DNA from: Pectinatus brassicae
GTDB lineage: Bacteria > Bacillota > Negativicutes > Selenomonadales > Selenomonadaceae
DNA length: 64,000 nucleotides
Assembly (NCBI RefSeq): GCF_014201835.1
Contig: NZ_JACHFH010000003.1
Location: 1 to 64,000, forward strand
Reading direction: 5' to 3'
Shown here: positions 1-64,000 of the stretch, piece by piece
Layout of the letters: each line of letters starts with the position of its first letter
Position numbering within the stretch: position 1 is the first letter of the stretch
The notes under the pieces: model-generated
What the model was told of the DNA's origin: nothing
Seen by the model: the letters and a program-made list of their open reading frames with translations, nothing else
Databases searched by the model: none
Made by a program: the position numbers and the translations under genes

Positions 1-41
1 CCTCTTTTTTCGGATTTATTTTGTGAAAAATTAAAAATAAA

Positions 42-93
42 CACAAAAAAAGAGCTGTGGACAAAATGATTTCTCATTTTGTCACAGCCCCTT
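42..93. terminator. Bidirectional intrinsic terminator after the LacI-type regulator
   Basis: A long near-perfect inverted repeat (stem about 49-66 with 71-88) is flanked by an A-run on the left and a T-run on the right, so it can terminate transcription from both sides. On the minus strand it directly follows the stop codon of the regulator gene. Confidence 0.85.
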
Positions 94-94
94 T

Positions 95-1111
95 TTATAG
101 ATTTTCAACGATTTTAATTTCATTTTTCATAATATACATTTCGCGTTCGGGATCAATGCCATTGACGAGATAATCAAAAGCAAGCTGCATGCTGCGCTGA
201 CCCTGACGGTAAGGATGTTGGTAAATAGCAGCTCTAATAATATTTTTATGCATCATTTCTACGGTAGTAGGTACAGTATCGAAGGCAATAATCGTGATAT
301 CCTTTTCCTTGTGCAGTGATAATACAGCTCGGCAGGCTCCGTAAACTCCGGCAGCAACAATAAATAAGGCATTAGTTTGGGGAGCGTTCTCTAATAGAGC
401 TTTGGTTTTATCGTAAGAAATAATATCATCGTCATCATTTTCTTCGATGCCAATAATGTTAAAGCCTGTATGGGCTTCTATTTTCTTTTTAAAGCCGGCT
501 AATCGTTGTCTGTGCCCAAGTATTTTAGAAGAGCCCATTATTACGCCGATATTAGTAGGGGAAGGCATTATCATTGGCAATAAGGCACCAGCTGTTTCGC
601 CGCCATTTAAATAATCACTGCCAACATAACAATGGCGGTTGGATTTATCTACATCAGTATTAAGTGTTATCACCAAAATACCGGCACTGACAAATTCATT
701 TATTTTATCGATTATACAGGGAGCATCAATCGGACTGATGATTAGAGCATTTATTTTACCTTTCATTTCATCCATGATTTGGCATTGTAAATTGGTGTTA
801 TAACCATGCATGTTTTTCCATAAGACTTTAAGACCGTATATTTCATATTTAGTGGCAGCTGTTTTTATTCCATTAATTACTTCATCAAAAAAAGGATTAC
901 CTTGCGAAGGTAGAACAATGCCGACGACAGGATTATGCTTGCGGGCAGCCAATGCTTTGCCGGCAGGATTGGGTTTATAGCCAACTTGTTTGGCCATATT
1001 TAATACAAGTTCGCGCGTTTGTGGTTTAACATTGCCACGATCATTGAGAACCCTATCAACAGTACCGCGGGAAACACCGCATAAATCAGCAATTTGTTTT
1101 ATTGTAACCAA
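95..1111 (-). CDS. LacI/GalR-family transcriptional regulator with sugar-binding domain
   Basis: A DNA-binding repressor or activator of 338 residues. An N-terminal LacI helix-turn-helix (about residues 3-50) is followed by a periplasmic-binding-protein-like effector domain of the RbsB type. The recognition helix reads TVDRVLN instead of the usual TVSRVLN, a variant seen in regulators whose sensor resembles ribose-binding proteins. I chose the TTG start at 1111 because an AGGAGGT Shine-Dalgarno (1118-1124) sits six bases upstream; the 21 residues possible before it are hydrophobic and not family-like. No transport or catabolic operon adjoins it, so its target is unknown. Sugar or nucleoside control is the family expectation, not something the sequence shows. 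Confidence 0.9.
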   Translation of the reverse strand: MVTIKQIADLCGVSRGTVDRVLNDRGNVKPQTRELVLNMAKQVGYKPNPAGKALAARKHNPVVGIVLPSQGNPFFDEVINGIKTAATKYEIYGLKVLWKNMHGYNTNLQCQIMDEMKGKINALIISPIDAPCIIDKINEFVSAGILVITLNTDVDKSNRHCYVGSDYLNGGETAGALLPMIMPSPTNIGVIMGSSKILGHRQRLAGFKKKIEAHTGFNIIGIEENDDDDIISYDKTKALLENAPQTNALFIVAAGVYGACRAVLSLHKEKDITIIAFDTVPTTVEMMHKNIIRAAIYQHPYRQGQRSMQLAFDYLVNGIDPEREMYIMKNEIKIVENL

Positions 1112-1196
1112 AAAAATACCTCCTGAATATAGGGACATATAGTAAATAATAAATAAAAATGCTGACAAAAGCAATAATAAGGATGAACAATAAGTA

Positions 1197-1234
1197 AAAA
1201 AGGCACAAAATCATAAAAGATTTTGTGCCTTTTT
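1197..1234. terminator. Bidirectional terminator between the CheX-like gene and the LacI-type regulator
   Basis: A perfect stem of about 16 base pairs with a six-base loop, with A-run and T-run flanks. It ends minus-strand transcription of the chemotaxis pair and separates it from the regulator gene. Confidence 0.85.
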
Positions 1235-1251
1235 AAAGTTAGTTTAAATAA

Positions 1252-1716
1252 TCACATTAAACCAACATAAAGTTTTACGGGAATATCATCACATAATAAA
1301 TCAATGACAACAGTTTTAGGTACAGGAATTGTTACTTTGCCGCTTTCTTTACTCATTAAAAGAGTCGGCGGGGATATATCGAGCCCGCTTACATCGACTT
1401 TACTGAATTGAGTACAAGCATTGGCACAAACCATATTTCCCATTTCTGAAATAGCACTTTGTGCTAATTCGTCAAATTCTGCCAGTTCCATGCCCATCAT
1501 CATTTTAGAAGCAAATTTTTTGGCATGTTCTTCTTCCATGCCAATTAGGATAACCCCTTTTATCGAACCTACTACAGCAATATTTAATAATACACCGGTG
1601 TAGGTGAATACAGAACTGCTTAGAGCAATGCCTTTTTTCTCAACGTTTTGTATGCCAATTTGTGGTAAAACTTCCTTAAAGGCAGCCAAAACGGGATTAA
1701 TGATATTTACATCCAT
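1252..1716 (-). CDS. CheX/CheC-family chemotaxis phosphatase-like protein
   Basis: A 154-residue single-domain protein of the CheX/CheC fold, which in characterised members dephosphorylates CheY-P. The family catalytic E-x-x-N motif is present as E91-M-G-N94, so activity is plausible. It overlaps the upstream CheY-CheX fusion by 10 bases, so the two are co-transcribed and probably translationally coupled. The likely substrate is the receiver domain of that fusion, or CheY elsewhere in the cell. Cytosolic, with no membrane segment. Assigning CheX rather than CheC rests on the single E-x-x-N motif; CheC has two. Confidence 0.8.
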   Translation of the reverse strand: MDVNIINPVLAAFKEVLPQIGIQNVEKKGIALSSSVFTYTGVLLNIAVVGSIKGVILIGMEEEHAKKFASKMMMGMELAEFDELAQSAISEMGNMVCANACTQFSKVDVSGLDISPPTLLMSKESGKVTIPVPKTVVIDLLCDDIPVKLYVGLM

Positions 1717-2573
1717 AATGTCGACCCCTTTTTAAAGCCTACGCCTAAGAATATTTCACCATAGTCTGTTTTAGCAACAGCATGTTCGATTTTTACACTG
1801 GGGCTTACCAGCTCAGCTGAATTGCCATGGAACATACTAGGTGGAGATACTCTAAGGCCGAGGGCTTTTTCTTTCATATTCAGCATTGAACAGGCACGTC
1901 CGCCGATTATATTGGCAAGTTCAGAAACCATAGCTAGGGTTTCATCATTGCTTTTGGGCGGGCGATGCAGTATTGCCTGGGCAATATTATCAGCGGTCTC
2001 AGCCGATAAATCCATAATGAGTGTTCCAGTATATTGACCAATAATACCGATAACAGAGGTCACTCCACTAGAGGTATAAGGTTCATCCATGGCAGCACCG
2101 ATGTCTTTAAAGGATACTGGTGTTTTTGCCATACGGGTAACATTTTGTGATAAGGCCTCTTTAAATGTTTCTAAACCAGAATTTAGTAAGTCCTGGTATA
2201 AATTATCGGGAGAAAGGACTTTGTCAATAACTTGAAATAATATATTTGCTTCAACAGGTTTTTGTACATAACCAGAGATGCCAATGCGCTTGGCTTCCAT
2301 TTCTGTTTCTTCATCCTTCATTGAGCTGGATAATATTATCTTGGCATTGGGGTCATTGTGCAGTAAGGCACGGCTTACTTCAAAGCCATCATGGTCAGGC
2401 ATAGCGATGTCCATAGTGATAACATCAGGTTTAGTTTTATTGTAAATGTCTATAGCTTCTTCTAAAGAATCAGTTTCACCTACTACATCATAACCTCCAT
2501 CTCGTAATGAATCGGCTATAAGCGTACGGGAAAAAGGTGAATCATCAACAATCATAACTTTTATTGCGGCCAT
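1707..2573 (-). CDS. Response regulator: CheY receiver domain fused to a CheX-like domain
   Basis: A 288-residue fusion. Residues 1-120 are a receiver domain with the acidic pair D10/D11, phospho-acceptor D55, a Ser region at 82-84 and K105. Residues about 125-288 form a CheX-like domain that keeps the phosphatase signature E218-L-A-N221. The architecture suggests a self-dephosphorylating or phosphate-sink regulator of chemotaxis, and the gene is followed by a separate CheX-like protein. A GGAGGAG Shine-Dalgarno lies just upstream of the ATG. No cheA, cheW or cheR is nearby. The domain calls are firm; the phosphate-sink role is inference. Confidence 0.85.
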   Translation of the reverse strand: MAAIKVMIVDDSPFSRTLIADSLRDGGYDVVGETDSLEEAIDIYNKTKPDVITMDIAMPDHDGFEVSRALLHNDPNAKIILSSSMKDEETEMEAKRIGISGYVQKPVEANILFQVIDKVLSPDNLYQDLLNSGLETFKEALSQNVTRMAKTPVSFKDIGAAMDEPYTSSGVTSVIGIIGQYTGTLIMDLSAETADNIAQAILHRPPKSNDETLAMVSELANIIGGRACSMLNMKEKALGLRVSPPSMFHGNSAELVSPSVKIEHAVAKTDYGEIFLGVGFKKGSTLWM

Positions 2574-2784
2574 AATTTCAACTCCTCCAAATAAAAAGAA
2601 TATTACTATATTATATTCGACAAAAGATAATAAATCCTTTTGATTTTTACAATAAAATTATATAGTTAGTCAATTAGCCAGTTTAAAAACGTGATTTTAA
2701 TATAATCGTTACTATGCTATAATTTTTAAAGAGAATTTGTTTAATAAAGCTGAACGGATTAATCAGCAAAAGGAGTAGTATAGT

Positions 2785-3801
2785 ATGAAGATATTAGTAA
2801 CCGGTGGAGCCGGATTTATTGGCAGCAATTTTATTTATCATGAATTGGCACAGCATAATGATAATATAATATGTCTGGATTTATTGACATATGCCGGCAA
2901 TCTTTCAACATTAAAGGATGCTTTAAAAGATGATCGGCTGCAGTTTGTTAAAGGTGATATTGCCGATCGTAAGTTTATTTATAATTTATTTGAGCAGGAA
3001 AAACCAGATATTGTAGTTAATTTTGCGGCAGAAAGTCATGTGGACAGATCAATTGAGACACCGGAAATTTTTCTGCAGACTAATATAATTGGCACCAGCG
3101 TACTGATGGATGCCTGCCGCAAATATGGCATAAAACGCTATCATCAGGTATCTACTGATGAAGTATATGGCGATTTGCCATTAGATAGGCCGGATTTATT
3201 TTTTACCGAAGAAACACCTTTACATACATCCAGCCCTTATTCCTCATCTAAGGCATCAGCAGATTTATTGGTACAGTCTTATCATCGCACTTTTAATCTG
3301 CCTGTGACTATTTCCCGCTGCTCTAACAATTACGGGCCATATCATTTCCCCGAAAAATTGATTCCACTTATGATTATCAATGCTTTGGCCGATAAAAAAC
3401 TGCCTGTTTATGGTACAGGAGAAAATGTGCGTGATTGGCTGTATGTTGAGGATCATTGCCGGGCCATTGATTTAATAATCCGTAATGGTAAAGTGGGCGA
3501 AATATATAATGTAGGCGGGCACAATGAAAAAACGAACCTGGATGTAGTAAAGACTGTTTTACAGGAATTAGGCAAGTCGGAAGATTTAATAGAGTTTGTT
3601 GCTGATCGTCTGGGACATGATAGAAGATATGCTATAGATCCAGCCAAAATACATAATGAATTAGGCTGGCTGCCGGAAACATCATTTACCGTGGGAATAA
3701 AAAAGACCGTAAAATGGTATCTTAATAACAAAGACTGGTGGCAGCAAATAGTAAATGGTTCATATAAAGACTATTATACGAAAATGTACGCGCATAAATA
3801 A
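2785..3801 (+). CDS. rfbB: dTDP-glucose 4,6-dehydratase
   Basis: Converts dTDP-D-glucose to dTDP-4-keto-6-deoxyglucose, the second step toward dTDP-L-rhamnose and other deoxysugars for cell-surface polysaccharide. The 338-residue protein is a full-length extended SDR: Rossmann GGAGFIG at 7-13, the TDE triad at 124-126, and the Y152-x-x-x-K156 catalytic pair. An AAAGGAG Shine-Dalgarno precedes the ATG, and a TATAAT -10 element lies at 2718-2723. The other rhamnose genes (rfbA, rfbC, rfbD) are not in the window, so it stands alone between the divergent chemotaxis pair and ridA. Confidence 0.95.
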   Translation: MKILVTGGAGFIGSNFIYHELAQHNDNIICLDLLTYAGNLSTLKDALKDDRLQFVKGDIADRKFIYNLFEQEKPDIVVNFAAESHVDRSIETPEIFLQTNIIGTSVLMDACRKYGIKRYHQVSTDEVYGDLPLDRPDLFFTEETPLHTSSPYSSSKASADLLVQSYHRTFNLPVTISRCSNNYGPYHFPEKLIPLMIINALADKKLPVYGTGENVRDWLYVEDHCRAIDLIIRNGKVGEIYNVGGHNEKTNLDVVKTVLQELGKSEDLIEFVADRLGHDRRYAIDPAKIHNELGWLPETSFTVGIKKTVKWYLNNKDWWQQIVNGSYKDYYTKMYAHK

Positions 3802-3802
3802 T

Positions 3803-3830
3803 AAAAACCGCCGGATTTCCGGCGGTTTTT
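3803..3830. terminator. Bidirectional terminator between rfbB and ridA
   Basis: A GC-rich 13-bp perfect stem with a two-base loop, flanked by A5 and T5, starts two bases after the rfbB stop and serves both convergent genes. Confidence 0.9.
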
Positions 3831-3835
3831 ATTAT

Positions 3836-4213
3836 TTATTTAACAGCAATTACTTCAATTTCGATAAGGGCATCTTTAGGCAGGCGGGCAATCTCAATGC
3901 AGGAACGGGCAGGACAGTCACCAGTGAAATACTGTGCATATATTTCATTGACTTTGGAAAAATCGTTCATATCCTTGATAAAAACGGTTGTTTTTACTAC
4001 GTTATCTAAAGATGAACCGGCAGCTGTTAAAACAGCGGCGACATTGGCAATAGACTGCTTAGTTTGAGCTTCAATGCCGGCAGGAAGTTCACCTGTCTGC
4101 GGGTCAAGGCCAAGCTGGCCGGAAGTAAAGACTAATTGGCCAAGAATGGATATAGCCTGAGAATATGGACCTAAAGCAGCAGGTGCTTTTTCAGTATGGA
4201 TTTTTTGTTTCAT
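3836..4213 (-). CDS. ridA: RidA family reactive imine/enamine deaminase
   Basis: Hydrolyses reactive enamine/imine intermediates such as 2-aminoacrylate released by PLP enzymes. At 125 residues it has the standard size for a trimeric YjgF/YER057c/UK114 protein. The diagnostic C-terminal signature is present, with the substrate-binding arginine at R103 in the C-P-A-R-S motif and the acidic E-I-E strand at 118-120. A well-placed Shine-Dalgarno precedes the ATG. It is monocistronic and converges on rfbB. Paralogues with altered specificity exist in the family, but the conserved arginine supports true RidA activity. Confidence 0.9.
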   Translation of the reverse strand: MKQKIHTEKAPAALGPYSQAISILGQLVFTSGQLGLDPQTGELPAGIEAQTKQSIANVAAVLTAAGSSLDNVVKTTVFIKDMNDFSKVNEIYAQYFTGDCPARSCIEIARLPKDALIEIEVIAVK

Positions 4214-4391
4214 AATAATACTCCTTTGAATTCGAAAACATGTAATATAATGGATTAAAAGCTTTCTGGAAAGAATTCATCCATTGAGTACGACTGATAA
4301 TAAGATTATAATTATATAATAAATAAAAGTCAATTTAGAAAAAGTGTAAAGTAGATAACTGGACATGACTATACCGAATATAATCATAAGC

Positions 4392-4420
4392 TTGACAGGC
4401 TAAGTAAATAAAATTATAAT
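4392..4420 (+). promoter_or_regulatory. Consensus sigma-70-type promoter of tRNA-Pro
   Basis: TTGACA (4392-4397), a 17-bp spacer and TATAAT (4415-4420) are perfect matches, placing the start site a few bases before the mature tRNA end at 4430. Confidence 0.9.
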
Positions 4421-4429
4421 AAAGCCATT

Positions 4430-4506
4430 CGGGACGTGGCTCAGCTTGGTAGAGCACTACCTTGGGGTGGTAGGGGTCGTGGGTTCAAATCCCGCCGTTC
4501 CGACCA
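4430..4506 (+). tRNA. tRNA-Pro (anticodon GGG)
   Basis: A 77-base cloverleaf: 7-bp acceptor stem with one G-T pair, D stem GCTC/GAGC, anticodon stem CTACC/GGTAG with loop TTGGGGT (anticodon GGG), T stem GTGGG/CCCGC with a TTCAAAT loop, and a genomically encoded CCA end. Confidence 0.95.
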
Positions 4507-4825
4507 GATTGTAATATTAACACTGTAGCTGTATAGTTATGGTGTTTTTCTTTGCATAAAATTATATAAAATTTGTTTTATATAATTAAAAGGAAAGAAT
4601 ATATTTTTATATAAAGGATAGAAACTTTATAAATAATATTTATTTACTATTGAACAAAAAATAAAAGTCGGTTATTATAGAGAGTAAAAATATATCTTAA
4701 TGTATATGATTATACATAATGAATAGTAATTTTCATTTATAAAAAAGAAAATAGGTATATTTTTAAAACTCATTGGTATATAATAAAAAAATGAACATCA
4801 TTCGTAAATAAAAGAGGTGTGCTTT
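4507..4825. other. AT-rich intergenic stretch between tRNA-Pro and the tetrapyrrole operon
   Basis: I see no convincing gene here. A weak imperfect hairpin ending in GTGTTTTTC (about 4520-4553) may terminate the tRNA transcript. TATAAT-like hexamers near 4779 are candidate -10 elements for the tetrapyrrole operon, but no good -35 accompanies them. Confidence 0.4.
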
Positions 4826-5458
4826 TTGTATCCGGTAAATCTGATTTTAGATGATAAGCCGTGTTTGGTCATTGGTGGAGGAAAGGTAGCTTATCGTAAA
4901 GTAAAAGGGCTGTTGGCGGCTAACGCCGCGGTTACTGTGCTCGCACCAATACTGGAGGAGCAGCTTATATTGCTGAAAAAAGCTGGAAAAATTCGTTGGC
5001 TTGATAAAATATATACAGAAGGCGATATAACTAATTATGCACTGGTTATTTGTGCTACTGATAGTGAAAAAATTAATCAGGCTGCGGCAATTGAAGCAAA
5101 AAGCAAGAAAATTCTTATAAATATTGTTGATTGTCTGCCTTTGTGTGATTTTGCTGTGCCGGCGGTTATTCGGCGGGGTGATTTATTGGTAACATCTTCA
5201 ACGAATGGAAAAAGTCCGGCTATGGCCAGAGAAATCCGGCGCGAATTGGAAAAAATTTTAGATGTAGGCTATGCACCGTTTATTGAGATACTGGCATTAT
5301 TGCGAGAAGAAGCTATGCAGGCAATACCTACATTTAGACAACGCGAAGTGTTTTGGCGTGATATCCTCAATGAGGATGTGTTAATGTTAGTGCGTAATGG
5401 CAGATTAAAAGAAGCGGAGGACAAGATTCGTAATGCAATTAGCAGTTTTAGGTCTTAA
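4826..5458 (+). CDS. Precorrin-2 dehydrogenase / sirohydrochlorin ferrochelatase (CysG N-domain type)
   Basis: NAD-dependent oxidation of precorrin-2 to sirohydrochlorin, with possible iron insertion to siroheme (Met8/CysG-N family). The 210-residue protein has the N-terminal Rossmann glycine motif (VIGGGKVA, about residues 16-23) and the family helical C-terminal part. I chose the TTG at 4826 (MYPVNL...) because the GTG at 4817 lies inside the AAAGAGGTG Shine-Dalgarno. Its end overlaps hemA by 26 bases, so the two are tightly coupled. Heading the cluster, it suggests that uroporphyrinogen III is routed to siroheme or cobalamin. Confidence 0.88.
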   Translation: MYPVNLILDDKPCLVIGGGKVAYRKVKGLLAANAAVTVLAPILEEQLILLKKAGKIRWLDKIYTEGDITNYALVICATDSEKINQAAAIEAKSKKILINIVDCLPLCDFAVPAVIRRGDLLVTSSTNGKSPAMAREIRRELEKILDVGYAPFIEILALLREEAMQAIPTFRQREVFWRDILNEDVLMLVRNGRLKEAEDKIRNAISSFRS

Positions 5459-6749
5459 TCATAAGACCGCACCGGTAACGGTTCGGGAAAAATTTGCAAT
5501 AAGTCAGGATAGTTTAATAGATGGTCTGCATCATATTGATGAATATGGTGCAATATTGGAAGCCGTTATTTTATCTACATGTAATCGCAGTGAAATATAT
5601 GCCGTTCTTGATGATGGGGACGATGGCAAGGAGATATTGCGTCAGTTCCTATTTGATTTGACAGGCAATGAAGATGATATTGACTGTTACTTATATTATT
5701 ATCCGGGAGATGCCTGTATAACTCATTTGTTTGAGGTAGCGGCAAGCCTTGATTCTTTGATTATCGGTGAGGGACAGATTCTGAGCCAGGTAAAAAAAGC
5801 GTATGCGGTGGCGCGGGAAAATAATGCTACCAGTACGGTTTTAAATACATTATTTCATCGTGCTATAAGCACGGGTAAAAGAGTACGTACGGAAACTCAT
5901 ATAGCTTATAATGCCGTATCAGTAAGTTATGCTGCCGTAGAATTGGCAAAAACTGTGTTTAATGGCGATTTAAGTGAGTCGTCCGCTTTAATTTATGGTG
6001 CGGGGGAAACAGCTGAATTGACAGCCAAAAATCTTTTAGGCAAAGGCATAAAGAAAATCTATATCGCCAATCGTCACATTGAAAAAGCTAAATCACTGGC
6101 TCAAAAATTTGCTGGTGAGGCAGTGCCGTTTGATAAGGCTTTTACCCAGGCTGGTGATATTGATATAGTAGTAACATCTACTGGTGCACCACATTATGTG
6201 GTTAAGCCATGGGAAACACAGCAGTTTATGGCCAGACGCAAGGGAAGACCACTAGTATTTATTGATATTGCGGTACCGCGTGATGTTGACCCCGATGTTG
6301 AAAAAATAAAGGGAATCCTTCTATATAATATTGATGATTTAAAAGCTGTAGTGGAAGATAATATAAAAAGACGCGGTGAAGAAGCAAAAACTGCCCGTAA
6401 AATAATAAAAGAAGAAGTAGATGAACTGATAGAGAGATTTCAATACTTATCCTTTCGTCCAGTTATGGTGTTATTAACCGATAAGGCGGAACGGATCCGC
6501 TGTCGGGAAGTAAAAAGAGCGATGAATAAGCTTGACGAATTAAGTCCATTACAGGAACGGGCTATGGAAAATATGTCCAGGATGATTGTACGCAAGCTTT
6601 TGCGTGAACCTATGAGCAAGCTCAATAGTGCTGCCGGTACAGCGCAGGAAGAATTTTATATTGAAGCCATGGAAAAATTGTTTAAGTTAGATGCCTTGAA
6701 GGAGAAAAATAGTGAAAAACAAGATAGTTATCGGTACGCGCAGCAGTAA
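5433..6749 (+). CDS. hemA: Glutamyl-tRNA reductase
   Basis: NADPH-dependent reduction of glutamyl-tRNA(Glu) to glutamate-1-semialdehyde, the committed step of C5 tetrapyrrole synthesis. The 438-residue protein has the nucleophilic C50 in STCNRSEIY, the GEGQIL motif, the NADPH-binding GAGETA segment near residue 190, and the C-terminal dimerisation helices. It overlaps the preceding gene by 26 bases and hemC by 38, typical of a compact operon. The partner aminomutase hemL is present at 15.1 kb. Confidence 0.96.
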   Translation: MQLAVLGLNHKTAPVTVREKFAISQDSLIDGLHHIDEYGAILEAVILSTCNRSEIYAVLDDGDDGKEILRQFLFDLTGNEDDIDCYLYYYPGDACITHLFEVAASLDSLIIGEGQILSQVKKAYAVARENNATSTVLNTLFHRAISTGKRVRTETHIAYNAVSVSYAAVELAKTVFNGDLSESSALIYGAGETAELTAKNLLGKGIKKIYIANRHIEKAKSLAQKFAGEAVPFDKAFTQAGDIDIVVTSTGAPHYVVKPWETQQFMARRKGRPLVFIDIAVPRDVDPDVEKIKGILLYNIDDLKAVVEDNIKRRGEEAKTARKIIKEEVDELIERFQYLSFRPVMVLLTDKAERIRCREVKRAMNKLDELSPLQERAMENMSRMIVRKLLREPMSKLNSAAGTAQEEFYIEAMEKLFKLDALKEKNSEKQDSYRYAQQ

Positions 6750-7644
6750 ATTAGCATTATGGCAGGCGGAATATATCGCCGATTGCTTAAAGAAAAAATA
6801 TCCGGACAAAAGCATCGAACTTGTGCATATTACAACTAAAGGTGACAGAGTACTTGATGTGCCATTAGCTAAGATTGGCGGCAAGGGCTTATTTACTAAG
6901 GAACTAGAGATGGCAATGCTCGATGGTACGATTGATATCGCTGTACACAGTTTAAAGGATATGCCTACAGTTTTGCCAGAGGGATTGCAATTGGCAGTTA
7001 TCAGTAAACGGGCGGATGTCGGCGATGCTTTTGTCAGCTTGAAATATAATAAATTTGCTGATTTACCAGCGGGTGCTAAGGTTGGAACCTCAAGTCTGCG
7101 CCGTAAGGCACAAATTTTGCATGAACGGCCTGATTTACAGATTTGTGATTTGCGCGGTAATGTCAACACACGCTTGGAAAAATTGGAGCAGGGGCAGTTT
7201 GATGCGATAATTTTGGCAGCAGCCGGTTTAAAGCGATTGGGCTATGCTGATAAAATAAAAGAAATATTAAATCAGAAAATTTGTCTGCCGGCAGTTGGTC
7301 AAGGGGCACTCGCTATTGAAGCGCGGGCTGAAGACCAAGAAATACTCGATTTAATAGAATTTTTGCATGATAAAGAAACTGCCTGTGCCACAACAGCAGA
7401 ACGTTCTTTTTTAGCCAGGGTTGAAGGTGGCTGTCAGGTTCCGGTAGGGGTATATGGTAAAGTTGTTGCTGGAAAACTTGAAGTGGAAGCAGTTATGGCT
7501 TCGGTTGATGGCAAAACACTACTGCGTGATAAAGTTACAGGTGAATTGGCAGATGCGAAGAAACTTGGCAAAGGTATAGCAGAAAAGCTTTTAGATAGAG
7601 GCGGCTTAGCTATAATGCAGGAAATAGGCTTATTGACGGACTAA
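6712..7644 (+). CDS. hemC: Porphobilinogen deaminase (hydroxymethylbilane synthase)
   Basis: Polymerises four porphobilinogen molecules into hydroxymethylbilane. The 310-residue protein has the catalytic aspartate D83 in HSLKD and the dipyrromethane cofactor cysteine C241 in EGGCQVP. The start is GTG at 6712 with an AAGGAG Shine-Dalgarno, inside the 3' end of hemA in another frame. Cytosolic. Confidence 0.96.
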   Translation: MKNKIVIGTRSSKLALWQAEYIADCLKKKYPDKSIELVHITTKGDRVLDVPLAKIGGKGLFTKELEMAMLDGTIDIAVHSLKDMPTVLPEGLQLAVISKRADVGDAFVSLKYNKFADLPAGAKVGTSSLRRKAQILHERPDLQICDLRGNVNTRLEKLEQGQFDAIILAAAGLKRLGYADKIKEILNQKICLPAVGQGALAIEARAEDQEILDLIEFLHDKETACATTAERSFLARVEGGCQVPVGVYGKVVAGKLEVEAVMASVDGKTLLRDKVTGELADAKKLGKGIAEKLLDRGGLAIMQEIGLLTD

Positions 7645-7674
7645 TATTATTTTATAATTATTGCGGAGGAAAAT

Positions 7675-9186
7675 ATGGCAGGAAAAGTTTATCTTATTGG
7701 TGCCGGTCCTGGCGATGCTGGCCTTTTAACAATAAAAGGACGCGAATGTATAGAAAAAGCTGATGTGGTTGTTTATGATTACTTAGCAGATAAAAAATTA
7801 CTTACATATGCCAGTGAAAATGCTGAATTGATCTACGTTGGCAAACAGGCCAATAACCATACGATGAAGCAGGAAGAAATAAATCAGCTGCTTGTTGATA
7901 AAGCAAAAGAAGATAAGATTGTGGCACGCCTAAAAGGCGGTGACCCTTTTGTATTCGGACGCGGCGGGGAAGAAGCCTTAGAGCTGAGAGACAATGGGTT
8001 ACCGTTTGAAATAGTGCCAGGAGTGACTTCGGCTATTGCTGCGGCAGCTTATGCTGGTATACCTGTTACACATCGTAAGGTGGCAGCTTCTTTCGCTGTA
8101 ATTACCGGACATGAAGATCCGAGTCGTGCTGAATCAGGCATTAACTGGAAAAATTTGGCAGTGGGGATAGATACGCTGGTATTTTTAATGGGAGTAGGCA
8201 ATCTGCCCCATATAACAAAAGAACTCATTGCTAATGGACGTCCAGGCAGTACACCAGCAGCGCTTGTCAGATGGGGAACGAAAACCCAGCAGGAAGTGCT
8301 TGTTACCACAGTGGCTGATGCAGCAGCTGATGTAGAAAAACACGGGCTGAAAGCACCGGCAATTTTTGTTGTCGGGGATGTAGTTAATCTGCGCGATAAA
8401 TTGCAGTGGTTTGATAATAAAAAATTATTTGGCAAAAAAGTGTTAGTGACAAGAGCCCGTCAGCAGGCTTCTAAACTTACAGGTAAGCTTGAGGCACTTG
8501 GAGCTGAATGTATTGAAGCACCAGCTATACAGATACAGGCACCGGATGATAATTATGCAGCTCTTGATAAGTCTATAGCTGGTCTTAATACGTATAACTG
8601 GCTGATTTTTACCAGCATTAATGGTGTAGAATATTTCTTTAATCGTCTGGAAAACAGTAAGCTTGACAGCAGGGCACTGGGGCACTTAAAAATAGCGGCA
8701 ATTGGTGATTCTACAGCTGAGGCACTTAGAAAATATGGCTTGAAAGCAGATATAGTGCCGCAGGAATTTAAGGCGGAGGCTATTTTGGCTGATATGCTGC
8801 CATACATCGATAATAACAGCAATATTTTATTGCCGCGGGCTAAAGAAGCACGTGAAGTATTGCCGGAAGGACTGCGTAAAGCCGGAGCAAAGGTAGATGT
8901 AGTGCAATGTTATAAAACTGTAACAGCAGCAGGGGATTACAGCAATATCATAAAAAAACTGGAAAATAAGGAAATTGATATAATTACTTTTACCAGTTCA
9001 TCGACAGTTACCAATTTATTAAAGTTAATTAATAATAAAATTGAATTATTAGATGGTGTCACTAAAGCATGTATTGGGCCGATTACAGCACAAACTTGTA
9101 AAGATAATAATATCGAGCCTGATATTTCAGCACAAACATATACCATTGATGGACTTGTAGAAAAAATAGTGGATTTTGTGGAATGA
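7675..9186 (+). CDS. cobA-hemD: Fused uroporphyrinogen-III C-methyltransferase / uroporphyrinogen-III synthase
   Basis: A bifunctional 503-residue protein. Residues 1-245 are the SAM-dependent uroporphyrinogen-III methyltransferase, with the GAGPGD loop at 9-14 and GGDPFVFGRGGEE near 82-95. Residues about 255-503 are the uroporphyrinogen-III synthase HemD. The enzyme cyclises hydroxymethylbilane and then methylates the product to precorrin-2. This fusion is common in Clostridia and Negativicutes. With the precorrin-2 dehydrogenase at the start of the operon, it points to siroheme or cobalamin as the end product. A GCGGAGG Shine-Dalgarno precedes the ATG. Confidence 0.94.
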   Translation: MAGKVYLIGAGPGDAGLLTIKGRECIEKADVVVYDYLADKKLLTYASENAELIYVGKQANNHTMKQEEINQLLVDKAKEDKIVARLKGGDPFVFGRGGEEALELRDNGLPFEIVPGVTSAIAAAAYAGIPVTHRKVAASFAVITGHEDPSRAESGINWKNLAVGIDTLVFLMGVGNLPHITKELIANGRPGSTPAALVRWGTKTQQEVLVTTVADAAADVEKHGLKAPAIFVVGDVVNLRDKLQWFDNKKLFGKKVLVTRARQQASKLTGKLEALGAECIEAPAIQIQAPDDNYAALDKSIAGLNTYNWLIFTSINGVEYFFNRLENSKLDSRALGHLKIAAIGDSTAEALRKYGLKADIVPQEFKAEAILADMLPYIDNNSNILLPRAKEAREVLPEGLRKAGAKVDVVQCYKTVTAAGDYSNIIKKLENKEIDIITFTSSSTVTNLLKLINNKIELLDGVTKACIGPITAQTCKDNNIEPDISAQTYTIDGLVEKIVDFVE

Positions 9187-9195
9187 TTGTCGTGT

Positions 9196-9224
9196 TTGAC
9201 AAGCTTTTAAGCCGTTGCTATAAT
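9196..9224 (+). promoter_or_regulatory. Consensus promoter of the amino-acid ABC transporter
   Basis: TTGACA (9196-9201), a 17-bp spacer and TATAAT (9219-9224) match the housekeeping consensus exactly, about 58 bases before the start codon. The transporter is therefore transcribed independently of the upstream tetrapyrrole genes. Confidence 0.9.
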
Positions 9225-9282
9225 GAATAAATATTATAAAATTGTAAAAGTTTAATAAATATTTAAGAGGGTGGATACGGTT

Positions 9283-10125
9283 ATGAAATTGACAAAAAAA
9301 ATTATGACATTGGCGGCAATTGCAGTACTAGCTGTGGGAACAGCGCTTATAGCCGGTTGTGGATCTAGCAGTTCCTCCAACGACAAAGTTTTGCGCGTTG
9401 GTATGGAATGCGCTTATGCGCCATTTAACTGGGCACAGACAGATAATTCTAAAGGTGCTATTAAAATAGCAGATTCTGACCAATATGCGATGGGCTATGA
9501 TATTCTTATGGCTAAAAAAATTGCTGCTGGTATGGGTTATAAACTTGAAATACATAAAATGGAATGGGACGGACTTATTCCTTCTGTAAATACTGGCAAA
9601 ATTGATGCTGTTATCGCAGGTATGAGCATAACTAACAAACGTAAGGAAACTGTTGATTTTTCAGAACCATATTATAATGCATCCATTGTTGCTTTAGTAA
9701 AAAAAGATGGCAAATATGCCAATGCTAAAAGTGTAGCTGATTTAAAAGGTGCTGTAGCAACTTCACAGCTTAATACCGTATGGTATGATATAGCTAAACA
9801 AATACCTGCTGTTGACAGACAGCCGGCCATTGACAATGTACCAGGTATGGTAGTAGCGCTTACTTCCGGTAAAGTTGATGTGTTGGTACTTGATAAACCA
9901 ACCGCAATGGCAGCAGCTTTTGCTAATCCAGATTTAAAGATGCTTGATTTTACTGGCGATGGTGCGTTTAAAGCATCTAAAGAAGATGTTCAGATGGGTA
10001 TAGCTGTTAAGAAGGGCAATACTGAATTATTGAATAAAATCAATGAACAGCTTAAAAAGATAACAGAAGAAGATCGTGCTAAAATGATGGAAGAAGCAAT
10101 AAAAGATCAGCCTTTATCCAAATAA
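9283..10125 (+). CDS. Amino-acid ABC transporter substrate-binding lipoprotein
   Basis: A solute-binding protein family 3 component for polar amino acids, 280 residues, anchored as a lipoprotein. The lipobox L-I-A-G-C ends at C26 after a hydrophobic signal. The family pocket motif S-I-T-x-x-R-x-x-x-V-D-F-S is present, with the carboxylate-binding arginine. I chose ATG 9283 because the upstream GTG lies inside the AAGAGGGTGG Shine-Dalgarno. The substrate cannot be read from the sequence. Glutamate or glutamine would fit the neighbouring C5 tetrapyrrole genes but is only inference; cystine and histidine systems share the same architecture. Confidence 0.9.
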   Translation: MKLTKKIMTLAAIAVLAVGTALIAGCGSSSSSNDKVLRVGMECAYAPFNWAQTDNSKGAIKIADSDQYAMGYDILMAKKIAAGMGYKLEIHKMEWDGLIPSVNTGKIDAVIAGMSITNKRKETVDFSEPYYNASIVALVKKDGKYANAKSVADLKGAVATSQLNTVWYDIAKQIPAVDRQPAIDNVPGMVVALTSGKVDVLVLDKPTAMAAAFANPDLKMLDFTGDGAFKASKEDVQMGIAVKKGNTELLNKINEQLKKITEEDRAKMMEEAIKDQPLSK

Positions 10126-10159
10126 TAGGTCGCATATAAATATATAACACAAAGATGTG

Positions 10160-10190
10160 CAGGGGTGGTTTTATTAGCACCCCTGTATTT
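10160..10190 (+). terminator. Terminator between binding protein and permease genes
   Basis: CAGGGGTG (10160-10167) pairs with CACCCCTG (10178-10185), followed by a T-rich tail. It lies inside the transporter operon, so partial termination would make the binding protein in excess over the membrane parts. A TATAAT at 10219-10224 may add a weak second promoter. Confidence 0.8.
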
Positions 10191-10286
10191 TTTTGTGGTT
10201 TATTCAATATAAACATAGTATAATTAAATGTATGTTTTTTAGGTACGGAGATTTCCTAAAGCGTAATTTTTAAGGAGAGTGATTTA

Positions 10287-11087
10287 ATGGCAACAGATAT
10301 GCCAACATCTTTTTTTGGTTGGGTAGTGTTTGTGCTGCATCAATATGGCGGAGCGTTATTGCAGGGAGCCGGAGTGACTTTGCTGCTTGCTATATTTGGG
10401 ACGTTTATCGGCTGTATTATAGGTTTACTGGTAGGGATAGTCCAAACTATTCCAATAACGGAACGAACTAATCCCGGTATAAAAATAGTAAATAAAATAG
10501 TGCAGTTTATTTTTGCTGCTTATGTAGAGATTTTTCGCGGGACACCAATGATCGTGCAGGCTATGGTAGTATATTATGGCTCGATGGCAGTTTTTCAGAT
10601 TGATATGTCAGCAATGGCGGCCGGTTTCTTAGTAGTATCGGTAAATACCGGAGCATATATGGCAGAAACTGTGCGCGGTGGTATTATTTCGATAGATAAA
10701 GGACAGACTGAAGCTGCTATGGCTATTGGTATGAACCACATCCAGACGATGTGCAAGGTTATTTTGCCGCAGTCATTAAAAAATATTATGCCACAGATAG
10801 GTAATAATTTAATTATCAATATTAAAGATACATCAGTTCTTAATGTTATTTCAGTAACGGAATTGTATTTTGTGTCAAAATCAGCAGCTGGTGTATATTA
10901 CCGTTATTTTGAAGTGTTTTTTGTAACCTGTGTAATATACTTTATCATGACATTTATTGCCTCGCGTATACTGCGTTATATTGAAAGACGCATGGCAGGT
11001 TCTGCTGATTATCAGTTGGTAAGTGATCCCTTTGCTGATCCTACCGGTGTATTTCCTAATAACACTCCGAAAAAGGGAGGCAAATAA
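10287..11087 (+). CDS. Amino-acid ABC transporter permease (HisM/GlnP type)
   Basis: A 266-residue inner-membrane permease of the polar amino-acid family. It has hydrophobic segments near residues 20-50, 75-120, 180-205 and 205-230, and the EAA-type coupling loop (EAAMAIGMNHIQT...LPQSLKN) near 143-170 that contacts the ATPase. A polar tail of about 30 residues follows the last membrane segment. An AAGGAGAG Shine-Dalgarno precedes the ATG. The ATPase ATG follows its stop codon directly, so the two are one operon. Confidence 0.92.
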   Translation: MATDMPTSFFGWVVFVLHQYGGALLQGAGVTLLLAIFGTFIGCIIGLLVGIVQTIPITERTNPGIKIVNKIVQFIFAAYVEIFRGTPMIVQAMVVYYGSMAVFQIDMSAMAAGFLVVSVNTGAYMAETVRGGIISIDKGQTEAAMAIGMNHIQTMCKVILPQSLKNIMPQIGNNLIINIKDTSVLNVISVTELYFVSKSAAGVYYRYFEVFFVTCVIYFIMTFIASRILRYIERRMAGSADYQLVSDPFADPTGVFPNNTPKKGGK

Positions 11088-11834
11088 ATGCAAGATAAAA
11101 ATATTTTAGAGGTAAAACACTTAGTAAAATATTTTGGCCGCAGAGAAATATTAAAAGATATAGATTTTACGGTTGATCAAGGCAATGTAATAAGTATTAT
11201 TGGCGCATCAGGCTCTGGTAAATCAACGATGCTGCGCTGTATAAATTTATTGGAAACACCAACTTCCGGAGAAATTTTATTTGAAGGCAATAATATTCTT
11301 GATATAAATACCGATATACCTCTATATCGTACTAAGGTAGGTATGGTTTTTCAGTCATTTAATTTATTCAGCAATATGACTGTTTTGGAAAATTGTATGA
11401 CAGGCCCTGTAACGGTATTAAAACGCAGCAAAAAAGAAGCTAAAGAAACAGCTATGAAATACTTGGAAAAAGTAGGCATGGCTCAGTATATAAATGCACG
11501 TCCAGACCAGCTGTCCGGCGGTCAGCAGCAGCGTGTGGCGATTGCCCGCGCTTTGGCGATTGAGCCGCAGATACTATTGTTTGATGAACCAACTTCAGCG
11601 CTTGATCCACAGATGGTTGGTGAAGTATTAAGCGTAATGCGTGAATTGGCTGATGAGGGTCTCACCATGATAATCGTAACGCATGAAATGGCATTTGCCC
11701 GTGATGTATCAACGCGTGTTATATATATGGCTGATGGTGTAATTGTTGAAGACGGAACACCACAGGAAGTTTTCGGCAATCCTAAAAGTGAAAAAACAAG
11801 GGAATTTTTATCACGTTTTACTGATAATAATTAA
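11088..11834 (+). CDS. Amino-acid ABC transporter ATP-binding protein (GlnQ type)
   Basis: A 248-residue ATPase that powers the permease. Visible motifs are Walker A GASGSGKST (39-47), the signature LSGGQQQRVAIARAL, Walker B ILLFDEPTSALD and the switch histidine in IIVTHEMAFAR. Size and motifs match the polar amino-acid (GlnQ/HisP) subfamily. It is the last gene of the three-gene transporter and is followed by a strong terminator. Confidence 0.94.
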   Translation: MQDKNILEVKHLVKYFGRREILKDIDFTVDQGNVISIIGASGSGKSTMLRCINLLETPTSGEILFEGNNILDINTDIPLYRTKVGMVFQSFNLFSNMTVLENCMTGPVTVLKRSKKEAKETAMKYLEKVGMAQYINARPDQLSGGQQQRVAIARALAIEPQILLFDEPTSALDPQMVGEVLSVMRELADEGLTMIIVTHEMAFARDVSTRVIYMADGVIVEDGTPQEVFGNPKSEKTREFLSRFTDNN

Positions 11835-11841
11835 TTATAAA

Positions 11842-11875
11842 AACTGGTATATTGTGAGAATATGCCAGTTTTTTT
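11842..11875 (+). terminator. Terminator of the ABC transporter operon
   Basis: A 12-bp stem (11842-11853 with 11859-11870) with loop GTGAG is followed directly by a T-run. Confidence 0.88.
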
Positions 11876-11877
11876 CT

Positions 11878-11913
11878 GAATTTACAACTGTTGTAAATTC
11901 ATTGTGCTATAAT
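11878..11913 (+). promoter_or_regulatory. hemB promoter region with a 10-bp inverted-repeat operator
   Basis: GAATTTACAA (11878-11887) and TTGTAAATTC (11891-11900) form a perfect inverted repeat with a 3-base centre. It overlaps the expected -35 position of a TATAAT -10 element at 11908-11913. Such placement is typical of a repressor operator. I do not recognise the motif as Fur, PerR, Rex or CcpA. I saw no copy in the sequence just upstream of hemL or the first tetrapyrrole operon. Confidence 0.6.
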
Positions 11914-11970
11914 ATGAACTGTATTCAATTTTTTATAAAAGAGGTGACAAGGAGAGTATAGTGCTCTCTT

Positions 11971-12969
11971 ATGTTTATGAAAGATAATAAGTTTTCCCAG
12001 AAATTACGTCCGCGTCGTATGCGTATAACGCCGGCTATTCGTTCGATGATAAGAGAAACAGAACTATCTGTTAAGGATTTTATTTATCCTATTTTTGTTG
12101 TTGCGGGCAAGAATGTAATGCAGGAAATTCCGAGTATGCCGGATTGTTACCGTATCTCGGTAGATAATGCTGTTAAATTAGCCAAAGAAATATGGCAGCT
12201 GGGGATATTAGGGGTAGAAGTTTTTGGCCTGCCTGAATATAAAGACGAAATTGGTTCTTCCGCCTGGGACATGGACAGCCCTGTGCAAAAAGCTATTGCG
12301 GCTATAAAACAGGCTGTACCGGAAATGGCTGTAATTGGTGATGTCTGCCTTTGCCAATATACAACACATGGTCACTGCGGTAAATTATGCGGTCACTATG
12401 TTGATAATGATGCTACCTTGGAATTACTGCAGAAAGTTGCCGTAAGCCAGGCTAAAGCCGGAGCTGATATTGTAGCACCATCAGATATGATGGATGGACG
12501 CGTAGCTGCTATTCGTGATGCGCTTGATGATAATGGCTATATCAATACTTCAATTATGTCCTATGCTGTTAAATATGCTTCTGGTTATTATGGCCCATTT
12601 CGTGATGCGGCTGATTCCACACCGTCATTTGGTGACAGACGTGCTTATCAGATGGATCCGGCTAATGCTTTGGAAGCAATAAAAGAAGTAGACCTTGATT
12701 TGCAGGAAGGTGCTGATATGATAATAGTTAAACCAGCCCTTGCTTATCTTGATATCGTAAGACGCGTGCGTGAACATATGAATCTGCCGCTTATTACGTA
12801 TAATGTCAGCGGTGAATATGCTATGGTCAAGGCTGCGGCAAAAAATGGCTGGATCGATGAGAAACGCATTGTGCTGGAAACTTTGCTTAGCATGAAACGG
12901 GCTGGTTCTGACAGTATTATTACCTATCATGCCATTGATGCGGCAAAATGGCTTAAAGAAATAGAATAA
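11971..12969 (+). CDS. hemB: Delta-aminolevulinic acid dehydratase (porphobilinogen synthase)
   Basis: Condenses two 5-aminolevulinate molecules to porphobilinogen. The 332-residue protein has the Schiff-base lysines K201 and K254 and the zinc-type cysteines C126, C128 and C136, so it is a zinc-dependent form. The start is uncertain: ATG 11971 and ATG 11977 are in frame. A strong GAGGTGA (11941-11947) is separated from them by a 7-bp hairpin (11950-11970); if the hairpin forms, the second ATG is spaced about 8 unpaired bases away. The gene is separated from hemC and cobA-hemD by the ABC transporter but completes the same pathway. Confidence 0.95.
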   Translation: MFMKDNKFSQKLRPRRMRITPAIRSMIRETELSVKDFIYPIFVVAGKNVMQEIPSMPDCYRISVDNAVKLAKEIWQLGILGVEVFGLPEYKDEIGSSAWDMDSPVQKAIAAIKQAVPEMAVIGDVCLCQYTTHGHCGKLCGHYVDNDATLELLQKVAVSQAKAGADIVAPSDMMDGRVAAIRDALDDNGYINTSIMSYAVKYASGYYGPFRDAADSTPSFGDRRAYQMDPANALEAIKEVDLDLQEGADMIIVKPALAYLDIVRRVREHMNLPLITYNVSGEYAMVKAAAKNGWIDEKRIVLETLLSMKRAGSDSIITYHAIDAAKWLKEIE

Positions 12970-12970
12970 A

Positions 12971-13007
12971 AAACATGCTGACAGTAAATTTTACTGTTAG
13001 CATGTTT
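12971..13007. terminator. Bidirectional terminator between hemB and the flagellin gene
   Basis: A stem of about 16 bp with one G-T pair, flanked by A and T runs, starts just after the hemB stop and ends 13 bases from the flagellin stop. Confidence 0.88.
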
Positions 13008-13019
13008 TTTATTAGCTTA

Positions 13020-14990
13020 TTACTGCAATAGAGATAAAATATTACTGGCATTAGTATTAGCGTGAGCCAGCATAGCCTGGGCAGCTTGCCCTAAAATAGT
13101 GTTTTTTGTATATTCAGTCATGGCCTTAGCCATATTGGTATCAGTGATAGTTGACATGCTGGCAGTTGTATTGGTACTGGCAGTTGTCAGATTATCTTCA
13201 GTATAGTTAAGACGATTACTTTCAGCACCGGTAAGAGTACTGCTGTGAATCAGATATTTTAAGGATTGATCAGTTGTATCAATGAATTTTCCGGCATTTT
13301 CCCGGGTTAAAAATGCGGTAGAAAGATCCTGGGTATTGTCGGTAGGATAAGGCCATACTTCTTTACGCCATTTAGATTGTTTTTCAGCATCGGATAAATC
13401 AGCATATTCCTCAGGCCAGGGATTGGGATAATCACTGGATTGTGGTTCTGTATCCCAGTGGTCGCTATAATCAGGAAATAATGCTGCTAAAGTAGTATTA
13501 GGGACTTTTACATTGGTATATTGGCTGCTGTTTGTACCAGTTTGTAATGATAAAGTCTGGGTTGGTTTATAATAATCGGTTGTTTCTAATGAACCTTCAA
13601 TACCATTGTTAAAGGTTGCAGTAGGGCCATCTTTAGAAATGGTAAATTGATCGGGGGCATAATAATTTAAGCTAATGTTATGGCGGCCGGCTATTTCAGT
13701 AGTTAAATTATTAGAATTTGGTAAAGATGCATTATTGTTTCTGGAGTTGGCTGTAGTTATACCATTAAATACAGTTTCTAGTAATGATTGGCTGTCAGTA
13801 ACGTTTTGAACGCCAATTTTATAGCAGATGGCTTCTTCCGCTGAAGGATCAGTAGAACCATAGAGGCTGGATGAAGCAGTACTGCTATCAAACATAATAG
13901 TGACGTATTGATTACAGCCACCACAATCGAAAGAAAAACCCAGACCGTTTAAATCGCCAGGTATACTAGTAATAGTGCTGAAAAGATTAGAAAAATCAAG
14001 CGAAATAATAGATGTTGAACCATCAGGTGTAAAATAGGATAAAGCATTAGTGCCCGGTTCATTAGCAACTGTATATATATTTGTAGTTACATTAGGTGGT
14101 GTACTGTTATCAAAAATAGGTGCAGCTGAAGCTGCTACAGTACTACCAATAGCAGGATTTGCTGTATTTGCAGGGTAGTCAGCAATAGTGGAAACATTGG
14201 TACTGGCAGCAGTCGGATAGCTGCCATTGGTAGTGCCATTTACTTCAATTAAGGTATCACCGGCAGCAGAAGAAATATATAAAGCGTTATCTGTGCTATT
14301 TAAGGTAACACGACCATATGTATTGTTGTTATTATCCCAGACTATGTCACCGGCAGTGGGCAGGCTGGTTAAAGTTGTTCCTTTTCCCACAGAGGCAGGA
14401 TCATATGTATTAGCGATAGGCGATATTGTTATTGCGGTATAGTGACCTTGAGCTGGCGTATAGGAACCACCATTAGCCGCAGCTTGCTGCAATACTGGAG
14501 TACTATTGGGTATTGCTCTGTATGGTGTATTAGGGTTAAAAGATGTATCTTCACGGGAAAATGAAGATTTATTTAATAAGTATTGACCATTATATTGGGT
14601 GGTTTGAGCAATGTTTTCTGATTCAGCAAATAACTGATTGGCATGCTCTTGGATGATTTTTCTATCAGCCGGTGAATTACTGTCATTGGCTGCATCTAAA
14701 GCTAGTTTTTTTAAGTTGCGCATAATAGCAATTTGTTGGTCAATGCCGCCGGAGGCTGTATCAATCATAGTCTGTCCCTTTTTGCTGTTGTCATTACATT
14801 GATCCAGACTGCGTATTTGTTTTTTCATTTCTTCAGAGATATGATAGCCGCTGGGATCATCTTTGGCTGAATTGATTTTTTTCCCTGATGAAATTTCAGC
14901 AGCATTTTTTAAAGATTTTTTTAAATTGGAATCCAGCTGTCGTAAGACTGATGCTGTCGCGATTCCACCTAGTCCATTAGTAAGTATCAT
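13020..14990 (-). CDS. Flagellin with a long cysteine-containing central region
   Basis: A flagellar filament subunit of 656 residues. Residues 1-145 are a clear flagellin N-terminal D0/D1 domain (SSGKKINSAKDD, ISEEMKKQIRSL), and the last 80 or so are the C-terminal D1/D0 helix ending in SNILSLLQ. The intervening 420 residues are Ser/Thr/Asn-rich and surface exposed. Cysteines are unusual in flagellins, but four occur here: C65, C356, C359 (as FDCGGCNQY) and C389. It is monocistronic, with a GAGGTGA Shine-Dalgarno, and no other flagellar gene is in the window. It lies inside the hem region, so it is probably one of several flagellin copies or a moved gene. Confidence 0.9.
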   Translation of the reverse strand: MILTNGLGGIATASVLRQLDSNLKKSLKNAAEISSGKKINSAKDDPSGYHISEEMKKQIRSLDQCNDNSKKGQTMIDTASGGIDQQIAIMRNLKKLALDAANDSNSPADRKIIQEHANQLFAESENIAQTTQYNGQYLLNKSSFSREDTSFNPNTPYRAIPNSTPVLQQAAANGGSYTPAQGHYTAITISPIANTYDPASVGKGTTLTSLPTAGDIVWDNNNNTYGRVTLNSTDNALYISSAAGDTLIEVNGTTNGSYPTAASTNVSTIADYPANTANPAIGSTVAASAAPIFDNSTPPNVTTNIYTVANEPGTNALSYFTPDGSTSIISLDFSNLFSTITSIPGDLNGLGFSFDCGGCNQYVTIMFDSSTASSSLYGSTDPSAEEAICYKIGVQNVTDSQSLLETVFNGITTANSRNNNASLPNSNNLTTEIAGRHNISLNYYAPDQFTISKDGPTATFNNGIEGSLETTDYYKPTQTLSLQTGTNSSQYTNVKVPNTTLAALFPDYSDHWDTEPQSSDYPNPWPEEYADLSDAEKQSKWRKEVWPYPTDNTQDLSTAFLTRENAGKFIDTTDQSLKYLIHSSTLTGAESNRLNYTEDNLTTASTNTTASMSTITDTNMAKAMTEYTKNTILGQAAQAMLAHANTNASNILSLLQ

Positions 14991-15018
14991 GATTTCACCT
15001 CATAAAAATTATATATTT

Positions 15019-15048
15019 AGTATAGGGTTATATTCTGATAAAAGTCAA
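15019..15048 (-). promoter_or_regulatory. Housekeeping-type promoter of the flagellin gene
   Basis: On the minus strand TTGACT (15043-15048), an 18-bp spacer and TATACT (15019-15024) precede the flagellin Shine-Dalgarno. I did not find the sigma-28 pattern (TAAA, about 15 bases, CCGATAT). Confidence 0.65.
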
Positions 15049-15123
15049 TGAGTTATTTTGTTAAAAACAGAAAGATGTTATAATAATTTTATTGATAAAA
15101 ATATAAATAAAAGGAGCACTATT

Positions 15124-16446
15124 ATGCTTAATTTAGATAAATCACAGGCGGCTTTTACCGAAGCGAAAACATTAATGCCAGGCGGGGTAAACAGTCCGGT
15201 ACGCTCATATAAAAGTATGGACTGCGATCCACCATTTATTGACCATGCCAAAGGCAGTAAGATTTATGATATCGATGGCAATGAATATATTGATTATATC
15301 GGTTCATGGGGACCGATGGTAGTAGGTCATGCCCATCCGCAGGTAGTAGAGGCACTGCAGAAAGTTACGGAAAAGGGAACCAGCTATGGTGCACCAACTT
15401 TACTTGAAAGCGATTTAGCCAAACTTGTAATGTCAGTCTATCCATCGATTGAAAAAATCCGTATGGTTAATTCCGGCACCGAAGCAACTATGAGTGCGAT
15501 TAGAGCTGCGCGCGGCTATACCGGCAGGGAAAAATTTGTTAAATTTATCGGCTGTTACCATGGTCATTCGGACAGCCTGCTCGTTAAGGCCGGCTCTGGT
15601 GCAGCAACTTTTGGTGTGCCGGACAGCCCCGGTGTAACTAAAGGGACAGCTCAGGATACAATTACAGTACCTTATAACGATATGGCGGCTATTGAACAAG
15701 TTATTACCGAGCAGGGGAATGAGATAGCGGCAGTTATTATTGAGCCGGTTGCCGGTAATATGGGCTTGGTGCTGCCGAAGCAGGGCTATTTGCGCCGTTT
15801 GCGGGAAATTACCGAACAGCATGGTATCGTGCTTATTTTTGATGAAGTTATGTGCGGTTTTAGGGCATCATTAGGTGGTGCTCAGGCAGCCTATGGCATT
15901 GTGCCGGATATGACCTGTCTTGGTAAAATTATCGGCGGCGGCCTGCCGGTAGCTGCTTATGGCGGCAAGACGGAAATAATGGATATGGTAGCACCGGCTG
16001 GTCCTGTATACCAGGCGGGGACATTAAGCGGCAATCCATTGGCGATGACAGCAGGCATTGCGACTTTATCAATATTGACAGCAGCACCTGAGGAAGGACA
16101 GCCTGATTTTAGCCGTGTACTTACAATAAAGACCAAGCAATTATTGTTGGCACTGCAAAATGCGGCCAAGGAAGCCGGCATAAAGATACAATTGCATCAG
16201 GCAGGTTCGATGTTTGGTCTGTTTTTCAATGAAAATCCTGTTTATGATTATGAAACATCAGCAGCATCCAATCAGGAAGCTTTCAAAGTTTATTTTAAAG
16301 CAATGCTGGAACAGGGAATTTATATTGCGCCGTCACAGTTTGAAACCTTGTTTATGAGCGGTGCCCATACATCAGAAGATATTGCAAAAACAATAGAAGC
16401 TGCTAAAATTGCGTTTAAGGCAGTTGCTGATTTTTTAAATAAATAA
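15124..16446 (+). CDS. hemL: Glutamate-1-semialdehyde 2,1-aminomutase
   Basis: A PLP enzyme converting glutamate-1-semialdehyde to 5-aminolevulinate, the product used by HemB. The 440-residue protein has the PLP lysine K268 in [11 protein letters not shown], and the aminotransferase motifs NSGTEA (117-122) and IFDEV (238-242). I chose ATG 15124 because AAGGAGC lies just upstream and the open frame before it has no family similarity. Together with hemA it makes the C5 branch complete in this window. Confidence 0.95.
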
Positions 16447-16455
16447 AACAAATAA

Positions 16456-16486
16456 AACACTCTGCTATATCGCAGGGTGTTTTTTA
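16456..16486 (+). terminator. Terminator after hemL
   Basis: A 10-bp stem (16456-16465 with 16472-16481, one G-T pair) with loop TATATC and a T-run tail, 10 bases after the hemL stop. Confidence 0.88.
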
Positions 16487-16512
16487 TGGGAAATAGGAAG
16501 GGTTGTGAAAAA

Positions 16513-17256
16513 ATGCAGATTATTATTACAGACAGCTATGAGGAAATGAGTATGGCCGCAGCGAAAATAGCAGCCGGGCAAATTTATTTTAAGCCCAGTA
16601 GTGTATTAGGGCTGGCTACGGGCAGCACGCCGCTGCTGATGTATAAAAAACTGGTGGAAATATATAAAAATATTGATATTGATTTTTCTCATATAATAAG
16701 TTTTAATTTGGATGAATATATAGGTTTGGCGCAAAATAACCAGCAGAGCTATTATTATTTTATGCAGGAGAATTTTTTCCGCCATATCAATATCAATATT
16801 GATAATATCCATATTCCTAATGGCATGGCCGAGGATATTACCAAGGAATGTGCTGATTATGATAATATGATCAAAGCGGCTGGCGGGATTGATCTGCAGA
16901 TTTTGGGAATAGGCCAAAATGCTCATATTGGCTTTAATGAACCTGATATAAAATTTGAAGCTACAACCCATGCAGTAGAGTTAGATAATGATACTATAGC
17001 GGCTAATGCCCGTTTTTTTGCTGACGAAAAAGATGTACCACGTCGTGCCATCAGTATGGGTATAAAAACAATTATGCTGGCGAAAAAGGTAGTTTTGCTA
17101 GCAAATGGCAGTAATAAAGCTGAGGCTGTTTATAAAGCTGTATGCGGCAAGATAACACCGGCAGCACCAGCATCAATATTACAGCTGCATCGTGATGTGA
17201 TGATGATTGTGGATAGAAAAGCCAGTGCGCTTTTGCCAAAGGAACTTTGTAATTAG
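16513..17256 (+). CDS. nagB: Glucosamine-6-phosphate deaminase
   Basis: Converts glucosamine-6-phosphate to fructose-6-phosphate and ammonia. The 247-residue protein has the base D67 in FNLDEY and the active-site stretch GQNAHIGFNEP with H138 and E143. N136 stands where the E. coli enzyme has Asp141, as is usual in Firmicute NagB. ATG 16513 is preferred over the upstream ATG, which lies in the hemL terminator. It is the first gene of a GlcNAc module with nagE, nagA and an EIIA gene on the same strand. Confidence 0.93.
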   Translation: MQIIITDSYEEMSMAAAKIAAGQIYFKPSSVLGLATGSTPLLMYKKLVEIYKNIDIDFSHIISFNLDEYIGLAQNNQQSYYYFMQENFFRHININIDNIHIPNGMAEDITKECADYDNMIKAAGGIDLQILGIGQNAHIGFNEPDIKFEATTHAVELDNDTIAANARFFADEKDVPRRAISMGIKTIMLAKKVVLLANGSNKAEAVYKAVCGKITPAAPASILQLHRDVMMIVDRKASALLPKELCN

Positions 17257-17425
17257 AAAAGGGAGTATTTTATTAATGGAAAGATTGTGATAAAATACTT
17301 GAGGATTGGTTAGCTGGGTATAAATAATCCATGTTTATAGATAACGATTACTGATACTGCCATGAGCATTAATTAAAAATATTTATTATAAATAGTGTCG
17401 TAAACGTTTTTAGGAGGAAAAAGAA

Positions 17426-18799
17426 ATGAATAGTTGGTTTGAAAAATTGCAGAGTATCGGCAAAGCCCTTATGCTGCCTATAGCAGTGTTGCCGGCAGCT
17501 GCACTGCTTTTACGTCTTGGTGCACCGGATGTTTTTAACATTCCCTTTATAACTAAAGCTGGTGGAGCGGTTTTTGATAATCTGGCACTTATTTTTGCCA
17601 TTGGTATAGCAGTAGGTCTGGCTAAGGATAATAATGGTGCAGCCGGACTGGCGGGTGCTATTGGTTATTTAGTATTGACTGCCGGATTAAAAGCAATTAA
17701 TAAAGATTTAAATATGAGTGTATTAGCTGGTATCATAAGTGGTATTGAAGCGGGAATCTTATATAATCGTTTTCATGCCATTAAACTACCGGAATTTCTA
17801 GGATTTTTTGGCGGGCGGCGCTTTGTACCGATTGCTACAGCCTTTGTTTCAATAATATTGGCAGGTATTTTTGGCGTTATTTGGGGCCCTTGTCAGGCTG
17901 TTATTCATGCCGTAGGTGAATGGATAATCGGTGCTGGTGTAGTCGGTACTTTTGTCTATGGTGTGCTTAACCGTTTGCTTATTCCGATTGGTTTGCATCA
18001 TATTTTAAATAGTTTTATCTGGTTTGTTTTTGGTGATTATACGACACCGGCTGGTACGGTGGTAACTGGTGATTTAAATCGTTTCTTTGCTGGTGATCCA
18101 CATGCTGGTATGTTTATGGGCGGTTTTTATATAATGATGATGTTTGGTATGCCGGCAGTGGCTTTAGCCATGTATCGTGCAGCTAAGCCGGAAAATCGGG
18201 CCAAGATCGGCGGGGCCCTTTTTTCGGTGGCATTTACATCATTTTTAACGGGGATCACCGAACCTATCGAATTTATGTTTATGTTTTTGGCACCAGGCTT
18301 ATATCTTGTACATGCTATTTTGACAGGATTGGCGTTGTCCGTATCATATAGTTTTGGTATATTGCATGGTTTTGGTTTTTCGGCTGGTTTTATTGATTAT
18401 GCTTTAAACTGGGGGCTGGCAACAAAGCCAATACTTATAATACCTATTGGGCTGGTTTTTGGTGTAGTATATTACCTTATATTCAGCTGGGCTATACGCC
18501 ATTTTGATATTCCGACAATTGGCCGCTATGATGAAGAAACAGATACTGATGACGATAAAGACATGAGTGAATATACCCAGTCAATTGTGGATAGCTTAGG
18601 TGGTATTGATAATCTTAGTGAAGTTGGTTCCTGCATTACTCGTCTGCGCCTTAAGGTAAATGATGGGGACAAAGTGGATGAAGTGTCACTTAAAAAATTA
18701 GGCGTTAAAGGTGTTGTAAAAAAAGGCAATAGTGTACAGGTTATTATTGGAACACAGGCTGAATTTATCGCCAATGAAATTAATAATATGAAGAAATAA
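17426..18799 (+). CDS. nagE: PTS N-acetylglucosamine-type transporter, EIICB
   Basis: Imports and phosphorylates N-acetylglucosamine (or glucose). Residues 1-365 form a multi-spanning EIIC glucose-family domain with the family signature G-I-T-E-P-I-E-F-M. Residues about 385-457 form the EIIB domain with phospho-cysteine C403 in GSCITRLR. E. coli NagE carries EIIA as a third domain; here it is absent and supplied by a separate gene at 20.1 kb. A TAGGAGG Shine-Dalgarno precedes the ATG. A cre-like sequence (three mismatches) lies near 17398-17413. GlcNAc specificity is inferred from nagA and nagB next door. Confidence 0.9.
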   Translation: MNSWFEKLQSIGKALMLPIAVLPAAALLLRLGAPDVFNIPFITKAGGAVFDNLALIFAIGIAVGLAKDNNGAAGLAGAIGYLVLTAGLKAINKDLNMSVLAGIISGIEAGILYNRFHAIKLPEFLGFFGGRRFVPIATAFVSIILAGIFGVIWGPCQAVIHAVGEWIIGAGVVGTFVYGVLNRLLIPIGLHHILNSFIWFVFGDYTTPAGTVVTGDLNRFFAGDPHAGMFMGGFYIMMMFGMPAVALAMYRAAKPENRAKIGGALFSVAFTSFLTGITEPIEFMFMFLAPGLYLVHAILTGLALSVSYSFGILHGFGFSAGFIDYALNWGLATKPILIIPIGLVFGVVYYLIFSWAIRHFDIPTIGRYDEETDTDDDKDMSEYTQSIVDSLGGIDNLSEVGSCITRLRLKVNDGDKVDEVSLKKLGVKGVVKKGNSVQVIIGTQAEFIANEINNMKK

Positions 18800-18807
18800 T
18801 AAATGAT

Positions 18808-18845
18808 GGGCACTATAGCCGGTTTTACTGGTAATAGTGCTTGTT
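18808..18845 (+). promoter_or_regulatory. Stem-loop between nagE and nagA
   Basis: GCACTAT and ATAGTGC pair around an inner GCCGG/CTGGT stem, followed by a weak T-rich tail. It could act as a 3'-end stabiliser for nagE or a leaky terminator before nagA. Confidence 0.5.
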
Positions 18846-18864
18846 TCTTATATGGAGAGATTTA

Positions 18865-20022
18865 ATGAAAGCAATTATTAATGGGAAGGTAATTATTCCT
18901 GATAAAAATGGAGAATTTATCACAGCAGAAGATTTTGTCATTGTCTACGAAGAAAAGATAATAGCTGTTATGCCTAAAGAACAGTTTGTTGCTGCCGACT
19001 ATACTGAAATCATTGATGCTGCGGGAAAATTTGTATCACCGGGTTTTATCAATGAACATATTCATGGTTGTGTTGGTGTTGATACGATGGATGATAATAA
19101 AGATGCATTATTAATGATGAGTAAAGCGCAGGCGCAAACAGGTGTGACAGGATTTTTGCCGACAACGATGACTTATGATATGGCAACTATTTATAAGGCT
19201 TTTGCGCAGATACAGGAAATGCAAAATAAAGTTGAAGGCGCGATGATTTTAGGCTGTCATATGGAAGGCCCGTTTATTAATCAGCAGCAAAAAGGGGCAC
19301 AGGCAGCTAAAAATATAATCAAGGTAGATTTTTCTTTAATTGAGCCATATAAGGATATTATAAAAATAATTACGATAGCACCGGAAACATTGACCGATGA
19401 TGAATTTACCAGACAATGTCAGGCTAATGATATAATCGTATCAATTGGTCATAGTATGGCTGATTATGCACAGGCGCGTCTGGCCATAGATAAATATGGC
19501 ATTAAACATATAACGCATTTATGTAATGCAATGACGCCTTTCCATCATCGTAAACCGGGGATAGTGGGAGCGGCACTTGATAGTGATGCCAATTGTGAGC
19601 TTATTGCCGATAATGTTCATGTGCATCCAGCAATGCAAAGATTAATTTATAAAGCAAAAGATAATAATAATATCATATTGATCACTGATTCCATGCGGGC
19701 CTGTATGCTGGGGGATGGAGAATCAGAATTGGGCGGACAGAAGGTATATGTCAAAGGGAACTTGGCAGCTTTGGCTGATGGAACAATTGCCGGCAGTGTA
19801 TTGACAATGGATAAAGCTGTGGATAACTTCGCGAAAAACACTGGTGCTGATTTAGCAGAAATTACGGCTATGGTTACTAAAAATCCAGCTGAAGAGCTGG
19901 GGATATATAATGAACTGGGTTCATTGGATGCAGGTAAACAGGCTGATATAATAATTTTTGATGATAATGTAAATATTGCTAAGACAATAATTAAAGGCAG
20001 GACAATATATTCTGTTGACTAA
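18865..20022 (+). CDS. nagA: N-acetylglucosamine-6-phosphate deacetylase
   Basis: Hydrolyses GlcNAc-6-phosphate to glucosamine-6-phosphate and acetate, feeding NagB. The 385-residue metal-dependent amidohydrolase has the N-terminal beta-sandwich, INEHIHG near 62-68, the metal-ligand glutamate in CHMEGPF, SIGHS, and the catalytic aspartate region ILITDSMRA. The TATGGAGAG Shine-Dalgarno selects ATG 18865. It lies 65 bases behind nagE in the same transcription direction. Confidence 0.94.
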   Translation: MKAIINGKVIIPDKNGEFITAEDFVIVYEEKIIAVMPKEQFVAADYTEIIDAAGKFVSPGFINEHIHGCVGVDTMDDNKDALLMMSKAQAQTGVTGFLPTTMTYDMATIYKAFAQIQEMQNKVEGAMILGCHMEGPFINQQQKGAQAAKNIIKVDFSLIEPYKDIIKIITIAPETLTDDEFTRQCQANDIIVSIGHSMADYAQARLAIDKYGIKHITHLCNAMTPFHHRKPGIVGAALDSDANCELIADNVHVHPAMQRLIYKAKDNNNIILITDSMRACMLGDGESELGGQKVYVKGNLAALADGTIAGSVLTMDKAVDNFAKNTGADLAEITAMVTKNPAEELGIYNELGSLDAGKQADIIIFDDNVNIAKTIIKGRTIYSVD

Positions 20023-20097
20023 TTTGTGGATAAAATGATATAGTTACAAAGATGCTAGTATTTTAAAAGTATAATATTTATATTGTAGGAGTAAAAA

Positions 20098-20562
20098 ATG
20101 TTTGGCTTATTTAAAAAGAAGTTATTGGAAGTCAGTGTGCCGGTACAAGGTGAAGTAATTGATATAGATAAGGTACAAGATGAGGTTTTTTCCTCTAAAA
20201 TGATGGGTGATGGCTTTGCCGTCGAACCGCAGTCTGACTGTGTAACAGCGCCGTGTGATGGTAAAATCGTACTTTTGTCTAAAACAAAGCATGCGATTGC
20301 CATAGAAAACCAGGGAGTACAATTGCTTATTCATATTGGCCTTGATACTGTGGAGCTCGGTGGTGTAGGGTTTACAAGCTATGTAGAACAGGGAGCTCAG
20401 ATAAAAAAAGGCGAACGGCTTATAAGTTTTGATAAAGATTATATAGTTGAAAAAGGGAAGAAATTAACAACAATAGTTGTAATAACTAATATGGATGAAA
20501 AAGTAAAAAAATTAGAGAAAAATCTGCAGTCAGATGCAGTGCTTACCATAGAAGTAAAATAA
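20098..20562 (+). CDS. PTS glucose-family EIIA component
   Basis: A phosphocarrier of 154 residues that passes phosphate from HPr to the EIIB domain of the NagE-type transporter. It has the EIIA-Glc beta-sandwich with active-site histidines H65 (TKHAIAIE) and H79 (LLIHIGLDTV). A TAGGAGT Shine-Dalgarno precedes the ATG. Its place after nagA, and the lack of an EIIA domain in the EIICB protein, make them partners. It could also serve other glucose-family permeases, as Crr does in enterobacteria. Confidence 0.93.
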   Translation: MFGLFKKKLLEVSVPVQGEVIDIDKVQDEVFSSKMMGDGFAVEPQSDCVTAPCDGKIVLLSKTKHAIAIENQGVQLLIHIGLDTVELGGVGFTSYVEQGAQIKKGERLISFDKDYIVEKGKKLTTIVVITNMDEKVKKLEKNLQSDAVLTIEVK

Positions 20563-20598
20563 TAACAGCCGTTGGCATTTATGCCAACGGCTGTTATT
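20561..20598. terminator. Hairpin between the EIIA gene and the glutamate synthase operon
   Basis: A perfect 17-18-bp inverted repeat begins inside the EIIA stop codon and separates two convergent operons. T-runs are short on both sides, so it may act partly as a 3'-end stabiliser. Confidence 0.8.
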
Positions 20599-20624
20599 AT
20601 CTATAGGATATATTATAGATAGCT

Positions 20625-22964
20625 TTATTCAGCCTGACCAGTGCGATACATTTTTATTGGTTCAGGATTTTTAATTAATTCCCAGATACCGCATGGGCAG
20701 ATACCAGCGCAAATACCGCAGCCAATACATTTAGCGGGATCTGATTTATATTCGATGATACCCATGCCATGTTCAATGCGTGTAATAGCATTTTCCGGGC
20801 AGGCCTTTTCACAGGTTTTGCAGTCACGGCAGGTGCCGCAGCTTACACAGCGATCAACATCACCAATTGGTTCAGGAATATCGTTATGATGACATTTAGC
20901 AAAGAATTCCCTGCCTAATGTATCGGCTGCAACTTCAGCTTTTTCAGGAAAAGCCGGAACTTCTTTATCCATCATATAAGCATCAGCATAATAAGCAGCC
21001 TTATTGCCGGAACCAATGGCATCAACTAAGCGGCCGGGTTTTATGACATCACCAGCGGCAAATACACCTTCCATGATAGAGCCGTCCTTTTGTGGTACGA
21101 GCCAATCACGGAATTTTTTAATTTCCTCGGTTTCAGGCAGATAATCAAGAATAGGGGCTTCACCAATAGATACGATGACCATATCTCCGGCAATGAAATG
21201 ACCTTTATCATCATAGATGCCTTCATTGGTGATTTTGCTGGTCATAAACGGCCAGATGAGTTTACCGCCCAATTGTTCAATATGTTCGATTTCTTCAGCA
21301 AAAGCAGCTGGTTTTTGTACATCGATACAGGTGACATTTTCAGCGCCCATATCATAAGCTCCGCGGGCTGTATCCATACCGGAGTTGCCGCAGCCGATAA
21401 CAATGACATTTTTACCGACTTTAGGATTTTCACCGCGATTTATTGCTTTTAAGAAGGATAACCCCATGGTGAGCTTTTCCTTGCCTTCCCAAGGGAAAAA
21501 GCGTGATTTATGACCACCACTGGCGATGATTACAGCATCATTATTTTGTTTTAATTCAGCAAATTTTTCGTTGTCGACCATGCATTTGGTAACAAATTTT
21601 ACGCCAGCATCGCTGATGCGTTTTAATTCAGTCTGCAATAATTCATGCGGCAGACGAGCTCGCGGAATAACCTGTTCCAGCTTGCCTCCGATAGAGTCAG
21701 CATCATCATAAACGGTTACATCATGACCGCGCTGGATTAACTGCCAGGCAGCACCAAGACCGGCTACACCACCGCCGATAACAGCAACTTTTTTACCAGT
21801 TTTATTGGCGGGAACATCTATTTTTGTATATACGGATTGGAAACCTAATTTACCAATCTGCACGGATTCATCGATTTTGCCGCGTGTACAGGCATCCATA
21901 CACGGATTAGGACAAACAGAAGCACAGACAGAACCAGGAAATGGTGAATATTCGAGAATAAGCTTTTGGGCTTCTTCCTGCTTGTCTTTGCGCAGCAATT
22001 TATAACGAAGCTGGGTAGGAATATGTGCCGGACAGGCAAATTCGCACGGGGCGGCATATTTGGCATTGTTCCACTGCGGCACACGCTGACGATATAAATC
22101 TGTTTCGACAAGATTTTTTACAGCGAAATCATCGACAGCAACATCGCTGAATAAGCCGTTTTTAATCCAGTCTTTAGTGCGAAAATCATGCAAAGGATAA
22201 TGTTCATTGCCTTGTGCCTGTTTAGCTTCAAATGTCAGCGGCGTAAGTTTGTGCCATTGTGACCAGTCACAAAGCTCATTACGCAGCTGTGGTTTGTCGA
22301 TAGCATTGAGGAAATCATCCATACCGCCGTCAAGAAAAGCAATATCATCATTGTTTAATTCGGCTAAAATGATATCATCGGGATGATTATGTGATTTGCC
22401 GCGGAAATATACGGTACCGCCAACCATACCAACGCAGGGGCGTTCACCGAGCACGGAAGTAAATTGTTCGCTGTCATAGCCGCAGACGATGGCCTTGCCG
22501 CCGCCCATAAATTCAAACGAGAAACTGCCGACATTTTTTAACAGCCAGAGTTCTGGTTCTTCATATAAAGGGTCATGTTTCATCAAGGAACCGGTACGGG
22601 TACCACCGCGACCGCCAATGTATATTTTACCGCCAGCCGAGCAATGGCCAGCTGTGTCACCGGCATCACCCTTGACAACGATTTTACCACCGGCATTAAG
22701 CCAGCCGACATCAGCAGAAACAGAGCCATCGGCAATTATTTCTGTATTGTTAAGGCACATCGAGCCAAGGCGCTGGCCGGCATTTGTTACATGGAAACGA
22801 AGTGTTTTTCCTTCAGGCGACCATAATGGTCCGCCAATATCGTGCTGACCAGAGGCCGCTATTTCAAAATTAGTTTCGCCATTAGTAACAGCCTGGCTTA
22901 TTTCTAATAGTAAATCCTGTGTAGACATGCGGTCATGTCCGGTTAAAGTATCTATTTTAAACAT
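20625..22964 (-). CDS. Glutamate synthase: GXGXG domain fused to NADPH-oxidoreductase (GltD-like) and ferredoxin domain
   Basis: A 779-residue subunit with three parts. Residues about 1-245 correspond to the C-terminal GXGXG beta-helix domain of the large GOGAT subunit. Residues about 300-690 form a GltD-like flavoprotein with FAD (VAVIGGGVAGLGAA) and NADPH (VIVIGCGNSGMD) dinucleotide folds plus N-terminal cysteine clusters. A C-terminal ferredoxin-like region carries multiple CxxC motifs. It would deliver electrons from NAD(P)H to the FMN subunit encoded just upstream. The GGAGGAG Shine-Dalgarno and 16-base gap show co-transcription with the other two subunits. Confidence 0.88.
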   Translation of the reverse strand: MFKIDTLTGHDRMSTQDLLLEISQAVTNGETNFEIAASGQHDIGGPLWSPEGKTLRFHVTNAGQRLGSMCLNNTEIIADGSVSADVGWLNAGGKIVVKGDAGDTAGHCSAGGKIYIGGRGGTRTGSLMKHDPLYEEPELWLLKNVGSFSFEFMGGGKAIVCGYDSEQFTSVLGERPCVGMVGGTVYFRGKSHNHPDDIILAELNNDDIAFLDGGMDDFLNAIDKPQLRNELCDWSQWHKLTPLTFEAKQAQGNEHYPLHDFRTKDWIKNGLFSDVAVDDFAVKNLVETDLYRQRVPQWNNAKYAAPCEFACPAHIPTQLRYKLLRKDKQEEAQKLILEYSPFPGSVCASVCPNPCMDACTRGKIDESVQIGKLGFQSVYTKIDVPANKTGKKVAVIGGGVAGLGAAWQLIQRGHDVTVYDDADSIGGKLEQVIPRARLPHELLQTELKRISDAGVKFVTKCMVDNEKFAELKQNNDAVIIASGGHKSRFFPWEGKEKLTMGLSFLKAINRGENPKVGKNVIVIGCGNSGMDTARGAYDMGAENVTCIDVQKPAAFAEEIEHIEQLGGKLIWPFMTSKITNEGIYDDKGHFIAGDMVIVSIGEAPILDYLPETEEIKKFRDWLVPQKDGSIMEGVFAAGDVIKPGRLVDAIGSGNKAAYYADAYMMDKEVPAFPEKAEVAADTLGREFFAKCHHNDIPEPIGDVDRCVSCGTCRDCKTCEKACPENAITRIEHGMGIIEYKSDPAKCIGCGICAGICPCGIWELIKNPEPIKMYRTGQAE

Positions 22965-22980
22965 ATCTTACGGCTCCTCC

Positions 22981-24615
22981 TCAGCATACGTATTGAATAC
23001 CTAATTGTTTGGCGATGGCAGCATCAGTGGAAACCAATGCGTCACTGCGTCCGACTGGCAATGAGCTGTTGCCGATAGGCGCCATTAATTTACGCAATTC
23101 TTTATCAAAGGTTAATACATAATCAACGATTCTTTCTGCGCCGTATTCAACATCAAGACGTTTTACAAGACGAGGATCCTGGGTGCAGATTCCGGTAGGA
23201 CAATTACCAGTATTGCAGGCATTGCAGCGGCCATGTTCATTGCCAACGCAGCCCAACAGCTGGATAAGCATTTTACCTACGAACACACCGTTGGCTCCCA
23301 AACAAATCATTTTGAAAGCATCAGCTGCGGCATTACCGGTCATGCCGATACCACCACCGCCATAAAGTGGAATTTGTCCCTGTAAGCCTTGTTTTACAGC
23401 GGCTAAGTAGCAGTCACGTATTTTGGATACGATAGGATGACCTGTATGGTCAAGCGAAATTTCATTGGCAGCACCAGTTCCACCCTGAATACCATCAATG
23501 AAGAAACCACCGCAGATTTGATAAGGGTCACGTAATAAATTATTATAAACGGAAACCGAAGTAGCAGAAGCGGCACATTTGATAGCAACGGGAACCCGGA
23601 AACCAAATGCAGCGTTTAATGATAAATGCATTTTTTGTACGGATTCTTCGATAGAATAGAGTCCCTGATGATTAGGCGGGGAAGATAAGGTAGCTTTTGG
23701 TACGCCACGGATGGCCTGAACATGTTCAGCAACTTTTGCTGCCTGTAACAGGCCGCCATCACCAGGTTTTGCACCCTGACCGATTTTTATTAATACCCCA
23801 GCTGGGTCGGTTTTCATTTTAGGAATTGCTTTGACGATTCTGTTCCAGCCAAAATGACCGGAAGCAATTTGTAAAATCATGTATTTTAATTGCTCAGATT
23901 CCAATAATTTACTGGGCATGCCGCCTTCGCCTGAGCTCATGCGGACTGGCAAACCGCATTTTTCGTTAAGATAGGCAACGGCCATAGCAACTGCCTCCCA
24001 AGCACGTGTAGATAATGCGCCAATAGACATATCAGAAAAAATAAGTGGATAAATCCATTGTACAGGTGGAGCCTTGTGTGCCATGGTAAGTTTGCCATCT
24101 TTTAAGATGAAGGGCAGTGATTTTGCTGGCAGTACACGACCGAAAGGTGAACGCACATCAAAGGTATGACGGATAGAATCAAGCGATGGGTCAGTCATCT
24201 GACTGATACGTCCAACGATGATATGATCAAGAGTACGCTGGGCATTTAAATTGGTACGTCCACCGCGTTTTACCGGACCGGCATCATGAGCCATTAAAGT
24301 TTGTCTATTGTCGTCAGTGTTACGTACAGGCTTAATAGCATCATTAGGACATACTTTAGCGCACATGCCGCAGCCAACACAGGCATTAGCTAAAGTTTTT
24401 ACCTGCTTAATGACTGGGATAGTTTTATGAGTATTCTGTGGGTCAGGTTTGATATTTTGTGAAAATATTTTATCGACACGCATAACGCCTGCTTTTATAG
24501 CTCCGAATGTACAAGTGGAAACACAACTGCCACACATGGTGCAACGTTCAGCAATATATTCAATATTCCATTTAAGGTCGGATTTGGTGATATCTCTAAC
24601 TTTTATTGTTTCCAT
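22981..24615 (-). CDS. Glutamate synthase FMN-domain subunit with N-terminal ferredoxin clusters
   Basis: The 544-residue catalytic core that reductively aminates 2-oxoglutarate. Residues 20-95 hold two 4Fe-4S motifs (CTMCGSC... and CVGCGMC...). The remainder is the FMN-binding TIM barrel of GltB, with GGTGAANEI and the 3Fe-4S type cysteine cluster RCNACNTGNCPTGIC near residue 465. Here the enzyme is split into three polypeptides, as in archaea and many anaerobes, rather than a 1500-residue GltB. It overlaps the amidotransferase gene by 13 bases. Confidence 0.9.
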   Translation of the reverse strand: METIKVRDITKSDLKWNIEYIAERCTMCGSCVSTCTFGAIKAGVMRVDKIFSQNIKPDPQNTHKTIPVIKQVKTLANACVGCGMCAKVCPNDAIKPVRNTDDNRQTLMAHDAGPVKRGGRTNLNAQRTLDHIIVGRISQMTDPSLDSIRHTFDVRSPFGRVLPAKSLPFILKDGKLTMAHKAPPVQWIYPLIFSDMSIGALSTRAWEAVAMAVAYLNEKCGLPVRMSSGEGGMPSKLLESEQLKYMILQIASGHFGWNRIVKAIPKMKTDPAGVLIKIGQGAKPGDGGLLQAAKVAEHVQAIRGVPKATLSSPPNHQGLYSIEESVQKMHLSLNAAFGFRVPVAIKCAASATSVSVYNNLLRDPYQICGGFFIDGIQGGTGAANEISLDHTGHPIVSKIRDCYLAAVKQGLQGQIPLYGGGGIGMTGNAAADAFKMICLGANGVFVGKMLIQLLGCVGNEHGRCNACNTGNCPTGICTQDPRLVKRLDVEYGAERIVDYVLTFDKELRKLMAPIGNSSLPVGRSDALVSTDAAIAKQLGIQYVC

Positions 24616-25709
24616 CTTTGTACCTCCAGGTCATTGTCAATAACGACGACTTCACGCTCGTTAGGGTAAATATCTTGGGACATATCGCGGTCTGGCATGA
24701 TTTCATTCAAACCGCATACTTCAGAAGCAATAGCCACCATTGTATCAGTTCGGCCGACTACAACAGGACGCAGCTTTTTGGAATCACAGCAGGTAAGCAT
24801 GCGACCATCAGGCAGGTTGGCAATAATGGTGTTAGGACCATTAATTTCCAAATGAGCAAGGGACTGTCTTATAGAAGTAAGTACATCTTTATCTTCACGC
24901 TGATTTATTTCAGTAAATGGCAACGGTGTAATTACATGTTTATAGTATTCTATTGGCCATTTTAATTCATGTAATACATAATGAAGTGTATATAAGAAAT
25001 TCTGCGAATCGGATTCAAAACCGACGTAACCACGGTGTAGAGATTTCTGGAATTCTTTATTTTTAGTATAGAAAGTATTTTCGCCATTAGCACAAAGTGT
25101 ATAGCCTTGTAAGAAGAATGGATGGGCAGCATAGCGAACAATGTCGTAATTGGTATTTTGGCGGCACTGCACGACAACGCTTTTTGCCATCAGGCAGCCA
25201 TTATCATCCCAAAGTCTGAAATAGGTAGCAATATCACGCGGATCGCCTATTTCTTTAAGGGTTAAAACATCCGGCCAGAAAGAATACACGTATCCTTCAC
25301 CGGCTTTTTCCAAAATCTCACGCAGTTTAAGGCGCATATCTAAGAGAAGTTCTTCTTTTTCGGCCATGGGTTTATCACGGTAATATTCCGGATAATCATA
25401 ATTACGGAATATATAATATGGCATGGCTTTTATATCAAGACCTGGTTGGTCATTAGGTACAGGAATCCATTCTGCTACCTGCTCCCAATTGTGGCTGTCC
25501 ATAAAGTCCTCAACCATTTGTGCGCCACGCTGGGTGCAGGCCAATGATAATAATGGCTTATCTTTATATGGTGTGAAAATACCATATAAATCCTGCATGA
25601 CCATGGCAAAACCGGAATTATCATGTCCTTCTTGCTGCGGCAGCATCAGATATAAGGCTTTTGATGGACTAAAAGCCACTTTACTTTTTATTGAACCTAT
25701 TCTACACAT
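24603..25709 (-). CDS. Glutamate synthase glutamine amidotransferase subunit (class II, Ntn)
   Basis: Releases ammonia from glutamine for the FMN subunit. I chose the ATG at 25709, which gives MCRIG..., because class II amidotransferases need Cys2 exposed as the N-terminal nucleophile after Met removal; the longer frame would bury it. A GGGGGC Shine-Dalgarno supports this. The 368-residue protein carries family features such as GHDNSGFAM and the C-terminal GRTDTMVAIASE segment. It is the first gene of the operon, behind a leader with a large palindrome. Confidence 0.88.
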   Translation of the reverse strand: MCRIGSIKSKVAFSPSKALYLMLPQQEGHDNSGFAMVMQDLYGIFTPYKDKPLLSLACTQRGAQMVEDFMDSHNWEQVAEWIPVPNDQPGLDIKAMPYYIFRNYDYPEYYRDKPMAEKEELLLDMRLKLREILEKAGEGYVYSFWPDVLTLKEIGDPRDIATYFRLWDDNGCLMAKSVVVQCRQNTNYDIVRYAAHPFFLQGYTLCANGENTFYTKNKEFQKSLHRGYVGFESDSQNFLYTLHYVLHELKWPIEYYKHVITPLPFTEINQREDKDVLTSIRQSLAHLEINGPNTIIANLPDGRMLTCCDSKKLRPVVVGRTDTMVAIASEVCGLNEIMPDRDMSQDIYPNEREVVVIDNDLEVQRWKQ

Positions 25710-25781
25710 ATATGTTCGCCCCCAAAATAATACACAATAGCAATGTATCGAATACAAACGATTTGATTTACAGACTAAAAA

Positions 25782-25812
25782 ATCATATATTGGTTTATAA
25801 CCAATATATGAT
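25782..25812 (-). promoter_or_regulatory. 14-bp perfect inverted repeat in the glutamate synthase leader
   Basis: Left arm 25782-25795 and right arm 25799-25812 are perfect complements around TAT, about 73 bases upstream of the amidotransferase start. There is no T-run after it on the minus strand, so it looks like an operator or structured leader rather than a terminator. A smaller near-palindrome, CAGCAACATTGCTG, lies next to it at 25816-25829. Confidence 0.65.
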
Positions 25813-25829
25813 GCATCAGCAACATTGCT

Positions 25830-26323
25830 GAAGTGCCTGTCGCAAATGAAAAACATAAATTCCTTTGCCAAAAAACATATGTTATTATTAAATGCCATAC
25901 ATTACAGCAATCTAGAATATAGATGCATATATAATTATATTAATGTATTGTTATACTGTCAACAAAAAAATTCTTGTTTTGCTATAAAATATTGTATTCA
26001 TTGCCTATTGACATGAAAATAAAACGATTAAAACATAAAAAAACATGCATAAAAATACTTTTTGAAATTTTTATGCATGTACTAAATAAAATGTGATAAA
26101 AATAACGTATTGTATAATTGTAATTATAACAATGGTTTATAAGACTTGTAAGTAATATTGATATAAAATATGTATTGAATTGTATTGCAGTATACAAAAT
26201 ACTGAAAGAATATAAAAAAATAAGGAAAAAGTTTTTAATTGATGTTAAAATATATATAATTTTGTTCAATATTATAAAAAAACAACATAATTGTAAAATT
26301 GTAATGCCAACGTTTAAAAAAAG
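25830..26323. other. Very AT-rich intergenic region, possible small RNA
   Basis: I find no credible protein gene; the one longer open frame crosses a terminator hairpin and has a low-complexity composition. The region holds the orphan terminator at 26037-26080 and several AT-rich inverted repeats, including one near 26106-26130. A minus-strand TATAAT about 30 bases inside the region could start a transcript of roughly 200 bases ending at the orphan terminator. That transcript is speculative. Confidence 0.35.
26037..26080 (-). terminator. Orphan minus-strand intrinsic terminator
   Basis: Arms 26043-26056 and 26067-26080 form a perfect 14-bp stem, followed on the minus strand by six T. The LytM gene upstream on this strand already has its own terminator at 26324-26351, so this one implies another transcript or a back-up stop. 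Confidence 0.75.
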
Positions 26324-26351
26324 AACCCCCGGATGAGATATCTGGGGGTTA
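26324..26351 (-). terminator. Terminator of the LytM peptidase gene
   Basis: On the minus strand AACCCCC pairs with GGGGGTT around a 13-base loop and is followed by CTTTTTTT, just after the LytM stop. Confidence 0.85.
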
Positions 26352-26359
26352 ACGTATTA

Positions 26360-27280
26360 TTATAGATAGCCAGCCGGATTTACCGGACGGTCATTTATTC
26401 TGACTTCATAATGAACATGCGGACCAGTACTAAAACCAGTACTGCCAACGTAAGCAATAATTTGACCGCGGCTTACATGTTGACCGGCAGAAACTACGAC
26501 ACTGGAAGCGTGTCCAAAACGGGTAATAACACCATGACCGTGATTGATTTCAACCATATTGCCATAGCCGCCGGAATTCCAGCCAGCTGTAGTAACAACA
26601 CCATCGGCTGTTGCTTTGATGGGGGTACCATAATCAGCAGCGATATCAACACCAGGATGAAAATCAGAACCGTTCCAGCGAAAACCATAAGGTGAGCTGA
26701 TGCTGCCTTGGGCTGGCCAGCCATATGGCGTAGTCAATCCAATCTTGGCTGCTTGTTCCTGCTGTTCACGTTTAGCTAAAATAGCTTCATGCAGGATTTT
26801 CATATTATCTTGATGTAAGGTCATGCGTTTTTCAAGATTATTGAGAACTTCAGTGATGTTTTGCACATTAGGAGCAATAAATGGACCACCCTGCCCTCCT
26901 TGACCGCTGTTTTGGGCAGAAGGGTCATCAGTGGTAGGAACGGTGATATTAGTGAGCGATTTTAATTCCTGTTCACTGGAATTGAGCTTATCTAAGGAAT
27001 TTTGCATCTGAGTGGCTTTTTGGGCTAGACCAGTAAGCTGTTCCTGCTGTACCGCATTTGCTTTTTGCAGTTCAGAAATAGTCTGCTGACTGGCTTTGTT
27101 GGTGAAGAAAGTATAACCAGCAAAGGTAAAACCGCCAAGCAGCAATAAAATACAAATAGCAGCAGATATTATGCCATATTTAAAAAGATTACTGCTGATA
27201 TGGAAGCTGTGGGTATTATCCTTATTATCAGTAATTATTTTTATGGTATAATCATGCGCTGATTTTTTTTCAAGTGACAT
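26360..27280 (-). CDS. Membrane-anchored M23 (LytM) peptidoglycan endopeptidase
   Basis: A 306-residue envelope protein. It has a short cytoplasmic N-terminus, one transmembrane segment near residues 36-58, a coiled-coil rich in Gln/Lys/Leu (about 60-115), a Gly/Gln linker and a C-terminal LytM domain. The zinc ligands are visible as H-P-G-V-D and G-P-H-V-H, with a further conserved histidine in RFGHAS, so it is likely an active endopeptidase and not an EnvC/NlpD-type dead activator. The GGAGGC Shine-Dalgarno supports ATG 27280 over the TTG at 27301. Monocistronic. Confidence 0.9.
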   Translation of the reverse strand: MSLEKKSAHDYTIKIITDNKDNTHSFHISSNLFKYGIISAAICILLLLGGFTFAGYTFFTNKASQQTISELQKANAVQQEQLTGLAQKATQMQNSLDKLNSSEQELKSLTNITVPTTDDPSAQNSGQGGQGGPFIAPNVQNITEVLNNLEKRMTLHQDNMKILHEAILAKREQQEQAAKIGLTTPYGWPAQGSISSPYGFRWNGSDFHPGVDIAADYGTPIKATADGVVTTAGWNSGGYGNMVEINHGHGVITRFGHASSVVVSAGQHVSRGQIIAYVGSTGFSTGPHVHYEVRINDRPVNPAGYL

Positions 27281-27421
27281 GAAAAGGCCTCCATCTGTCA
27301 ACTATAATATACAATATTGTTCAAAGTATAACATAAATAAAATTTTTCTGCCAGCAGAGTGTATTTACTATTATTGGCTTATAGGTGTATATTTTACGAA
27401 ATATGGTAGAAAAAATTAGGA

Positions 27422-28255
27422 TTATTCGTCGTAGATGCCTTTGAGCAGAGTTTCTTTGCGTAAATCAAGGCATTCGCATTCGCGCTCATCACTGAGACTG
27501 CGAATGGTATCGAGAATAATGTTGGCAATCATGGGGGCATCATCATAGAAAATATCTTCCAGAATATCATGCGACCAGGATTTAGTTATTCCTTCACCAT
27601 AATTAACTACATAATAAAGACCGGCATAGCAGGCACCAATTTCACGGGCTAAATATACTTCCGGGCAAATACTCTGTCCGACAATATCGGCATGACCGTT
27701 CATCATGGCGATTTCGGCGGGGCTTTCAAAATGACGCCCGTCAGTATTGGCATAAGTACCACGGGTGAAGATACGTCCATCAAAATGTTTATTAGTTGTT
27801 TCAATTAATGCCTTACGCATTTGCGGGCATAAGGCATCGCGCATTACTAATAAGTATTTACCTTCAAGGCCGACATCTTTTCTTACCGATAAATCTAAAT
27901 AATCATCAGGGATCAGAAAATCGCGGGTATCGAGCAGTTTATTTACAGTGCCGACACCGCCTTCAGAAATAATTCGTTTAACACCAGCTTCGCGAAATAC
28001 CCAAAATAACTGGCGTGAGGCATCAGCACGATTTACGCCGCTGCGCCAGCCATGCATTTTGCAGGTGATGACTTTTTTGCCGGCTACTTCAAACAGTCGC
28101 AGGGCGCTGCTTTGTCCATAAGGTGTATCGAATATAAGGTTATCAGCAATAATTTTTACATCAGCATCAGTAACACGAGCTGGGAAGTTGCTGGATAATG
28201 TACCTGAGCCACCGATGATGGCAAAATCAGCTTGGGGAATAGTTTGTTTTGGCAA
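27422..28255 (-). CDS. MTA/purine-nucleoside phosphorylase family protein in the mqn operon
   Basis: A 277-residue member of the MTAP/PNP phosphorylase family, with an N-terminal IIGGSGTL phosphate loop (about 13-20), the SEGGVGT stretch, the FESPAEI-A-M-M-N-G nucleoside-pocket region, and the later ADIVGQSICPEVYLAREIG. Start is TTG 28255 behind AGGAGT. It is the last gene of the futalosine-menaquinone operon, 23 bases after mqnC. I infer that it may remove adenine or hypoxanthine from (amino)futalosine, replacing the hydrolase MqnB, which the window lacks. An ordinary 5'-methylthioadenosine phosphorylase role is the alternative. Confidence 0.8.
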   Translation of the reverse strand: MPKQTIPQADFAIIGGSGTLSSNFPARVTDADVKIIADNLIFDTPYGQSSALRLFEVAGKKVITCKMHGWRSGVNRADASRQLFWVFREAGVKRIISEGGVGTVNKLLDTRDFLIPDDYLDLSVRKDVGLEGKYLLVMRDALCPQMRKALIETTNKHFDGRIFTRGTYANTDGRHFESPAEIAMMNGHADIVGQSICPEVYLAREIGACYAGLYYVVNYGEGITKSWSHDILEDIFYDDAPMIANIILDTIRSLSDERECECLDLRKETLLKGIYDE

Positions 28256-28278
28256 GTAAAAGACTCCTATCTAAAGTA

Positions 28279-29313
28279 TTAATCAGTTAATTTTTTTATT
28301 ATATTATAGGCGGTATCGCGCTGGGCGGGGATTTTATCAGCCTTGCGAATGGTATCAATCATGCTGTTGACCGACATATGATTGGAGGTGCCAGCTGCTT
28401 TAACGACATTTTCTTCTAGCATAATGCTGCCTAAATCATCAGCCCCGAAAGCCAGAGACATCTGGCCGATATTTTTTCCCTGCGTTACCCAGGAGCCTTG
28501 GATATGGCTGATATTATCAAAATATATGCGTGATACAGCCAAGGTTTTTAAATAATCCCAGGAGGATATTTTTTCGCCGCCGAGTTCAGTATGACCAGGC
28601 TGGAACGACCACATAATAAAAGCGCGGAAGCCGCCTGTTTCCTCTTGCAGCTGGCGGATTTTCTGCATATGTTCGATGCGTTCTTCGATAGTTTCACCTA
28701 ATCCCAATACCATAGTAGCGGTTGATTTCATGCCAATATTATGGGCACAGCGCATTACTTCAAGCCAGTCGTCAGTCATTATTTTTTTCGGGCTGACAAT
28801 TTTTCGTACGCGGTCAACGAGAATTTCCGCACCACCACCGGGCAGGGAAGAAAGGCCGGCATTCTGCAGCCGTTTTAATACTTCGGTGAATGAATAGCCT
28901 GTTATTTTACTAAAATGCAGTATTTCCGTGGCGGTGAAGGAGTGGATAACAATATCAAATTTTTTCTTTATGGCACGTAATATATCAATATAATATTGAA
29001 AATCAACATCGGGATGCAGGCCGCCCTGCAGCATTATCTGCGTGCCGCCGGCATCAATGGTAGCTTGTACCTTTTCCAATATTTCATCAATTGATAGAAG
29101 ATAGGCACCTGCTTGTTCGGGGCGGCGGTAAAAGGCACAAAAACGGCATTCATTTACACAGATATTAGTGTAATTGATATTACGGTCAATTACAAAGGTA
29201 ACAATATTGCCGGGATGCAATTTTTGCCGGATTTTATCGGCTTGTTGAGCCAAAGTAAGTATATCGCCATCTTTTAATAACGAGATGGCTTTAGCATCAG
29301 TTATTCTATTCAT
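28279..29313 (-). CDS. mqnC: Cyclic dehypoxanthinylfutalosine synthase
   Basis: A radical SAM enzyme that cyclises dehypoxanthinylfutalosine in the futalosine route to menaquinone. The 344-residue protein has the C-x-x-x-C-x-x-C cluster in CVNECRFCAF (about 52-61), followed by MLQGGLHPD and PGGGAEILVDRVR, which separate MqnC from MqnE. The ATG has an AAGGAGT Shine-Dalgarno and overlaps the preceding gene by 8 bases. An anaerobe would use menaquinone for fumarate or other anaerobic respiration. Confidence 0.92.
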   Translation of the reverse strand: MNRITDAKAISLLKDGDILTLAQQADKIRQKLHPGNIVTFVIDRNINYTNICVNECRFCAFYRRPEQAGAYLLSIDEILEKVQATIDAGGTQIMLQGGLHPDVDFQYYIDILRAIKKKFDIVIHSFTATEILHFSKITGYSFTEVLKRLQNAGLSSLPGGGAEILVDRVRKIVSPKKIMTDDWLEVMRCAHNIGMKSTATMVLGLGETIEERIEHMQKIRQLQEETGGFRAFIMWSFQPGHTELGGEKISSWDYLKTLAVSRIYFDNISHIQGSWVTQGKNIGQMSLAFGADDLGSIMLEENVVKAAGTSNHMSVNSMIDTIRKADKIPAQRDTAYNIIKKLTD

Positions 29314-30412
29314 TAATTGACTCCTTATTGGATAGTGGTTGATATAAGGAATTGCGTTCTACTGGTAAATAGCCGGCCTGAGTGATGATTTTAGCCAAAC
29401 GGCTTGTGCTCATAAGACTACCGGAATCAGCACCCGCGGCATGAATGATTTTTTCTTTGCCGACAGTTCCATCTAAATCATCAGCACCAAAGGCCAAGGC
29501 TAATTGGGCAATTTCTTCGCTGAGCATTATCCAAAAGGCCTTTATATGGTCGATATTATCTAAAACAAGGCGGGCGATAGCAATGAATTTAAGGTTTTCC
29601 CAAGCAGTAGTAGGCTTTATGATATACTCTGCCGCCAGTTGGGTGTGCAATGGGTGAAAAGGAAAGGAAACAAAGGCGTTAAAGCCGTTGGTTTTGTCCT
29701 GAATATCACGCAGGGTAAATAAATGACGCAGCCTCTGGGGCAGGGTTTCGATATGGCCATATAATATTGAGGCATTGGTGGGAATATTTAATTTATGGGC
29801 AGTTGTAACAACCTCTACCCATTCGGCTGTAGATGCCTTATCCGGACAGATGATTTTTCTGATTTTATCGTCCAGAATTTCAGCACCGCCGCCGGGCAGC
29901 GAGGAAAGACCTGCTGCTTTTAGTTCCTCTAAAACGGCTTTTATCGATTTGTGGCTGATTTGAGCAAAATACACTATTTCTACCGGGGTAAAGGCCTGAA
30001 TATGGACAGTGGGCAGCAAATTTTTTACAAGTTTTATAACATCCAGATAGTAAGAAAAATTAATATTGGGATATAGGGAACTGACTATATGTATTTCAGT
30101 TAAGCCCGGAGCATTTTTTTGAGCATTTTTTACAGCTGTGGCAATATCATCAAGACTCATTAAATAGCCGTTTTTATCACCTGCTTCTACGGAGAAAGCA
30201 CATAATGGGCAGTTGGCCGTGCAGGTATTGCTGAGATTTATATGACGATTGATATTATAATAAACATTTTTTTTACTATGGCGTTCTTTAGCCTGACGTG
30301 CCCATTGGGCCAGGTCCAAAAGGGACGCGTTTTCGTACAATAATAAAGCTTCTTCAAATGACAGTCGTACACCATCATGGGCTTTTTGTTTGGCAATCGC
30401 TAATGCATCCAT
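29306..30412 (-). CDS. Divergent MqnE-like radical SAM enzyme (second copy)
   Basis: A 368-residue member of the aminofutalosine synthase family with an intact C-x-x-x-C-x-x-C motif (CTANCPLCAF). It parallels its neighbour at 30431-31516 throughout (PGGGAEILDD, ASILYGHIET, FGADDLDGTVG). It departs from the neighbour at places that copy shares with MqnC: CPLCAF where the others read (K/R)FCAF, and SSLYPN where the neighbour has SGLHPN and MqnC has LHPD. It sits between the canonical-looking MqnE and mqnC. It may be a redundant duplicate or act on a different enolpyruvyl or nucleoside substrate; the sequence does not decide. Confidence 0.8.
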   Translation of the reverse strand: MDALAIAKQKAHDGVRLSFEEALLLYENASLLDLAQWARQAKERHSKKNVYYNINRHINLSNTCTANCPLCAFSVEAGDKNGYLMSLDDIATAVKNAQKNAPGLTEIHIVSSLYPNINFSYYLDVIKLVKNLLPTVHIQAFTPVEIVYFAQISHKSIKAVLEELKAAGLSSLPGGGAEILDDKIRKIICPDKASTAEWVEVVTTAHKLNIPTNASILYGHIETLPQRLRHLFTLRDIQDKTNGFNAFVSFPFHPLHTQLAAEYIIKPTTAWENLKFIAIARLVLDNIDHIKAFWIMLSEEIAQLALAFGADDLDGTVGKEKIIHAAGADSGSLMSTSRLAKIITQAGYLPVERNSLYQPLSNKESINE

Positions 30413-30430
30413 TTTATTCCTCGCTTATCT

Positions 30431-31516
30431 TTAAAAAGTACGAACAATATTAAAATTACAATCACATTCAGCCGGAACACGGCCGGCTTCCTTGATGGCA
30501 GCAATTAAAGTTTCTTTGGACAGGGCTTTTTGGGAATGAACATCAGCAGCATGCATGATTTTTTCGCCGCCGACAGTTCCATCTATATCATTAGCGCCAA
30601 AACCAAGTGCCAACTGGGCTATTGGCAAAGTGAGCATTACCCAGTAAGCTTTTATATTATGAATATTATCGAGCATCAAACGGCTTATAGCCATGGTCTT
30701 TAAATCATCCCAAACGCTGGTGCGGCTGACACTGTCCTCTAATGCTGTATTGTTTGGCTGGAACGGAAAACAGATAAAGGTTTGCAGGCCGCCGGTTTCA
30801 TCCTGTAGATCACGCAGGGTTAAAAGATGATTGATACGTTGCTCGATGGTTTCAATATGACCATAGAGCATGCTGGCATTTGTTTTTATGCCTAATTTAT
30901 GAGCGGTGCGGGCAACTTCAAGCCATTCACCAGCAGTAGCCTTGTTGGGACATAGTTTCTGCCTGATGTCATCATCAAGAATTTCGGCACCGCCACCGGG
31001 CATTGCTTCTAAGCCGGCATCAATAAGCTCAGCTAAAACAGTTTTGATTGATTTGCCGCTTATTTTAACAAAGTGCATTATTTCTACACCAGTAAATCCT
31101 TTGATATGCATCTGCGGGAAATTTTTCTTTATGGATTTTATCATATTAAGATAATATTCATAGGGGAGATTAGGATGCAGTCCGCTGACAACATGGAGAT
31201 TTTTCATGGAAGGATCCTTGGCAGCATTAGCTATCCTGTTCAGCATAGCTTCCTCGGTCAGGGCATAAGCCTGTTTGCTGCTGCCCTGGCAGCCAAAGGC
31301 GCAGAATTTACATTGCCCGATACAGATATTGGTTAAGTTGATATGTAAGTTGACATTATAATAAACATAATCACCGCTTATTTTTTTGCGTACTTTGTCG
31401 GCTAAAGTGCCGATTCTTGTTAAATCATTAGAAGCGTACAGGGCCAGACCATCTTCCTTGTTTAGTCGTTGACCGGCATTTATTTTAGCTTCTATTTTGT
31501 CTAAGGTATTACTCAA
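30431..31516 (-). CDS. mqnE: Aminofutalosine synthase
   Basis: A radical SAM enzyme joining 3-[(1-carboxyvinyl)oxy]benzoate, the MqnA product, to adenosine from SAM to give 6-amino-6-deoxyfutalosine. The 361-residue protein has the cluster CIGQCKFCAF (about 62-71), HVVSGLHPNLPYEYY and PGGGAEILDDDIR. Start is TTG 31516 with an AGAGGAGC Shine-Dalgarno. It is the first gene of a four-gene operon (mqnE, mqnE-like, mqnC, phosphorylase) led by two hairpins. The gene for the substrate enzyme, mqnA, is at 57.9 kb. Confidence 0.9.
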   Translation of the reverse strand: MSNTLDKIEAKINAGQRLNKEDGLALYASNDLTRIGTLADKVRKKISGDYVYYNVNLHINLTNICIGQCKFCAFGCQGSSKQAYALTEEAMLNRIANAAKDPSMKNLHVVSGLHPNLPYEYYLNMIKSIKKNFPQMHIKGFTGVEIMHFVKISGKSIKTVLAELIDAGLEAMPGGGAEILDDDIRQKLCPNKATAGEWLEVARTAHKLGIKTNASMLYGHIETIEQRINHLLTLRDLQDETGGLQTFICFPFQPNNTALEDSVSRTSVWDDLKTMAISRLMLDNIHNIKAYWVMLTLPIAQLALGFGANDIDGTVGGEKIMHAADVHSQKALSKETLIAAIKEAGRVPAECDCNFNIVRTF

Positions 31517-31529
31517 AACGATTGCTCCT

Positions 31530-31585
31530 CTAAAAAAAATAACATAGTGCTGCTATGTAAAAAAAGTAAAGACAGTCGTACTGTC
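31530..31585 (-). promoter_or_regulatory. Two hairpins with T-runs in the mqn operon leader
   Basis: On the minus strand GACAGT-ACG-ACTGTC (31585-31571) is followed by TTTACTTTTTTT. Next comes ACATAG-CAGCA-CTATGT (31558-31542), followed by TTATTTTTTTT immediately before the mqnE Shine-Dalgarno. Each stem is only 6 bp, so termination would be partial. The pair resembles an attenuator or tandem weak terminators. Confidence 0.45.
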
Positions 31586-31751
31586 ATTTTATCTGTACAT
31601 TTTGTCCGATATGGTTTACAGATAATTGTTAACTTAAAAATCTATATAATAAAACTCTATACTAAATTATACTACAAAGTATATATTGAGAAAACAGAGA
31701 AATTATTGAACCAATAATGCAGTTAATAAAAAAAACAGGCTGAAAAGCCTG

Positions 31752-32753
31752 CTAACGGCAGATTCTTATTATTATATCCTCTAATAATGCTGGTGCGGCA
31801 GTGCCTGTTTTCAGCTGGTAATCGGCTTCCGCCAAAGCGATAATAGCCTGCTGCAGCGTTTGGATATTGAATTTTTGTGCCTGTCTTATAAGTTTTTCGG
31901 CAATAAAGGGAACAAGACCAACTGTTTTAGCGATATCATTGGCATTGAAATGACGGCCTAAATAGTATTTTATTTTCCATAATTGACGGATGTGACGGGT
32001 CAGTATAGTTAAAATACTGATAGCATTGACCCCGGAATTGAGTTCCTTTTCCAAAAGAAATAAGGCTTGGCTGACGTCTTTACTGCCAACGGCTTCTGCC
32101 AAAGCAAAAGCTGATATTTCAGGCAGGCCGGACAGAATATTGATTAAATCATTTTTACGGACATCACGGCGGTCACTATATAATGATAATTTATCAAGTT
32201 CTTTATCTAGAAAGCCTAGAGATACCTGTGGCATTAAGCTGATGGTGCTAAGAAGATATTGAAAGCTTTCTGTATCTGGCTGTTTACCGATTTCCCGGAA
32301 TTTGCTTTTAAGCCATTCACTGATGTTATAGCTGCGTACAGGCAGGGCTTCCATTATAAGACCATATTTATCAATGATTTTATAAAGTTTACGTCGTTTG
32401 TCTAATTTTTCGTCGGTTTCAATGATAAGGGTAGTAAAATCAGGCATATTTTCAAGCAGGTCGATGAAGTGCTGCTCGTGCTTTTCACTGTTTTTGTTGA
32501 AAAGATTATTATTATGGACGACAACAATGTTTTTGGCAGTGAAAAAAGGCATGCTGCTGCATGCTTCAATAATATCATTAATAGTAGCATTGTTATCAAA
32601 TTTGTTTATATCATTTATATTATTATCAGGTAAAATTTTCTGTAATAATGCTTTTAAAAATTTATCGGCAAGGTATTTTTCTTCGCCGGCAATTAAATAT
32701 AAATTTTTTAAATTATTTTTTTTAATTTGAGTTATTGCTTCACCATACAGCAA
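31752..32753 (-). CDS. holA: DNA polymerase III delta subunit
   Basis: The clamp-loader subunit that opens the beta clamp. The 333-residue protein has the three-domain delta layout: an N-terminal AAA+-like fold starting with LYLIAGEEKYL, a middle lid domain and a C-terminal helical collar. Motifs are weak in this family, so the call rests on overall pattern, length, and position next to comEC/comEA, a common arrangement in Firmicutes. Start is TTG 32753, nine bases after AAAGGA. It lies 14 bases behind comEC in the same direction. Confidence 0.88.
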   Translation of the reverse strand: MLYGEAITQIKKNNLKNLYLIAGEEKYLADKFLKALLQKILPDNNINDINKFDNNATINDIIEACSSMPFFTAKNIVVVHNNNLFNKNSEKHEQHFIDLLENMPDFTTLIIETDEKLDKRRKLYKIIDKYGLIMEALPVRSYNISEWLKSKFREIGKQPDTESFQYLLSTISLMPQVSLGFLDKELDKLSLYSDRRDVRKNDLINILSGLPEISAFALAEAVGSKDVSQALFLLEKELNSGVNAISILTILTRHIRQLWKIKYYLGRHFNANDIAKTVGLVPFIAEKLIRQAQKFNIQTLQQAIIALAEADYQLKTGTAAPALLEDIIIRICR

Positions 32754-32767
32754 CTTAACACGTCCTT

Positions 32768-35125
32768 TTATTTTACATAAGGGTGAATGCTGCAGCTATT
32801 GCCATCGGTTAAAAATACTATAGCACCATTTTTATCGGTGCGGTATATTCGGCTGTTAACAGACTGCAGATTTTTTATTACATTCTCATTGGGATGGCCG
32901 TAATTATTATTGGCGCCAACAGATATTATACTCCAGCGAGGTTTTACTGCAGCCAAAAATTCAGGACTTGAGGAAGTTTTAGAGCCATGATGGGCAACTT
33001 TTAGCACAGTGCAATGTAAATTAGGATACTGTGCTAATAATTTATTTTCTTCTTGTATAGGTAAATCTCCAGTAAATAATACACTAAAATTTTTATAATG
33101 AACCTTAATTATAACAGATGATTCATTAACAGTTTTATCAGATGAAGGTTGGGTAAAAAGAATATCAAAATGCACATCATCAAGGATAAATGATTGATTT
33201 TGTTGTACAGGCAGTACTTTATGCATAATGATATTTTGCGGTGCGATGTGCCATAATGCGGCATATTTACTGCCGTTTTCCTGACCAATAAATACATATT
33301 GTACGGGAATATGCTGAAGAATACTGCCGGCAGCTGCAGAATGGTCACCATCGACATGACTTAAAAAAATGGCGTCCAGCGTAGTTATACCATAGTGATA
33401 CAGATATGGTATATCAACTCTCCTGCCTAAATCAAAATCCCCTTTGGTAATGCCGCCAGTGTCGATCATAACAGCATGGTGATGGGGTGTAATTATAAGA
33501 GCGGCATCACCTTGTCCCACATCAATGAAATGAACAGCTAGACGGCGGGGCTGCAAAAAAATATATATACATGGGATCAGCAGCAGAATCGATAGTATAA
33601 TTACTAATTGACGATAGCAATGAAAATTTTTAATAAAGAAATGACGATAACTATCATTAAAAAGTACTATTAGAACTATATAATATATGATACTGCCATA
33701 AATAGTCAAATAGGGCAGATAAATGCTGCTGGCTGGCAATAGTGATAATAATGCCGTTATTTCATGGACAAGACCAAGTAACAGACTGCAGCCTACAAAA
33801 ATAATTGCAGCGGGAAAGGACCAAAATAAATTGATAATGATGCCAACTAATGCCACCATTATTATAGCTTCAACAATAGGTACAGCAATGATATTGCTGA
33901 ATAGGCAGCTTAGGGAAATGGTATTAAAATACCATGCGAGCAGCGGCAGACAGAATAATTGAGCACCTAAAGTCAAGGCTAAAGGCAGGCGAATATAGGC
34001 AGGCAGAAACAACAATTTTTTCTGCAGAGGTAGTGCTATATATAATAGGCCGGCTGTGGCAGCAAAGGACAATTGAAAGCTTATGTCAAATAATAATCCG
34101 GGAGAAATTAACAGCATAATAACAGCCGTTAAGGCCAGGATGTAATGGGAGGAATTCTGCCGGTTAGATGCCAAGGCAGCATAGGTGATTATGCCCATGG
34201 CAGCAGAACGTATGACTGGCGGAACCATACCGGAAAATAGGCAGTAGATGCTTATAATAATTAGTAAAAGCACAAAGGTGAGCCAGGTTTTTAAATGAAA
34301 CAAGCGTCCCAGAAAAATTATTGCACCGGCAATAAGTGTAATATGTGAGCCCGATACTGATAATATATGCACAATGCCAGTAATAGTAAAACTTTCCAAT
34401 AAATGCGGGTCAATGCCTTGGTAACCGCCAAACAGCATGGCAAAAATAGCCGCGGCATCAGCTGGTGGCATATATTTTTCCAGTGTAGAGCGTATATGCT
34501 GTCTTATTAATGTGATTTTGCGTAATAATGGCATAGCGTCAGGTTGTGCCGTAATTTTTACATTGTTATAGGCAATTACAGAGGCAAAAATATTATTTTC
34601 CTGGGCTTGTTTTTGTATATCAATACGTCCTGGATTTTTGTAGCTGCTTATAGCACTGATTTTTCCAGAGGCAGTTATAGTGTCACCGGGCAAAGCGAAA
34701 GCAGGTGATTTTTGCTTGGTATAAAGATAATAAGAGCCGCTTAACGTTTTACTGTCTATTTGATGGGCTTTTATAATGTAGCGTACATGATAAATTTTGT
34801 CAGCAGATTGATGCCAGCGGGCTTCAGCTGTGACCATGCCGTTTACAGTATGGTCTTGTCCGATAAATTGCGCAATATTATTATTGTCAGTCAGTGCTGC
34901 AGCGGTATAGCGGACAAAGCCGAGCATAAATACTAATAAAGTTACGCCGATAAAGGTATAGCTTGATTTGCAGCAGGTTGAAATAAAGCATAGTATAAAT
35001 AACGACAATAAAATAATACTTGGCATAAGTAATGGCAAGGACAGATAATCAGCGGCAATAATACCAAGGCATAGAAAAAACAACATGCTGGTGCTGAAGA
35101 TAAGCGGATGCTGTCCATACTTCAT
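32768..35125 (-). CDS. comEC: ComEC/Rec2 DNA-uptake channel
   Basis: The inner-membrane channel for single-stranded DNA during transformation. The 785-residue protein has an N-terminal DUF4131/OB-like part (about 1-200), a polytopic Competence domain with many membrane segments (about 215-510), and a C-terminal metallo-beta-lactamase-like domain (about 520-785) with the metal motif HVDGDH and a downstream VAHHGSKTSS. Full length. It overlaps comEA by four bases, so competence for DNA uptake is likely. Pilus and comF genes are not in the window. Confidence 0.93.
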   Translation of the reverse strand: MKYGQHPLIFSTSMLFFLCLGIIAADYLSLPLLMPSIILLSLFILCFISTCCKSSYTFIGVTLLVFMLGFVRYTAAALTDNNNIAQFIGQDHTVNGMVTAEARWHQSADKIYHVRYIIKAHQIDSKTLSGSYYLYTKQKSPAFALPGDTITASGKISAISSYKNPGRIDIQKQAQENNIFASVIAYNNVKITAQPDAMPLLRKITLIRQHIRSTLEKYMPPADAAAIFAMLFGGYQGIDPHLLESFTITGIVHILSVSGSHITLIAGAIIFLGRLFHLKTWLTFVLLLIIISIYCLFSGMVPPVIRSAAMGIITYAALASNRQNSSHYILALTAVIMLLISPGLLFDISFQLSFAATAGLLYIALPLQKKLLFLPAYIRLPLALTLGAQLFCLPLLAWYFNTISLSCLFSNIIAVPIVEAIIMVALVGIIINLFWSFPAAIIFVGCSLLLGLVHEITALLSLLPASSIYLPYLTIYGSIIYYIVLIVLFNDSYRHFFIKNFHCYRQLVIILSILLLIPCIYIFLQPRRLAVHFIDVGQGDAALIITPHHHAVMIDTGGITKGDFDLGRRVDIPYLYHYGITTLDAIFLSHVDGDHSAAAGSILQHIPVQYVFIGQENGSKYAALWHIAPQNIIMHKVLPVQQNQSFILDDVHFDILFTQPSSDKTVNESSVIIKVHYKNFSVLFTGDLPIQEENKLLAQYPNLHCTVLKVAHHGSKTSSSPEFLAAVKPRWSIISVGANNNYGHPNENVIKNLQSVNSRIYRTDKNGAIVFLTDGNSCSIHPYVK

Positions 35126-35685
35126 AGGCAGACCTTGTCTTTTAATGCGGTGAATTTAGCAGTACCGATGCCACGGACTTTTTGCAGTTCGTCAATTGTT
35201 TTAAAAGCCCCCGTTTTTTGACGATATTCGATTATACGCTGAGCCATAGCCGGACCAATACCGGGCAATTTAATTAAAGCAGTACTGTCAGCGTTGTTGA
35301 TGCTTATTTTATCGGATGAATTTTCTTTGCGGCTATTATCAGCAATAGCAATATTATTTTTAGCTGGAATGATTATCTGCATTTCATCATGCAGCTTTTG
35401 TGATAAATTAGTTTTCTCAGCAGCAGCGGCTGCGCTTAAACCACCGCACTTTTTTACAGCATCAGCTAAACGGGAATCAGCAGGCAGTTCAATTACGCCG
35501 GGATTGTTGACAGCGCCACAGACATAAATAATAATATTGGGCTTACTTTCCGTGATGGTATTTGCAGCTGCGGGATTGGGGTGGAGCGAAATAGCCGGAG
35601 TTGATGTAATCTGATAAATAATACTGATGATAGCTATTGCTATAATGATTAGTACAATAAGCAGCTGTTTCCTAAAAATGGGCAT
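35122..35685 (-). CDS. comEA: ComEA competence DNA receptor
   Basis: A membrane-anchored receptor that binds incoming double-stranded DNA. The 187-residue protein has an N-terminal transmembrane segment (about 7-27), a SLBB-like beta-grasp region (about 50-110) and tandem C-terminal helix-hairpin-helix motifs (IKLPGIGPAMAQRI and LQKVRGIGTAKF). The domain order matches Firmicute ComEA. A strong AAGGAGG Shine-Dalgarno precedes the ATG, and its stop overlaps comEC. Confidence 0.93.
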   Translation of the reverse strand: MPIFRKQLLIVLIIIAIAIISIIYQITSTPAISLHPNPAAANTITESKPNIIIYVCGAVNNPGVIELPADSRLADAVKKCGGLSAAAAAEKTNLSQKLHDEMQIIIPAKNNIAIADNSRKENSSDKISINNADSTALIKLPGIGPAMAQRIIEYRQKTGAFKTIDELQKVRGIGTAKFTALKDKVCL

Positions 35686-35771
35686 ACTAACCTCCTTGCT
35701 AGAAAAAACTGAATATATTGATAATTAACTCTAAAAATTTATCGCACGTTAATAAAATGTGCGATAAATTT

Positions 35772-36542
35772 TTAGTGAAGTTTACTAAAATATAAATTTT
35801 TCATTTCGCTGACAATAGTTTCTAAATTGTTAGGGCGCAGACGCAGATTATAGCCTAAAAATAATGGCGAGGTTGGAAAACGCGGCATTATTTTAACGGT
35901 TATTAAACCGTTGATGCGGTAAAAGAAAATATTATAGCTGTGACAGCGACTGTTAAAATGGTGCATTAGATAATCAACTGCTATTTTTATAAAATCGGCG
36001 ACGAAATCAATCTGGGTATTATCCTGGGTTGTAATATTTAATTCACAAAATCCCATGCGCGGCGAGGTAGAAACATTTAATTCCACCTGCCCAGCTTTTT
36101 TTATAACAATGCCGGTAAAATCACTTTTTTCATACATTAATGATTCATCGGCAGTTTTAAGGCCAACTATTTGCATATGTGGATGACGCATGCTGCCGCC
36201 GGACTGCGGTCCATAATTTTTAAAAAAAAGCACCGATTTATATTCGCCGGAATCGAGCATATTGAACCAATGCTTAACGCCAAAACGGATGAGTTTATGC
36301 ATATGTTCATCACTATAATCGGGCATATCAGTACCACAGTGACGCGTTTCCAATAAAACCGTCTGGTAGGAATTTTCCAGGACATTGTATTTGTTTTCCA
36401 ACAGAGTCAGTTCGCCGCAATGGTCAATGATGTTTTCAAGATGCTCATAATCGCAAAAAGGACATTGGGCCGAGATATTAATAATAGTTTCAGGTTTGGT
36501 CTGTCCGATATTTGTATTAAATTCAATAACGTTTTTATTCAT
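35772..36542 (-). CDS. HIT-like / galactose-1-phosphate uridylyltransferase-related protein (DUF4931-like)
   Basis: A 256-residue cytosolic protein of the GalT/HIT superfamily. A CPFC pair near residue 27-30 suggests a zinc site as in GalT. The nucleotide-transferase-like H-P-H motif is in GGSMRHPHMQ (about 137-146), where GalT has H-P-H-x-Q. I prefer ATG 36542 to ATG 36548 because AAAGGA is spaced eight bases from the former and only two from the latter. The substrate is unknown; a nucleotidyl transferase or hydrolase role follows from the fold. Monocistronic, downstream of nothing obvious. Confidence 0.75.
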   Translation of the reverse strand: MNKNVIEFNTNIGQTKPETIINISAQCPFCDYEHLENIIDHCGELTLLENKYNVLENSYQTVLLETRHCGTDMPDYSDEHMHKLIRFGVKHWFNMLDSGEYKSVLFFKNYGPQSGGSMRHPHMQIVGLKTADESLMYEKSDFTGIVIKKAGQVELNVSTSPRMGFCELNITTQDNTQIDFVADFIKIAVDYLMHHFNSRCHSYNIFFYRINGLITVKIMPRFPTSPLFLGYNLRLRPNNLETIVSEMKNLYFSKLH

Positions 36543-36790
36543 AACCATTGTCCTTTTATGTACAAATTATAATTTTATCAGCTGTAAATTGCTTAAAACT
36601 AGTATTTAAAAAAAGCACGGATTGCAAATTATGCTGGCGTAGTTTAGTGATAAATGCTATAATTTTTTAAGCTAATAAACTTATTTTATATAGGCTTATA
36701 AATTATGTTTACGACAATATAAAATATTTGTTTTACATATATTATATATAATTTGAATGAAAAAGAAAATAAAATAAAAGATTTATTTAA

Positions 36791-38467
36791 ATGAAGCAGG
36801 TGCTAACTATAGATAATAAAGTTTCTAATGAAAAAACAAAAGATAAAAGTGCGTCCTTTTTGAAAGGAACATTAATATTAACCGTAGCGGGTATAGTAGT
36901 AAAGGTTATAGGGTCATTAAACTGGATTTTTGTTTCACGCGTTTTAGGCGGTGAAGGTATTGGGCTGTATCAGATGGCATTTCCTATTTACTTTCTTGCC
37001 TTTAATATTTCCACGGCAGGGGTGCCAATAGCAATATCGATTATTACGGCTGAGCGTGTGGCAGTAAAAGATATCTGGGGCGCCAAGCGGGTTTTTCATA
37101 TATCAATGAGCTTAATGTTTTTTACGGGACTGCTGTGCAGTCTGCTTACATATTTTGGCGCCCAATGGCTTATTGACTGGCAGTTTATTCGTGATCCACG
37201 TGCTTATTATGCTGTTGTGGCCTTGGCACCAGCAATATTTTTTGTTACAATTCTGGCCAGTTCACGGGGATATCTGCAAGGTTGGCAGAGAATGACACCG
37301 ACAGGCGTGTCACAGATTGTTGAACAGATTTTTCGCGTTATAACAATGATTTTGTTTGCTCAGATGCTTTTGCCTTATGGATTGCAGTTTGCTGCAGCTG
37401 GAGCCAGCTTAGGGGCTGTAGCCGGGGCTGTAGCCGGTTTATTGGTTCTTGTTTACTTCCACTGGAAGCTTAATAAGGATATTGATAAGCAATATGGGCC
37501 TGTTTTGGCGCCGCCATCTTCTGAGCCGCAGGAAAGTTTCTGGCATATAATGAAAAGAATTTTTAAATTGTCATTGCCGGTATCAGCGGCCAGTATTATG
37601 CTGCCGATAGTTTCTAATCTTGATTTAATGATAGTACCACAGCGGCTTGAAGCTGCTGGTTATTCCGTTAATCAGGCTACAGCCTTATTTGGTTATTTGA
37701 CAGGGATGGCCGTCCCGTTGGTTAATCTCGCAACAATATTGACGGCAGCATTAGCAGTCAGTATTGTTCCTGCTATATCGGAAAGCCGTGTGCTTAAAGA
37801 TTTTGACAGCTGTTTTAGACGGACGGCAGCGGCAATAAGAATAGCTAACTTTATTTGTTTTCCGGCGTTTATAATTGTTTTTATACTGGCAACACCGATT
37901 GCAACACTTATTTATAATGCACCAGGAGCCGGTCCGGCGGTATGTATTTCAGCTGTATCCATTGTTCTGTTGGGACTGCATCAGATTACAACAGCGGTAT
38001 TACAGGGCCTCGGTCATCCGACGATTCCCATGGTAAATATGATTATTGCAGCAGTAGTCAAAGTTATTTTAAATTGGACATTGACGGCACAGCCATCCTT
38101 AGGCATTATGGGGGCGGCTTGGGCAACAGCTGCTGATATTGGGATAGCCGCCTTTATAAATTTATATTTCCTCTATAAATATATAAACTACAAGATAGAA
38201 ATAAAGCAGATTATGAAAAATATTATAGCGGCATTAGTAATGGGGCTGGCAATATATTTTGCCTATAATATTATTAAAATGGAATTAAATAACAACGCCA
38301 TAGCAACCTTGGGGTCGATTATAATAGGCGCTGTAATATATATAGTTGTTCTTTTACTGGAAAAAGGTATATTGGAAAGTGATATGGCTGCAATTCCGGT
38401 AATAGGCAGGATAGCAATAAGGATATTGCGTCGTTTAGGTATCTTTAAAGAAATATCTCAGGAGTAA
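36791..38467 (+). CDS. SpoVB/MurJ-like polysaccharide flippase (MOP superfamily)
   Basis: A 558-residue polytopic membrane protein with about 14 hydrophobic segments and a polar N-terminal tail of about 22 residues. The opening motif VSRVLGGEGIGLYQMA and the later GHPTIPM segment are typical of the SpoVB/YtgP branch, which translocates lipid-linked cell-wall precursors or polysaccharide units. No clear Shine-Dalgarno precedes the ATG; the sequence upstream is only A-rich, so translation may be weak or the start may differ. It is followed four bases later by a lipid kinase gene, suggesting a shared envelope-lipid theme. Confidence 0.88.
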   Translation: MKQVLTIDNKVSNEKTKDKSASFLKGTLILTVAGIVVKVIGSLNWIFVSRVLGGEGIGLYQMAFPIYFLAFNISTAGVPIAISIITAERVAVKDIWGAKRVFHISMSLMFFTGLLCSLLTYFGAQWLIDWQFIRDPRAYYAVVALAPAIFFVTILASSRGYLQGWQRMTPTGVSQIVEQIFRVITMILFAQMLLPYGLQFAAAGASLGAVAGAVAGLLVLVYFHWKLNKDIDKQYGPVLAPPSSEPQESFWHIMKRIFKLSLPVSAASIMLPIVSNLDLMIVPQRLEAAGYSVNQATALFGYLTGMAVPLVNLATILTAALAVSIVPAISESRVLKDFDSCFRRTAAAIRIANFICFPAFIIVFILATPIATLIYNAPGAGPAVCISAVSIVLLGLHQITTAVLQGLGHPTIPMVNMIIAAVVKVILNWTLTAQPSLGIMGAAWATAADIGIAAFINLYFLYKYINYKIEIKQIMKNIIAALVMGLAIYFAYNIIKMELNNNAIATLGSIIIGAVIYIVVLLLEKGILESDMAAIPVIGRIAIRILRRLGIFKEISQE

Positions 38468-38471
38468 TAAA

Positions 38472-39353
38472 ATGAAAAAATTTGTTCTTGCATATAATCC
38501 GGTATCAGGGGATGCTATGTTTAAGAAAAAGCTTGATATGCTGATCATGTTATTTCAAGAACGCAGCTGTATATTGATTCCTTATCGAACCAGTTTAACT
38601 AATGAGGATTTTTGTACAGTTATTAATGGTATAAAGCCTGATGGTATTATTATTGCCGGCGGCGATGGAACGCTTAACCAAGTTGTTAATCTTGTAATAA
38701 AAAATAAATTTGATATTCCGCTGGCGATATTGCCTAGTGGGACATCTAATGATTTTGCCTCGAGCCTGTCTCTGAACTTTACTGGTGTAGCAGAGTATGT
38801 TGATTCAATTGCAGCGCAAAAGATTATTCCGGTTGATGTTGGCTGTGTAGGCGATAAATATTTTATTAATGTAGCCAGTGCCGGCATGCTTACTTCAGTA
38901 GCCCATGATGTCGACAGAAGGCTTAAAATGACTTTTGGTAAATTAGCATATTATTTGCGCGGTATAGGTGAATTGCCTAAATTTCGGGCCTTGGATATGA
39001 CACTGGAAACCGATGGGCAAAAAAGACAGATAAGCGCTTTTTTTGTGCTTATTGTTAATAGTAATGTGGTAGCTGGTTTGAAAAATGTTTCAGTTAAGGC
39101 TAAACTCAATGATGGCAAGCTTGATTTAATAATGTTAAAGCAGTGCAGCTTACCGGAACTTGTGGCTTTTACGGCAGAAACTGTTGCTGGTAAGGCCGTT
39201 ATAAATAATAAAAACATTGAATATATACAGGCGGAAAATATAATACTTAATTGTGATAAACAGGTAGAGAGTGACATTGATGGAGAAACTGGACCAATAC
39301 TGCCTATGCATATTAAATCGATAAAATCAGCAGTTAATATCTATATAAAATAA
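38472..39353 (+). CDS. Diacylglycerol kinase-family lipid kinase (DagK/YegS type)
   Basis: A 293-residue soluble lipid kinase with the DAGK catalytic domain (1-130), the nucleotide-binding GGDGTLNQVVN near 62-72, and the LPSGTSNDFA motif near 89-98, then a beta-rich C-terminal domain. It would phosphorylate diacylglycerol or a related lipid for re-entry into phospholipid synthesis. The ATG lies four bases after the flippase stop, so translation is probably coupled. Confidence 0.9.
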   Translation: MKKFVLAYNPVSGDAMFKKKLDMLIMLFQERSCILIPYRTSLTNEDFCTVINGIKPDGIIIAGGDGTLNQVVNLVIKNKFDIPLAILPSGTSNDFASSLSLNFTGVAEYVDSIAAQKIIPVDVGCVGDKYFINVASAGMLTSVAHDVDRRLKMTFGKLAYYLRGIGELPKFRALDMTLETDGQKRQISAFFVLIVNSNVVAGLKNVSVKAKLNDGKLDLIMLKQCSLPELVAFTAETVAGKAVINNKNIEYIQAENIILNCDKQVESDIDGETGPILPMHIKSIKSAVNIYIK

Positions 39354-39394
39354 AATGACTATGATTTCGTAAATTACGAAATCATAGTCATTTT
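39352..39394. terminator. Bidirectional terminator between the lipid kinase and biotin carboxylase genes
   Basis: A near-perfect inverted repeat of about 19 bp, flanked by A and T runs, overlapping the kinase stop codon and ending just before the biotin carboxylase stop. Confidence 0.88.
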
Positions 39395-39395
39395 T

Positions 39396-40886
39396 TTACA
39401 TGTAATATAAGCCGGAACGAATGGCTATACGCATATCTTCATCAACTTTTTCCTGGGACCATTCAGCCGGATCAGCCTGCTTGGAAGCTGGTTTTTCTGG
39501 AGCCGGAACAAATTCTTTTTCTTCTTCACGAGCTGTTTCTGGAGTAGGTTTAGTGTAATGATATTTAGAGAAATGATCTTTGATAAAACGTGTATCAATA
39601 TTACCAGTACGGAAATACTCATTAGTAAGAATTTTTTTATGGAGCGGAATAGTTGTTTTAATCCCTTCAATGGTAAATTCATCAAGGGCACGCTGCATTA
39701 TTTTAATGGCGTCACCGCGTGTATTGCCATGGACGATTATTTTAGCAATCATTGAATCGTAATAAGGTGAAATAGATAAACCGGCACAAATACCGCTGTC
39801 AACGCGAACACGGGGACCACCGGGCTCAATAAAGAAATTTACCAGGCCAGGTGATGGCAGAAAATTATTTTCGGGATCTTCGGCATTTATACGACATTCA
39901 ATGGCATGACCACTGGAATGGATATCTTCCTGCTTGATATCAAGGGGTTCACCGGCGGCAATGCGGATTTGGGTGCGGACTAAATCAATGCCAGTAACGG
40001 CTTCGGTTATAGCGTGTTCTACCTGAATACGCGGGTTTATTTCCATGAAGTAGAAGTCATTATTTTGTAAGTTTAAGAGAAATTCCACGGTACCAATATT
40101 GCTGTAATGAACGCTTTTAGCAGCTCTTATAGCAAGGTCACCAACGCGCTTGCGCATGCTTGGCGTCAACGCTATTGAAGGTGATTCCTCCAGCAGTTTT
40201 TGGTTGCGGCGCTGCAAGGAACATTCTCTTTCGCCTAATTGTAAAACAGTACCATAATTATCAGCGATTATTTGCACTTCGATATGGCGGGAACGTTCAA
40301 TATAATGTTCAAAATAATATTTGATGGTTTTTATATTAATAATTGGCAGAATTCTTTTTAATTCATCTTCATTATTAGCAACGATCATGCCTTTTCCGCC
40401 GCCGCCGGCAACTGGTTTTAAAATTACCGGATAACCGACTTCAACAGCCTTCATAACGGCATCATCTTCGTCGATAAGTGGGTCGCTGCCTTTGGACATA
40501 GGAATACCAGAAGGGATCATAGCTGTCCGGGCAATATCTTTGTCACCTACTTGGCGGATTGTTTCTGGATGGGGTCCAATCCATGTCATGCCGGCTTTAG
40601 TTACGCGTTCAGCAAAATCAGCATCTTCGGATAAGAAGCCATAGCCGGGATGAACAGCATCTGCTTCGGTATCCAGTGCTGCCTGCATTAACGAATCATA
40701 ATTTAAATACGACATAGCTGCATCAGCAGGACCTACATTATAAGCTAAATCAGCCAGTTTTACATGCATAGAATCTTTATCCTCATCCGAATAGACGGCA
40801 ACGGATTGGATACCCATTTCCTTGCAGGCTCTTATGATACGAACGGCAATTTCGCCGCGATTAGCAATTAAAATTCGCTTGAACAA
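39396..40886 (-). CDS. accC: Biotin carboxylase subunit with a C-terminal extension
   Basis: ATP-dependent carboxylation of biotin, for acetyl-CoA carboxylase or another biotin enzyme. The 496-residue protein shows the N-terminal IANRGEIAVRI, the ATP-grasp glycine loop (GGGGKGM) and MEINPRIQVEHAITE. Start is TTG 40886 (MFKRILIANRG) with TAGGAGTG seven bases upstream; the GTG at 40895 lies within that Shine-Dalgarno. It is about 45-50 residues longer than E. coli AccC, ending in a Pro/Ala/Glu/Lys linker and a short helical tail. No accB or carboxyltransferase gene adjoins, so PycA- or oxaloacetate-decarboxylase-related roles remain possible. Confidence 0.88.
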   Translation of the reverse strand: MFKRILIANRGEIAVRIIRACKEMGIQSVAVYSDEDKDSMHVKLADLAYNVGPADAAMSYLNYDSLMQAALDTEADAVHPGYGFLSEDADFAERVTKAGMTWIGPHPETIRQVGDKDIARTAMIPSGIPMSKGSDPLIDEDDAVMKAVEVGYPVILKPVAGGGGKGMIVANNEDELKRILPIINIKTIKYYFEHYIERSRHIEVQIIADNYGTVLQLGERECSLQRRNQKLLEESPSIALTPSMRKRVGDLAIRAAKSVHYSNIGTVEFLLNLQNNDFYFMEINPRIQVEHAITEAVTGIDLVRTQIRIAAGEPLDIKQEDIHSSGHAIECRINAEDPENNFLPSPGLVNFFIEPGGPRVRVDSGICAGLSISPYYDSMIAKIIVHGNTRGDAIKIMQRALDEFTIEGIKTTIPLHKKILTNEYFRTGNIDTRFIKDHFSKYHYTKPTPETAREEEKEFVPAPEKPASKQADPAEWSQEKVDEDMRIAIRSGLYYM

Positions 40887-41061
40887 AAATATCACTCCTA
40901 GTCAGATAGTTTCAATAGATTGTGAAAAACAAAACTTAATACGATATAGTTACTGAATGAAGCAACTAATTTTTGGGGAGCATAGAGCAATTTGCCGCAG
41001 AATAAATTAATTTTATATCACTGATTTCTATAAGTCAAGTTAATGATATTATTAATAATTA

Positions 41062-42048
41062 TTACTTATCAGCAGGAAAGGCTATACCGGCATTTAAGCG
41101 CAAATCGGTCAAAACCTGCATAACAGTACGGGAATGTTCCAATAATTTATAGCACTCGCTTAAATTATTCGTAGTGAATATTTTATTAAAAGCAATAAAT
41201 TCATCGGTCATACGGCTATGATATTGCTGACCATCAAAATCCTGCTGCATATCAGCTAGATGCAGGCTGATATTACGGCATTCATTAGGGGCACCGGCCA
41301 GCTGCAGATAGCCTTTTTCTCCTTCAATTATGACACCACTGATGCTTTCGGAATCCTTGGCCGCACTGCAGACAGCGATGCAGTCAGGATAAGTGAGTAC
41401 GGCAACACCGGATGTATCAATGCCATTATGGGCAATATTAGGATAATATACGGCTTTATTTGGCGGACCGAATAAACCAATAACAAAATGCAGATTGTAT
41501 ATATTTAAATCATATAGGCAGCCGCCAGAATATTTGGGGTCAAATACTGGTAAAATATTGCCAGCAAGAAATTTATCATAGCGGCTGGAGTATTGAAAAT
41601 AATTAGCCTGTACCATGCGTACCCGCCCAATAGCAGCTAAATTCTGCCGTATAAAAGCATAATTAGGTGAATGCAGCAGGGTAATAGCTTCGAAATAGAA
41701 AAGGTTATTTGACTGGGCAATATCAATTAATTCATTTAGTTCAGCAATATTAGAAGTTAATGGTTTTTCACAAATGACATTTTTTCCTGCCGATAAAGCT
41801 TCTTTACTATATTGATAGTGCAAGCTGTTAATAATGCCAATATAAACAAAATCAATAGCAGGATCGGCCAGCAGTTCAGCAAAATCAGTGTAAATTTTTT
41901 CTATATTATATTTTTTAGCGAGTTCTTCGGCTTTATATTTGCTTTGGGGACGGGCATAAATAGCAGCCGCTGTAATTTCAGGAATTTCATTTAAGGCATC
42001 GAGGCAGGTAGTTATAATACCGCCAGTACCGATTATAGCAATCTTCAA
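41062..42048 (-). CDS. Gfo/Idh/MocA-family oxidoreductase
   Basis: A 328-residue NAD(P)-dependent oxidoreductase of sugars or related polyols. The N-terminal Rossmann motif is IIGTGGI (4-10), and the catalytic-type lysine is in CEKPLTSN near residue 90; the C-terminal domain has the expected alpha/beta layout. I prefer TTG 42048 (MKIAIIGTGG), because AGGATGGTG lies six bases upstream and overlaps the alternative ATG at 42060. The substrate is unknown. It stands alone between accC and addA. Confidence 0.85.
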   Translation of the reverse strand: MKIAIIGTGGIITTCLDALNEIPEITAAAIYARPQSKYKAEELAKKYNIEKIYTDFAELLADPAIDFVYIGIINSLHYQYSKEALSAGKNVICEKPLTSNIAELNELIDIAQSNNLFYFEAITLLHSPNYAFIRQNLAAIGRVRMVQANYFQYSSRYDKFLAGNILPVFDPKYSGGCLYDLNIYNLHFVIGLFGPPNKAVYYPNIAHNGIDTSGVAVLTYPDCIAVCSAAKDSESISGVIIEGEKGYLQLAGAPNECRNISLHLADMQQDFDGQQYHSRMTDEFIAFNKIFTTNNLSECYKLLEHSRTVMQVLTDLRLNAGIAFPADK

Positions 42049-42375
42049 TAAAAACACCATCCTTTGTATCAAATGAATATTATAAAATATCTAACAGCTT
42101 AATGTTCATAATAGCTTTATTACATGATAGCATATTCACTGTATCTTTTACAGCGAATAATATTATTGAATAGCCTGTATGTAAGAGCTAATTTATAGTA
42201 AAGCTATATAAATTATATATTTTTTTAGTAATACTTACAATTATTGCAAACAAGTATACAAAATACACAATTAGTACATTTTTTTGTCAGTAAACAAATG
42301 CTATAATTAATACAAGAATTATGTACATTTTAATTTATAAAATAATAAATCAAAATATATTATAGGAGAAAATAT
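42049..42375. other. AT-rich divergent promoter region of the oxidoreductase and addA
   Basis: No gene is visible. A TATAAT near 42302 and AGGAG before the addA ATG suit transcription to the right, but no good -35 is present. I saw no strong inverted repeat. Confidence 0.4.
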
Positions 42376-45300
42376 ATGCCATGGTCTAAAGAGCAACAAG
42401 AAGCGATAGAGGTACGTAATAAGGATATACTTGTGGCAGCGGCTGCTGGTTCCGGCAAGACAGCGGTGCTGGTAGAACGAATAATTCAGCTTGTTTTAAA
42501 GGATAATATTGACATAAATAAAATACTCGTTGTTACCTTTACTAATGCAGCAGCAACAGAAATGCGCCAGCGTATTGCCAGACAATTGGAAGCGCAGCTG
42601 ACACTGGCTGCCGAGCAAAATGATATAAAAAAGGTAAAAAAACTAGAACGTCAGCTTATCTTATTAAATGCAGCAGCTATTTCAACTATGCATTCTTTTT
42701 GTCAGGGAATTGTCCGTCAGTATTTTAATGAAATAAATGTCGACCCTAAATTCCGTTTAGCCAGTCAGCAGGAAGTTGATCTGCTTAAGTATGACGTGTT
42801 AGAGGTCTTAATTCAAAATAAATATGAAGAAGAAAATAATGCGCTGTTTTTACAGTTTGTTGATTCCTATGGCAATGAAAAGGGCGATGGCAATGTTTAT
42901 GAAATAATATTAAATCTTTATGAATATGCTGTCAGTCAGCCTTTTCCAGAAAAATGGCTGAAGAGTATAGCTGGTGCATTTGACATAAAGCCAGAGCAGG
43001 AAATTGAAACAACCCTATGGGCAAAAATCGTACAGCAGCAATTGCAGCAGGGGTTGGATGAATGTTTGTCCATAAACAGGAATATGGCTGAAAAGATCAG
43101 CCGCTGCGGTTATGAAGTGAATACAATTGAGTCGGATTATGAGCGGTTGACAGATTTAGCCAGCGTTTTCTTAGAAAAATGGACGATCATTTACGATACC
43201 ATAAATATACTTAAGTTTGAGCGGATAAAATTAGATAAAGATATGCCGGAAGAACTTAAAGACTGGATAAAAAATGAACGGCAAAAGATAAAGGAAATAA
43301 TAGGCTCATTGCAGGAAAGTTTTTTTCAGATGCCGCCGGAAAAATTACTCGCTGATTTAGCAGCACAAAAAGAAATGGCAGAATTGATGGGCAATATTAC
43401 ATTGGAATTTATGGAAATGTTTAATATTGCCAAACATGAAAAAAATATTGCCGATTTTAATGATTTGGAACATTTTGCTCTGCAGATTCTTGCGGATAAG
43501 GAGTCAACAGCAGAAAATCTTATACCAACAAGCAGTGCCGTTAAGATACAAAAAAAATACCAGCAGGTGATGGTTGATGAATATCAGGATACTAATGGCG
43601 TACAGGAAGCCATAATATCGCTGGCAGCTGGAAATAATCATAATAAATTTTTAGTTGGTGATGTTAAGCAGAGCATTTACCGTTTTCGCTTAGCTGAGCC
43701 GGAGCTGTTTTTAAGCAAGTATAGGCAGTATCCACAGGAGAAGCAATATCATCAGCGTATAGACTTAGCTAAGAATTTTCGCAGCCGCAAAAATATACTG
43801 CAGGCGGTAAATTTTATATTTGCCCAACTTATGACGGCTAAAGCAGCCGAAATAGATTATGGTGAAAAAGAAGCATTAGATTATGGCTTTGATTATCCAG
43901 AAAATGAAAATTCCCTCGATGGTCCGGTAGAACTGCTGATTGTGGATAAAGATGGGGAACTTGATAATGATGAGGATGAGAATACTGAAAGTGCCTTATC
44001 CGGCTTTGCCGCAGAATCAGAAGCAATAGCTAAGCGAATAAAAGAGCTTATTAATAGTAAAACGAAAGTTTATGATAAAAATAGCAATACATATCGGACA
44101 ATCACCTATAAGGATATTGTTGTCTTAATGAGATCGGTGAGCGGTAAAGCCGATATTATGTTGGAGACTTTGCGCAACAATGATATTCCGTCATATGCGG
44201 CAGTCAGCAATGGTTATTTTGCCGAAACAGAGATACGAGTAATGCTGGCACTGCTGAAAATCCTTGATAACCCCCGTCAAGATATACCTTTAGCAGCGGT
44301 GTTGTATTCACCAATAGTAGATATAAAAACACAAGAGCTGGCACAGATACGCTTATGTATGCCAGCGGGAGATTTATTCGATGCATTGCTAAAAACATGT
44401 GAAGCTGCAGCAAACATAAAAGAAAGTTTAAAAAACAAAATAGCGGATTTTTTGCAGAAGCTTACTAAGTGGCGTTCTTTAGCCAGACAGAAAAGTGTAC
44501 CGGAGCTTATTTGGCAGTTATATGATGATACCGGCTATTATGATTACTGCGGCGGAATGCCGGGAGGACTGCTGCGCCAGGCTAATTTACGTATGCTGTA
44601 TGATCGTGCTGCAACATACGAGGAAACTGACTATCGGGGATTATTCCGATTTTTACAGTTCATTGAGCGAATGCAAAAAAAAGGCAATGATTTATCTGTA
44701 GCCAGAACCTTAGGGGAAAATGAAGATGTTGTCAGGATAATGACAATTCATAAGAGCAAAGGCTTGGAATTTCCAGTAGTGATAATCGCTGATTTGGGTA
44801 AAAGAATGAATATGGCTGATAGTCGGCAGGATTTGCTTATTCATAAAAAATATGGCATAGGACCGTATGTATATGATACAAAGTATAATGTTCGTTACCC
44901 GACATTAGCCAGGCAGGCTGTTGCTCAGCAGATAATAAATGAGAGCAAAGCTGAGGAACTGCGCGTATTATATGTGGCGATGACCAGAGCCAGGGAAAAA
45001 TTAATTTTGACAGGTTCAGTAAAAAATATAAAAAATAAAGCAGCTGGGTGGTGTCAAAATACAGCGGAAGCATTTACTTTGCCGGAGTATAAAGTTTTAA
45101 AAGCTGCAACATATCTAGACTGGATTTGTATGGCGTTAGCCCGTCATAAAGATGCAGGTGTATTATATGAAATTAATAAAGATATGCCAGAGAATGTGGT
45201 GAAATTGCCTTATGCTGATTCGATATGGCAGATAAATCTGCAGCAAACATTGGAAACAATAATGACACAGGAAAAACAAGTCGCAGCGGATATCTTTACA

Positions 45301-46017
45301 GCAGTTGAAAGCATGACAGCACTGGCATCAACGGATAATAAAGAATGGGTCAGGCAGCAATTGGAATGGCGGTATCCATGGGCATATAATACGGAAATTC
45401 CTTCGAAATTATCAGTGACGGAGATAAAACGGCGTTTCGAAACGGCAGAAAATGTTGTTAATATTTTTAAGGAAAATGATTATGTACGGCCGCGTTTTTT
45501 GCAAGATAAAATGCAGCTTAGCGGAGCAGAATACGGGACTATTGTGCATAGTGTAATGCAGCATCTTGAGCTCGATGGTAATTTTAGCGATGCCGGGATA
45601 AAGGCGCAACTTGATAAAATGGCACAAAATCAAATAATTATGCCGGAGCAGGTATCGCTTATAAATCGCCGTGCGATAAGGAATTTTATTTATTCACCTT
45701 TGGGTAAAAGGGTATTAGCTTCAAATAATGTGCGGCGTGAGATGCAGTTTTCCCGCATGCTGGAAGCTGATAAATATTATGATGTTGAGGCTGGCAGCAA
45801 GATTTTTATCCAGGGGGTAGTGGATTTATTATTCAGTGAAACTGATAAATTGATATTAGTTGATTATAAAACTGATAATTGTACGTCGCAGCAGGCCAGG
45901 GAAAAGTATAAAGTTCAGATAAATTTATACAGTGAGGCTGTTGCAGCCATTTTACAGCAGGAAGTTACAGAAAGATATTTATATTTATTCCATAGTGGTG
46001 ATATCGTACAAATATAA
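42376..46017 (+). CDS. addA: ATP-dependent helicase/nuclease subunit A (AddA)
   Basis: Helicase-nuclease subunit of the AddAB double-strand-break repair complex. The 1213-residue protein has Walker A AAAGSGKTAV (22-31), motif II VDEYQDTN near 396-403, GDVKQSIYRFR, the UvrD-type motifs through TRAREKL, and the C-terminal RecB-type nuclease motif LVDYKTDN with a Q-x-x-x-Y. It processes broken ends for RecA. AddB is normally encoded immediately beside it, but here the neighbours are an oxidoreductase and a sugar isomerase, so addB must lie elsewhere. Confidence 0.94.
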   Translation: MPWSKEQQEAIEVRNKDILVAAAAGSGKTAVLVERIIQLVLKDNIDINKILVVTFTNAAATEMRQRIARQLEAQLTLAAEQNDIKKVKKLERQLILLNAAAISTMHSFCQGIVRQYFNEINVDPKFRLASQQEVDLLKYDVLEVLIQNKYEEENNALFLQFVDSYGNEKGDGNVYEIILNLYEYAVSQPFPEKWLKSIAGAFDIKPEQEIETTLWAKIVQQQLQQGLDECLSINRNMAEKISRCGYEVNTIESDYERLTDLASVFLEKWTIIYDTINILKFERIKLDKDMPEELKDWIKNERQKIKEIIGSLQESFFQMPPEKLLADLAAQKEMAELMGNITLEFMEMFNIAKHEKNIADFNDLEHFALQILADKESTAENLIPTSSAVKIQKKYQQVMVDEYQDTNGVQEAIISLAAGNNHNKFLVGDVKQSIYRFRLAEPELFLSKYRQYPQEKQYHQRIDLAKNFRSRKNILQAVNFIFAQLMTAKAAEIDYGEKEALDYGFDYPENENSLDGPVELLIVDKDGELDNDEDENTESALSGFAAESEAIAKRIKELINSKTKVYDKNSNTYRTITYKDIVVLMRSVSGKADIMLETLRNNDIPSYAAVSNGYFAETEIRVMLALLKILDNPRQDIPLAAVLYSPIVDIKTQELAQIRLCMPAGDLFDALLKTCEAAANIKESLKNKIADFLQKLTKWRSLARQKSVPELIWQLYDDTGYYDYCGGMPGGLLRQANLRMLYDRAATYEETDYRGLFRFLQFIERMQKKGNDLSVARTLGENEDVVRIMTIHKSKGLEFPVVIIADLGKRMNMADSRQDLLIHKKYGIGPYVYDTKYNVRYPTLARQAVAQQIINESKAEELRVLYVAMTRAREKLILTGSVKNIKNKAAGWCQNTAEAFTLPEYKVLKAATYLDWICMALARHKDAGVLYEINKDMPENVVKLPYADSIWQINLQQTLETIMTQEKQVAADIFTAVESMTALASTDNKEWVRQQLEWRYPWAYNTEIPSKLSVTEIKRRFETAENVVNIFKENDYVRPRFLQDKMQLSGAEYGTIVHSVMQHLELDGNFSDAGIKAQLDKMAQNQIIMPEQVSLINRRAIRNFIYSPLGKRVLASNNVRREMQFSRMLEADKYYDVEAGSKIFIQGVVDLLFSETDKLILVDYKTDNCTSQQAREKYKVQINLYSEAVAAILQQEVTERYLYLFHSGDIVQI

Positions 46018-46050
46018 AAAAATGGGCTGTGAAATAACGCCCTGATAAAT

Positions 46051-46095
46051 AAAAAGAGATCCGTTGGCTCGGAAGAGCTGACGGATCTCTTTTTT
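46051..46095. terminator. Bidirectional terminator between addA and the isomerase gene
   Basis: An extended stem of about 20 bp (46051-46070 with 46075-46095, two G-T pairs) with loop GGAA and A/T flanks. Confidence 0.9.
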
Positions 46096-46103
46096 AGCAT
46101 ATA

Positions 46104-47594
46104 TTAAGCAAAGGGATTTTCAGTTGGATAGAGCATACCTTTAGGCTGGTTGAATGCAATATCTTCAATGCCTAAATATTGGAAAATAGCATAAAGGGTT
46201 TTGCCATAGTGACCAAAAGCAACAGCACCATGATGCGGATATTGTTTTTGTATCAATACATGACGATAGAAACGGCCCATTTCCGGGATAGCAAAGATAC
46301 CAATACCACCAAAGGAATTAGTAGCAACTGGAAAGATTTCGCCCTGGGCGATATAAGAACGCAATTGTCCACCAGCGGTGCTTTGGAGACGGAAGAATGT
46401 AATTTCACCATCAGCAATGTCGCCTTCAAGGGTACCGCGGGTAATATCAGGAGTTTCGCCGTTTTCGAGTAAGCGATTTTGGATAAGCTGATATTTTATG
46501 CCGCCTTTTCTTAATTTGCATAATGGAGTATTACCGCAATGGAAGCCCATGAAAGTATCTTCGAGTTTATAATCAGTAGTTTTTTCAATTGATTCAGCAA
46601 AAAGATCTTTTGGAACGGAATTATTGATATCAAGTAATGTTACAGCATCACCGCTTACGCAGGTTCCGATGTATTCACTTAGTGCACCATAAATATCTAC
46701 TTCACAGGCAACCGGAATACCACGGGAGACAAGACGGCTGTTAACATAGCAAGGTTCAAAGCCGAATTGGGAAGGGAATGCTGGCCAGCATTTATTAGCG
46801 AATGCTACATATTGACGGGCACCTTTATGGTTTTCTGCCCAGTCAAGTAATGTCAATTCATATTGAGCCATGCGTTCTAATAAATCAGGATATGGATTGC
46901 CTTCTTTGCCTAATTCTGCAGCCATGTCTTTGATGATGTCAGCAATACGTGGATCATCTTTATGTTCACGATAGGAAATTAATAAATCAAGCTCAGAATT
47001 TTCTTCGATTTCAATGCCAAGGTCATAAAGTGGTTTGATTGGAGCGTTGCAGGCGAAAAAGTCTTGCGGTCTAGGTCCGAAAGTGATGATTTTGAGGCCG
47101 GATAAACCGATAAGAGTACGGGCGATTGGCTGAAATTCAGCAATCATGGTGGCTAGATCATCAGCAGTGCCTACAGGGTATTCTGGGATAAATGCTTTTA
47201 TTTTGCGTAAACCGAGGTTATAAGAACAGTTAAGCATACCGCAATAAGCATCACCACGGCCGTTGATAAGATTTTTGCCGGTTTCTTCAGCAGCAGCAAC
47301 ATACATAACAGGACCATCAAAATTTTGAGCAATAAGTGTTTCAGGAGTTTCTGGTCCAAAATTGCCTAAAAATACGACTAAGGCATTGCAATTAGCTTCG
47401 TTAGCTTCTTTTACAGCTGCCAGCATATCATTTTCATTTTCTACGGTTTTTTGTACTTCGTAAATTTCACCGTATTTTTTAGTATAAGCTTCTTTTATCG
47501 CACTGCGTCTGTTTTCTGATAGGGAAATAACAAAACAGTCACGGCTTACGGAAATAATACCACATTTAACTTCAGGGATATTTATTGAATTCAT
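46104..47594 (-). CDS. L-fucose/D-arabinose isomerase-related aldose isomerase
   Basis: A 496-residue protein of the fucose/arabinose isomerase superfamily that would interconvert an aldose and a ketose using a divalent metal. Family-like features include the NxxxxLVVxxxNFGPE region near 75, the metal/substrate segment ACEVDIYGALSEYIG near 300-315, and a His-rich C-terminal part. It is not XylA and not canonical AraA. AAAGGAGTG selects ATG 47594. It is transcribed away from xylB, and both promoters carry the same operator-like motif. I infer that it makes the ketose phosphorylated by the kinase; D-arabinose, L-fucose or a pentose is possible. Confidence 0.78.
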   Translation of the reverse strand: MNSINIPEVKCGIISVSRDCFVISLSENRRSAIKEAYTKKYGEIYEVQKTVENENDMLAAVKEANEANCNALVVFLGNFGPETPETLIAQNFDGPVMYVAAAEETGKNLINGRGDAYCGMLNCSYNLGLRKIKAFIPEYPVGTADDLATMIAEFQPIARTLIGLSGLKIITFGPRPQDFFACNAPIKPLYDLGIEIEENSELDLLISYREHKDDPRIADIIKDMAAELGKEGNPYPDLLERMAQYELTLLDWAENHKGARQYVAFANKCWPAFPSQFGFEPCYVNSRLVSRGIPVACEVDIYGALSEYIGTCVSGDAVTLLDINNSVPKDLFAESIEKTTDYKLEDTFMGFHCGNTPLCKLRKGGIKYQLIQNRLLENGETPDITRGTLEGDIADGEITFFRLQSTAGGQLRSYIAQGEIFPVATNSFGGIGIFAIPEMGRFYRHVLIQKQYPHHGAVAFGHYGKTLYAIFQYLGIEDIAFNQPKGMLYPTENPFA

Positions 47595-47615
47595 TATTAA
47601 AAGCACTCCTTTGAT

Positions 47616-47671
47616 GTGCACAAGCACAATTTGTTTATATAAAGAATACCATCTAATGATTTTATTGTCAA
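47616..47671 (-). promoter_or_regulatory. Promoter and operator of the isomerase gene
   Basis: On the minus strand TTGACA (47666-47671), a 17-bp spacer and TATTCT (47643-47648) form a good promoter. Fifteen bases downstream lies GTGCACAAGCAC (47616-47627, plus-strand reading), an imperfect palindrome resembling the one in front of xylB. It sits where a repressor would block early elongation. Confidence 0.75.
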
Positions 47672-47801
47672 TTATATATAATCGATATTTTCTGAATAAA
47701 AATATTTTTATAGATTAGAAAATTATAGAAATAATTAATTTCCTATAAATACAATTAAAAAAAAAGTAAAATTAAATTTTCAGAAAACACTAAATTAACA
47801 A

Positions 47802-47855
47802 TTGACTCTTAAAATTTACTATGTTATTATAATAACAATAAATGTGTTCGAGCAC
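47802..47855 (+). promoter_or_regulatory. Promoter and operator of xylB
   Basis: TTGACT (47802-47807), a 17-bp spacer and TATTAT (47825-47830) precede GTGTTCGAGCAC (47844-47855) by 13 bases. The operator matches the isomerase-side copy at 9 of 12 positions on the same strand, and its placement mirrors that copy. Confidence 0.75.
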
Positions 47856-47870
47856 GAAAAGGAGAGAAAT

Positions 47871-49394
47871 ATGAATTATTTAATTGGTATCGACATAGGT
47901 ACTTCGGCAACAAAGACAGTATTATTTGATGAAAATTGCCAGGTAATAGCATCAGCAGCACAGGAATATGATTTATATCAGCCACAAAATGGCTGGGCAG
48001 AACAAAATCCTGCTGATTGGGCAGATGCTGTTGAATCGACGATAAAGACAGTAGTAGAAAAAGCTGGTGTTGCCAAAGAGGATATTAAAGGTATCGGTCT
48101 TTCTGGACAAATGCACGGACTCGTTATGCTTGATGCGGATAATAGTATTATTCGTCCTTCGATTATTTGGTGCGATCAGCGTACGGCCAAGGAATGTGCT
48201 GAAATAACAGAAAAAGTGGGAGCAAAACGTTTAATTGAAATAACAGCTAATCCGGCACTTACTGGCTTTACTGCGTCTAAAATATTATGGGTTAGAAATA
48301 ATGAACCAGAAAATTATAAAAAATGTCGCCATATTTTACTGCCAAAAGATTATATTCGTTTCTGTATGACAGGTGATTATGCTACTGAAGTATCTGATGC
48401 CAGTGGTATGCAATTACTGGATGTGCCTAAGCGTAATTGGTCAAAAGAAGTCTTAGAAAAACTTGATATAGATATGGCATTATTGCCAAAGGTTTATGAA
48501 TCACCGGAAGTTACAGGCACTATTAGTGAAGCATTTGCGCAAAAAACAGGATTATCTACAAAAACTGTAGTTGTTGGTGGTGCTGGCGATAATGCGGCTG
48601 CCGCTGTGGGAACAGGTATTGTTGTAGAAGGAAAAGCATTCACTACAATAGGAACGAGCGGTGTAGTTTTTGCGCATACTGATAATGTAAAGATAGATCC
48701 CAAAGGCAGAGTCCATACTTTTTGCTGCGCCGTACCAGGCTGCTGGCATGTAATGGGAGTAACTCAGGCCGCCGGTTTATCCTTAAAATGGTTCCGTGAT
48801 ACTCTGGCAGAAGATTATAAGCAGCAGGCACAAAAAGATAATATTGATGCTTATGATTTAATGAATAAAGCAGTGGAAAAAGTGCCGTTGGGCAGTCGTA
48901 AGCTTTTATATTTGCCGTATTTGATGGGAGAACGTACACCTCATCTTGATCCGGATTGCCGTGGTGTATTTTTTGGCTTATCAGCTATCCATACCAAAGC
49001 AGATATGATACGCGCGGTAATGGAAGGCGTGTCTTACTCCTTAAAAGACTGCAATAGCATATTGCAGGAAATGGGTGTAAAAGTAAATGAAATGATGGCT
49101 TGTGGTGGTGGCGGCAAAAGTCCTGTATGGCGCCAAATGCTGGCTGATATGTATGGTTGTGCTGTTAAAACAATTGCAGCGCAGGAAGGACCAGCTTTGG
49201 GTGTGGCAATTTTGGCTGGTGTTGGTGCAGGCATATTTAACAGCGTACCAGAAGCCTGTGAACGCTTTATTCAAACAGACAAAATATGCCAGACTAATAC
49301 AGAAAATCATGCTTATTATGAAAAAGGCCATAAATTATATAAAAAATTATATATACAATTAAAAGAATGTTATCAGGATTTAACACAACTGTGA
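47871..49394 (+). CDS. xylB: Xylulokinase
   Basis: Phosphorylates D-xylulose (or a similar ketopentose) with ATP, feeding the pentose phosphate pathway. The 507-residue FGGY-family kinase has IGIDIGTSATKT (4-15), the xylulokinase-typical GLSGQMHGLV near 75-84, GGAGDNAAAAVG and the C-terminal ACGGGGKSPVWRQ. GGAGAG selects ATG 47871. It heads an operon with a sugar porter (frameshifted) and a DUF4867-like gene. No xylA is nearby, so the isomerase-like protein across the promoter region may supply its substrate. Confidence 0.92.
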   Translation: MNYLIGIDIGTSATKTVLFDENCQVIASAAQEYDLYQPQNGWAEQNPADWADAVESTIKTVVEKAGVAKEDIKGIGLSGQMHGLVMLDADNSIIRPSIIWCDQRTAKECAEITEKVGAKRLIEITANPALTGFTASKILWVRNNEPENYKKCRHILLPKDYIRFCMTGDYATEVSDASGMQLLDVPKRNWSKEVLEKLDIDMALLPKVYESPEVTGTISEAFAQKTGLSTKTVVVGGAGDNAAAAVGTGIVVEGKAFTTIGTSGVVFAHTDNVKIDPKGRVHTFCCAVPGCWHVMGVTQAAGLSLKWFRDTLAEDYKQQAQKDNIDAYDLMNKAVEKVPLGSRKLLYLPYLMGERTPHLDPDCRGVFFGLSAIHTKADMIRAVMEGVSYSLKDCNSILQEMGVKVNEMMACGGGGKSPVWRQMLADMYGCAVKTIAAQEGPALGVAILAGVGAGIFNSVPEACERFIQTDKICQTNTENHAYYEKGHKLYKKLYIQLKECYQDLTQL

Positions 49395-49439
49395 TTTTAT
49401 AATTAATGAATAAACAATAGTATATTTTAGGGGAGTAAA

Positions 49440-50860
49440 ATGGTGGAAAATGTAGTTAAAACTTCTGCAGTCAACAGTGCGGCAGAGAAGAAAGCAGCAA
49501 GAGTCAGAGCCTTTATTTTCTTCACAGCAGGTATGGCTGGTTTGTTATTTGGCTTGGATCAGGGGGTTATTTCCGGTGCATTGCCATTTATCAGTAAAGA
49601 ATGGGGGCTTAACAGCCAGCTGCAGGAATGGGTTGTAAGCTCTATGATGGTAGGTGCAGCTATAGGTGCAATCGTAGCGTCAATATTATCCTCAAAAATT
49701 GGTAGAAAAAAAAGTTTGCTGATTGGAGCTGCCTTATTTATCATTGGTTCTTTGGGATCAGGGCTGGCAGCAGGGGTGACAATGTTGATTAGTTTCCGCA
49801 TTATTTTAGGTCTTTCTGTAGGGATTGCTTCGTATACAGCACCGTTATATTTAGCGGAAATGTCATCAAAGGAATCGCGCGGCAAGGTTATTTCCGGCTA
49901 TCAATTAATGGTAACTGTAGGCATCTTATTGGCGTTTTTATCTGATACTGCTTTAAGTTACAGTGGTTCATGGCGTATGATGCTGGCAGTTATAGCTGTT
50001 CCGGCAGTTGTACTTATTTTAACGGTGTTTGCTTTGCCGGATAGCCCGCGCTGGCTGGCAGCAAAAGGACGGATTAAGGATGGCAGAAGGTATTGCATTC
50101 TTTGCATGCTGATAAAGAAGTGGCAGAATCGGAATTATCAGATATTCAAGAAACCTTAAAAGTTAAGCAGGCCGGCTGGTCGTTGTTTAAAGCCAATAAA
50201 AATGTTCGACGTGCTGTATTTTTAGGCGTTTTACTGCAATTTATGCAGCAGTTTACTGGTTTGAATATTATAATGTATTATTCACCAAAAATTTTGAGTT
50301 TAGCTGGTTTTTCGACAACTCAGGATCAGATGATTGGAACAGTAATAAATGGGTTGGTATTTGTATTAGCAACATTTATAGCAGTTGATATGGTTGATAA
50401 ATCAGGACGTAAGCCGGCTTTAAAAATAGGGTTTGCTGTAATGGCACTTTCTATGTTTATTTTAGGAGGCTGTTTATATGCACTGTCTCAAGGCTCAACA
50501 GCTGGCTGGATACCTTATGCATCAGCTGCTATGTGTACATTATGTATTGCTGGATTTGCCATGAGCGCAGGACCTGTTGTATGGGTTTTATGCTCGGAAA
50601 TACAACCGCTTAAAAGCCGCGATTTTGGTATAGCTTGTTCAACAATGACTAACTGGATTTCTTGTGCAATTATCGGGGCAACTTTCTTAAGTCTTGTTGA
50701 TAATTTAGGTTCTTCGATGACTTTTTGGCTTTATGGTTTGATGAATGTAATATTTATTGTTTTGACAATTTATTTTGTGCCGGAAACTAAAAATGTTTCT
50801 TTAGAAAATATTGAAAAGAATTTAATGGATGGTAAAAAACTTAGAAATATTGGTTGTTAA
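49440..50860 (+). pseudogene. Frameshifted sugar:proton symporter (MFS sugar porter family)
   Basis: A sugar permease of the AraE/XylE/GalP type split into two frames. The first frame (49440 to about 50087) encodes six membrane segments with the opening motif [13 protein letters not shown] and the PDSPRWL signature. The second (about 50090-50860) encodes the other half, starting [11 protein letters not shown] and including [16 protein letters not shown] and the closing VPETK. Restoring one A in AGAAGG at 50085-50090 fuses the frames into 473 residues, the normal length of the family. AGGGGAG precedes the ATG. It follows xylB by 45 bases and should import the sugar used by this locus. Real inactivation and a sequencing error are both possible. 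Confidence 0.88.
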
Positions 50861-50877
50861 TTATATGAGGTGAAAAT

Positions 50878-51504
50878 ATGAAACAAGTAACAGATAAAGC
50901 ATTTAATAAATATGGACGTGTGTTAGAGTTAGCTACTGATAAGTTTGTTCAAACAATAGAACAGGCAGCGCAGACAAAGGAAAATACCGTGGTTTATGAA
51001 CCTTCTGTAGAGGTATTTGAAAAATTGGATATTTTTACTGATTTACAAAAAAATATCTATGGTGACATGCCGATTGAATTTGGTCATTGCAGTGGTTTTA
51101 ATAAAAAACTTAATGCTGTTGAATATCACCGCTCATCAGAAATTGATATAGCCGGAACAGATATGATTTTAATGCTTGGGCAGCAGCAGGATATAGATTA
51201 TAGTAATAATACTTATAATACGGAAAATATTGAAATATTTTTTGTACCAAAAGGTACAGCAGTGGAATTATATGCTACAACTCTTCATTTTGCACCATGC
51301 AGTGTAGATGGAAAAGAATTTCGTTGTGGCGTTATCTTGCCTAAAGCTACCAATGAAGCACTTAGCTTTAAACCCGAGCCAAAAGGAGAAGACAGACTGC
51401 TGTTTGCTGTAAATAAATGGCTTATAGCTCATGCTGATAGCGGCTTGCAAAAAGACGGCGCATGGATAGGGCTACAGGGAGATAATATTACTGTAACTGA
51501 TTAA
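50878..51504 (+). CDS. DUF4867-like protein of the pentose locus
   Basis: A 208-residue cytosolic protein without signal or membrane segments. It appears to belong to a family (DUF4867) found beside sugar kinases and isomerases in Firmicutes. A central cupin-like stretch carries scattered His and Glu residues that could bind metal (EFGHCSGFN, EYHRSSE, FFVPKGTAVELYATTLHFAPC). I infer a sugar isomerase, mutarotase or lactonase-like role, but no activity can be read directly. Strong AGGTGA Shine-Dalgarno, 17 bases behind the sugar porter, last gene of the operon. Confidence 0.7.
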   Translation: MKQVTDKAFNKYGRVLELATDKFVQTIEQAAQTKENTVVYEPSVEVFEKLDIFTDLQKNIYGDMPIEFGHCSGFNKKLNAVEYHRSSEIDIAGTDMILMLGQQQDIDYSNNTYNTENIEIFFVPKGTAVELYATTLHFAPCSVDGKEFRCGVILPKATNEALSFKPEPKGEDRLLFAVNKWLIAHADSGLQKDGAWIGLQGDNITVTD

Positions 51505-51535
51505 TTATTAGCATATATAACACATAAGAATGCAT

Positions 51536-51567
51536 AAAAAAACTGCCGCGGATGCGACAGTTTTTTT
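51536..51567. terminator. Bidirectional terminator between the pentose operon and marR
   Basis: Stem AAACTG(C)CGC / GCG(A)CAGTTT with one mismatch, loop GGAT, flanked by A and T runs. Confidence 0.82.
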
Positions 51568-52027
51568 ATGCGTTATTTTTTTCAATATCAGCGTATATTT
51601 TTTTTATTAAATTGTGTAGTGTAGTGCGTTCCTCAATAGATAATGACTGCAAAGCAGCATTGCGATGTTTTTCAACAACAGCAGCTAATTGGTCATATTG
51701 TGTTTTAGCCTGCTCGGTAAGAAAAATATTTTTTTCTTTATTATTATTGAGTCTTTGACGATAAATAATTCCTTTTTTTTCTAAACGTGATAATGTTTTA
51801 GATATAGCCGCTGGTTCAATATCAAGAAAAGCGGCGATTTCTGACTGCGAGATAGCCTCATGTTCTTTTACTATTTTTAAAATAGACCATTCAGAGCTGT
51901 AAATATCAAAATCACTGATGGAATTATTTAAAGTTTTAGCAAAAATACGTATAGTGCAGTGCAGACTATGGATTAATGCATCATCAGTATATAGTCGATT
52001 ATTTTGAGACTTGGTAATGGCAAGCAT
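51566..52027 (-). CDS. MarR-family transcriptional regulator
   Basis: A 153-residue winged helix-turn-helix regulator. Helices near residues 30-75 and the wing KKGIIYRQRLNNNKEKNIFLT near 85-105 match MarR; the recognition part is SEIAAFLDIEPAAISKTLSRLE. It lies directly downstream of an MFS exporter and has its own promoter at 52061-52089. The exporter promoter carries two perfect palindromes suited to MarR dimers, so it probably represses that transporter. The AAAGGAG Shine-Dalgarno touches the ATG with almost no spacing, which should lower translation. Confidence 0.9.
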   Translation of the reverse strand: MLAITKSQNNRLYTDDALIHSLHCTIRIFAKTLNNSISDFDIYSSEWSILKIVKEHEAISQSEIAAFLDIEPAAISKTLSRLEKKGIIYRQRLNNNKEKNIFLTEQAKTQYDQLAAVVEKHRNAALQSLSIEERTTLHNLIKKIYADIEKNNA

Positions 52028-52060
52028 CTCCTTTAGATTGCGAATATATTCTATATTTGT

Positions 52061-52089
52061 ATTATATTATAGTCGGGTATTTTTGCCAA
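52061..52089 (-). promoter_or_regulatory. Internal promoter of marR
   Basis: On the minus strand TTGGCA (52084-52089), a 17-bp spacer and TATAAT (52061-52066). The -35 abuts the stop codon of the exporter gene. Confidence 0.72.
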
Positions 52090-53283
52090 TTAATCATTTG
52101 TTTTATCAGGTACATAAGTTTTTTTCTGTGTTTTTAAGAAATGCTGCAGGATGAAGAAAGCGATAAAAGCAATCATAGCATCGATTACATAAACATACAT
52201 ATGGATATAGCCAACTGAACCAGCAAGACTGCCTAAAATGATGATACCACCGCTGGTACCGATATCAAGCATATTATAAAAGGTAGCACTGGCAGAGCTG
52301 CGTCTGTCAGCATGTACTACATTGAGCATCCAGGTGAGCAGAGCCGGAAGGAGTAAACCACCTCCAAGACCATAAAGTACGGAAGCGGCAAGTAGTATTG
52401 GTAAAGTAGAGGCATTTATTATGATGAATAAGGCGCCGAGAAATAAAAAAGCACCAGGTAAAATAACCCAAAAGGCACCTTTACTATCAAATAAGCGACC
52501 ACCAAAAGGACGTGATATAAAAACAAAGATAGTGCCAACGATAAAGAAAATACCAGCATCAGCTATGCCGGCCTGTTTGGCCATCATGGCAATAAAAGTA
52601 TTTACACTGCCATAAGCAGCACCAAACAATATTGTTAAAATAGCGGGGATACCGGTACCACTTTCATAAATTCTATTTTTAATGGAAGTGTGCATAGCAC
52701 TGGTAGGTAATTCGGGGATAATTTCTTTGGCACTGCAGGCTTTGGTGCAAAGTACTGATAATACGGTAGCAATAGCGGAAAAAGCAAATAAGGCAACGGA
52801 TGAATAATCAGATAATAGCATAACACCTAAGGCTGGTGATAATGCCATAGCCACGGTGCTGCCTAAGCCGAAATAACCAATGCCTTCACCGCGGCGGGAG
52901 TCAGGAATAACGTCAGAAACGATAGCAGCAGCAAAAGTGGTGCTTAAGCCAAAACCGAAACCATGGATAATACGGGCGATTATAAGCATATCGATAGAGG
53001 TGAATACGCGGTAACTAACGGTTGCAATTATTGAAAGAAAAAGACCGATATAAAGACATTTCTTTTTACCTAAGGCGCGTACACCGGTATCGGTGAACAG
53101 GCGAACAATGATGGCGGCAAAGCCAAAAATACCGGTAACAATACCTATTTGTGAGCCAGTTGCACCCAAGGAGGCAGCATAGAGCGGCAGGGTCGGCAGC
53201 AAACAATGAAAACCTGCGAATAAAAAGGCATTGGTACCTATTAATGTAATGAAATTTTTAGTCCAAAGTGATTCTTTTGTCAT
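52090..53283 (-). CDS. MFS transporter, probable drug/metabolite exporter
   Basis: A 397-residue 12-segment major facilitator. It has no sugar-porter signature; the GATGSQIGIVTGIFG and RIIHGFGFGLSTT motifs resemble the DHA1/YfcJ-like group. AGGGAGAT precedes the ATG. Its promoter region contains a large inverted repeat (53304-53355) and marR follows in the same direction, a classic exporter-regulator pair. The substrate is unknown. Confidence 0.88.
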   Translation of the reverse strand: MTKESLWTKNFITLIGTNAFLFAGFHCLLPTLPLYAASLGATGSQIGIVTGIFGFAAIIVRLFTDTGVRALGKKKCLYIGLFLSIIATVSYRVFTSIDMLIIARIIHGFGFGLSTTFAAAIVSDVIPDSRRGEGIGYFGLGSTVAMALSPALGVMLLSDYSSVALFAFSAIATVLSVLCTKACSAKEIIPELPTSAMHTSIKNRIYESGTGIPAILTILFGAAYGSVNTFIAMMAKQAGIADAGIFFIVGTIFVFISRPFGGRLFDSKGAFWVILPGAFLFLGALFIIINASTLPILLAASVLYGLGGGLLLPALLTWMLNVVHADRRSSASATFYNMLDIGTSGGIIILGSLAGSVGYIHMYVYVIDAMIAFIAFFILQHFLKTQKKTYVPDKTND

Positions 53284-53303
53284 GAAATATCTCCCTTGTT
53301 ATA

Positions 53304-53355
53304 ATTATAGTTAACTAGTTAAACATAGAAATATAATTAACTAGTTAACTATAAT
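53304..53355. promoter_or_regulatory. Double palindromic operator in front of the MFS exporter
   Basis: TTAACTAGTTAA occurs twice (53311-53322 and 53337-53348), each perfectly palindromic, with centres 26 bp apart. The two lie within a larger perfect 19-bp inverted repeat (53304-53322 with 53337-53355). Each outer arm contains a TATAAT on opposite strands, so the -10 for the exporter (53304-53309, minus strand) directly abuts an operator half. Confidence 0.85.
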
Positions 53356-53429
53356 TCATAAATATAACACTAGAAATAAAAGTTGTCAAACTTTACCGTA
53401 AAATAAATATTTTTATTTTAAAAGCAAAC

Positions 53430-53471
53430 AGGCTGCTATATATTTTTTAATAATGTATGGCAGCCTGTTTA
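53430..53471. terminator. Terminator-like hairpin downstream of the FtsA-like gene
   Basis: AACAGGCTGC pairs with GCAGCCTGTT around a 20-25 base AT-rich loop that can partly pair. T-runs are short on both sides. Confidence 0.6.
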
Positions 53472-53489
53472 ATAGAAATATTTATTTTT

Positions 53490-55697
53490 TTATTCACAAG
53501 GTGTTAAAATGATTTTAATATTATCGTTTTCATTTACTGGCGCAGTAAATTCCACAGGAAGATTGTTTTTTAGGATTTGAAAAGTCATGCGGCTGTCGGG
53601 TTTAGGTGGAGTGTAATCAGCGGCTAACAGAACATCACTAATTATTGCCTGTTTCCTTTTGCCGGCACTGTAGGTAATGTTGTCAGCCTCATTTACGAGA
53701 TAATCAGTCTGGACAATATTGTCATTGACAAGCAGAACATTATCGGAGGTTACGGGTACTAAGCAAGGACTATCATTGAATAAAACTGTTATATCGCTTG
53801 TCGTATTGTTGTTATTTAACAGAGATGATAAGGGCAGGCGTTTGGGTTCAGTAAAATCAATCTCATCATTTTCTTTAACAATGTCTGATAAATAAGCAGT
53901 TTTTCCATTTAAATATATTTGTGGAGAAGTTTGGTATGTTTTATCGATACCGTTTAATGTGTAGTGATAAATATTGTTATTTATATTATAATGGGCATAT
54001 TTTAAAGCATTGGCAATGCTGGCTGGAGCGGGGAAAATAATATTGTCTTTATCATGAACAACGGTAGTGAAATCATTTATGGGACTATCATTGATAAGAA
54101 CGGACTGCTCAACAGCAATTTTTTCACCATTTATATAAAGATTAATGCTTTGTGTTTCTAAAAATAAATCCGCTAAATGTACATTTGGTGTAGTGCCGTC
54201 ACTGCCTTTTTCAATGCATATATGGCAGTTTTCTTCAATTTTATCACTTAAGGAAGCTTCATTGCCATTAAGGCTTATTTTAGCCAGTGTGCCCATGCTG
54301 CCGCTTAGAATATTTGATTCACCATTGATGTTGACCATGATGCCAAGGCCAGGTTTACCATTATACTTACGAAGATTTATACCAGCATTTAAAAGGGCAT
54401 CAGAAATAGTAAGTTCGCGGAAATTGAACATATTGTATTCGATATCATTAATATATACGGATATAAGATTTAGGGTTTGGGTGCCCAAGGTTTTTAGTAT
54501 TCCTAATGGTGTTACGGCATCAGGTGTTTTTAGCACATCAGGAATATTACTGATATTGTCAACCTTATCAGGTGTTCGTACAGCTACACGTGGTTCGGGC
54601 ATATCAAGGGTATGAGCTACTTTAGCTGCTAAGTTTGGTGTTAAGGATCCGCCGCCTACCAGCATAATAGCTTGCGGGGCTTCGGTATTTAAAGCCGCTA
54701 TTTGTTTGGCAATAGCTTCAGCTAAATCGGTAATATTTTTATCAACACTATTGATAATTTCTTCACTGCTAAGGGTATATTCCATACCTAAAATATCAGT
54801 GAAATGGATTTTTTCATCGGCAGTATTTATCAGCTGGCGTTTTATTTCTTCAGCAATATTAAAATCAAGCAGATACTGTTTAGAAATAGCTTCAGTTATT
54901 TCATCACCGGCCATTGGTACCATGCCGTAAGCAATAACGGAACCATCTTTGGTAATGGCAACATCGGAAGTACCGGCACCGATATCGACTAAAGCCAGAT
55001 TTAAGTGACGCATGGTTGAAGGAATAAGTACATTGATAGCCGCAATTGGCTCTAATGTCAGAGCCTGCATTTCAAGATTGGCGGTCGTTAAGGCTGATTG
55101 CATGGAATCGACAACCTGACGCGGCAAAAATGTAGCAATGACACTAGCAACAGCTTGTTTACCGCGTTGTCCAATCAGGCTTTTTATTTTGGAGCCATCA
55201 AGCATATAGTAAACGGTGCTATAGCCAACACAATAATAAAAAGAACTGTCCTCAATAATGTGGGAAGCCGCCAACTTTTCCTGAGCGGCTTGAACAGTAA
55301 TAAAATCAAGATGCTTTTCTTGTTCTTCGGTAATAATACCATTTATGTCCATACTGGCTTCGGCAGTCATTGTATACAGTGCTCGGCCGGCAGCGGCTAC
55401 AGCAACTTTTTTTAAAGGACCGACTTGTTTTTCCAGCTTGTTTTTTACGGATGTTATTATTTCAGCAACTTGGGGAACATCATGAATCTGTCCGTCAAGC
55501 ATGGAACGTGTCTTATGTTCCTGGCGCTCAGTGGCAATTATTTTAAGCTCGGATTGTTCATTTTCGGCAACAATACCAATTACACTTCTTGTTCCAATGT
55601 CTAGGGCAAAAACTTTATCAGCCTTATTTTGGGCATGTGATGCAGTAGGTCGATTATTTGTCCGTTTGGTTGCCGCAGGGGTTTTTCTTGTTCTCAT
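53490..55697 (-). CDS. FtsA-like actin-fold ATPase with a long repeat-containing C-terminus
   Basis: A 735-residue protein. Residues 28-405 form an FtsA/PilM-type actin fold: phosphate loop 1 ALDIGTRSV (31-39), a 1C-like subdomain (about 98-195), phosphate loop 2 VDIGAGTSDV (237-246) and the adenosine motif VGGGS (347-351). Residues 411-735 are an added region of four or five repeats with the pattern LNG or VND, a loop, then EN(D/C)-x-I, suggesting small beta-grasp-like domains. True FtsA is about 420 residues with a C-terminal membrane helix and sits beside ftsZ; neither applies. The Shine-Dalgarno (55725-55731) is 27 bases from the ATG with a hairpin between. Role unknown. Confidence 0.75.
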   Translation of the reverse strand: MRTRKTPAATKRTNNRPTASHAQNKADKVFALDIGTRSVIGIVAENEQSELKIIATERQEHKTRSMLDGQIHDVPQVAEIITSVKNKLEKQVGPLKKVAVAAAGRALYTMTAEASMDINGIITEEQEKHLDFITVQAAQEKLAASHIIEDSSFYYCVGYSTVYYMLDGSKIKSLIGQRGKQAVASVIATFLPRQVVDSMQSALTTANLEMQALTLEPIAAINVLIPSTMRHLNLALVDIGAGTSDVAITKDGSVIAYGMVPMAGDEITEAISKQYLLDFNIAEEIKRQLINTADEKIHFTDILGMEYTLSSEEIINSVDKNITDLAEAIAKQIAALNTEAPQAIMLVGGGSLTPNLAAKVAHTLDMPEPRVAVRTPDKVDNISNIPDVLKTPDAVTPLGILKTLGTQTLNLISVYINDIEYNMFNFRELTISDALLNAGINLRKYNGKPGLGIMVNINGESNILSGSMGTLAKISLNGNEASLSDKIEENCHICIEKGSDGTTPNVHLADLFLETQSINLYINGEKIAVEQSVLINDSPINDFTTVVHDKDNIIFPAPASIANALKYAHYNINNNIYHYTLNGIDKTYQTSPQIYLNGKTAYLSDIVKENDEIDFTEPKRLPLSSLLNNNNTTSDITVLFNDSPCLVPVTSDNVLLVNDNIVQTDYLVNEADNITYSAGKRKQAIISDVLLAADYTPPKPDSRMTFQILKNNLPVEFTAPVNENDNIKIILTPCE

Positions 55698-55704
55698 ATT
55701 TTTC

Positions 55705-55731
55705 CCACGTAAAATCGTGGATTGTCACCTC
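55705..55731 (-). promoter_or_regulatory. Hairpin between Shine-Dalgarno and start codon of the FtsA-like gene
   Basis: On the minus strand GAGGTGA (55725-55731) is followed by CCACG-ATTTTA-CGTGG (55705-55720) and then GAAAAAT-ATG. Looping out the 16-base hairpin brings the Shine-Dalgarno to about 11 bases from the ATG. No other start codon in frame lies closer. Confidence 0.55.
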
Positions 55732-55940
55732 TTTTTATATAAATTGTAATATGTATAAATGAATTTTTACGAACAGTGAAACTAATAAAAATATTACTTT
55801 TAATTATAACATAAATAAAATGATAAATTATAAATATAATTTGTAAAATTTTATGATAAATGCAAAGGTAAATTAGCTATGCATAAGGAATTTATAAAAG
55901 ACAGTCAATATATTTTGATAATTAATTAGAGGTGAGCGAT

Positions 55941-57215
55941 ATGGGCGAGAATAAAGAAATTATAACAGGCAGTGATTTTAAACGAATGATAGCTGGAGCC
56001 TATAGTGCATTTTTACTGGAATATGAAAATATAAATGCCCTGCAAAAGGCGAGTTTTTCTGGTGAGAAATATCCGGGACATAATTTGCTAAGGACGATGG
56101 GGGCTGCAGCAATAGCGTTAAAAAATAATGATAATAAGGGAATTGGTGCTGTTTCCAGTATGGTTAGTAATTGTGCTGTACTAGGAGCTCGTGGTAATTC
56201 CGGTGTTATTTTAGCACAAATTTTTCGTGGTTTAGCAAAAGGGTTAGCAGGAAAATACGAAGTAAACTCTTCCGTATTTGGCAAGGCATTTCAATATGGC
56301 ATTTTATATGCGCACAGAATATCAAGTGGAAATACGGAGCATCCGATGATTGTAATTGCCAAGGCAGTGGCCAAGGGGGCTTATAAAGCAGTTCGGGCTA
56401 ATAGACCTATTTCAGAAATTTTGACGGCAGCAATAACTGCGGGTGATGATGCCTTGGAACGGGAAAAAATAGCACAAAGGCACATTGAGGTTGGAGCTAA
56501 AGCTTTAATGGTATTGCTGGAGGGATGTCAGGCGGGACTTGATGGCAATTTTGTATCGCCGGCAGTTGTATTTTCGGCAGGTACAACAACGACACATACG
56601 GTGCCTAACCCCACAGAAGATATTGTTCATCCGTATTGTGTTCAGATGCGGATACGCAATTGCAAGGTTGGCTTATTGGAAGTAAAAGAAATACTGGGTA
56701 AGTATGGCAATATGCTTGTAATAAAGAAAAAAATGCATGATGTTTTCATTCATTTGCATACACAAAGTGCCGGGGTGTTGGCAGATCAAATAACAGGCTG
56801 GGGCAGTTCTTATGAGATGAGAGTAGACAATATGGCTGATTTGCATAAACCGCTGATTTTAGCAAAACCGATTAAGGATATATGTATTTTAGCCATAGTT
56901 AACGATGAAAAAATTGTTGAACAGGTAGAGCAGTATGGTGCTATGCCGATAATTGTTGATAAAGATAAAGGCTTGGCCGTAGGGAATTTTGTTAATACTG
57001 TACATAGCGATATTGCTAAGCGTTACATTATATTATCGAATGATAGTTCGCTTAGATTGATGCTATATCAAACCAAACGGCTTTTAGGCAAAAGAATACA
57101 AATTATATATAGTGAAAATACGATGCAGCAGTTAGCCGCATTGCAAGTTTATGACAGCGAGGAATCCTGGGAAAATAATATAAAGAAAATGGAAAATATA
57201 ATTAAGAAGAAATGA
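55941..57215 (+). CDS. Degenerate FakA-like (DAK2/DhaL domain) protein, probable pseudokinase
   Basis: A 424-residue homologue of the fatty acid kinase FakA. The DhaL scaffold is clear (GARGNSGVILAQIFRG, 82-97). The middle domain keeps C233 and H271-x-H273, and the C-terminal DegV-like part is recognisable but eroded. The Mg-ATP loop PDGDTGTN is missing: residues 39-49 read FSGEKYPGHNL, so both metal-binding aspartates are gone. The later D-S-G-G-K-G motif is replaced by IEVGAKALM (182-190). A kinase role is therefore unlikely; lipid or partner binding is possible. AGAGGTG lies before ATG 55941, so the GTG at 55932 is not preferred. Confidence 0.78.
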   Translation: MGENKEIITGSDFKRMIAGAYSAFLLEYENINALQKASFSGEKYPGHNLLRTMGAAAIALKNNDNKGIGAVSSMVSNCAVLGARGNSGVILAQIFRGLAKGLAGKYEVNSSVFGKAFQYGILYAHRISSGNTEHPMIVIAKAVAKGAYKAVRANRPISEILTAAITAGDDALEREKIAQRHIEVGAKALMVLLEGCQAGLDGNFVSPAVVFSAGTTTTHTVPNPTEDIVHPYCVQMRIRNCKVGLLEVKEILGKYGNMLVIKKKMHDVFIHLHTQSAGVLADQITGWGSSYEMRVDNMADLHKPLILAKPIKDICILAIVNDEKIVEQVEQYGAMPIIVDKDKGLAVGNFVNTVHSDIAKRYIILSNDSSLRLMLYQTKRLLGKRIQIIYSENTMQQLAALQVYDSEESWENNIKKMENIIKKK

Positions 57216-57304
57216 TAAATATATTGCATAAAAATTATTTTGTAGTAAATATGCAATAAAATAGAAGATTAATATTAGGGAAAATTGTAAAAAACAATTT
57301 ACTG

Positions 57305-57554
57305 TTATCCACAACCTTATCTTGTGGTATAAAAATATCAGACACTATATTTGGTGTCTGATATTTTTATTATATAAGGGTAAATCCCGTAGTTATAAGG
57401 GAAATATCATATAATTAATTTAGGGAATTCAATATAAGGAAAATATAGCTGTGGATAAAATGAAATTATCTTGTGGATTAAAAAGTGTTTTAATATAAAA
57501 AGCAAATAAAGTTATGCACAGAATTATCCAATATGTGTATAACTTTGTGCATAA
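57305..57554. other. Cluster of DnaA boxes (candidate replication origin or DnaA-titration site)
   Basis: Five perfect matches to TTATNCACA occur within 250 bases: 57305-57313 (+), 57450-57458 (-), 57512-57520 (+), 57534-57542 (-) and 57546-57554 (-). A one-mismatch box is at 57472-57480 (-). The surroundings are very AT-rich. Neither dnaA, dnaN nor rpmH adjoins. The intergenic space (57216-57706) otherwise holds only a terminator and a promoter. Confidence 0.7.
57331..57368. terminator. Terminator of the FakA-like gene
   Basis: A perfect 15-bp stem (57331-57345 with 57354-57368) with an 8-base loop; the outer A5/T5 arms give a T-tail on both strands. It lies within the DnaA-box region, 115 bases after the stop. 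Confidence 0.82.
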
Positions 57555-57621
57555 CTCCATTATAATGAAAAATGGTTTTTTATACAAAAACTCAAGAAAA
57601 TTTATGACAAAGGGACATTGC

Positions 57622-57650
57622 TTGTATCTAAAATAGGGATTTGTTATAAT
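57622..57650 (+). promoter_or_regulatory. Promoter of the small ORF-mqnA operon
   Basis: TTGTAT (57622-57627), a 17-bp spacer and TATAAT (57645-57650), 56 bases before the small gene at 57707. Confidence 0.65.
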
Positions 57651-57706
57651 TGATAATGAATTTTATTGAAGTTATTGTTTTTGATAAATGGAGAAACAGA
57701 TAGTAA

Positions 57707-57862
57707 ATGACAGATGAATTAAAACAAAAATTACAAGGACGTATTATGGAATTAAAACGTCGTATGACTTATGATGCTAATGATTTGGAATATGAAACAC
57801 ATTTGCATATGATGCGGGATTTGCAGCGAATATTAGATATACAAAACAAAAAAAGTAAATAA
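57707..57862 (+). CDS. Small hypothetical protein upstream of mqnA
   Basis: A 51-residue basic, charged protein rich in Leu, Met, Lys and Arg, with alternating pattern (KLQGRIMELKRRM ... MMRDLQRILDIQ) predicting two amphipathic helices or a short coiled coil. There is no Cys and no membrane segment. GGAG at 57690-57693 is a somewhat distant Shine-Dalgarno. It ends 34 bases before mqnA and shares its promoter. I do not recognise the family. Confidence 0.6.
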   Translation: MTDELKQKLQGRIMELKRRMTYDANDLEYETHLHMMRDLQRILDIQNKKSK

Positions 57863-57896
57863 ATACATTAATAATATTGAGAGGGAGGCATGAAAT

Positions 57897-58733
57897 ATGC
57901 ATCCACGTGTAGGACATATAAATTTTCTCAACTGCCTGCCATTGACATATAGCCTGCTTAAATGCGGCTATCACAAAGACATGTCTTTGGTTATGGCTGT
58001 TCCGTCTGATTTAAATAAGGCCATGGCTAATGAAGAGCTGGATATAAGTCCAATGTCATCATTTGCTTTTGCCCAGATAAGCGATAAAGCGATGCTAATG
58101 CCTAATATTGGCATTGTTTCTGATGGTGAAGTGCAAAGTATTATATTGGTATCGCGCAAGCCGATAAACGAGCTTAATCAGCAAAAAATAATATTGACAG
58201 CACAATCAGCGACATCACATTGTTTATTAAAAATCATTTTACAAAAAGCTTATAATCTGGTGCCGCATTATGAGATAAAAAAAATAGATCCCCGGCATTT
58301 ATTTGAGGAAAATGATGATTATGCCGCGGCTTTGCTTATAGGTGATGATGCTTTATATGTAAACCACAATCATCAGGCTGGATTATATTATTACGATATA
58401 GGCGAACAGTGGAAAAAAATGACTGGTTTGCCAATGGTATATGCTGTTTGGGCGGTAAACCGCAATTTTTATCGGGAACACAAGGCTGAGGTAGCAGCAA
58501 TATATAAACGATTGCGCGGCGGTTTTGATAATGGCATTAAAAATAAATCATTAATGCTTGATATGGTAAAGGAAAAAACGGTTTTTTCACGAAATCAACT
58601 AATGGACTATTTTGAAGTGATAAAATATGATGTGGATGAAGTGCGATTAAATGCATTGCAGCTCTTTTATAAATTGGCAGTTGAATGTAATTTGCTGGAA
58701 AAGATGCCAAGTATAGAAATAGTCGAAATATAA
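57897..58733 (+). CDS. mqnA: Chorismate dehydratase
   Basis: Converts chorismate to 3-[(1-carboxyvinyl)oxy]benzoate, the entry step of the futalosine menaquinone pathway. The 278-residue protein has the periplasmic-binding-like fold and family opening VGHINFLNCLPLTYSL (5-20), followed by VPSDLNKAM near 38-46, SPMSSFAFA and the GDDALY segment. GGGAGG precedes the ATG. Its product feeds the MqnE enzymes encoded 26 kb to the left. mqnD is not in the window. Confidence 0.93.
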   Translation: MHPRVGHINFLNCLPLTYSLLKCGYHKDMSLVMAVPSDLNKAMANEELDISPMSSFAFAQISDKAMLMPNIGIVSDGEVQSIILVSRKPINELNQQKIILTAQSATSHCLLKIILQKAYNLVPHYEIKKIDPRHLFEENDDYAAALLIGDDALYVNHNHQAGLYYYDIGEQWKKMTGLPMVYAVWAVNRNFYREHKAEVAAIYKRLRGGFDNGIKNKSLMLDMVKEKTVFSRNQLMDYFEVIKYDVDEVRLNALQLFYKLAVECNLLEKMPSIEIVEI

Positions 58734-58756
58734 TTGTGTGACTAAGAGGTAAATGT

Positions 58757-59053
58757 ATGGGCGAATATCTTATTTGTGATAAATGTAAGTATAATGCTAA
58801 TTCTAAGTATAGTTATCCATGTGCCAGCTGTAAGCATACTAATTATTATAAGTATTTTACACCGGCTGTTAATGAATTTATCGGACAATGTCCTATTTGC
58901 GGAACACCTTATGATGAGGGAGATGTATCCATTAGCCGTGATATAAACATTGGGCCGTACAGTGTATTGAAATGTACATGTCATAATGGCGAATGCGGAC
59001 AGGTGAGCACTTATAAAATCGGGACATATATAGAAAAGAAACAGCAGTCATAA
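58757..59053 (+). CDS. Nine-cysteine small zinc-ribbon-like protein
   Basis: A 98-residue protein with three CxxC pairs, C7/C10, C22/C25 and C45/C48, plus C73, C75 and C80. The spacing suggests two zinc ribbons or a metal-sulfur site. No signal peptide or membrane segment. AAGAGGT precedes the ATG, 23 bases after mqnA, so it is probably co-transcribed with mqnA. The last residues (QQS) and stop lie within a terminator hairpin. I do not recognise the family; a regulatory or metallochaperone role is only a guess. Confidence 0.65.
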   Translation: MGEYLICDKCKYNANSKYSYPCASCKHTNYYKYFTPAVNEFIGQCPICGTPYDEGDVSISRDINIGPYSVLKCTCHNGECGQVSTYKIGTYIEKKQQS

Positions 59054-59076
59054 ATTTTATGACTGCTGTTTCTTTT
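59034..59076. terminator. Bidirectional terminator overlapping the ends of two convergent genes
   Basis: A near-perfect 20-bp inverted repeat whose centre holds the stop codons of both flanking genes (59051-59053 plus, 59057-59059 minus). The stem encodes Gln-Gln-Ser at the end of each protein. Confidence 0.88.
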
Positions 59077-59557
59077 TTATAAATTGCAGATAATTATTTG
59101 TATCCAGAGCAACTAAAGCAATAGCGCGGGCAAAAGGGGTAAGCCATTGTAAAGCTGGCTGATCCATTATAATACCTGGTTCAATTCGGCTGATAAGATA
59201 GGGAAGCTGCGGTGTTATAATAATATGCCGTTCACCAATTTTTTCTTTAATAATCTGATTGAAAATATAATAATCATTATTGCTGTAACCACAGGTTAGT
59301 AAATGCGCCTTAGCCCAGGTCGGATTTTTTAATTTTACATATATCTTAGTGATGCCCCCGCTGTTATCATATTGTGTTTCAATATGATAAGTATTAGTAT
59401 CAAATTCAATATCAATCCCGTTTTTATCAATAGTAAGTGGGAATAGATCTAAGATATGCTGGTACATGTCGGTACTAATAGCATTTTCGTCATAATGCTC
59501 AGTTTTACCATTATGAAGGGTAACATGAGAGATAGAATGTAAAGCAGCAGTAGCCAT
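59057..59557 (-). CDS. Hypothetical protein, 166 residues
   Basis: A soluble protein of mixed alpha/beta pattern without signal, membrane segment or recognised motif. A polar beta-rich first half (HVTLHNGKTEHYDE..., IEFDTNTYHIETQYD) is followed by a more hydrophobic second half. AGGAGG precedes the ATG. It is second in a two-gene unit with the 97-residue gene upstream (28 bases apart). Function unknown. Confidence 0.65.
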   Translation of the reverse strand: MATAALHSISHVTLHNGKTEHYDENAISTDMYQHILDLFPLTIDKNGIDIEFDTNTYHIETQYDNSGGITKIYVKLKNPTWAKAHLLTCGYSNNDYYIFNQIIKEKIGERHIIITPQLPYLISRIEPGIIMDQPALQWLTPFARAIALVALDTNNYLQFIKKKQQS

Positions 59558-59585
59558 ATAAAATCCTCCTGAACATGATAAGAAG

Positions 59586-59879
59586 TTATATTTTTTTGAT
59601 ATTCTTTTTTATATAACGGTCAGTGGCAAAATCAATCATTTCCTGCCAGGTTTTAAATTTAGTATTTTTAGCAACATGTTTATCCATTAATGTTTCTGAT
59701 AAATCTTCGAAATCCTGCTGACAGGAAATAGAAAATTTGCCATTGGTTAAAAAACTGTCAAAGGACTTATAGCGGCTGTATTTTTTCATAAAGGTAGTAT
59801 CGAAAACATCGTCAAAAACGAATGATATCGGTTGTGCTATATGCGGCAGTTGATAGTAACCATAAAGTTTTAATTTCAT
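59586..59879 (-). CDS. Hypothetical protein, 97 residues
   Basis: A soluble Lys/Phe/Tyr-rich protein with one cysteine and no recognised motif. GAGGTCATT precedes the ATG. It is probably co-transcribed with the 166-residue protein that follows. Basic C-terminus (IKKNIKKI). Function unknown. Confidence 0.6.
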   Translation of the reverse strand: MKLKLYGYYQLPHIAQPISFVFDDVFDTTFMKKYSRYKSFDSFLTNGKFSISCQQDFEDLSETLMDKHVAKNTKFKTWQEMIDFATDRYIKKNIKKI

Positions 59880-59950
59880 AATAATGACCTCACAAATAAC
59901 AAATTAGATAAATTTAGCATAGCATATTTAGTTATTTGCAGTCTATAAAT

Positions 59951-59990
59951 AAACAGATAAAAATGATTGATTAATCATTTTTATCTGTTT
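59951..59990. terminator. Terminator downstream of the chemoreceptor genes
   Basis: A perfect 18-bp stem (59951-59968 with 59973-59990) and a four-base loop, flanked by A and T residues, seven bases after the chemoreceptor stop. Confidence 0.85.
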
Positions 59991-59996
59991 AAACTA

Positions 59997-61717
59997 TTAA
60001 GTTCTGAACTTATTTATCATATTTTGCAATCCTTCAGCCATTTCTGCCAGATGACGGCTGGCGGAAGCTATTTCACCCATAGAAGCTGATTGCTCTTCCG
60101 TGGCAGCTGAAATGGTCTGCGTTTCTTCTGAGGTGTGTTTGCTTTCATCGTCAATATGGCGTACGGCATTGACAATGTTTTCTGTATGGCTGGTAATTTC
60201 CTGAACAGAAGATGAGGTTTCTCGTATTTGGTCAGTCATCTTTGTTATCATCGTAAGGATTTGGTTGAAGTTTTCACCAGCATGAGAAATAATCGCGGCA
60301 CCAGCGGTTACTTCCTGTTTACTGTTGTTCATGTATTCTACAGCATTGCTTGTACGGTTTTGGATTTTTGTTATAAGCTCGATTATTTGTTTAGCTGATT
60401 CCTGTGATTGTTCAGCCAATTTGCGTACTTCCTCGGCAACTACGGCAAAACCCTTGCCAGCTTCACCAGCTCTTGCGGCTTCGATAGCGGCATTTAAGGC
60501 CAGTAAATTAGTTTGTCCGGCAATATTTGATATGGCATCGACGATTTGACTGATTTCCTGAGAGGTTTCAGCCAGCTCACTAATAACAGTGGCAGTATGA
60601 TTAGTGGTATTTTCAATGGTTTGTATCTGAGTAACAGCCTGTTTTAACGAGGTATCACCATCGTTAGCAGCGATAGCTGTTTTATCGGCAAAGGCCGATA
60701 CAGTTTGAGTATTGGTGGCTACCTGTTTTATAGCATCAGAAATTTGATTGACAAGGATGTCAGCATTATTAGTTAATTCCAACTGTTTCTCAGCACCATT
60801 GGCAACCTCTGTAATGGAATTGGCAACTTGCGTGGCTGCTTGTGAGGATTGTTCCGCACTAGCAGTAAGTTCTTCTGAGGCTGAAGCTAAATGGTCAGAA
60901 GTTTGGGAAATATGGGAAATGAGGTCTTTGGTGTTTTTATTCATCTTGTCAATAGCGCGCGACAGACTGCCGAATTCGCTTCTATCCTGCAGGCTTTTTT
61001 CAGGAACCTGATGGGAAAAATCGCCATCAGATAGAAAGGCTATAAAGGTAATAAAGTCCTGAATGCGGCCGCTAATCTGTTTTATCATAATTATTCCCAG
61101 TAATAAGCTGAAAATGGAAAAAAAGAGGATAATTATTACAAATACCGTGACTAAAAATGTGAATTCCTTTTGGCTGTCTTCACTCATTTTATTAGCAGCT
61201 TCATTACTGGCTTGGGAGAGTTCAGTTAGACCATTAGTGAATTCTTTGGATAAAATTTTTCCCTGCGTATTAAATAAATTATAGGCCTCGGTATTCTTGT
61301 TTTCGGCAGCTAAAGCGAAAATATCCTTTTGTACAGCGCGATATTTTTCGATAGCGTTATCAAGCTGCTGCAACTTGCTTTTCTCTTGTGTGCTTAAAGG
61401 CAATTGACGATATTTAGTGAGATTTTCATCAAACCGCTGTTTTTTATCTTGAATATCAGCGGATAAAGTTTTATTTAATTCGGGATCATCAGTAAGCATA
61501 AATTCAAACATAACTGATTGAATATGGCGGGCATAGGCCCGATTCTCATTAAGCAGCTGTACGGCAATGAGCTTTTCATTGTACATTTTTTTTAAGGCAT
61601 TATTATTTTTGTTGGCCCGTAATAACCAATGCTGCCGGATAAAACCAGTGCTATTATGGAAATAGCAATAAGCAGGGTTAATTTATGCGATACTTTGAGA
61701 TTATTAAGCCAATCCAA
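59997..61717 (-). pseudogene. Methyl-accepting chemotaxis protein, frameshifted near its N-terminus
   Basis: A four-helix-bundle chemoreceptor. The N-terminal piece starts at TTG 61717 behind AAAAGGAGTG, carries the first membrane segment and ends prematurely. The rest, in another frame, has the extracytoplasmic sensor, second membrane segment, HAMP and the signalling hairpin tip ([20 protein letters not shown]). Adding one G to the GGG at about 61618 restores the frame, reads [12 protein letters not shown]..., and gives 573 residues, exactly the length of the paralogue next door. Methylation-type Glu/Gln pairs remain. It is therefore an otherwise intact receptor with a single-base deletion or a sequencing error. 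Confidence 0.88.
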
Positions 61718-61890
61718 AAAAATCACTCCTTTTTTATTACTGATTAATATCGTATATAGATAGAAATAGTACAAGGAAAAATATTACAAATAAACAGCTA
61801 ATTGTATATGGCATGAAATAATAGTATTTTCTTTGCGGTAAATTGGCTGATATTGTTTTATGGGGTGATTGGTTTAGCTGAATGGGGAGT

Positions 61891-63612
61891 TTAAATGCTA
61901 AATTCCTTTATCGCATGCTGCAACTCTTCAGCCATCTCGGCTAAATGCCGGCTGGCTGAAGCAATTTCTTCGACTGAAGCGGATTGTTCTTCTGTAGCAG
62001 CGGAAATGGTCTGGGTTTCTTCCGATGATTTTCTGCTTTCTATATCAATATTTTTCATGGCAGTTACAACATTTTCGGTATGGTCGGTAACTTTTTTTAT
62101 GGCAGAGGATATATTATGGATTTTAGCGGTTATATCGCGGACCATATGAAGAATTTTTTCGAAGCTTTCACCAGCATTGGCAATTACCGTAGCACCTGTT
62201 TGTACTTCCTGCTTGCTGTCATCCATAAAGGATACGACATTAGATGTTTTAGCCTGAACCTGACCGATAAGTTCGGTGATTTTTTTAGCGGCATCTTGGG
62301 ATTGCTCGGCTAATTTGCGGACTTCTTCGGCAACAACGGCAAAGCCTTTGCCAGCTTCCCCAGCACGGGCAGCTTCAATAGCGGCATTTAAGGCTAATAG
62401 ATTAGTTTGTCCGGCAATATTGGAAATAACATCAACAATTTGACCAATTTGTTTGGAATTTTCTTCGAGTTCACCAATAACATCACCAGTAGTATTGGTT
62501 TTATCTTCAATTGTTTTCATTTGTTTAATAGCCTGATTAAGGGCATCTTCACCATCGTTGGCAGTGGAGGCAGTATTTTCAGCCGCAGTGGAAACAGTCT
62601 GCATATCCATGGCGACTTGATCGACAGCATCAGAAATTTGTTTAGTCATACTGTCAGCATTAGCAGCTAACTGCGATTGTAAATTGGCACTGCTGGCGAC
62701 TTCAGTGATAGAAATAGCAGTTTGGTTAGCAGTTTGGGCAGATTGGGTGGCATTGGCAGTCAGTTCTTCTGAGGACGCAGCCAGCTGGTCAGACAGTGAG
62801 GCGGAATGGCTGATGAGTTTTTTTATGCTGTCACGCATTTTTTCAATGCTGATAGATACAATGCCAAATTCACTGTTATCGTGCAGGCTTTTTTCTGAAA
62901 CAGCAACAGAAAAATTGCCCTGTGCCAATACATTAATATATTCAGAAAAATCATGCAGACGTGTTTTTATTTGTTTAATAATAGCCCAGCCCAATAAAGT
63001 GCCAATAATAATACTCAATATCGTTATGGCGGCAAATATAGTAATGGCAAAGGAAAAATCAGCTTTGTTCTGCTCGTTCATTTTCTGAGCAGAGGCAACA
63101 GAAGAATCGGCTAAAGCTCGTATAGCGACAGAAAAATTCTCGGAAAGTTGTTTACCCTGAGCATCAAATAAGACATTGGCTTCATCATTTTTATTAGCCA
63201 TTGCCAAGTCGAATATTTTTATGCGGGTACTGCGGTATTTTTCTAAAGCATCATATACTTTGCTGAGATTAGTTTTTTCTTCACTATCCATCGGTATTTG
63301 TTCGAATTTTTTTAGATTTTCAGTGATAGCACTGCTGCGGGATTCAATATCCTTGGCCAGGCGGTCATTTTCACTGGGATTATTGGTAAGCATAAGTTCG
63401 GCAACATCTGCTTCAATTTTGCGGCCATGTGTGCGATTTTCATAGGTAAGTTTAACGGCGGTAAGTTTTTCAGAATATAGAGTATCCATGGAATTTTTGG
63501 CTTTATTGATAAAATAAAAGCCAGTGAGGCTGACACAAATAACACTAAGTAATAATATAACCGTAAGTAAGACTAGGCGATGCGTTACTTTTAAATTACT
63601 AAAAATATCCAA
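61891..63612 (-). CDS. Methyl-accepting chemotaxis protein
   Basis: An intact 573-residue receptor. Membrane segment 1 spans about 12-33, the four-helix-bundle extracytoplasmic sensor about 34-185, membrane segment 2 about 186-212, then HAMP and a long cytoplasmic signalling helix pair with the conserved tip [29 protein letters not shown]. It signals to CheA/CheW, which are not in the window. TTG start at 63612 with GGGAGTT. It is a tandem paralogue of the frameshifted receptor to its left, 173 bases apart. Confidence 0.93.
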
Positions 63613-63790
63613 AAAAACAACTCCCTTCTTGGTACTATATATTATTCCGTTAATAGTTCAATAAGTCTTATTCATGTGATTTCGTCAAATAAAAAAAAAA
63701 CCCTTTATAATTTACAGAAAAAATATATTTGTCAAACAATGGCGATGAAAAATAAATAATAAAAGAAATATAATGTTTCATTTATTATTG

Positions 63791-63819
63791 TTGTTGATAG
63801 GACTAATATTAGTTATAAT
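63791..63819 (+). promoter_or_regulatory. Promoter of the terminal secreted-protein gene
   Basis: TTGTTG (63791-63796), a 17-bp spacer and TATAAT (63814-63819), 38 bases before ATG 63858. Confidence 0.65.
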
Positions 63820-63857
63820 AAACAATAAGGTATCATAAATAATTTGGGGGTACATAG

Positions 63858-64000
63858 ATGAATAGGCAAATAAAAAAAATTATATTGCTGCTGGTAATTT
63901 TTATAAATGTAATGACTGCAGCCGCTGCTGCACAGAATATAGCGGAACAGGAAGCAGCACGTAAAACATATGAACAGGCATTATCCAGTATGGATAAAAT
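63858..64000 (+). CDS. Secreted protein, N-terminal fragment cut by window edge
   Basis: Only 47 codons are visible. A basic start (MNRQIKK) and a hydrophobic core lead to an Ala-rich cleavage-like region (TAAAAAQN), so a signal peptide is likely, followed by a polar helical stretch. TTGGGGG is a possible Shine-Dalgarno. The family cannot be named from this fragment. Confidence 0.7.
   Translation, partial: MNRQIKKIILLLVIFINVMTAAAAAQNIAEQEAARKTYEQALSSMDK

Follow-up and report, generated by a model that had tools for sequence, protein, structure and literature searches.

Our analysis of a 64,000-nucleotide stretch of the Pectinatus brassicae genome (hereafter the window) indicates that its two adjacent MqnE-type genes form a real and old pair, within a shortened menaquinone pathway in which one gene seems to replace two standard ones. 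The genes of this cluster lie on the reverse strand: the upstream paralogue mqnE (30431-31516), which has a TTG start; the middle paralogue mqnE2 (29306-30412); mqnC, for cyclic dehypoxanthinyl futalosine synthase (28279-29313); and mqnZ, a PF01048 phosphorylase-family gene (27422-28255). With an 8-nt overlap between mqnE2 and mqnC and gaps of 18 and 23 nt at the other two junctions, the four genes are likely expressed as a single transcript. The first-pass annotation had recognized a radical SAM tandem of mqnE, an MqnE-like gene and mqnC, and profile scores bear this out: the upstream MqnE reaches 471.6 bits against TIGR03700, above the cut-off of 434.55; the same family is the best one for MqnE2, at 424.5 bits, 10 bits below that cut-off; and the third gene is an ordinary MqnC (TIGR03699, 496.1 bits; cut-off 428.1). 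The CxxxCxxC motif is present in all three proteins, as well as in the members of the upstream and MqnE2 clades that were inspected. The fourth gene, mqnZ, lies inside the region that the annotation covered and is absent from its text. A chorismate dehydratase homologue, mqnA, is located elsewhere in the window (57897-58733, forward strand) and is the sole PF02621 gene found in the genome. An Rfam scan of positions 20000-40000 gave no match, and promoter and terminator scans, although above the shuffled mean, were uninformative.

The phylogeny provides evidence for the age of the pair. In a tree of 106 rows, which uses 9 of the 71 MqnC rows and omits 11 Selenomonadaceae genomes, the third copy from each of G153 and G303 and (as does the alignment) sequences shorter than 320 aa, the split between MqnE/MqnE2 and MqnC is supported at 100/100, and both copy clades of the Negativicutes fall inside MqnE. 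The 31 MqnE2 rows constitute one clade and the 28 upstream-type rows another, each at 100/100. The middle gene had been described as a retained and diverged second copy, and it is indeed old, closely linked and a member of a class-wide clade of its own, apart from the upstream-type one; a recent redundant duplication is ruled out by the class-wide spread of both copies and their separate clades. In our 150-genome sample of the class, 59 of the 71 genomes with matches contain exactly three such enzymes and 11 contain two; eight of these 11 belong to one genus, and the others are G383 and two probable assembly gaps. The order sample gave three enzymes in 110 of 114 genomes. It is important to note that these counts are per genome and come from genome tables, that the genome searches covered the best loci (at most 30 each), and that related genomes are not independent. 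A single MqnE suffices in G383 and in the genus mentioned (eight two-match genomes, two of them read), and therefore the chemistry of the pathway does not require the pair; an AU test did not separate a placement of this genus before the duplication from one after it (p 0.345). Judged from their sequences, MqnE and MqnE2 are ancient paralogues, derived from one duplication near the base of the Negativicutes and retained together since.

Both copies resemble the known MqnE (TIGR03700; solved in Pedobacter heparinus as 6xi9/6xig) in the CxxxCxxC motif, in full-length homology and in most MqnE-specific residues, with the difference that here there are two class-specific paralogues. Of the 27 columns in which MqnE has a conserved residue distinct from that of MqnC, 17 are kept in both copies (including N56, H58, H108, V110, N213, Y218, H220, K289, M294 and D312-T314), whereas at least one copy varies in each of the remaining 10, as in the case of E106 and K273 in upstream copies, G75 in MqnE2, and A143 and L250 in both. 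MqnC belongs to the same CofH-type superfamily, but its residues D43, N45, T198 and Q272 (window MqnC numbering) are in neither MqnE copy, and it does not group with them. The predicted fold of MqnE2 (pLDDT 91.0) finds its best PDB matches in MqnE 6xig/6xi9, with a TM of 0.88-0.89; the model of the upstream copy has a pLDDT of 93.3.

Two motifs of the middle gene had been taken to indicate a new substrate: CPLCAF, which spans the last two cysteines of the cluster (30194-30211, reverse strand), and SSLYPN (30065-30082, reverse strand). Both exist, but the one residue in them that marks the clade is the P of CPLCAF (42/42 MqnE2 sequences versus 2/35 ordinary MqnE in the alignment); the L after it is found in 18 of the 35 ordinary MqnE, and the clade mostly reads SALHP at the second motif, a usage from which SSLYPN departs. 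Moreover, CPLCAF occurs in the MqnE of G187 and G265, each with only one MqnE and one MqnC, and in that of Desulfofundulus australicus L229, of L263 and of L273, the copy number being known for G187 and G265 only. With CPLCAF present in single-copy MqnE outside the class, SSLYPN atypical of its own clade and most MqnE-specific residues kept, we rejected the two motifs as a sign of new chemistry, and they lend no support to a new substrate for the middle gene. What distinguishes MqnE2 from the known enzyme is the P before LCAF, P143 and its score just under the curated cut-off.

It is the upstream copy, rather than MqnE2, that deviates most strongly from the residues invariant in the family. 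Residues 351-355 of the window's upstream MqnE (30452-30466, reverse strand) read CDCNF where ordinary MqnE has RDTxY, such that Cys351, Cys353 and Phe355 replace Arg, Thr and Tyr; in addition, it has Cys249 (30770-30772, reverse strand), a residue present in 34/39 upstream copies and 0/151 other aligned sequences. Arg351 and Tyr355, whose invariance comes from our alignment rather than from any published definition of MqnE, are each present in 151/151 other MqnE, MqnE2 and MqnC sequences (the window's MqnE2 and 42/42 MqnE2 included) versus 13/39 upstream copies. Because these 13 still have them, the loss is later than the duplication. The Cys249/Cys351/Cys353 trio occurs in 25/39 upstream copies of the first set and in 0/151 others. 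Among the upstream copies from named genomes only 13 of 20 have the trio, which weakens the case for an auxiliary iron-sulphur site formed by these cysteines; five of the 20 have Val, Ser or Ile in place of Cys351, two of which (L214 and L219) end abnormally.

Nor does the gene neighbourhood favour a new substrate for the middle gene, since MqnE2 occupies the ancestral mqnE slot: in other families the order is mqnE2-mqnA-mqnC-mqnZ, and MqnE2 corresponds by position to the mqnE gene that other lineages have in their mqnE-A-C-Z operon. The upstream-type copy is usually away from MqnE2 in those families. Within the window's family, it lies no more than 400 nt from MqnE2 in 21 of the 25 genomes of the class sample (the copies are non-adjacent in G004, G012, G014 and G021), and this adjacency argues against the idea that both are retained in that family because they are regulated separately. 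Among 17 loci with a solo mqnE, we found no conserved neighbour pointing to another pathway. The commonest other gene near solo mqnE, judged by eye to be a cell-wall hydrolase, is present in 8 of the 17 loci, at variable positions and, in the cases listed, on the other strand.

A modified futalosine branch had also been suggested, and we agree, but the modification is seen in the neighbouring mqnZ together with the missing MqnB and MqnD, a combination that many MqnE2-free genomes share. Ravcheev and Thiele (2016; PMC4746308) reported a PF01048 gene, MqnZ, beside mqnC/mqnE in Mitsuokella, Megamonas and Selenomonas and proposed that it takes the place of MqnD; they name one mqnE, and the main text of that paper mentions neither a paralog, nor radical SAM, nor mqnB. 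The gene in our study agrees with theirs in that it belongs to PF01048 and adjoins mqnC/mqnE where mqnD is missing; it differs in that, by distribution, MqnZ appears to replace MqnB as well as MqnD. MqnB above the cut-off was found in 0/32 genomes with MqnZ versus 15/16 without it, and MqnD follows the same distribution. The window's own genome lacks the canonical pair of MqnA and MqnD, its one PF02621 gene being MqnA-like, and the searches for MqnB (TIGR03664) and MTAN (TIGR01704) returned only one weak gene (at C14), with 36.5 bits against a cut-off of 124.7 and 33.1 bits against 73.8, respectively. MTAN exceeded its cut-off in two of the 14 genomes tested, G001 and G354, which belong to the same class as the window. 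The nearest solved relatives of MqnZ include the MTA/MTI phosphorylases 1wta, 2a8y and 3ozb; the aligned MTA phosphorylases (2a8y, 1v4n, 1wta) have D-Y-D where MqnZ has an invariant Asn218 and Gly/Ala220, and Arg before the His68 position where MqnZ has Met.

The explanation that we prefer, as a quite possible rather than an established one, is that these are two non-redundant MqnE-type enzymes, probable partners in aminofutalosine synthesis within an MqnZ-type pathway. Both would act at the same step, the addition of the 5'-deoxyadenosyl radical to the 3-enolpyruvyl-benzoate supplied by MqnA, and they would not be interchangeable but most likely partners, either as a heteromer or through a division of labour; of the two, MqnE2 keeps the conserved Arg/Tyr near the C-terminus that the upstream copy has lost in this branch. 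The product would enter the MqnZ-type futalosine pathway, where MqnC and MqnZ may cover the work of MqnB, MqnC and MqnD in other bacteria, and UbiA, UbiD and other late enzymes would then complete menaquinone. What points to the heteromer is the joint retention and the asymmetric loss of residues, and the retention would look the same if one copy had an essential new substrate. A rebuilt Negativicutes pathway, with a two-gene MqnE system (working as a heteromer or through two consecutive radical reactions) and MqnZ acting as both MqnB and MqnD, is more doubtful; in it, one branch of the upstream member would be without the Arg/Tyr found everywhere else and would have acquired cysteines, and MqnC might, for instance, cyclise the nucleoside first, with MqnZ then releasing the purine and leading to fragmentation to 1,4-dihydroxy-6-naphthoate.

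We rate as a minor possibility that one copy acts on a new substrate or carries out a second radical step, which would create a branch or modify the quinone precursor further; the upstream copy is the likelier candidate. The lost invariant residues of the upstream copy, its separate location in other families and the strong co-retention of both copies speak for this possibility; against it stand the 17 MqnE-specific columns kept in both, the uninformative surroundings of the solo copies and, provided that it carries both copies, the Sporomusaceae member Lucifera butyrica, for which MK6 is reported as the only quinone (PMC6315149). Rather unlikely, in turn, is that the pair consists of interchangeable aminofutalosine synthases, retained for reasons of dosage or to serve different conditions. 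Both copies look like complete MqnE enzymes, single-copy members exist, and in most other families the two genes lie apart, which would allow separate regulation there. However, sporadic loss of redundant copies would be expected over such depth, and two matches are restricted to the few genomes given above; in the window's family, adjacency and probable co-transcription make condition-specific use hard to accommodate; and residues that are invariant elsewhere are missing from the upstream copy. MqnE2 as a substitute for the missing MqnD is very improbable and largely refuted, since, although MqnE2 is found in genomes whose one PF02621 gene is MqnA, the absence of MqnD tracks MqnZ rather than MqnE2: 29 of the 31 MqnZ genomes outside the class have no second PF02621 gene above 170 bits, 29 of 31 have only two CofH-type matches, and an MqnE2-clade gene appears in 0/22 of those placed in the tree.

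Interest in the futalosine pathway as a drug target stems from its absence in humans and from the reliance of some gut and pathogenic bacteria on it. Should the variant do without two textbook enzymes and have a third in duplicate, genome-based pathway calls would be wrong for a whole class of bacteria from the gut, rumen and mouth. If true, it would also offer concrete enzymes to assay, namely the role of each MqnE and the relative of nucleoside phosphorylases that would replace MqnB and MqnD.

The menaquinone genes of this locus lie on the reverse strand and comprise mqnE (30431-31516; NCBIfam TIGR03700, 471.6 bits over a cut-off of 434.55), a second MqnE-type gene that we call MqnE2 (29306-30412; TIGR03700 is its best family, at 424.5 bits, below that cut-off), mqnC (28279-29313; NCBIfam TIGR03699, 496.1 bits) and mqnZ (27422-28255; PF01048). 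In order, the genes are separated by 18 nt, overlap by 8 nt and are separated by 23 nt, so that the four are likely to form one transcript; mqnA (57897-58733) is found 26 kb away from this operon. The AlphaFold2 model of MqnE2 (pLDDT 91.0) gives TM scores of 0.88-0.89 against the solved MqnE structures 6xig and 6xi9, which match the predicted fold far better than HydE, BioB or ThiH do. Elsewhere in the window (20625-25898), glutamate synthase is, from the translations only, apparently split over three adjoining genes: an amidotransferase-like protein, a synthase and a GltD-type protein with a ferredoxin domain.

Our phylogeny of 106 rows included 31 MqnE2 and 28 upstream-type MqnE sequences (the mqnE copy of the window) from the Negativicutes, together with three single-copy members of the class. 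Each of the two copies forms one clade with support of 100/100, which points to an old and class-wide duplication; both clades and the single-copy members form one clade (100/96) within MqnE, and MqnC falls outside. The single-copy genus g213 may have branched either before or after the duplication (AU p 0.345). Searching 151 genomes of the window's order with MqnE2 gave matches in 114: exactly three in 110, four in one, and one or two in the other three. In the class sample (n=150), 71 genomes had matches, 59 with three, one with four and 11 with two; eight of these 11 belong to g213 and the rest are G383, G368 and G378, the last two probably reflecting assembly gaps, since congeners of each have three copies. 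The first-pass annotation had described the middle gene as a retained, diverged MqnE-type copy and had proposed a phylogeny as a check, and both the separate clade and its wide presence in relatives agree with that description. All 71 genomes also have a match to PF02621, the family of MqnA and MqnD; a PF02621 gene is likewise present in G397 (C1:977673-978446), G046, G076 and G083, class genomes where no CofH-type match to MqnE2 was found at 1e-30. Across the phylum sample (n=199), 56 genomes had matches, with three copies in four Selenomonadaceae and otherwise only in two genomes of family f5, outside the class. These third CofH-type copies (G153:C4:319853-320887 and G303:C3:1973557-1974594) are 40-42% identical to MqnE2, below most ordinary MqnE.

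Gene order adds to this history. Outside the class, mqnE-mqnA-mqnC is the common order, with mqnZ next in some loci, and the three single-copy class members whose loci were read (G376, G383 and G416) have mqnE-mqnA-mqnC-mqnZ. Among the 20 MqnE2 loci of other families plus G149, a genome of the window's family, 18 read mqnE2-mqnA-mqnC-mqnZ and two are truncated at contig ends; on this order, MqnE2 holds the ancestral mqnE place. The other copy is the sole mqn gene at its locus in 17 loci, among which no conserved functional neighbour was found. In the Selenomonadaceae, mqnE has mostly been relocated ahead of mqnE2 and mqnA is gone from the operon: mqnE-mqnE2-mqnC occurs in 28 of the best 30 matching loci of the family, the exceptions being G149, which retains mqnE2-mqnA-mqnC-mqnZ, and one locus ended by a contig edge. 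The copies lie less than 400 nt from each other in 21 of 25 family genomes of the class sample, 1.7 kb apart in G004, and far apart in G012, G014 and G021.

We aligned 35 ordinary MqnE, three single-copy class MqnE, 39 upstream copies, 42 MqnE2 and 71 MqnC sequences. Ordinary MqnE has 94 columns with at least 95% conservation, 27 of them unlike the MqnC majority; 17 of these 27 are retained in both copies and 10 vary in one or both. The motifs CPLCAF and SSLYPN, which the first-pass annotation had singled out, proved to be weak evidence of a new function. The proline before LCAF is present in 42/42 MqnE2 and in 2/35 ordinary MqnE (from G187 and G265, which each have a single MqnE and a single MqnC); Desulfofundulus australicus MqnE and two further loci outside the class have it too; the leucine occurs in 18/35 ordinary MqnE, and SSLYPN is not general across the MqnE2 clade. 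The stronger residue signal resides in the upstream copy; that of the window has lost an otherwise invariant Arg and Tyr and has acquired cysteines. In window MqnE numbering these two positions are Arg351 and Tyr355: all 151 sequences of the other four groups (ordinary MqnE, single-copy class MqnE, MqnE2 and MqnC) have both, whereas only 13 of the 39 upstream copies keep Arg351 and only 13 keep Tyr355; in named genomes, Arg351 is present in 0/20 upstream copies versus 26/27 MqnE2 and 53/53 MqnE outside the class. Our guess is that Arg351 binds the benzoate common to the MqnE and MqnC substrates. Cys249 occurs in 34/39 upstream copies and in 0/151 of the others, and together with Cys351 and Cys353 in 25/39; since this trio is complete in only 13/20 upstream copies from named genomes, we make no claim of a second cluster.

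The genome's single PF02621 gene is closest to chorismate dehydratase SCO4506 (7ahr, 2nxo), which identifies it by similarity as the probable MqnA and indicates that MqnD is absent. Neither MqnB (best 36.5 of 124.7 bits) nor MTAN (best 33.1 of 73.8 bits) exceeds its curated cut-off in this genome; of the 14 genomes tested for MTAN, two from the same class, G001 and G354, do carry it above that cut-off. UbiA is away from the operon (L040:9322-14081, contig C4 of this genome), in a late menaquinone cluster whose neighbours read from translations as UbiD, a TatC-like protein and a polyprenyl synthase. Within the class sample, the sole full second PF02621 gene observed is G379:C34:6706-7479 (200.5 bits), which may be MqnD, MqnA or contamination; G356 has one gene divided between contigs; second matches in the order sample are weak (27 and 22 bits). 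The further PF02621 genes of family f39 (G265:C1:2781274-2782035 and G187:C14:36959-37723; 174-180 bits) are weaker than the others there.

The available excerpt of Ravcheev and Thiele 2016 (PMC4746308) describes mqnD as missing in Mitsuokella and Megamonas, proposes the PF01048 neighbour MqnZ as its replacement, and names one mqnE. In the open-licence papers searched, mqnZ as a gene was found only there, the main text of PMC5738691 giving no match; our search of that literature, whose coverage is incomplete, turned up no account of a Negativicutes genome with two MqnE genes. Of 59 genomes, 38 have an MqnZ orthologue at E 1.5e-85 or better. A second PF02621 gene above 170 bits occurs in 2/38 of these (G187 and G260; that of G152 is split and weaker) versus 16/21 without MqnZ, the other five of which have one PF02621 gene in all (three) or none (two). 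MqnB exceeds its cut-off in 0/32 MqnZ genomes versus 15/16 without; the sixteenth, G262, has MqnB in two pieces, and G274, also among the 16, carries a 76-residue MqnZ-like piece. Because the genomes are related, the Fisher p values (1.5e-11 for MqnB; 2.3e-7 for the second PF02621 gene, comparing 31 MqnZ genomes outside the class with 21 without) are descriptive only. Given this near mutual exclusion, MqnZ seems to replace MqnB and MqnD together, beyond the published MqnD only. Across 50 genomes, MqnZ always has Asn218, with Gly or Ala at residue 220, whereas aligned MTA phosphorylases have D-Y-D; judged by work on purine phosphorylases, these residues would point to a 6-oxopurine base or to no purine at all. 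MqnE2 is very unlikely to be the MqnD substitute: of the 31 genomes beyond the class that carry MqnZ, 29 show just two CofH-type matches, and the tree, which includes 22 of the 31, places no gene of theirs in the MqnE2 clade.

An MqnZ-type pathway thus contains two MqnE-type radical SAM genes that are both old and retained together, and both probably act in aminofutalosine formation. Our tentative first choice is that MqnE and MqnE2 are partners, as a heteromer or by divided labour; the existence of single-copy members is the chief argument against the pair being obligatory. A new substrate for one of the copies is less likely. Interchangeable copies are less probable still, and fit poorly with the deep retention and with an upstream copy kept despite its lost invariant residues. 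Separate regulation does not explain retention where the copies adjoin. Ordinary menaquinone is produced by at least one member of the class, as MK6 is the sole quinone reported for Lucifera butyrica (Sporomusaceae) in the excerpt of PMC6315149.
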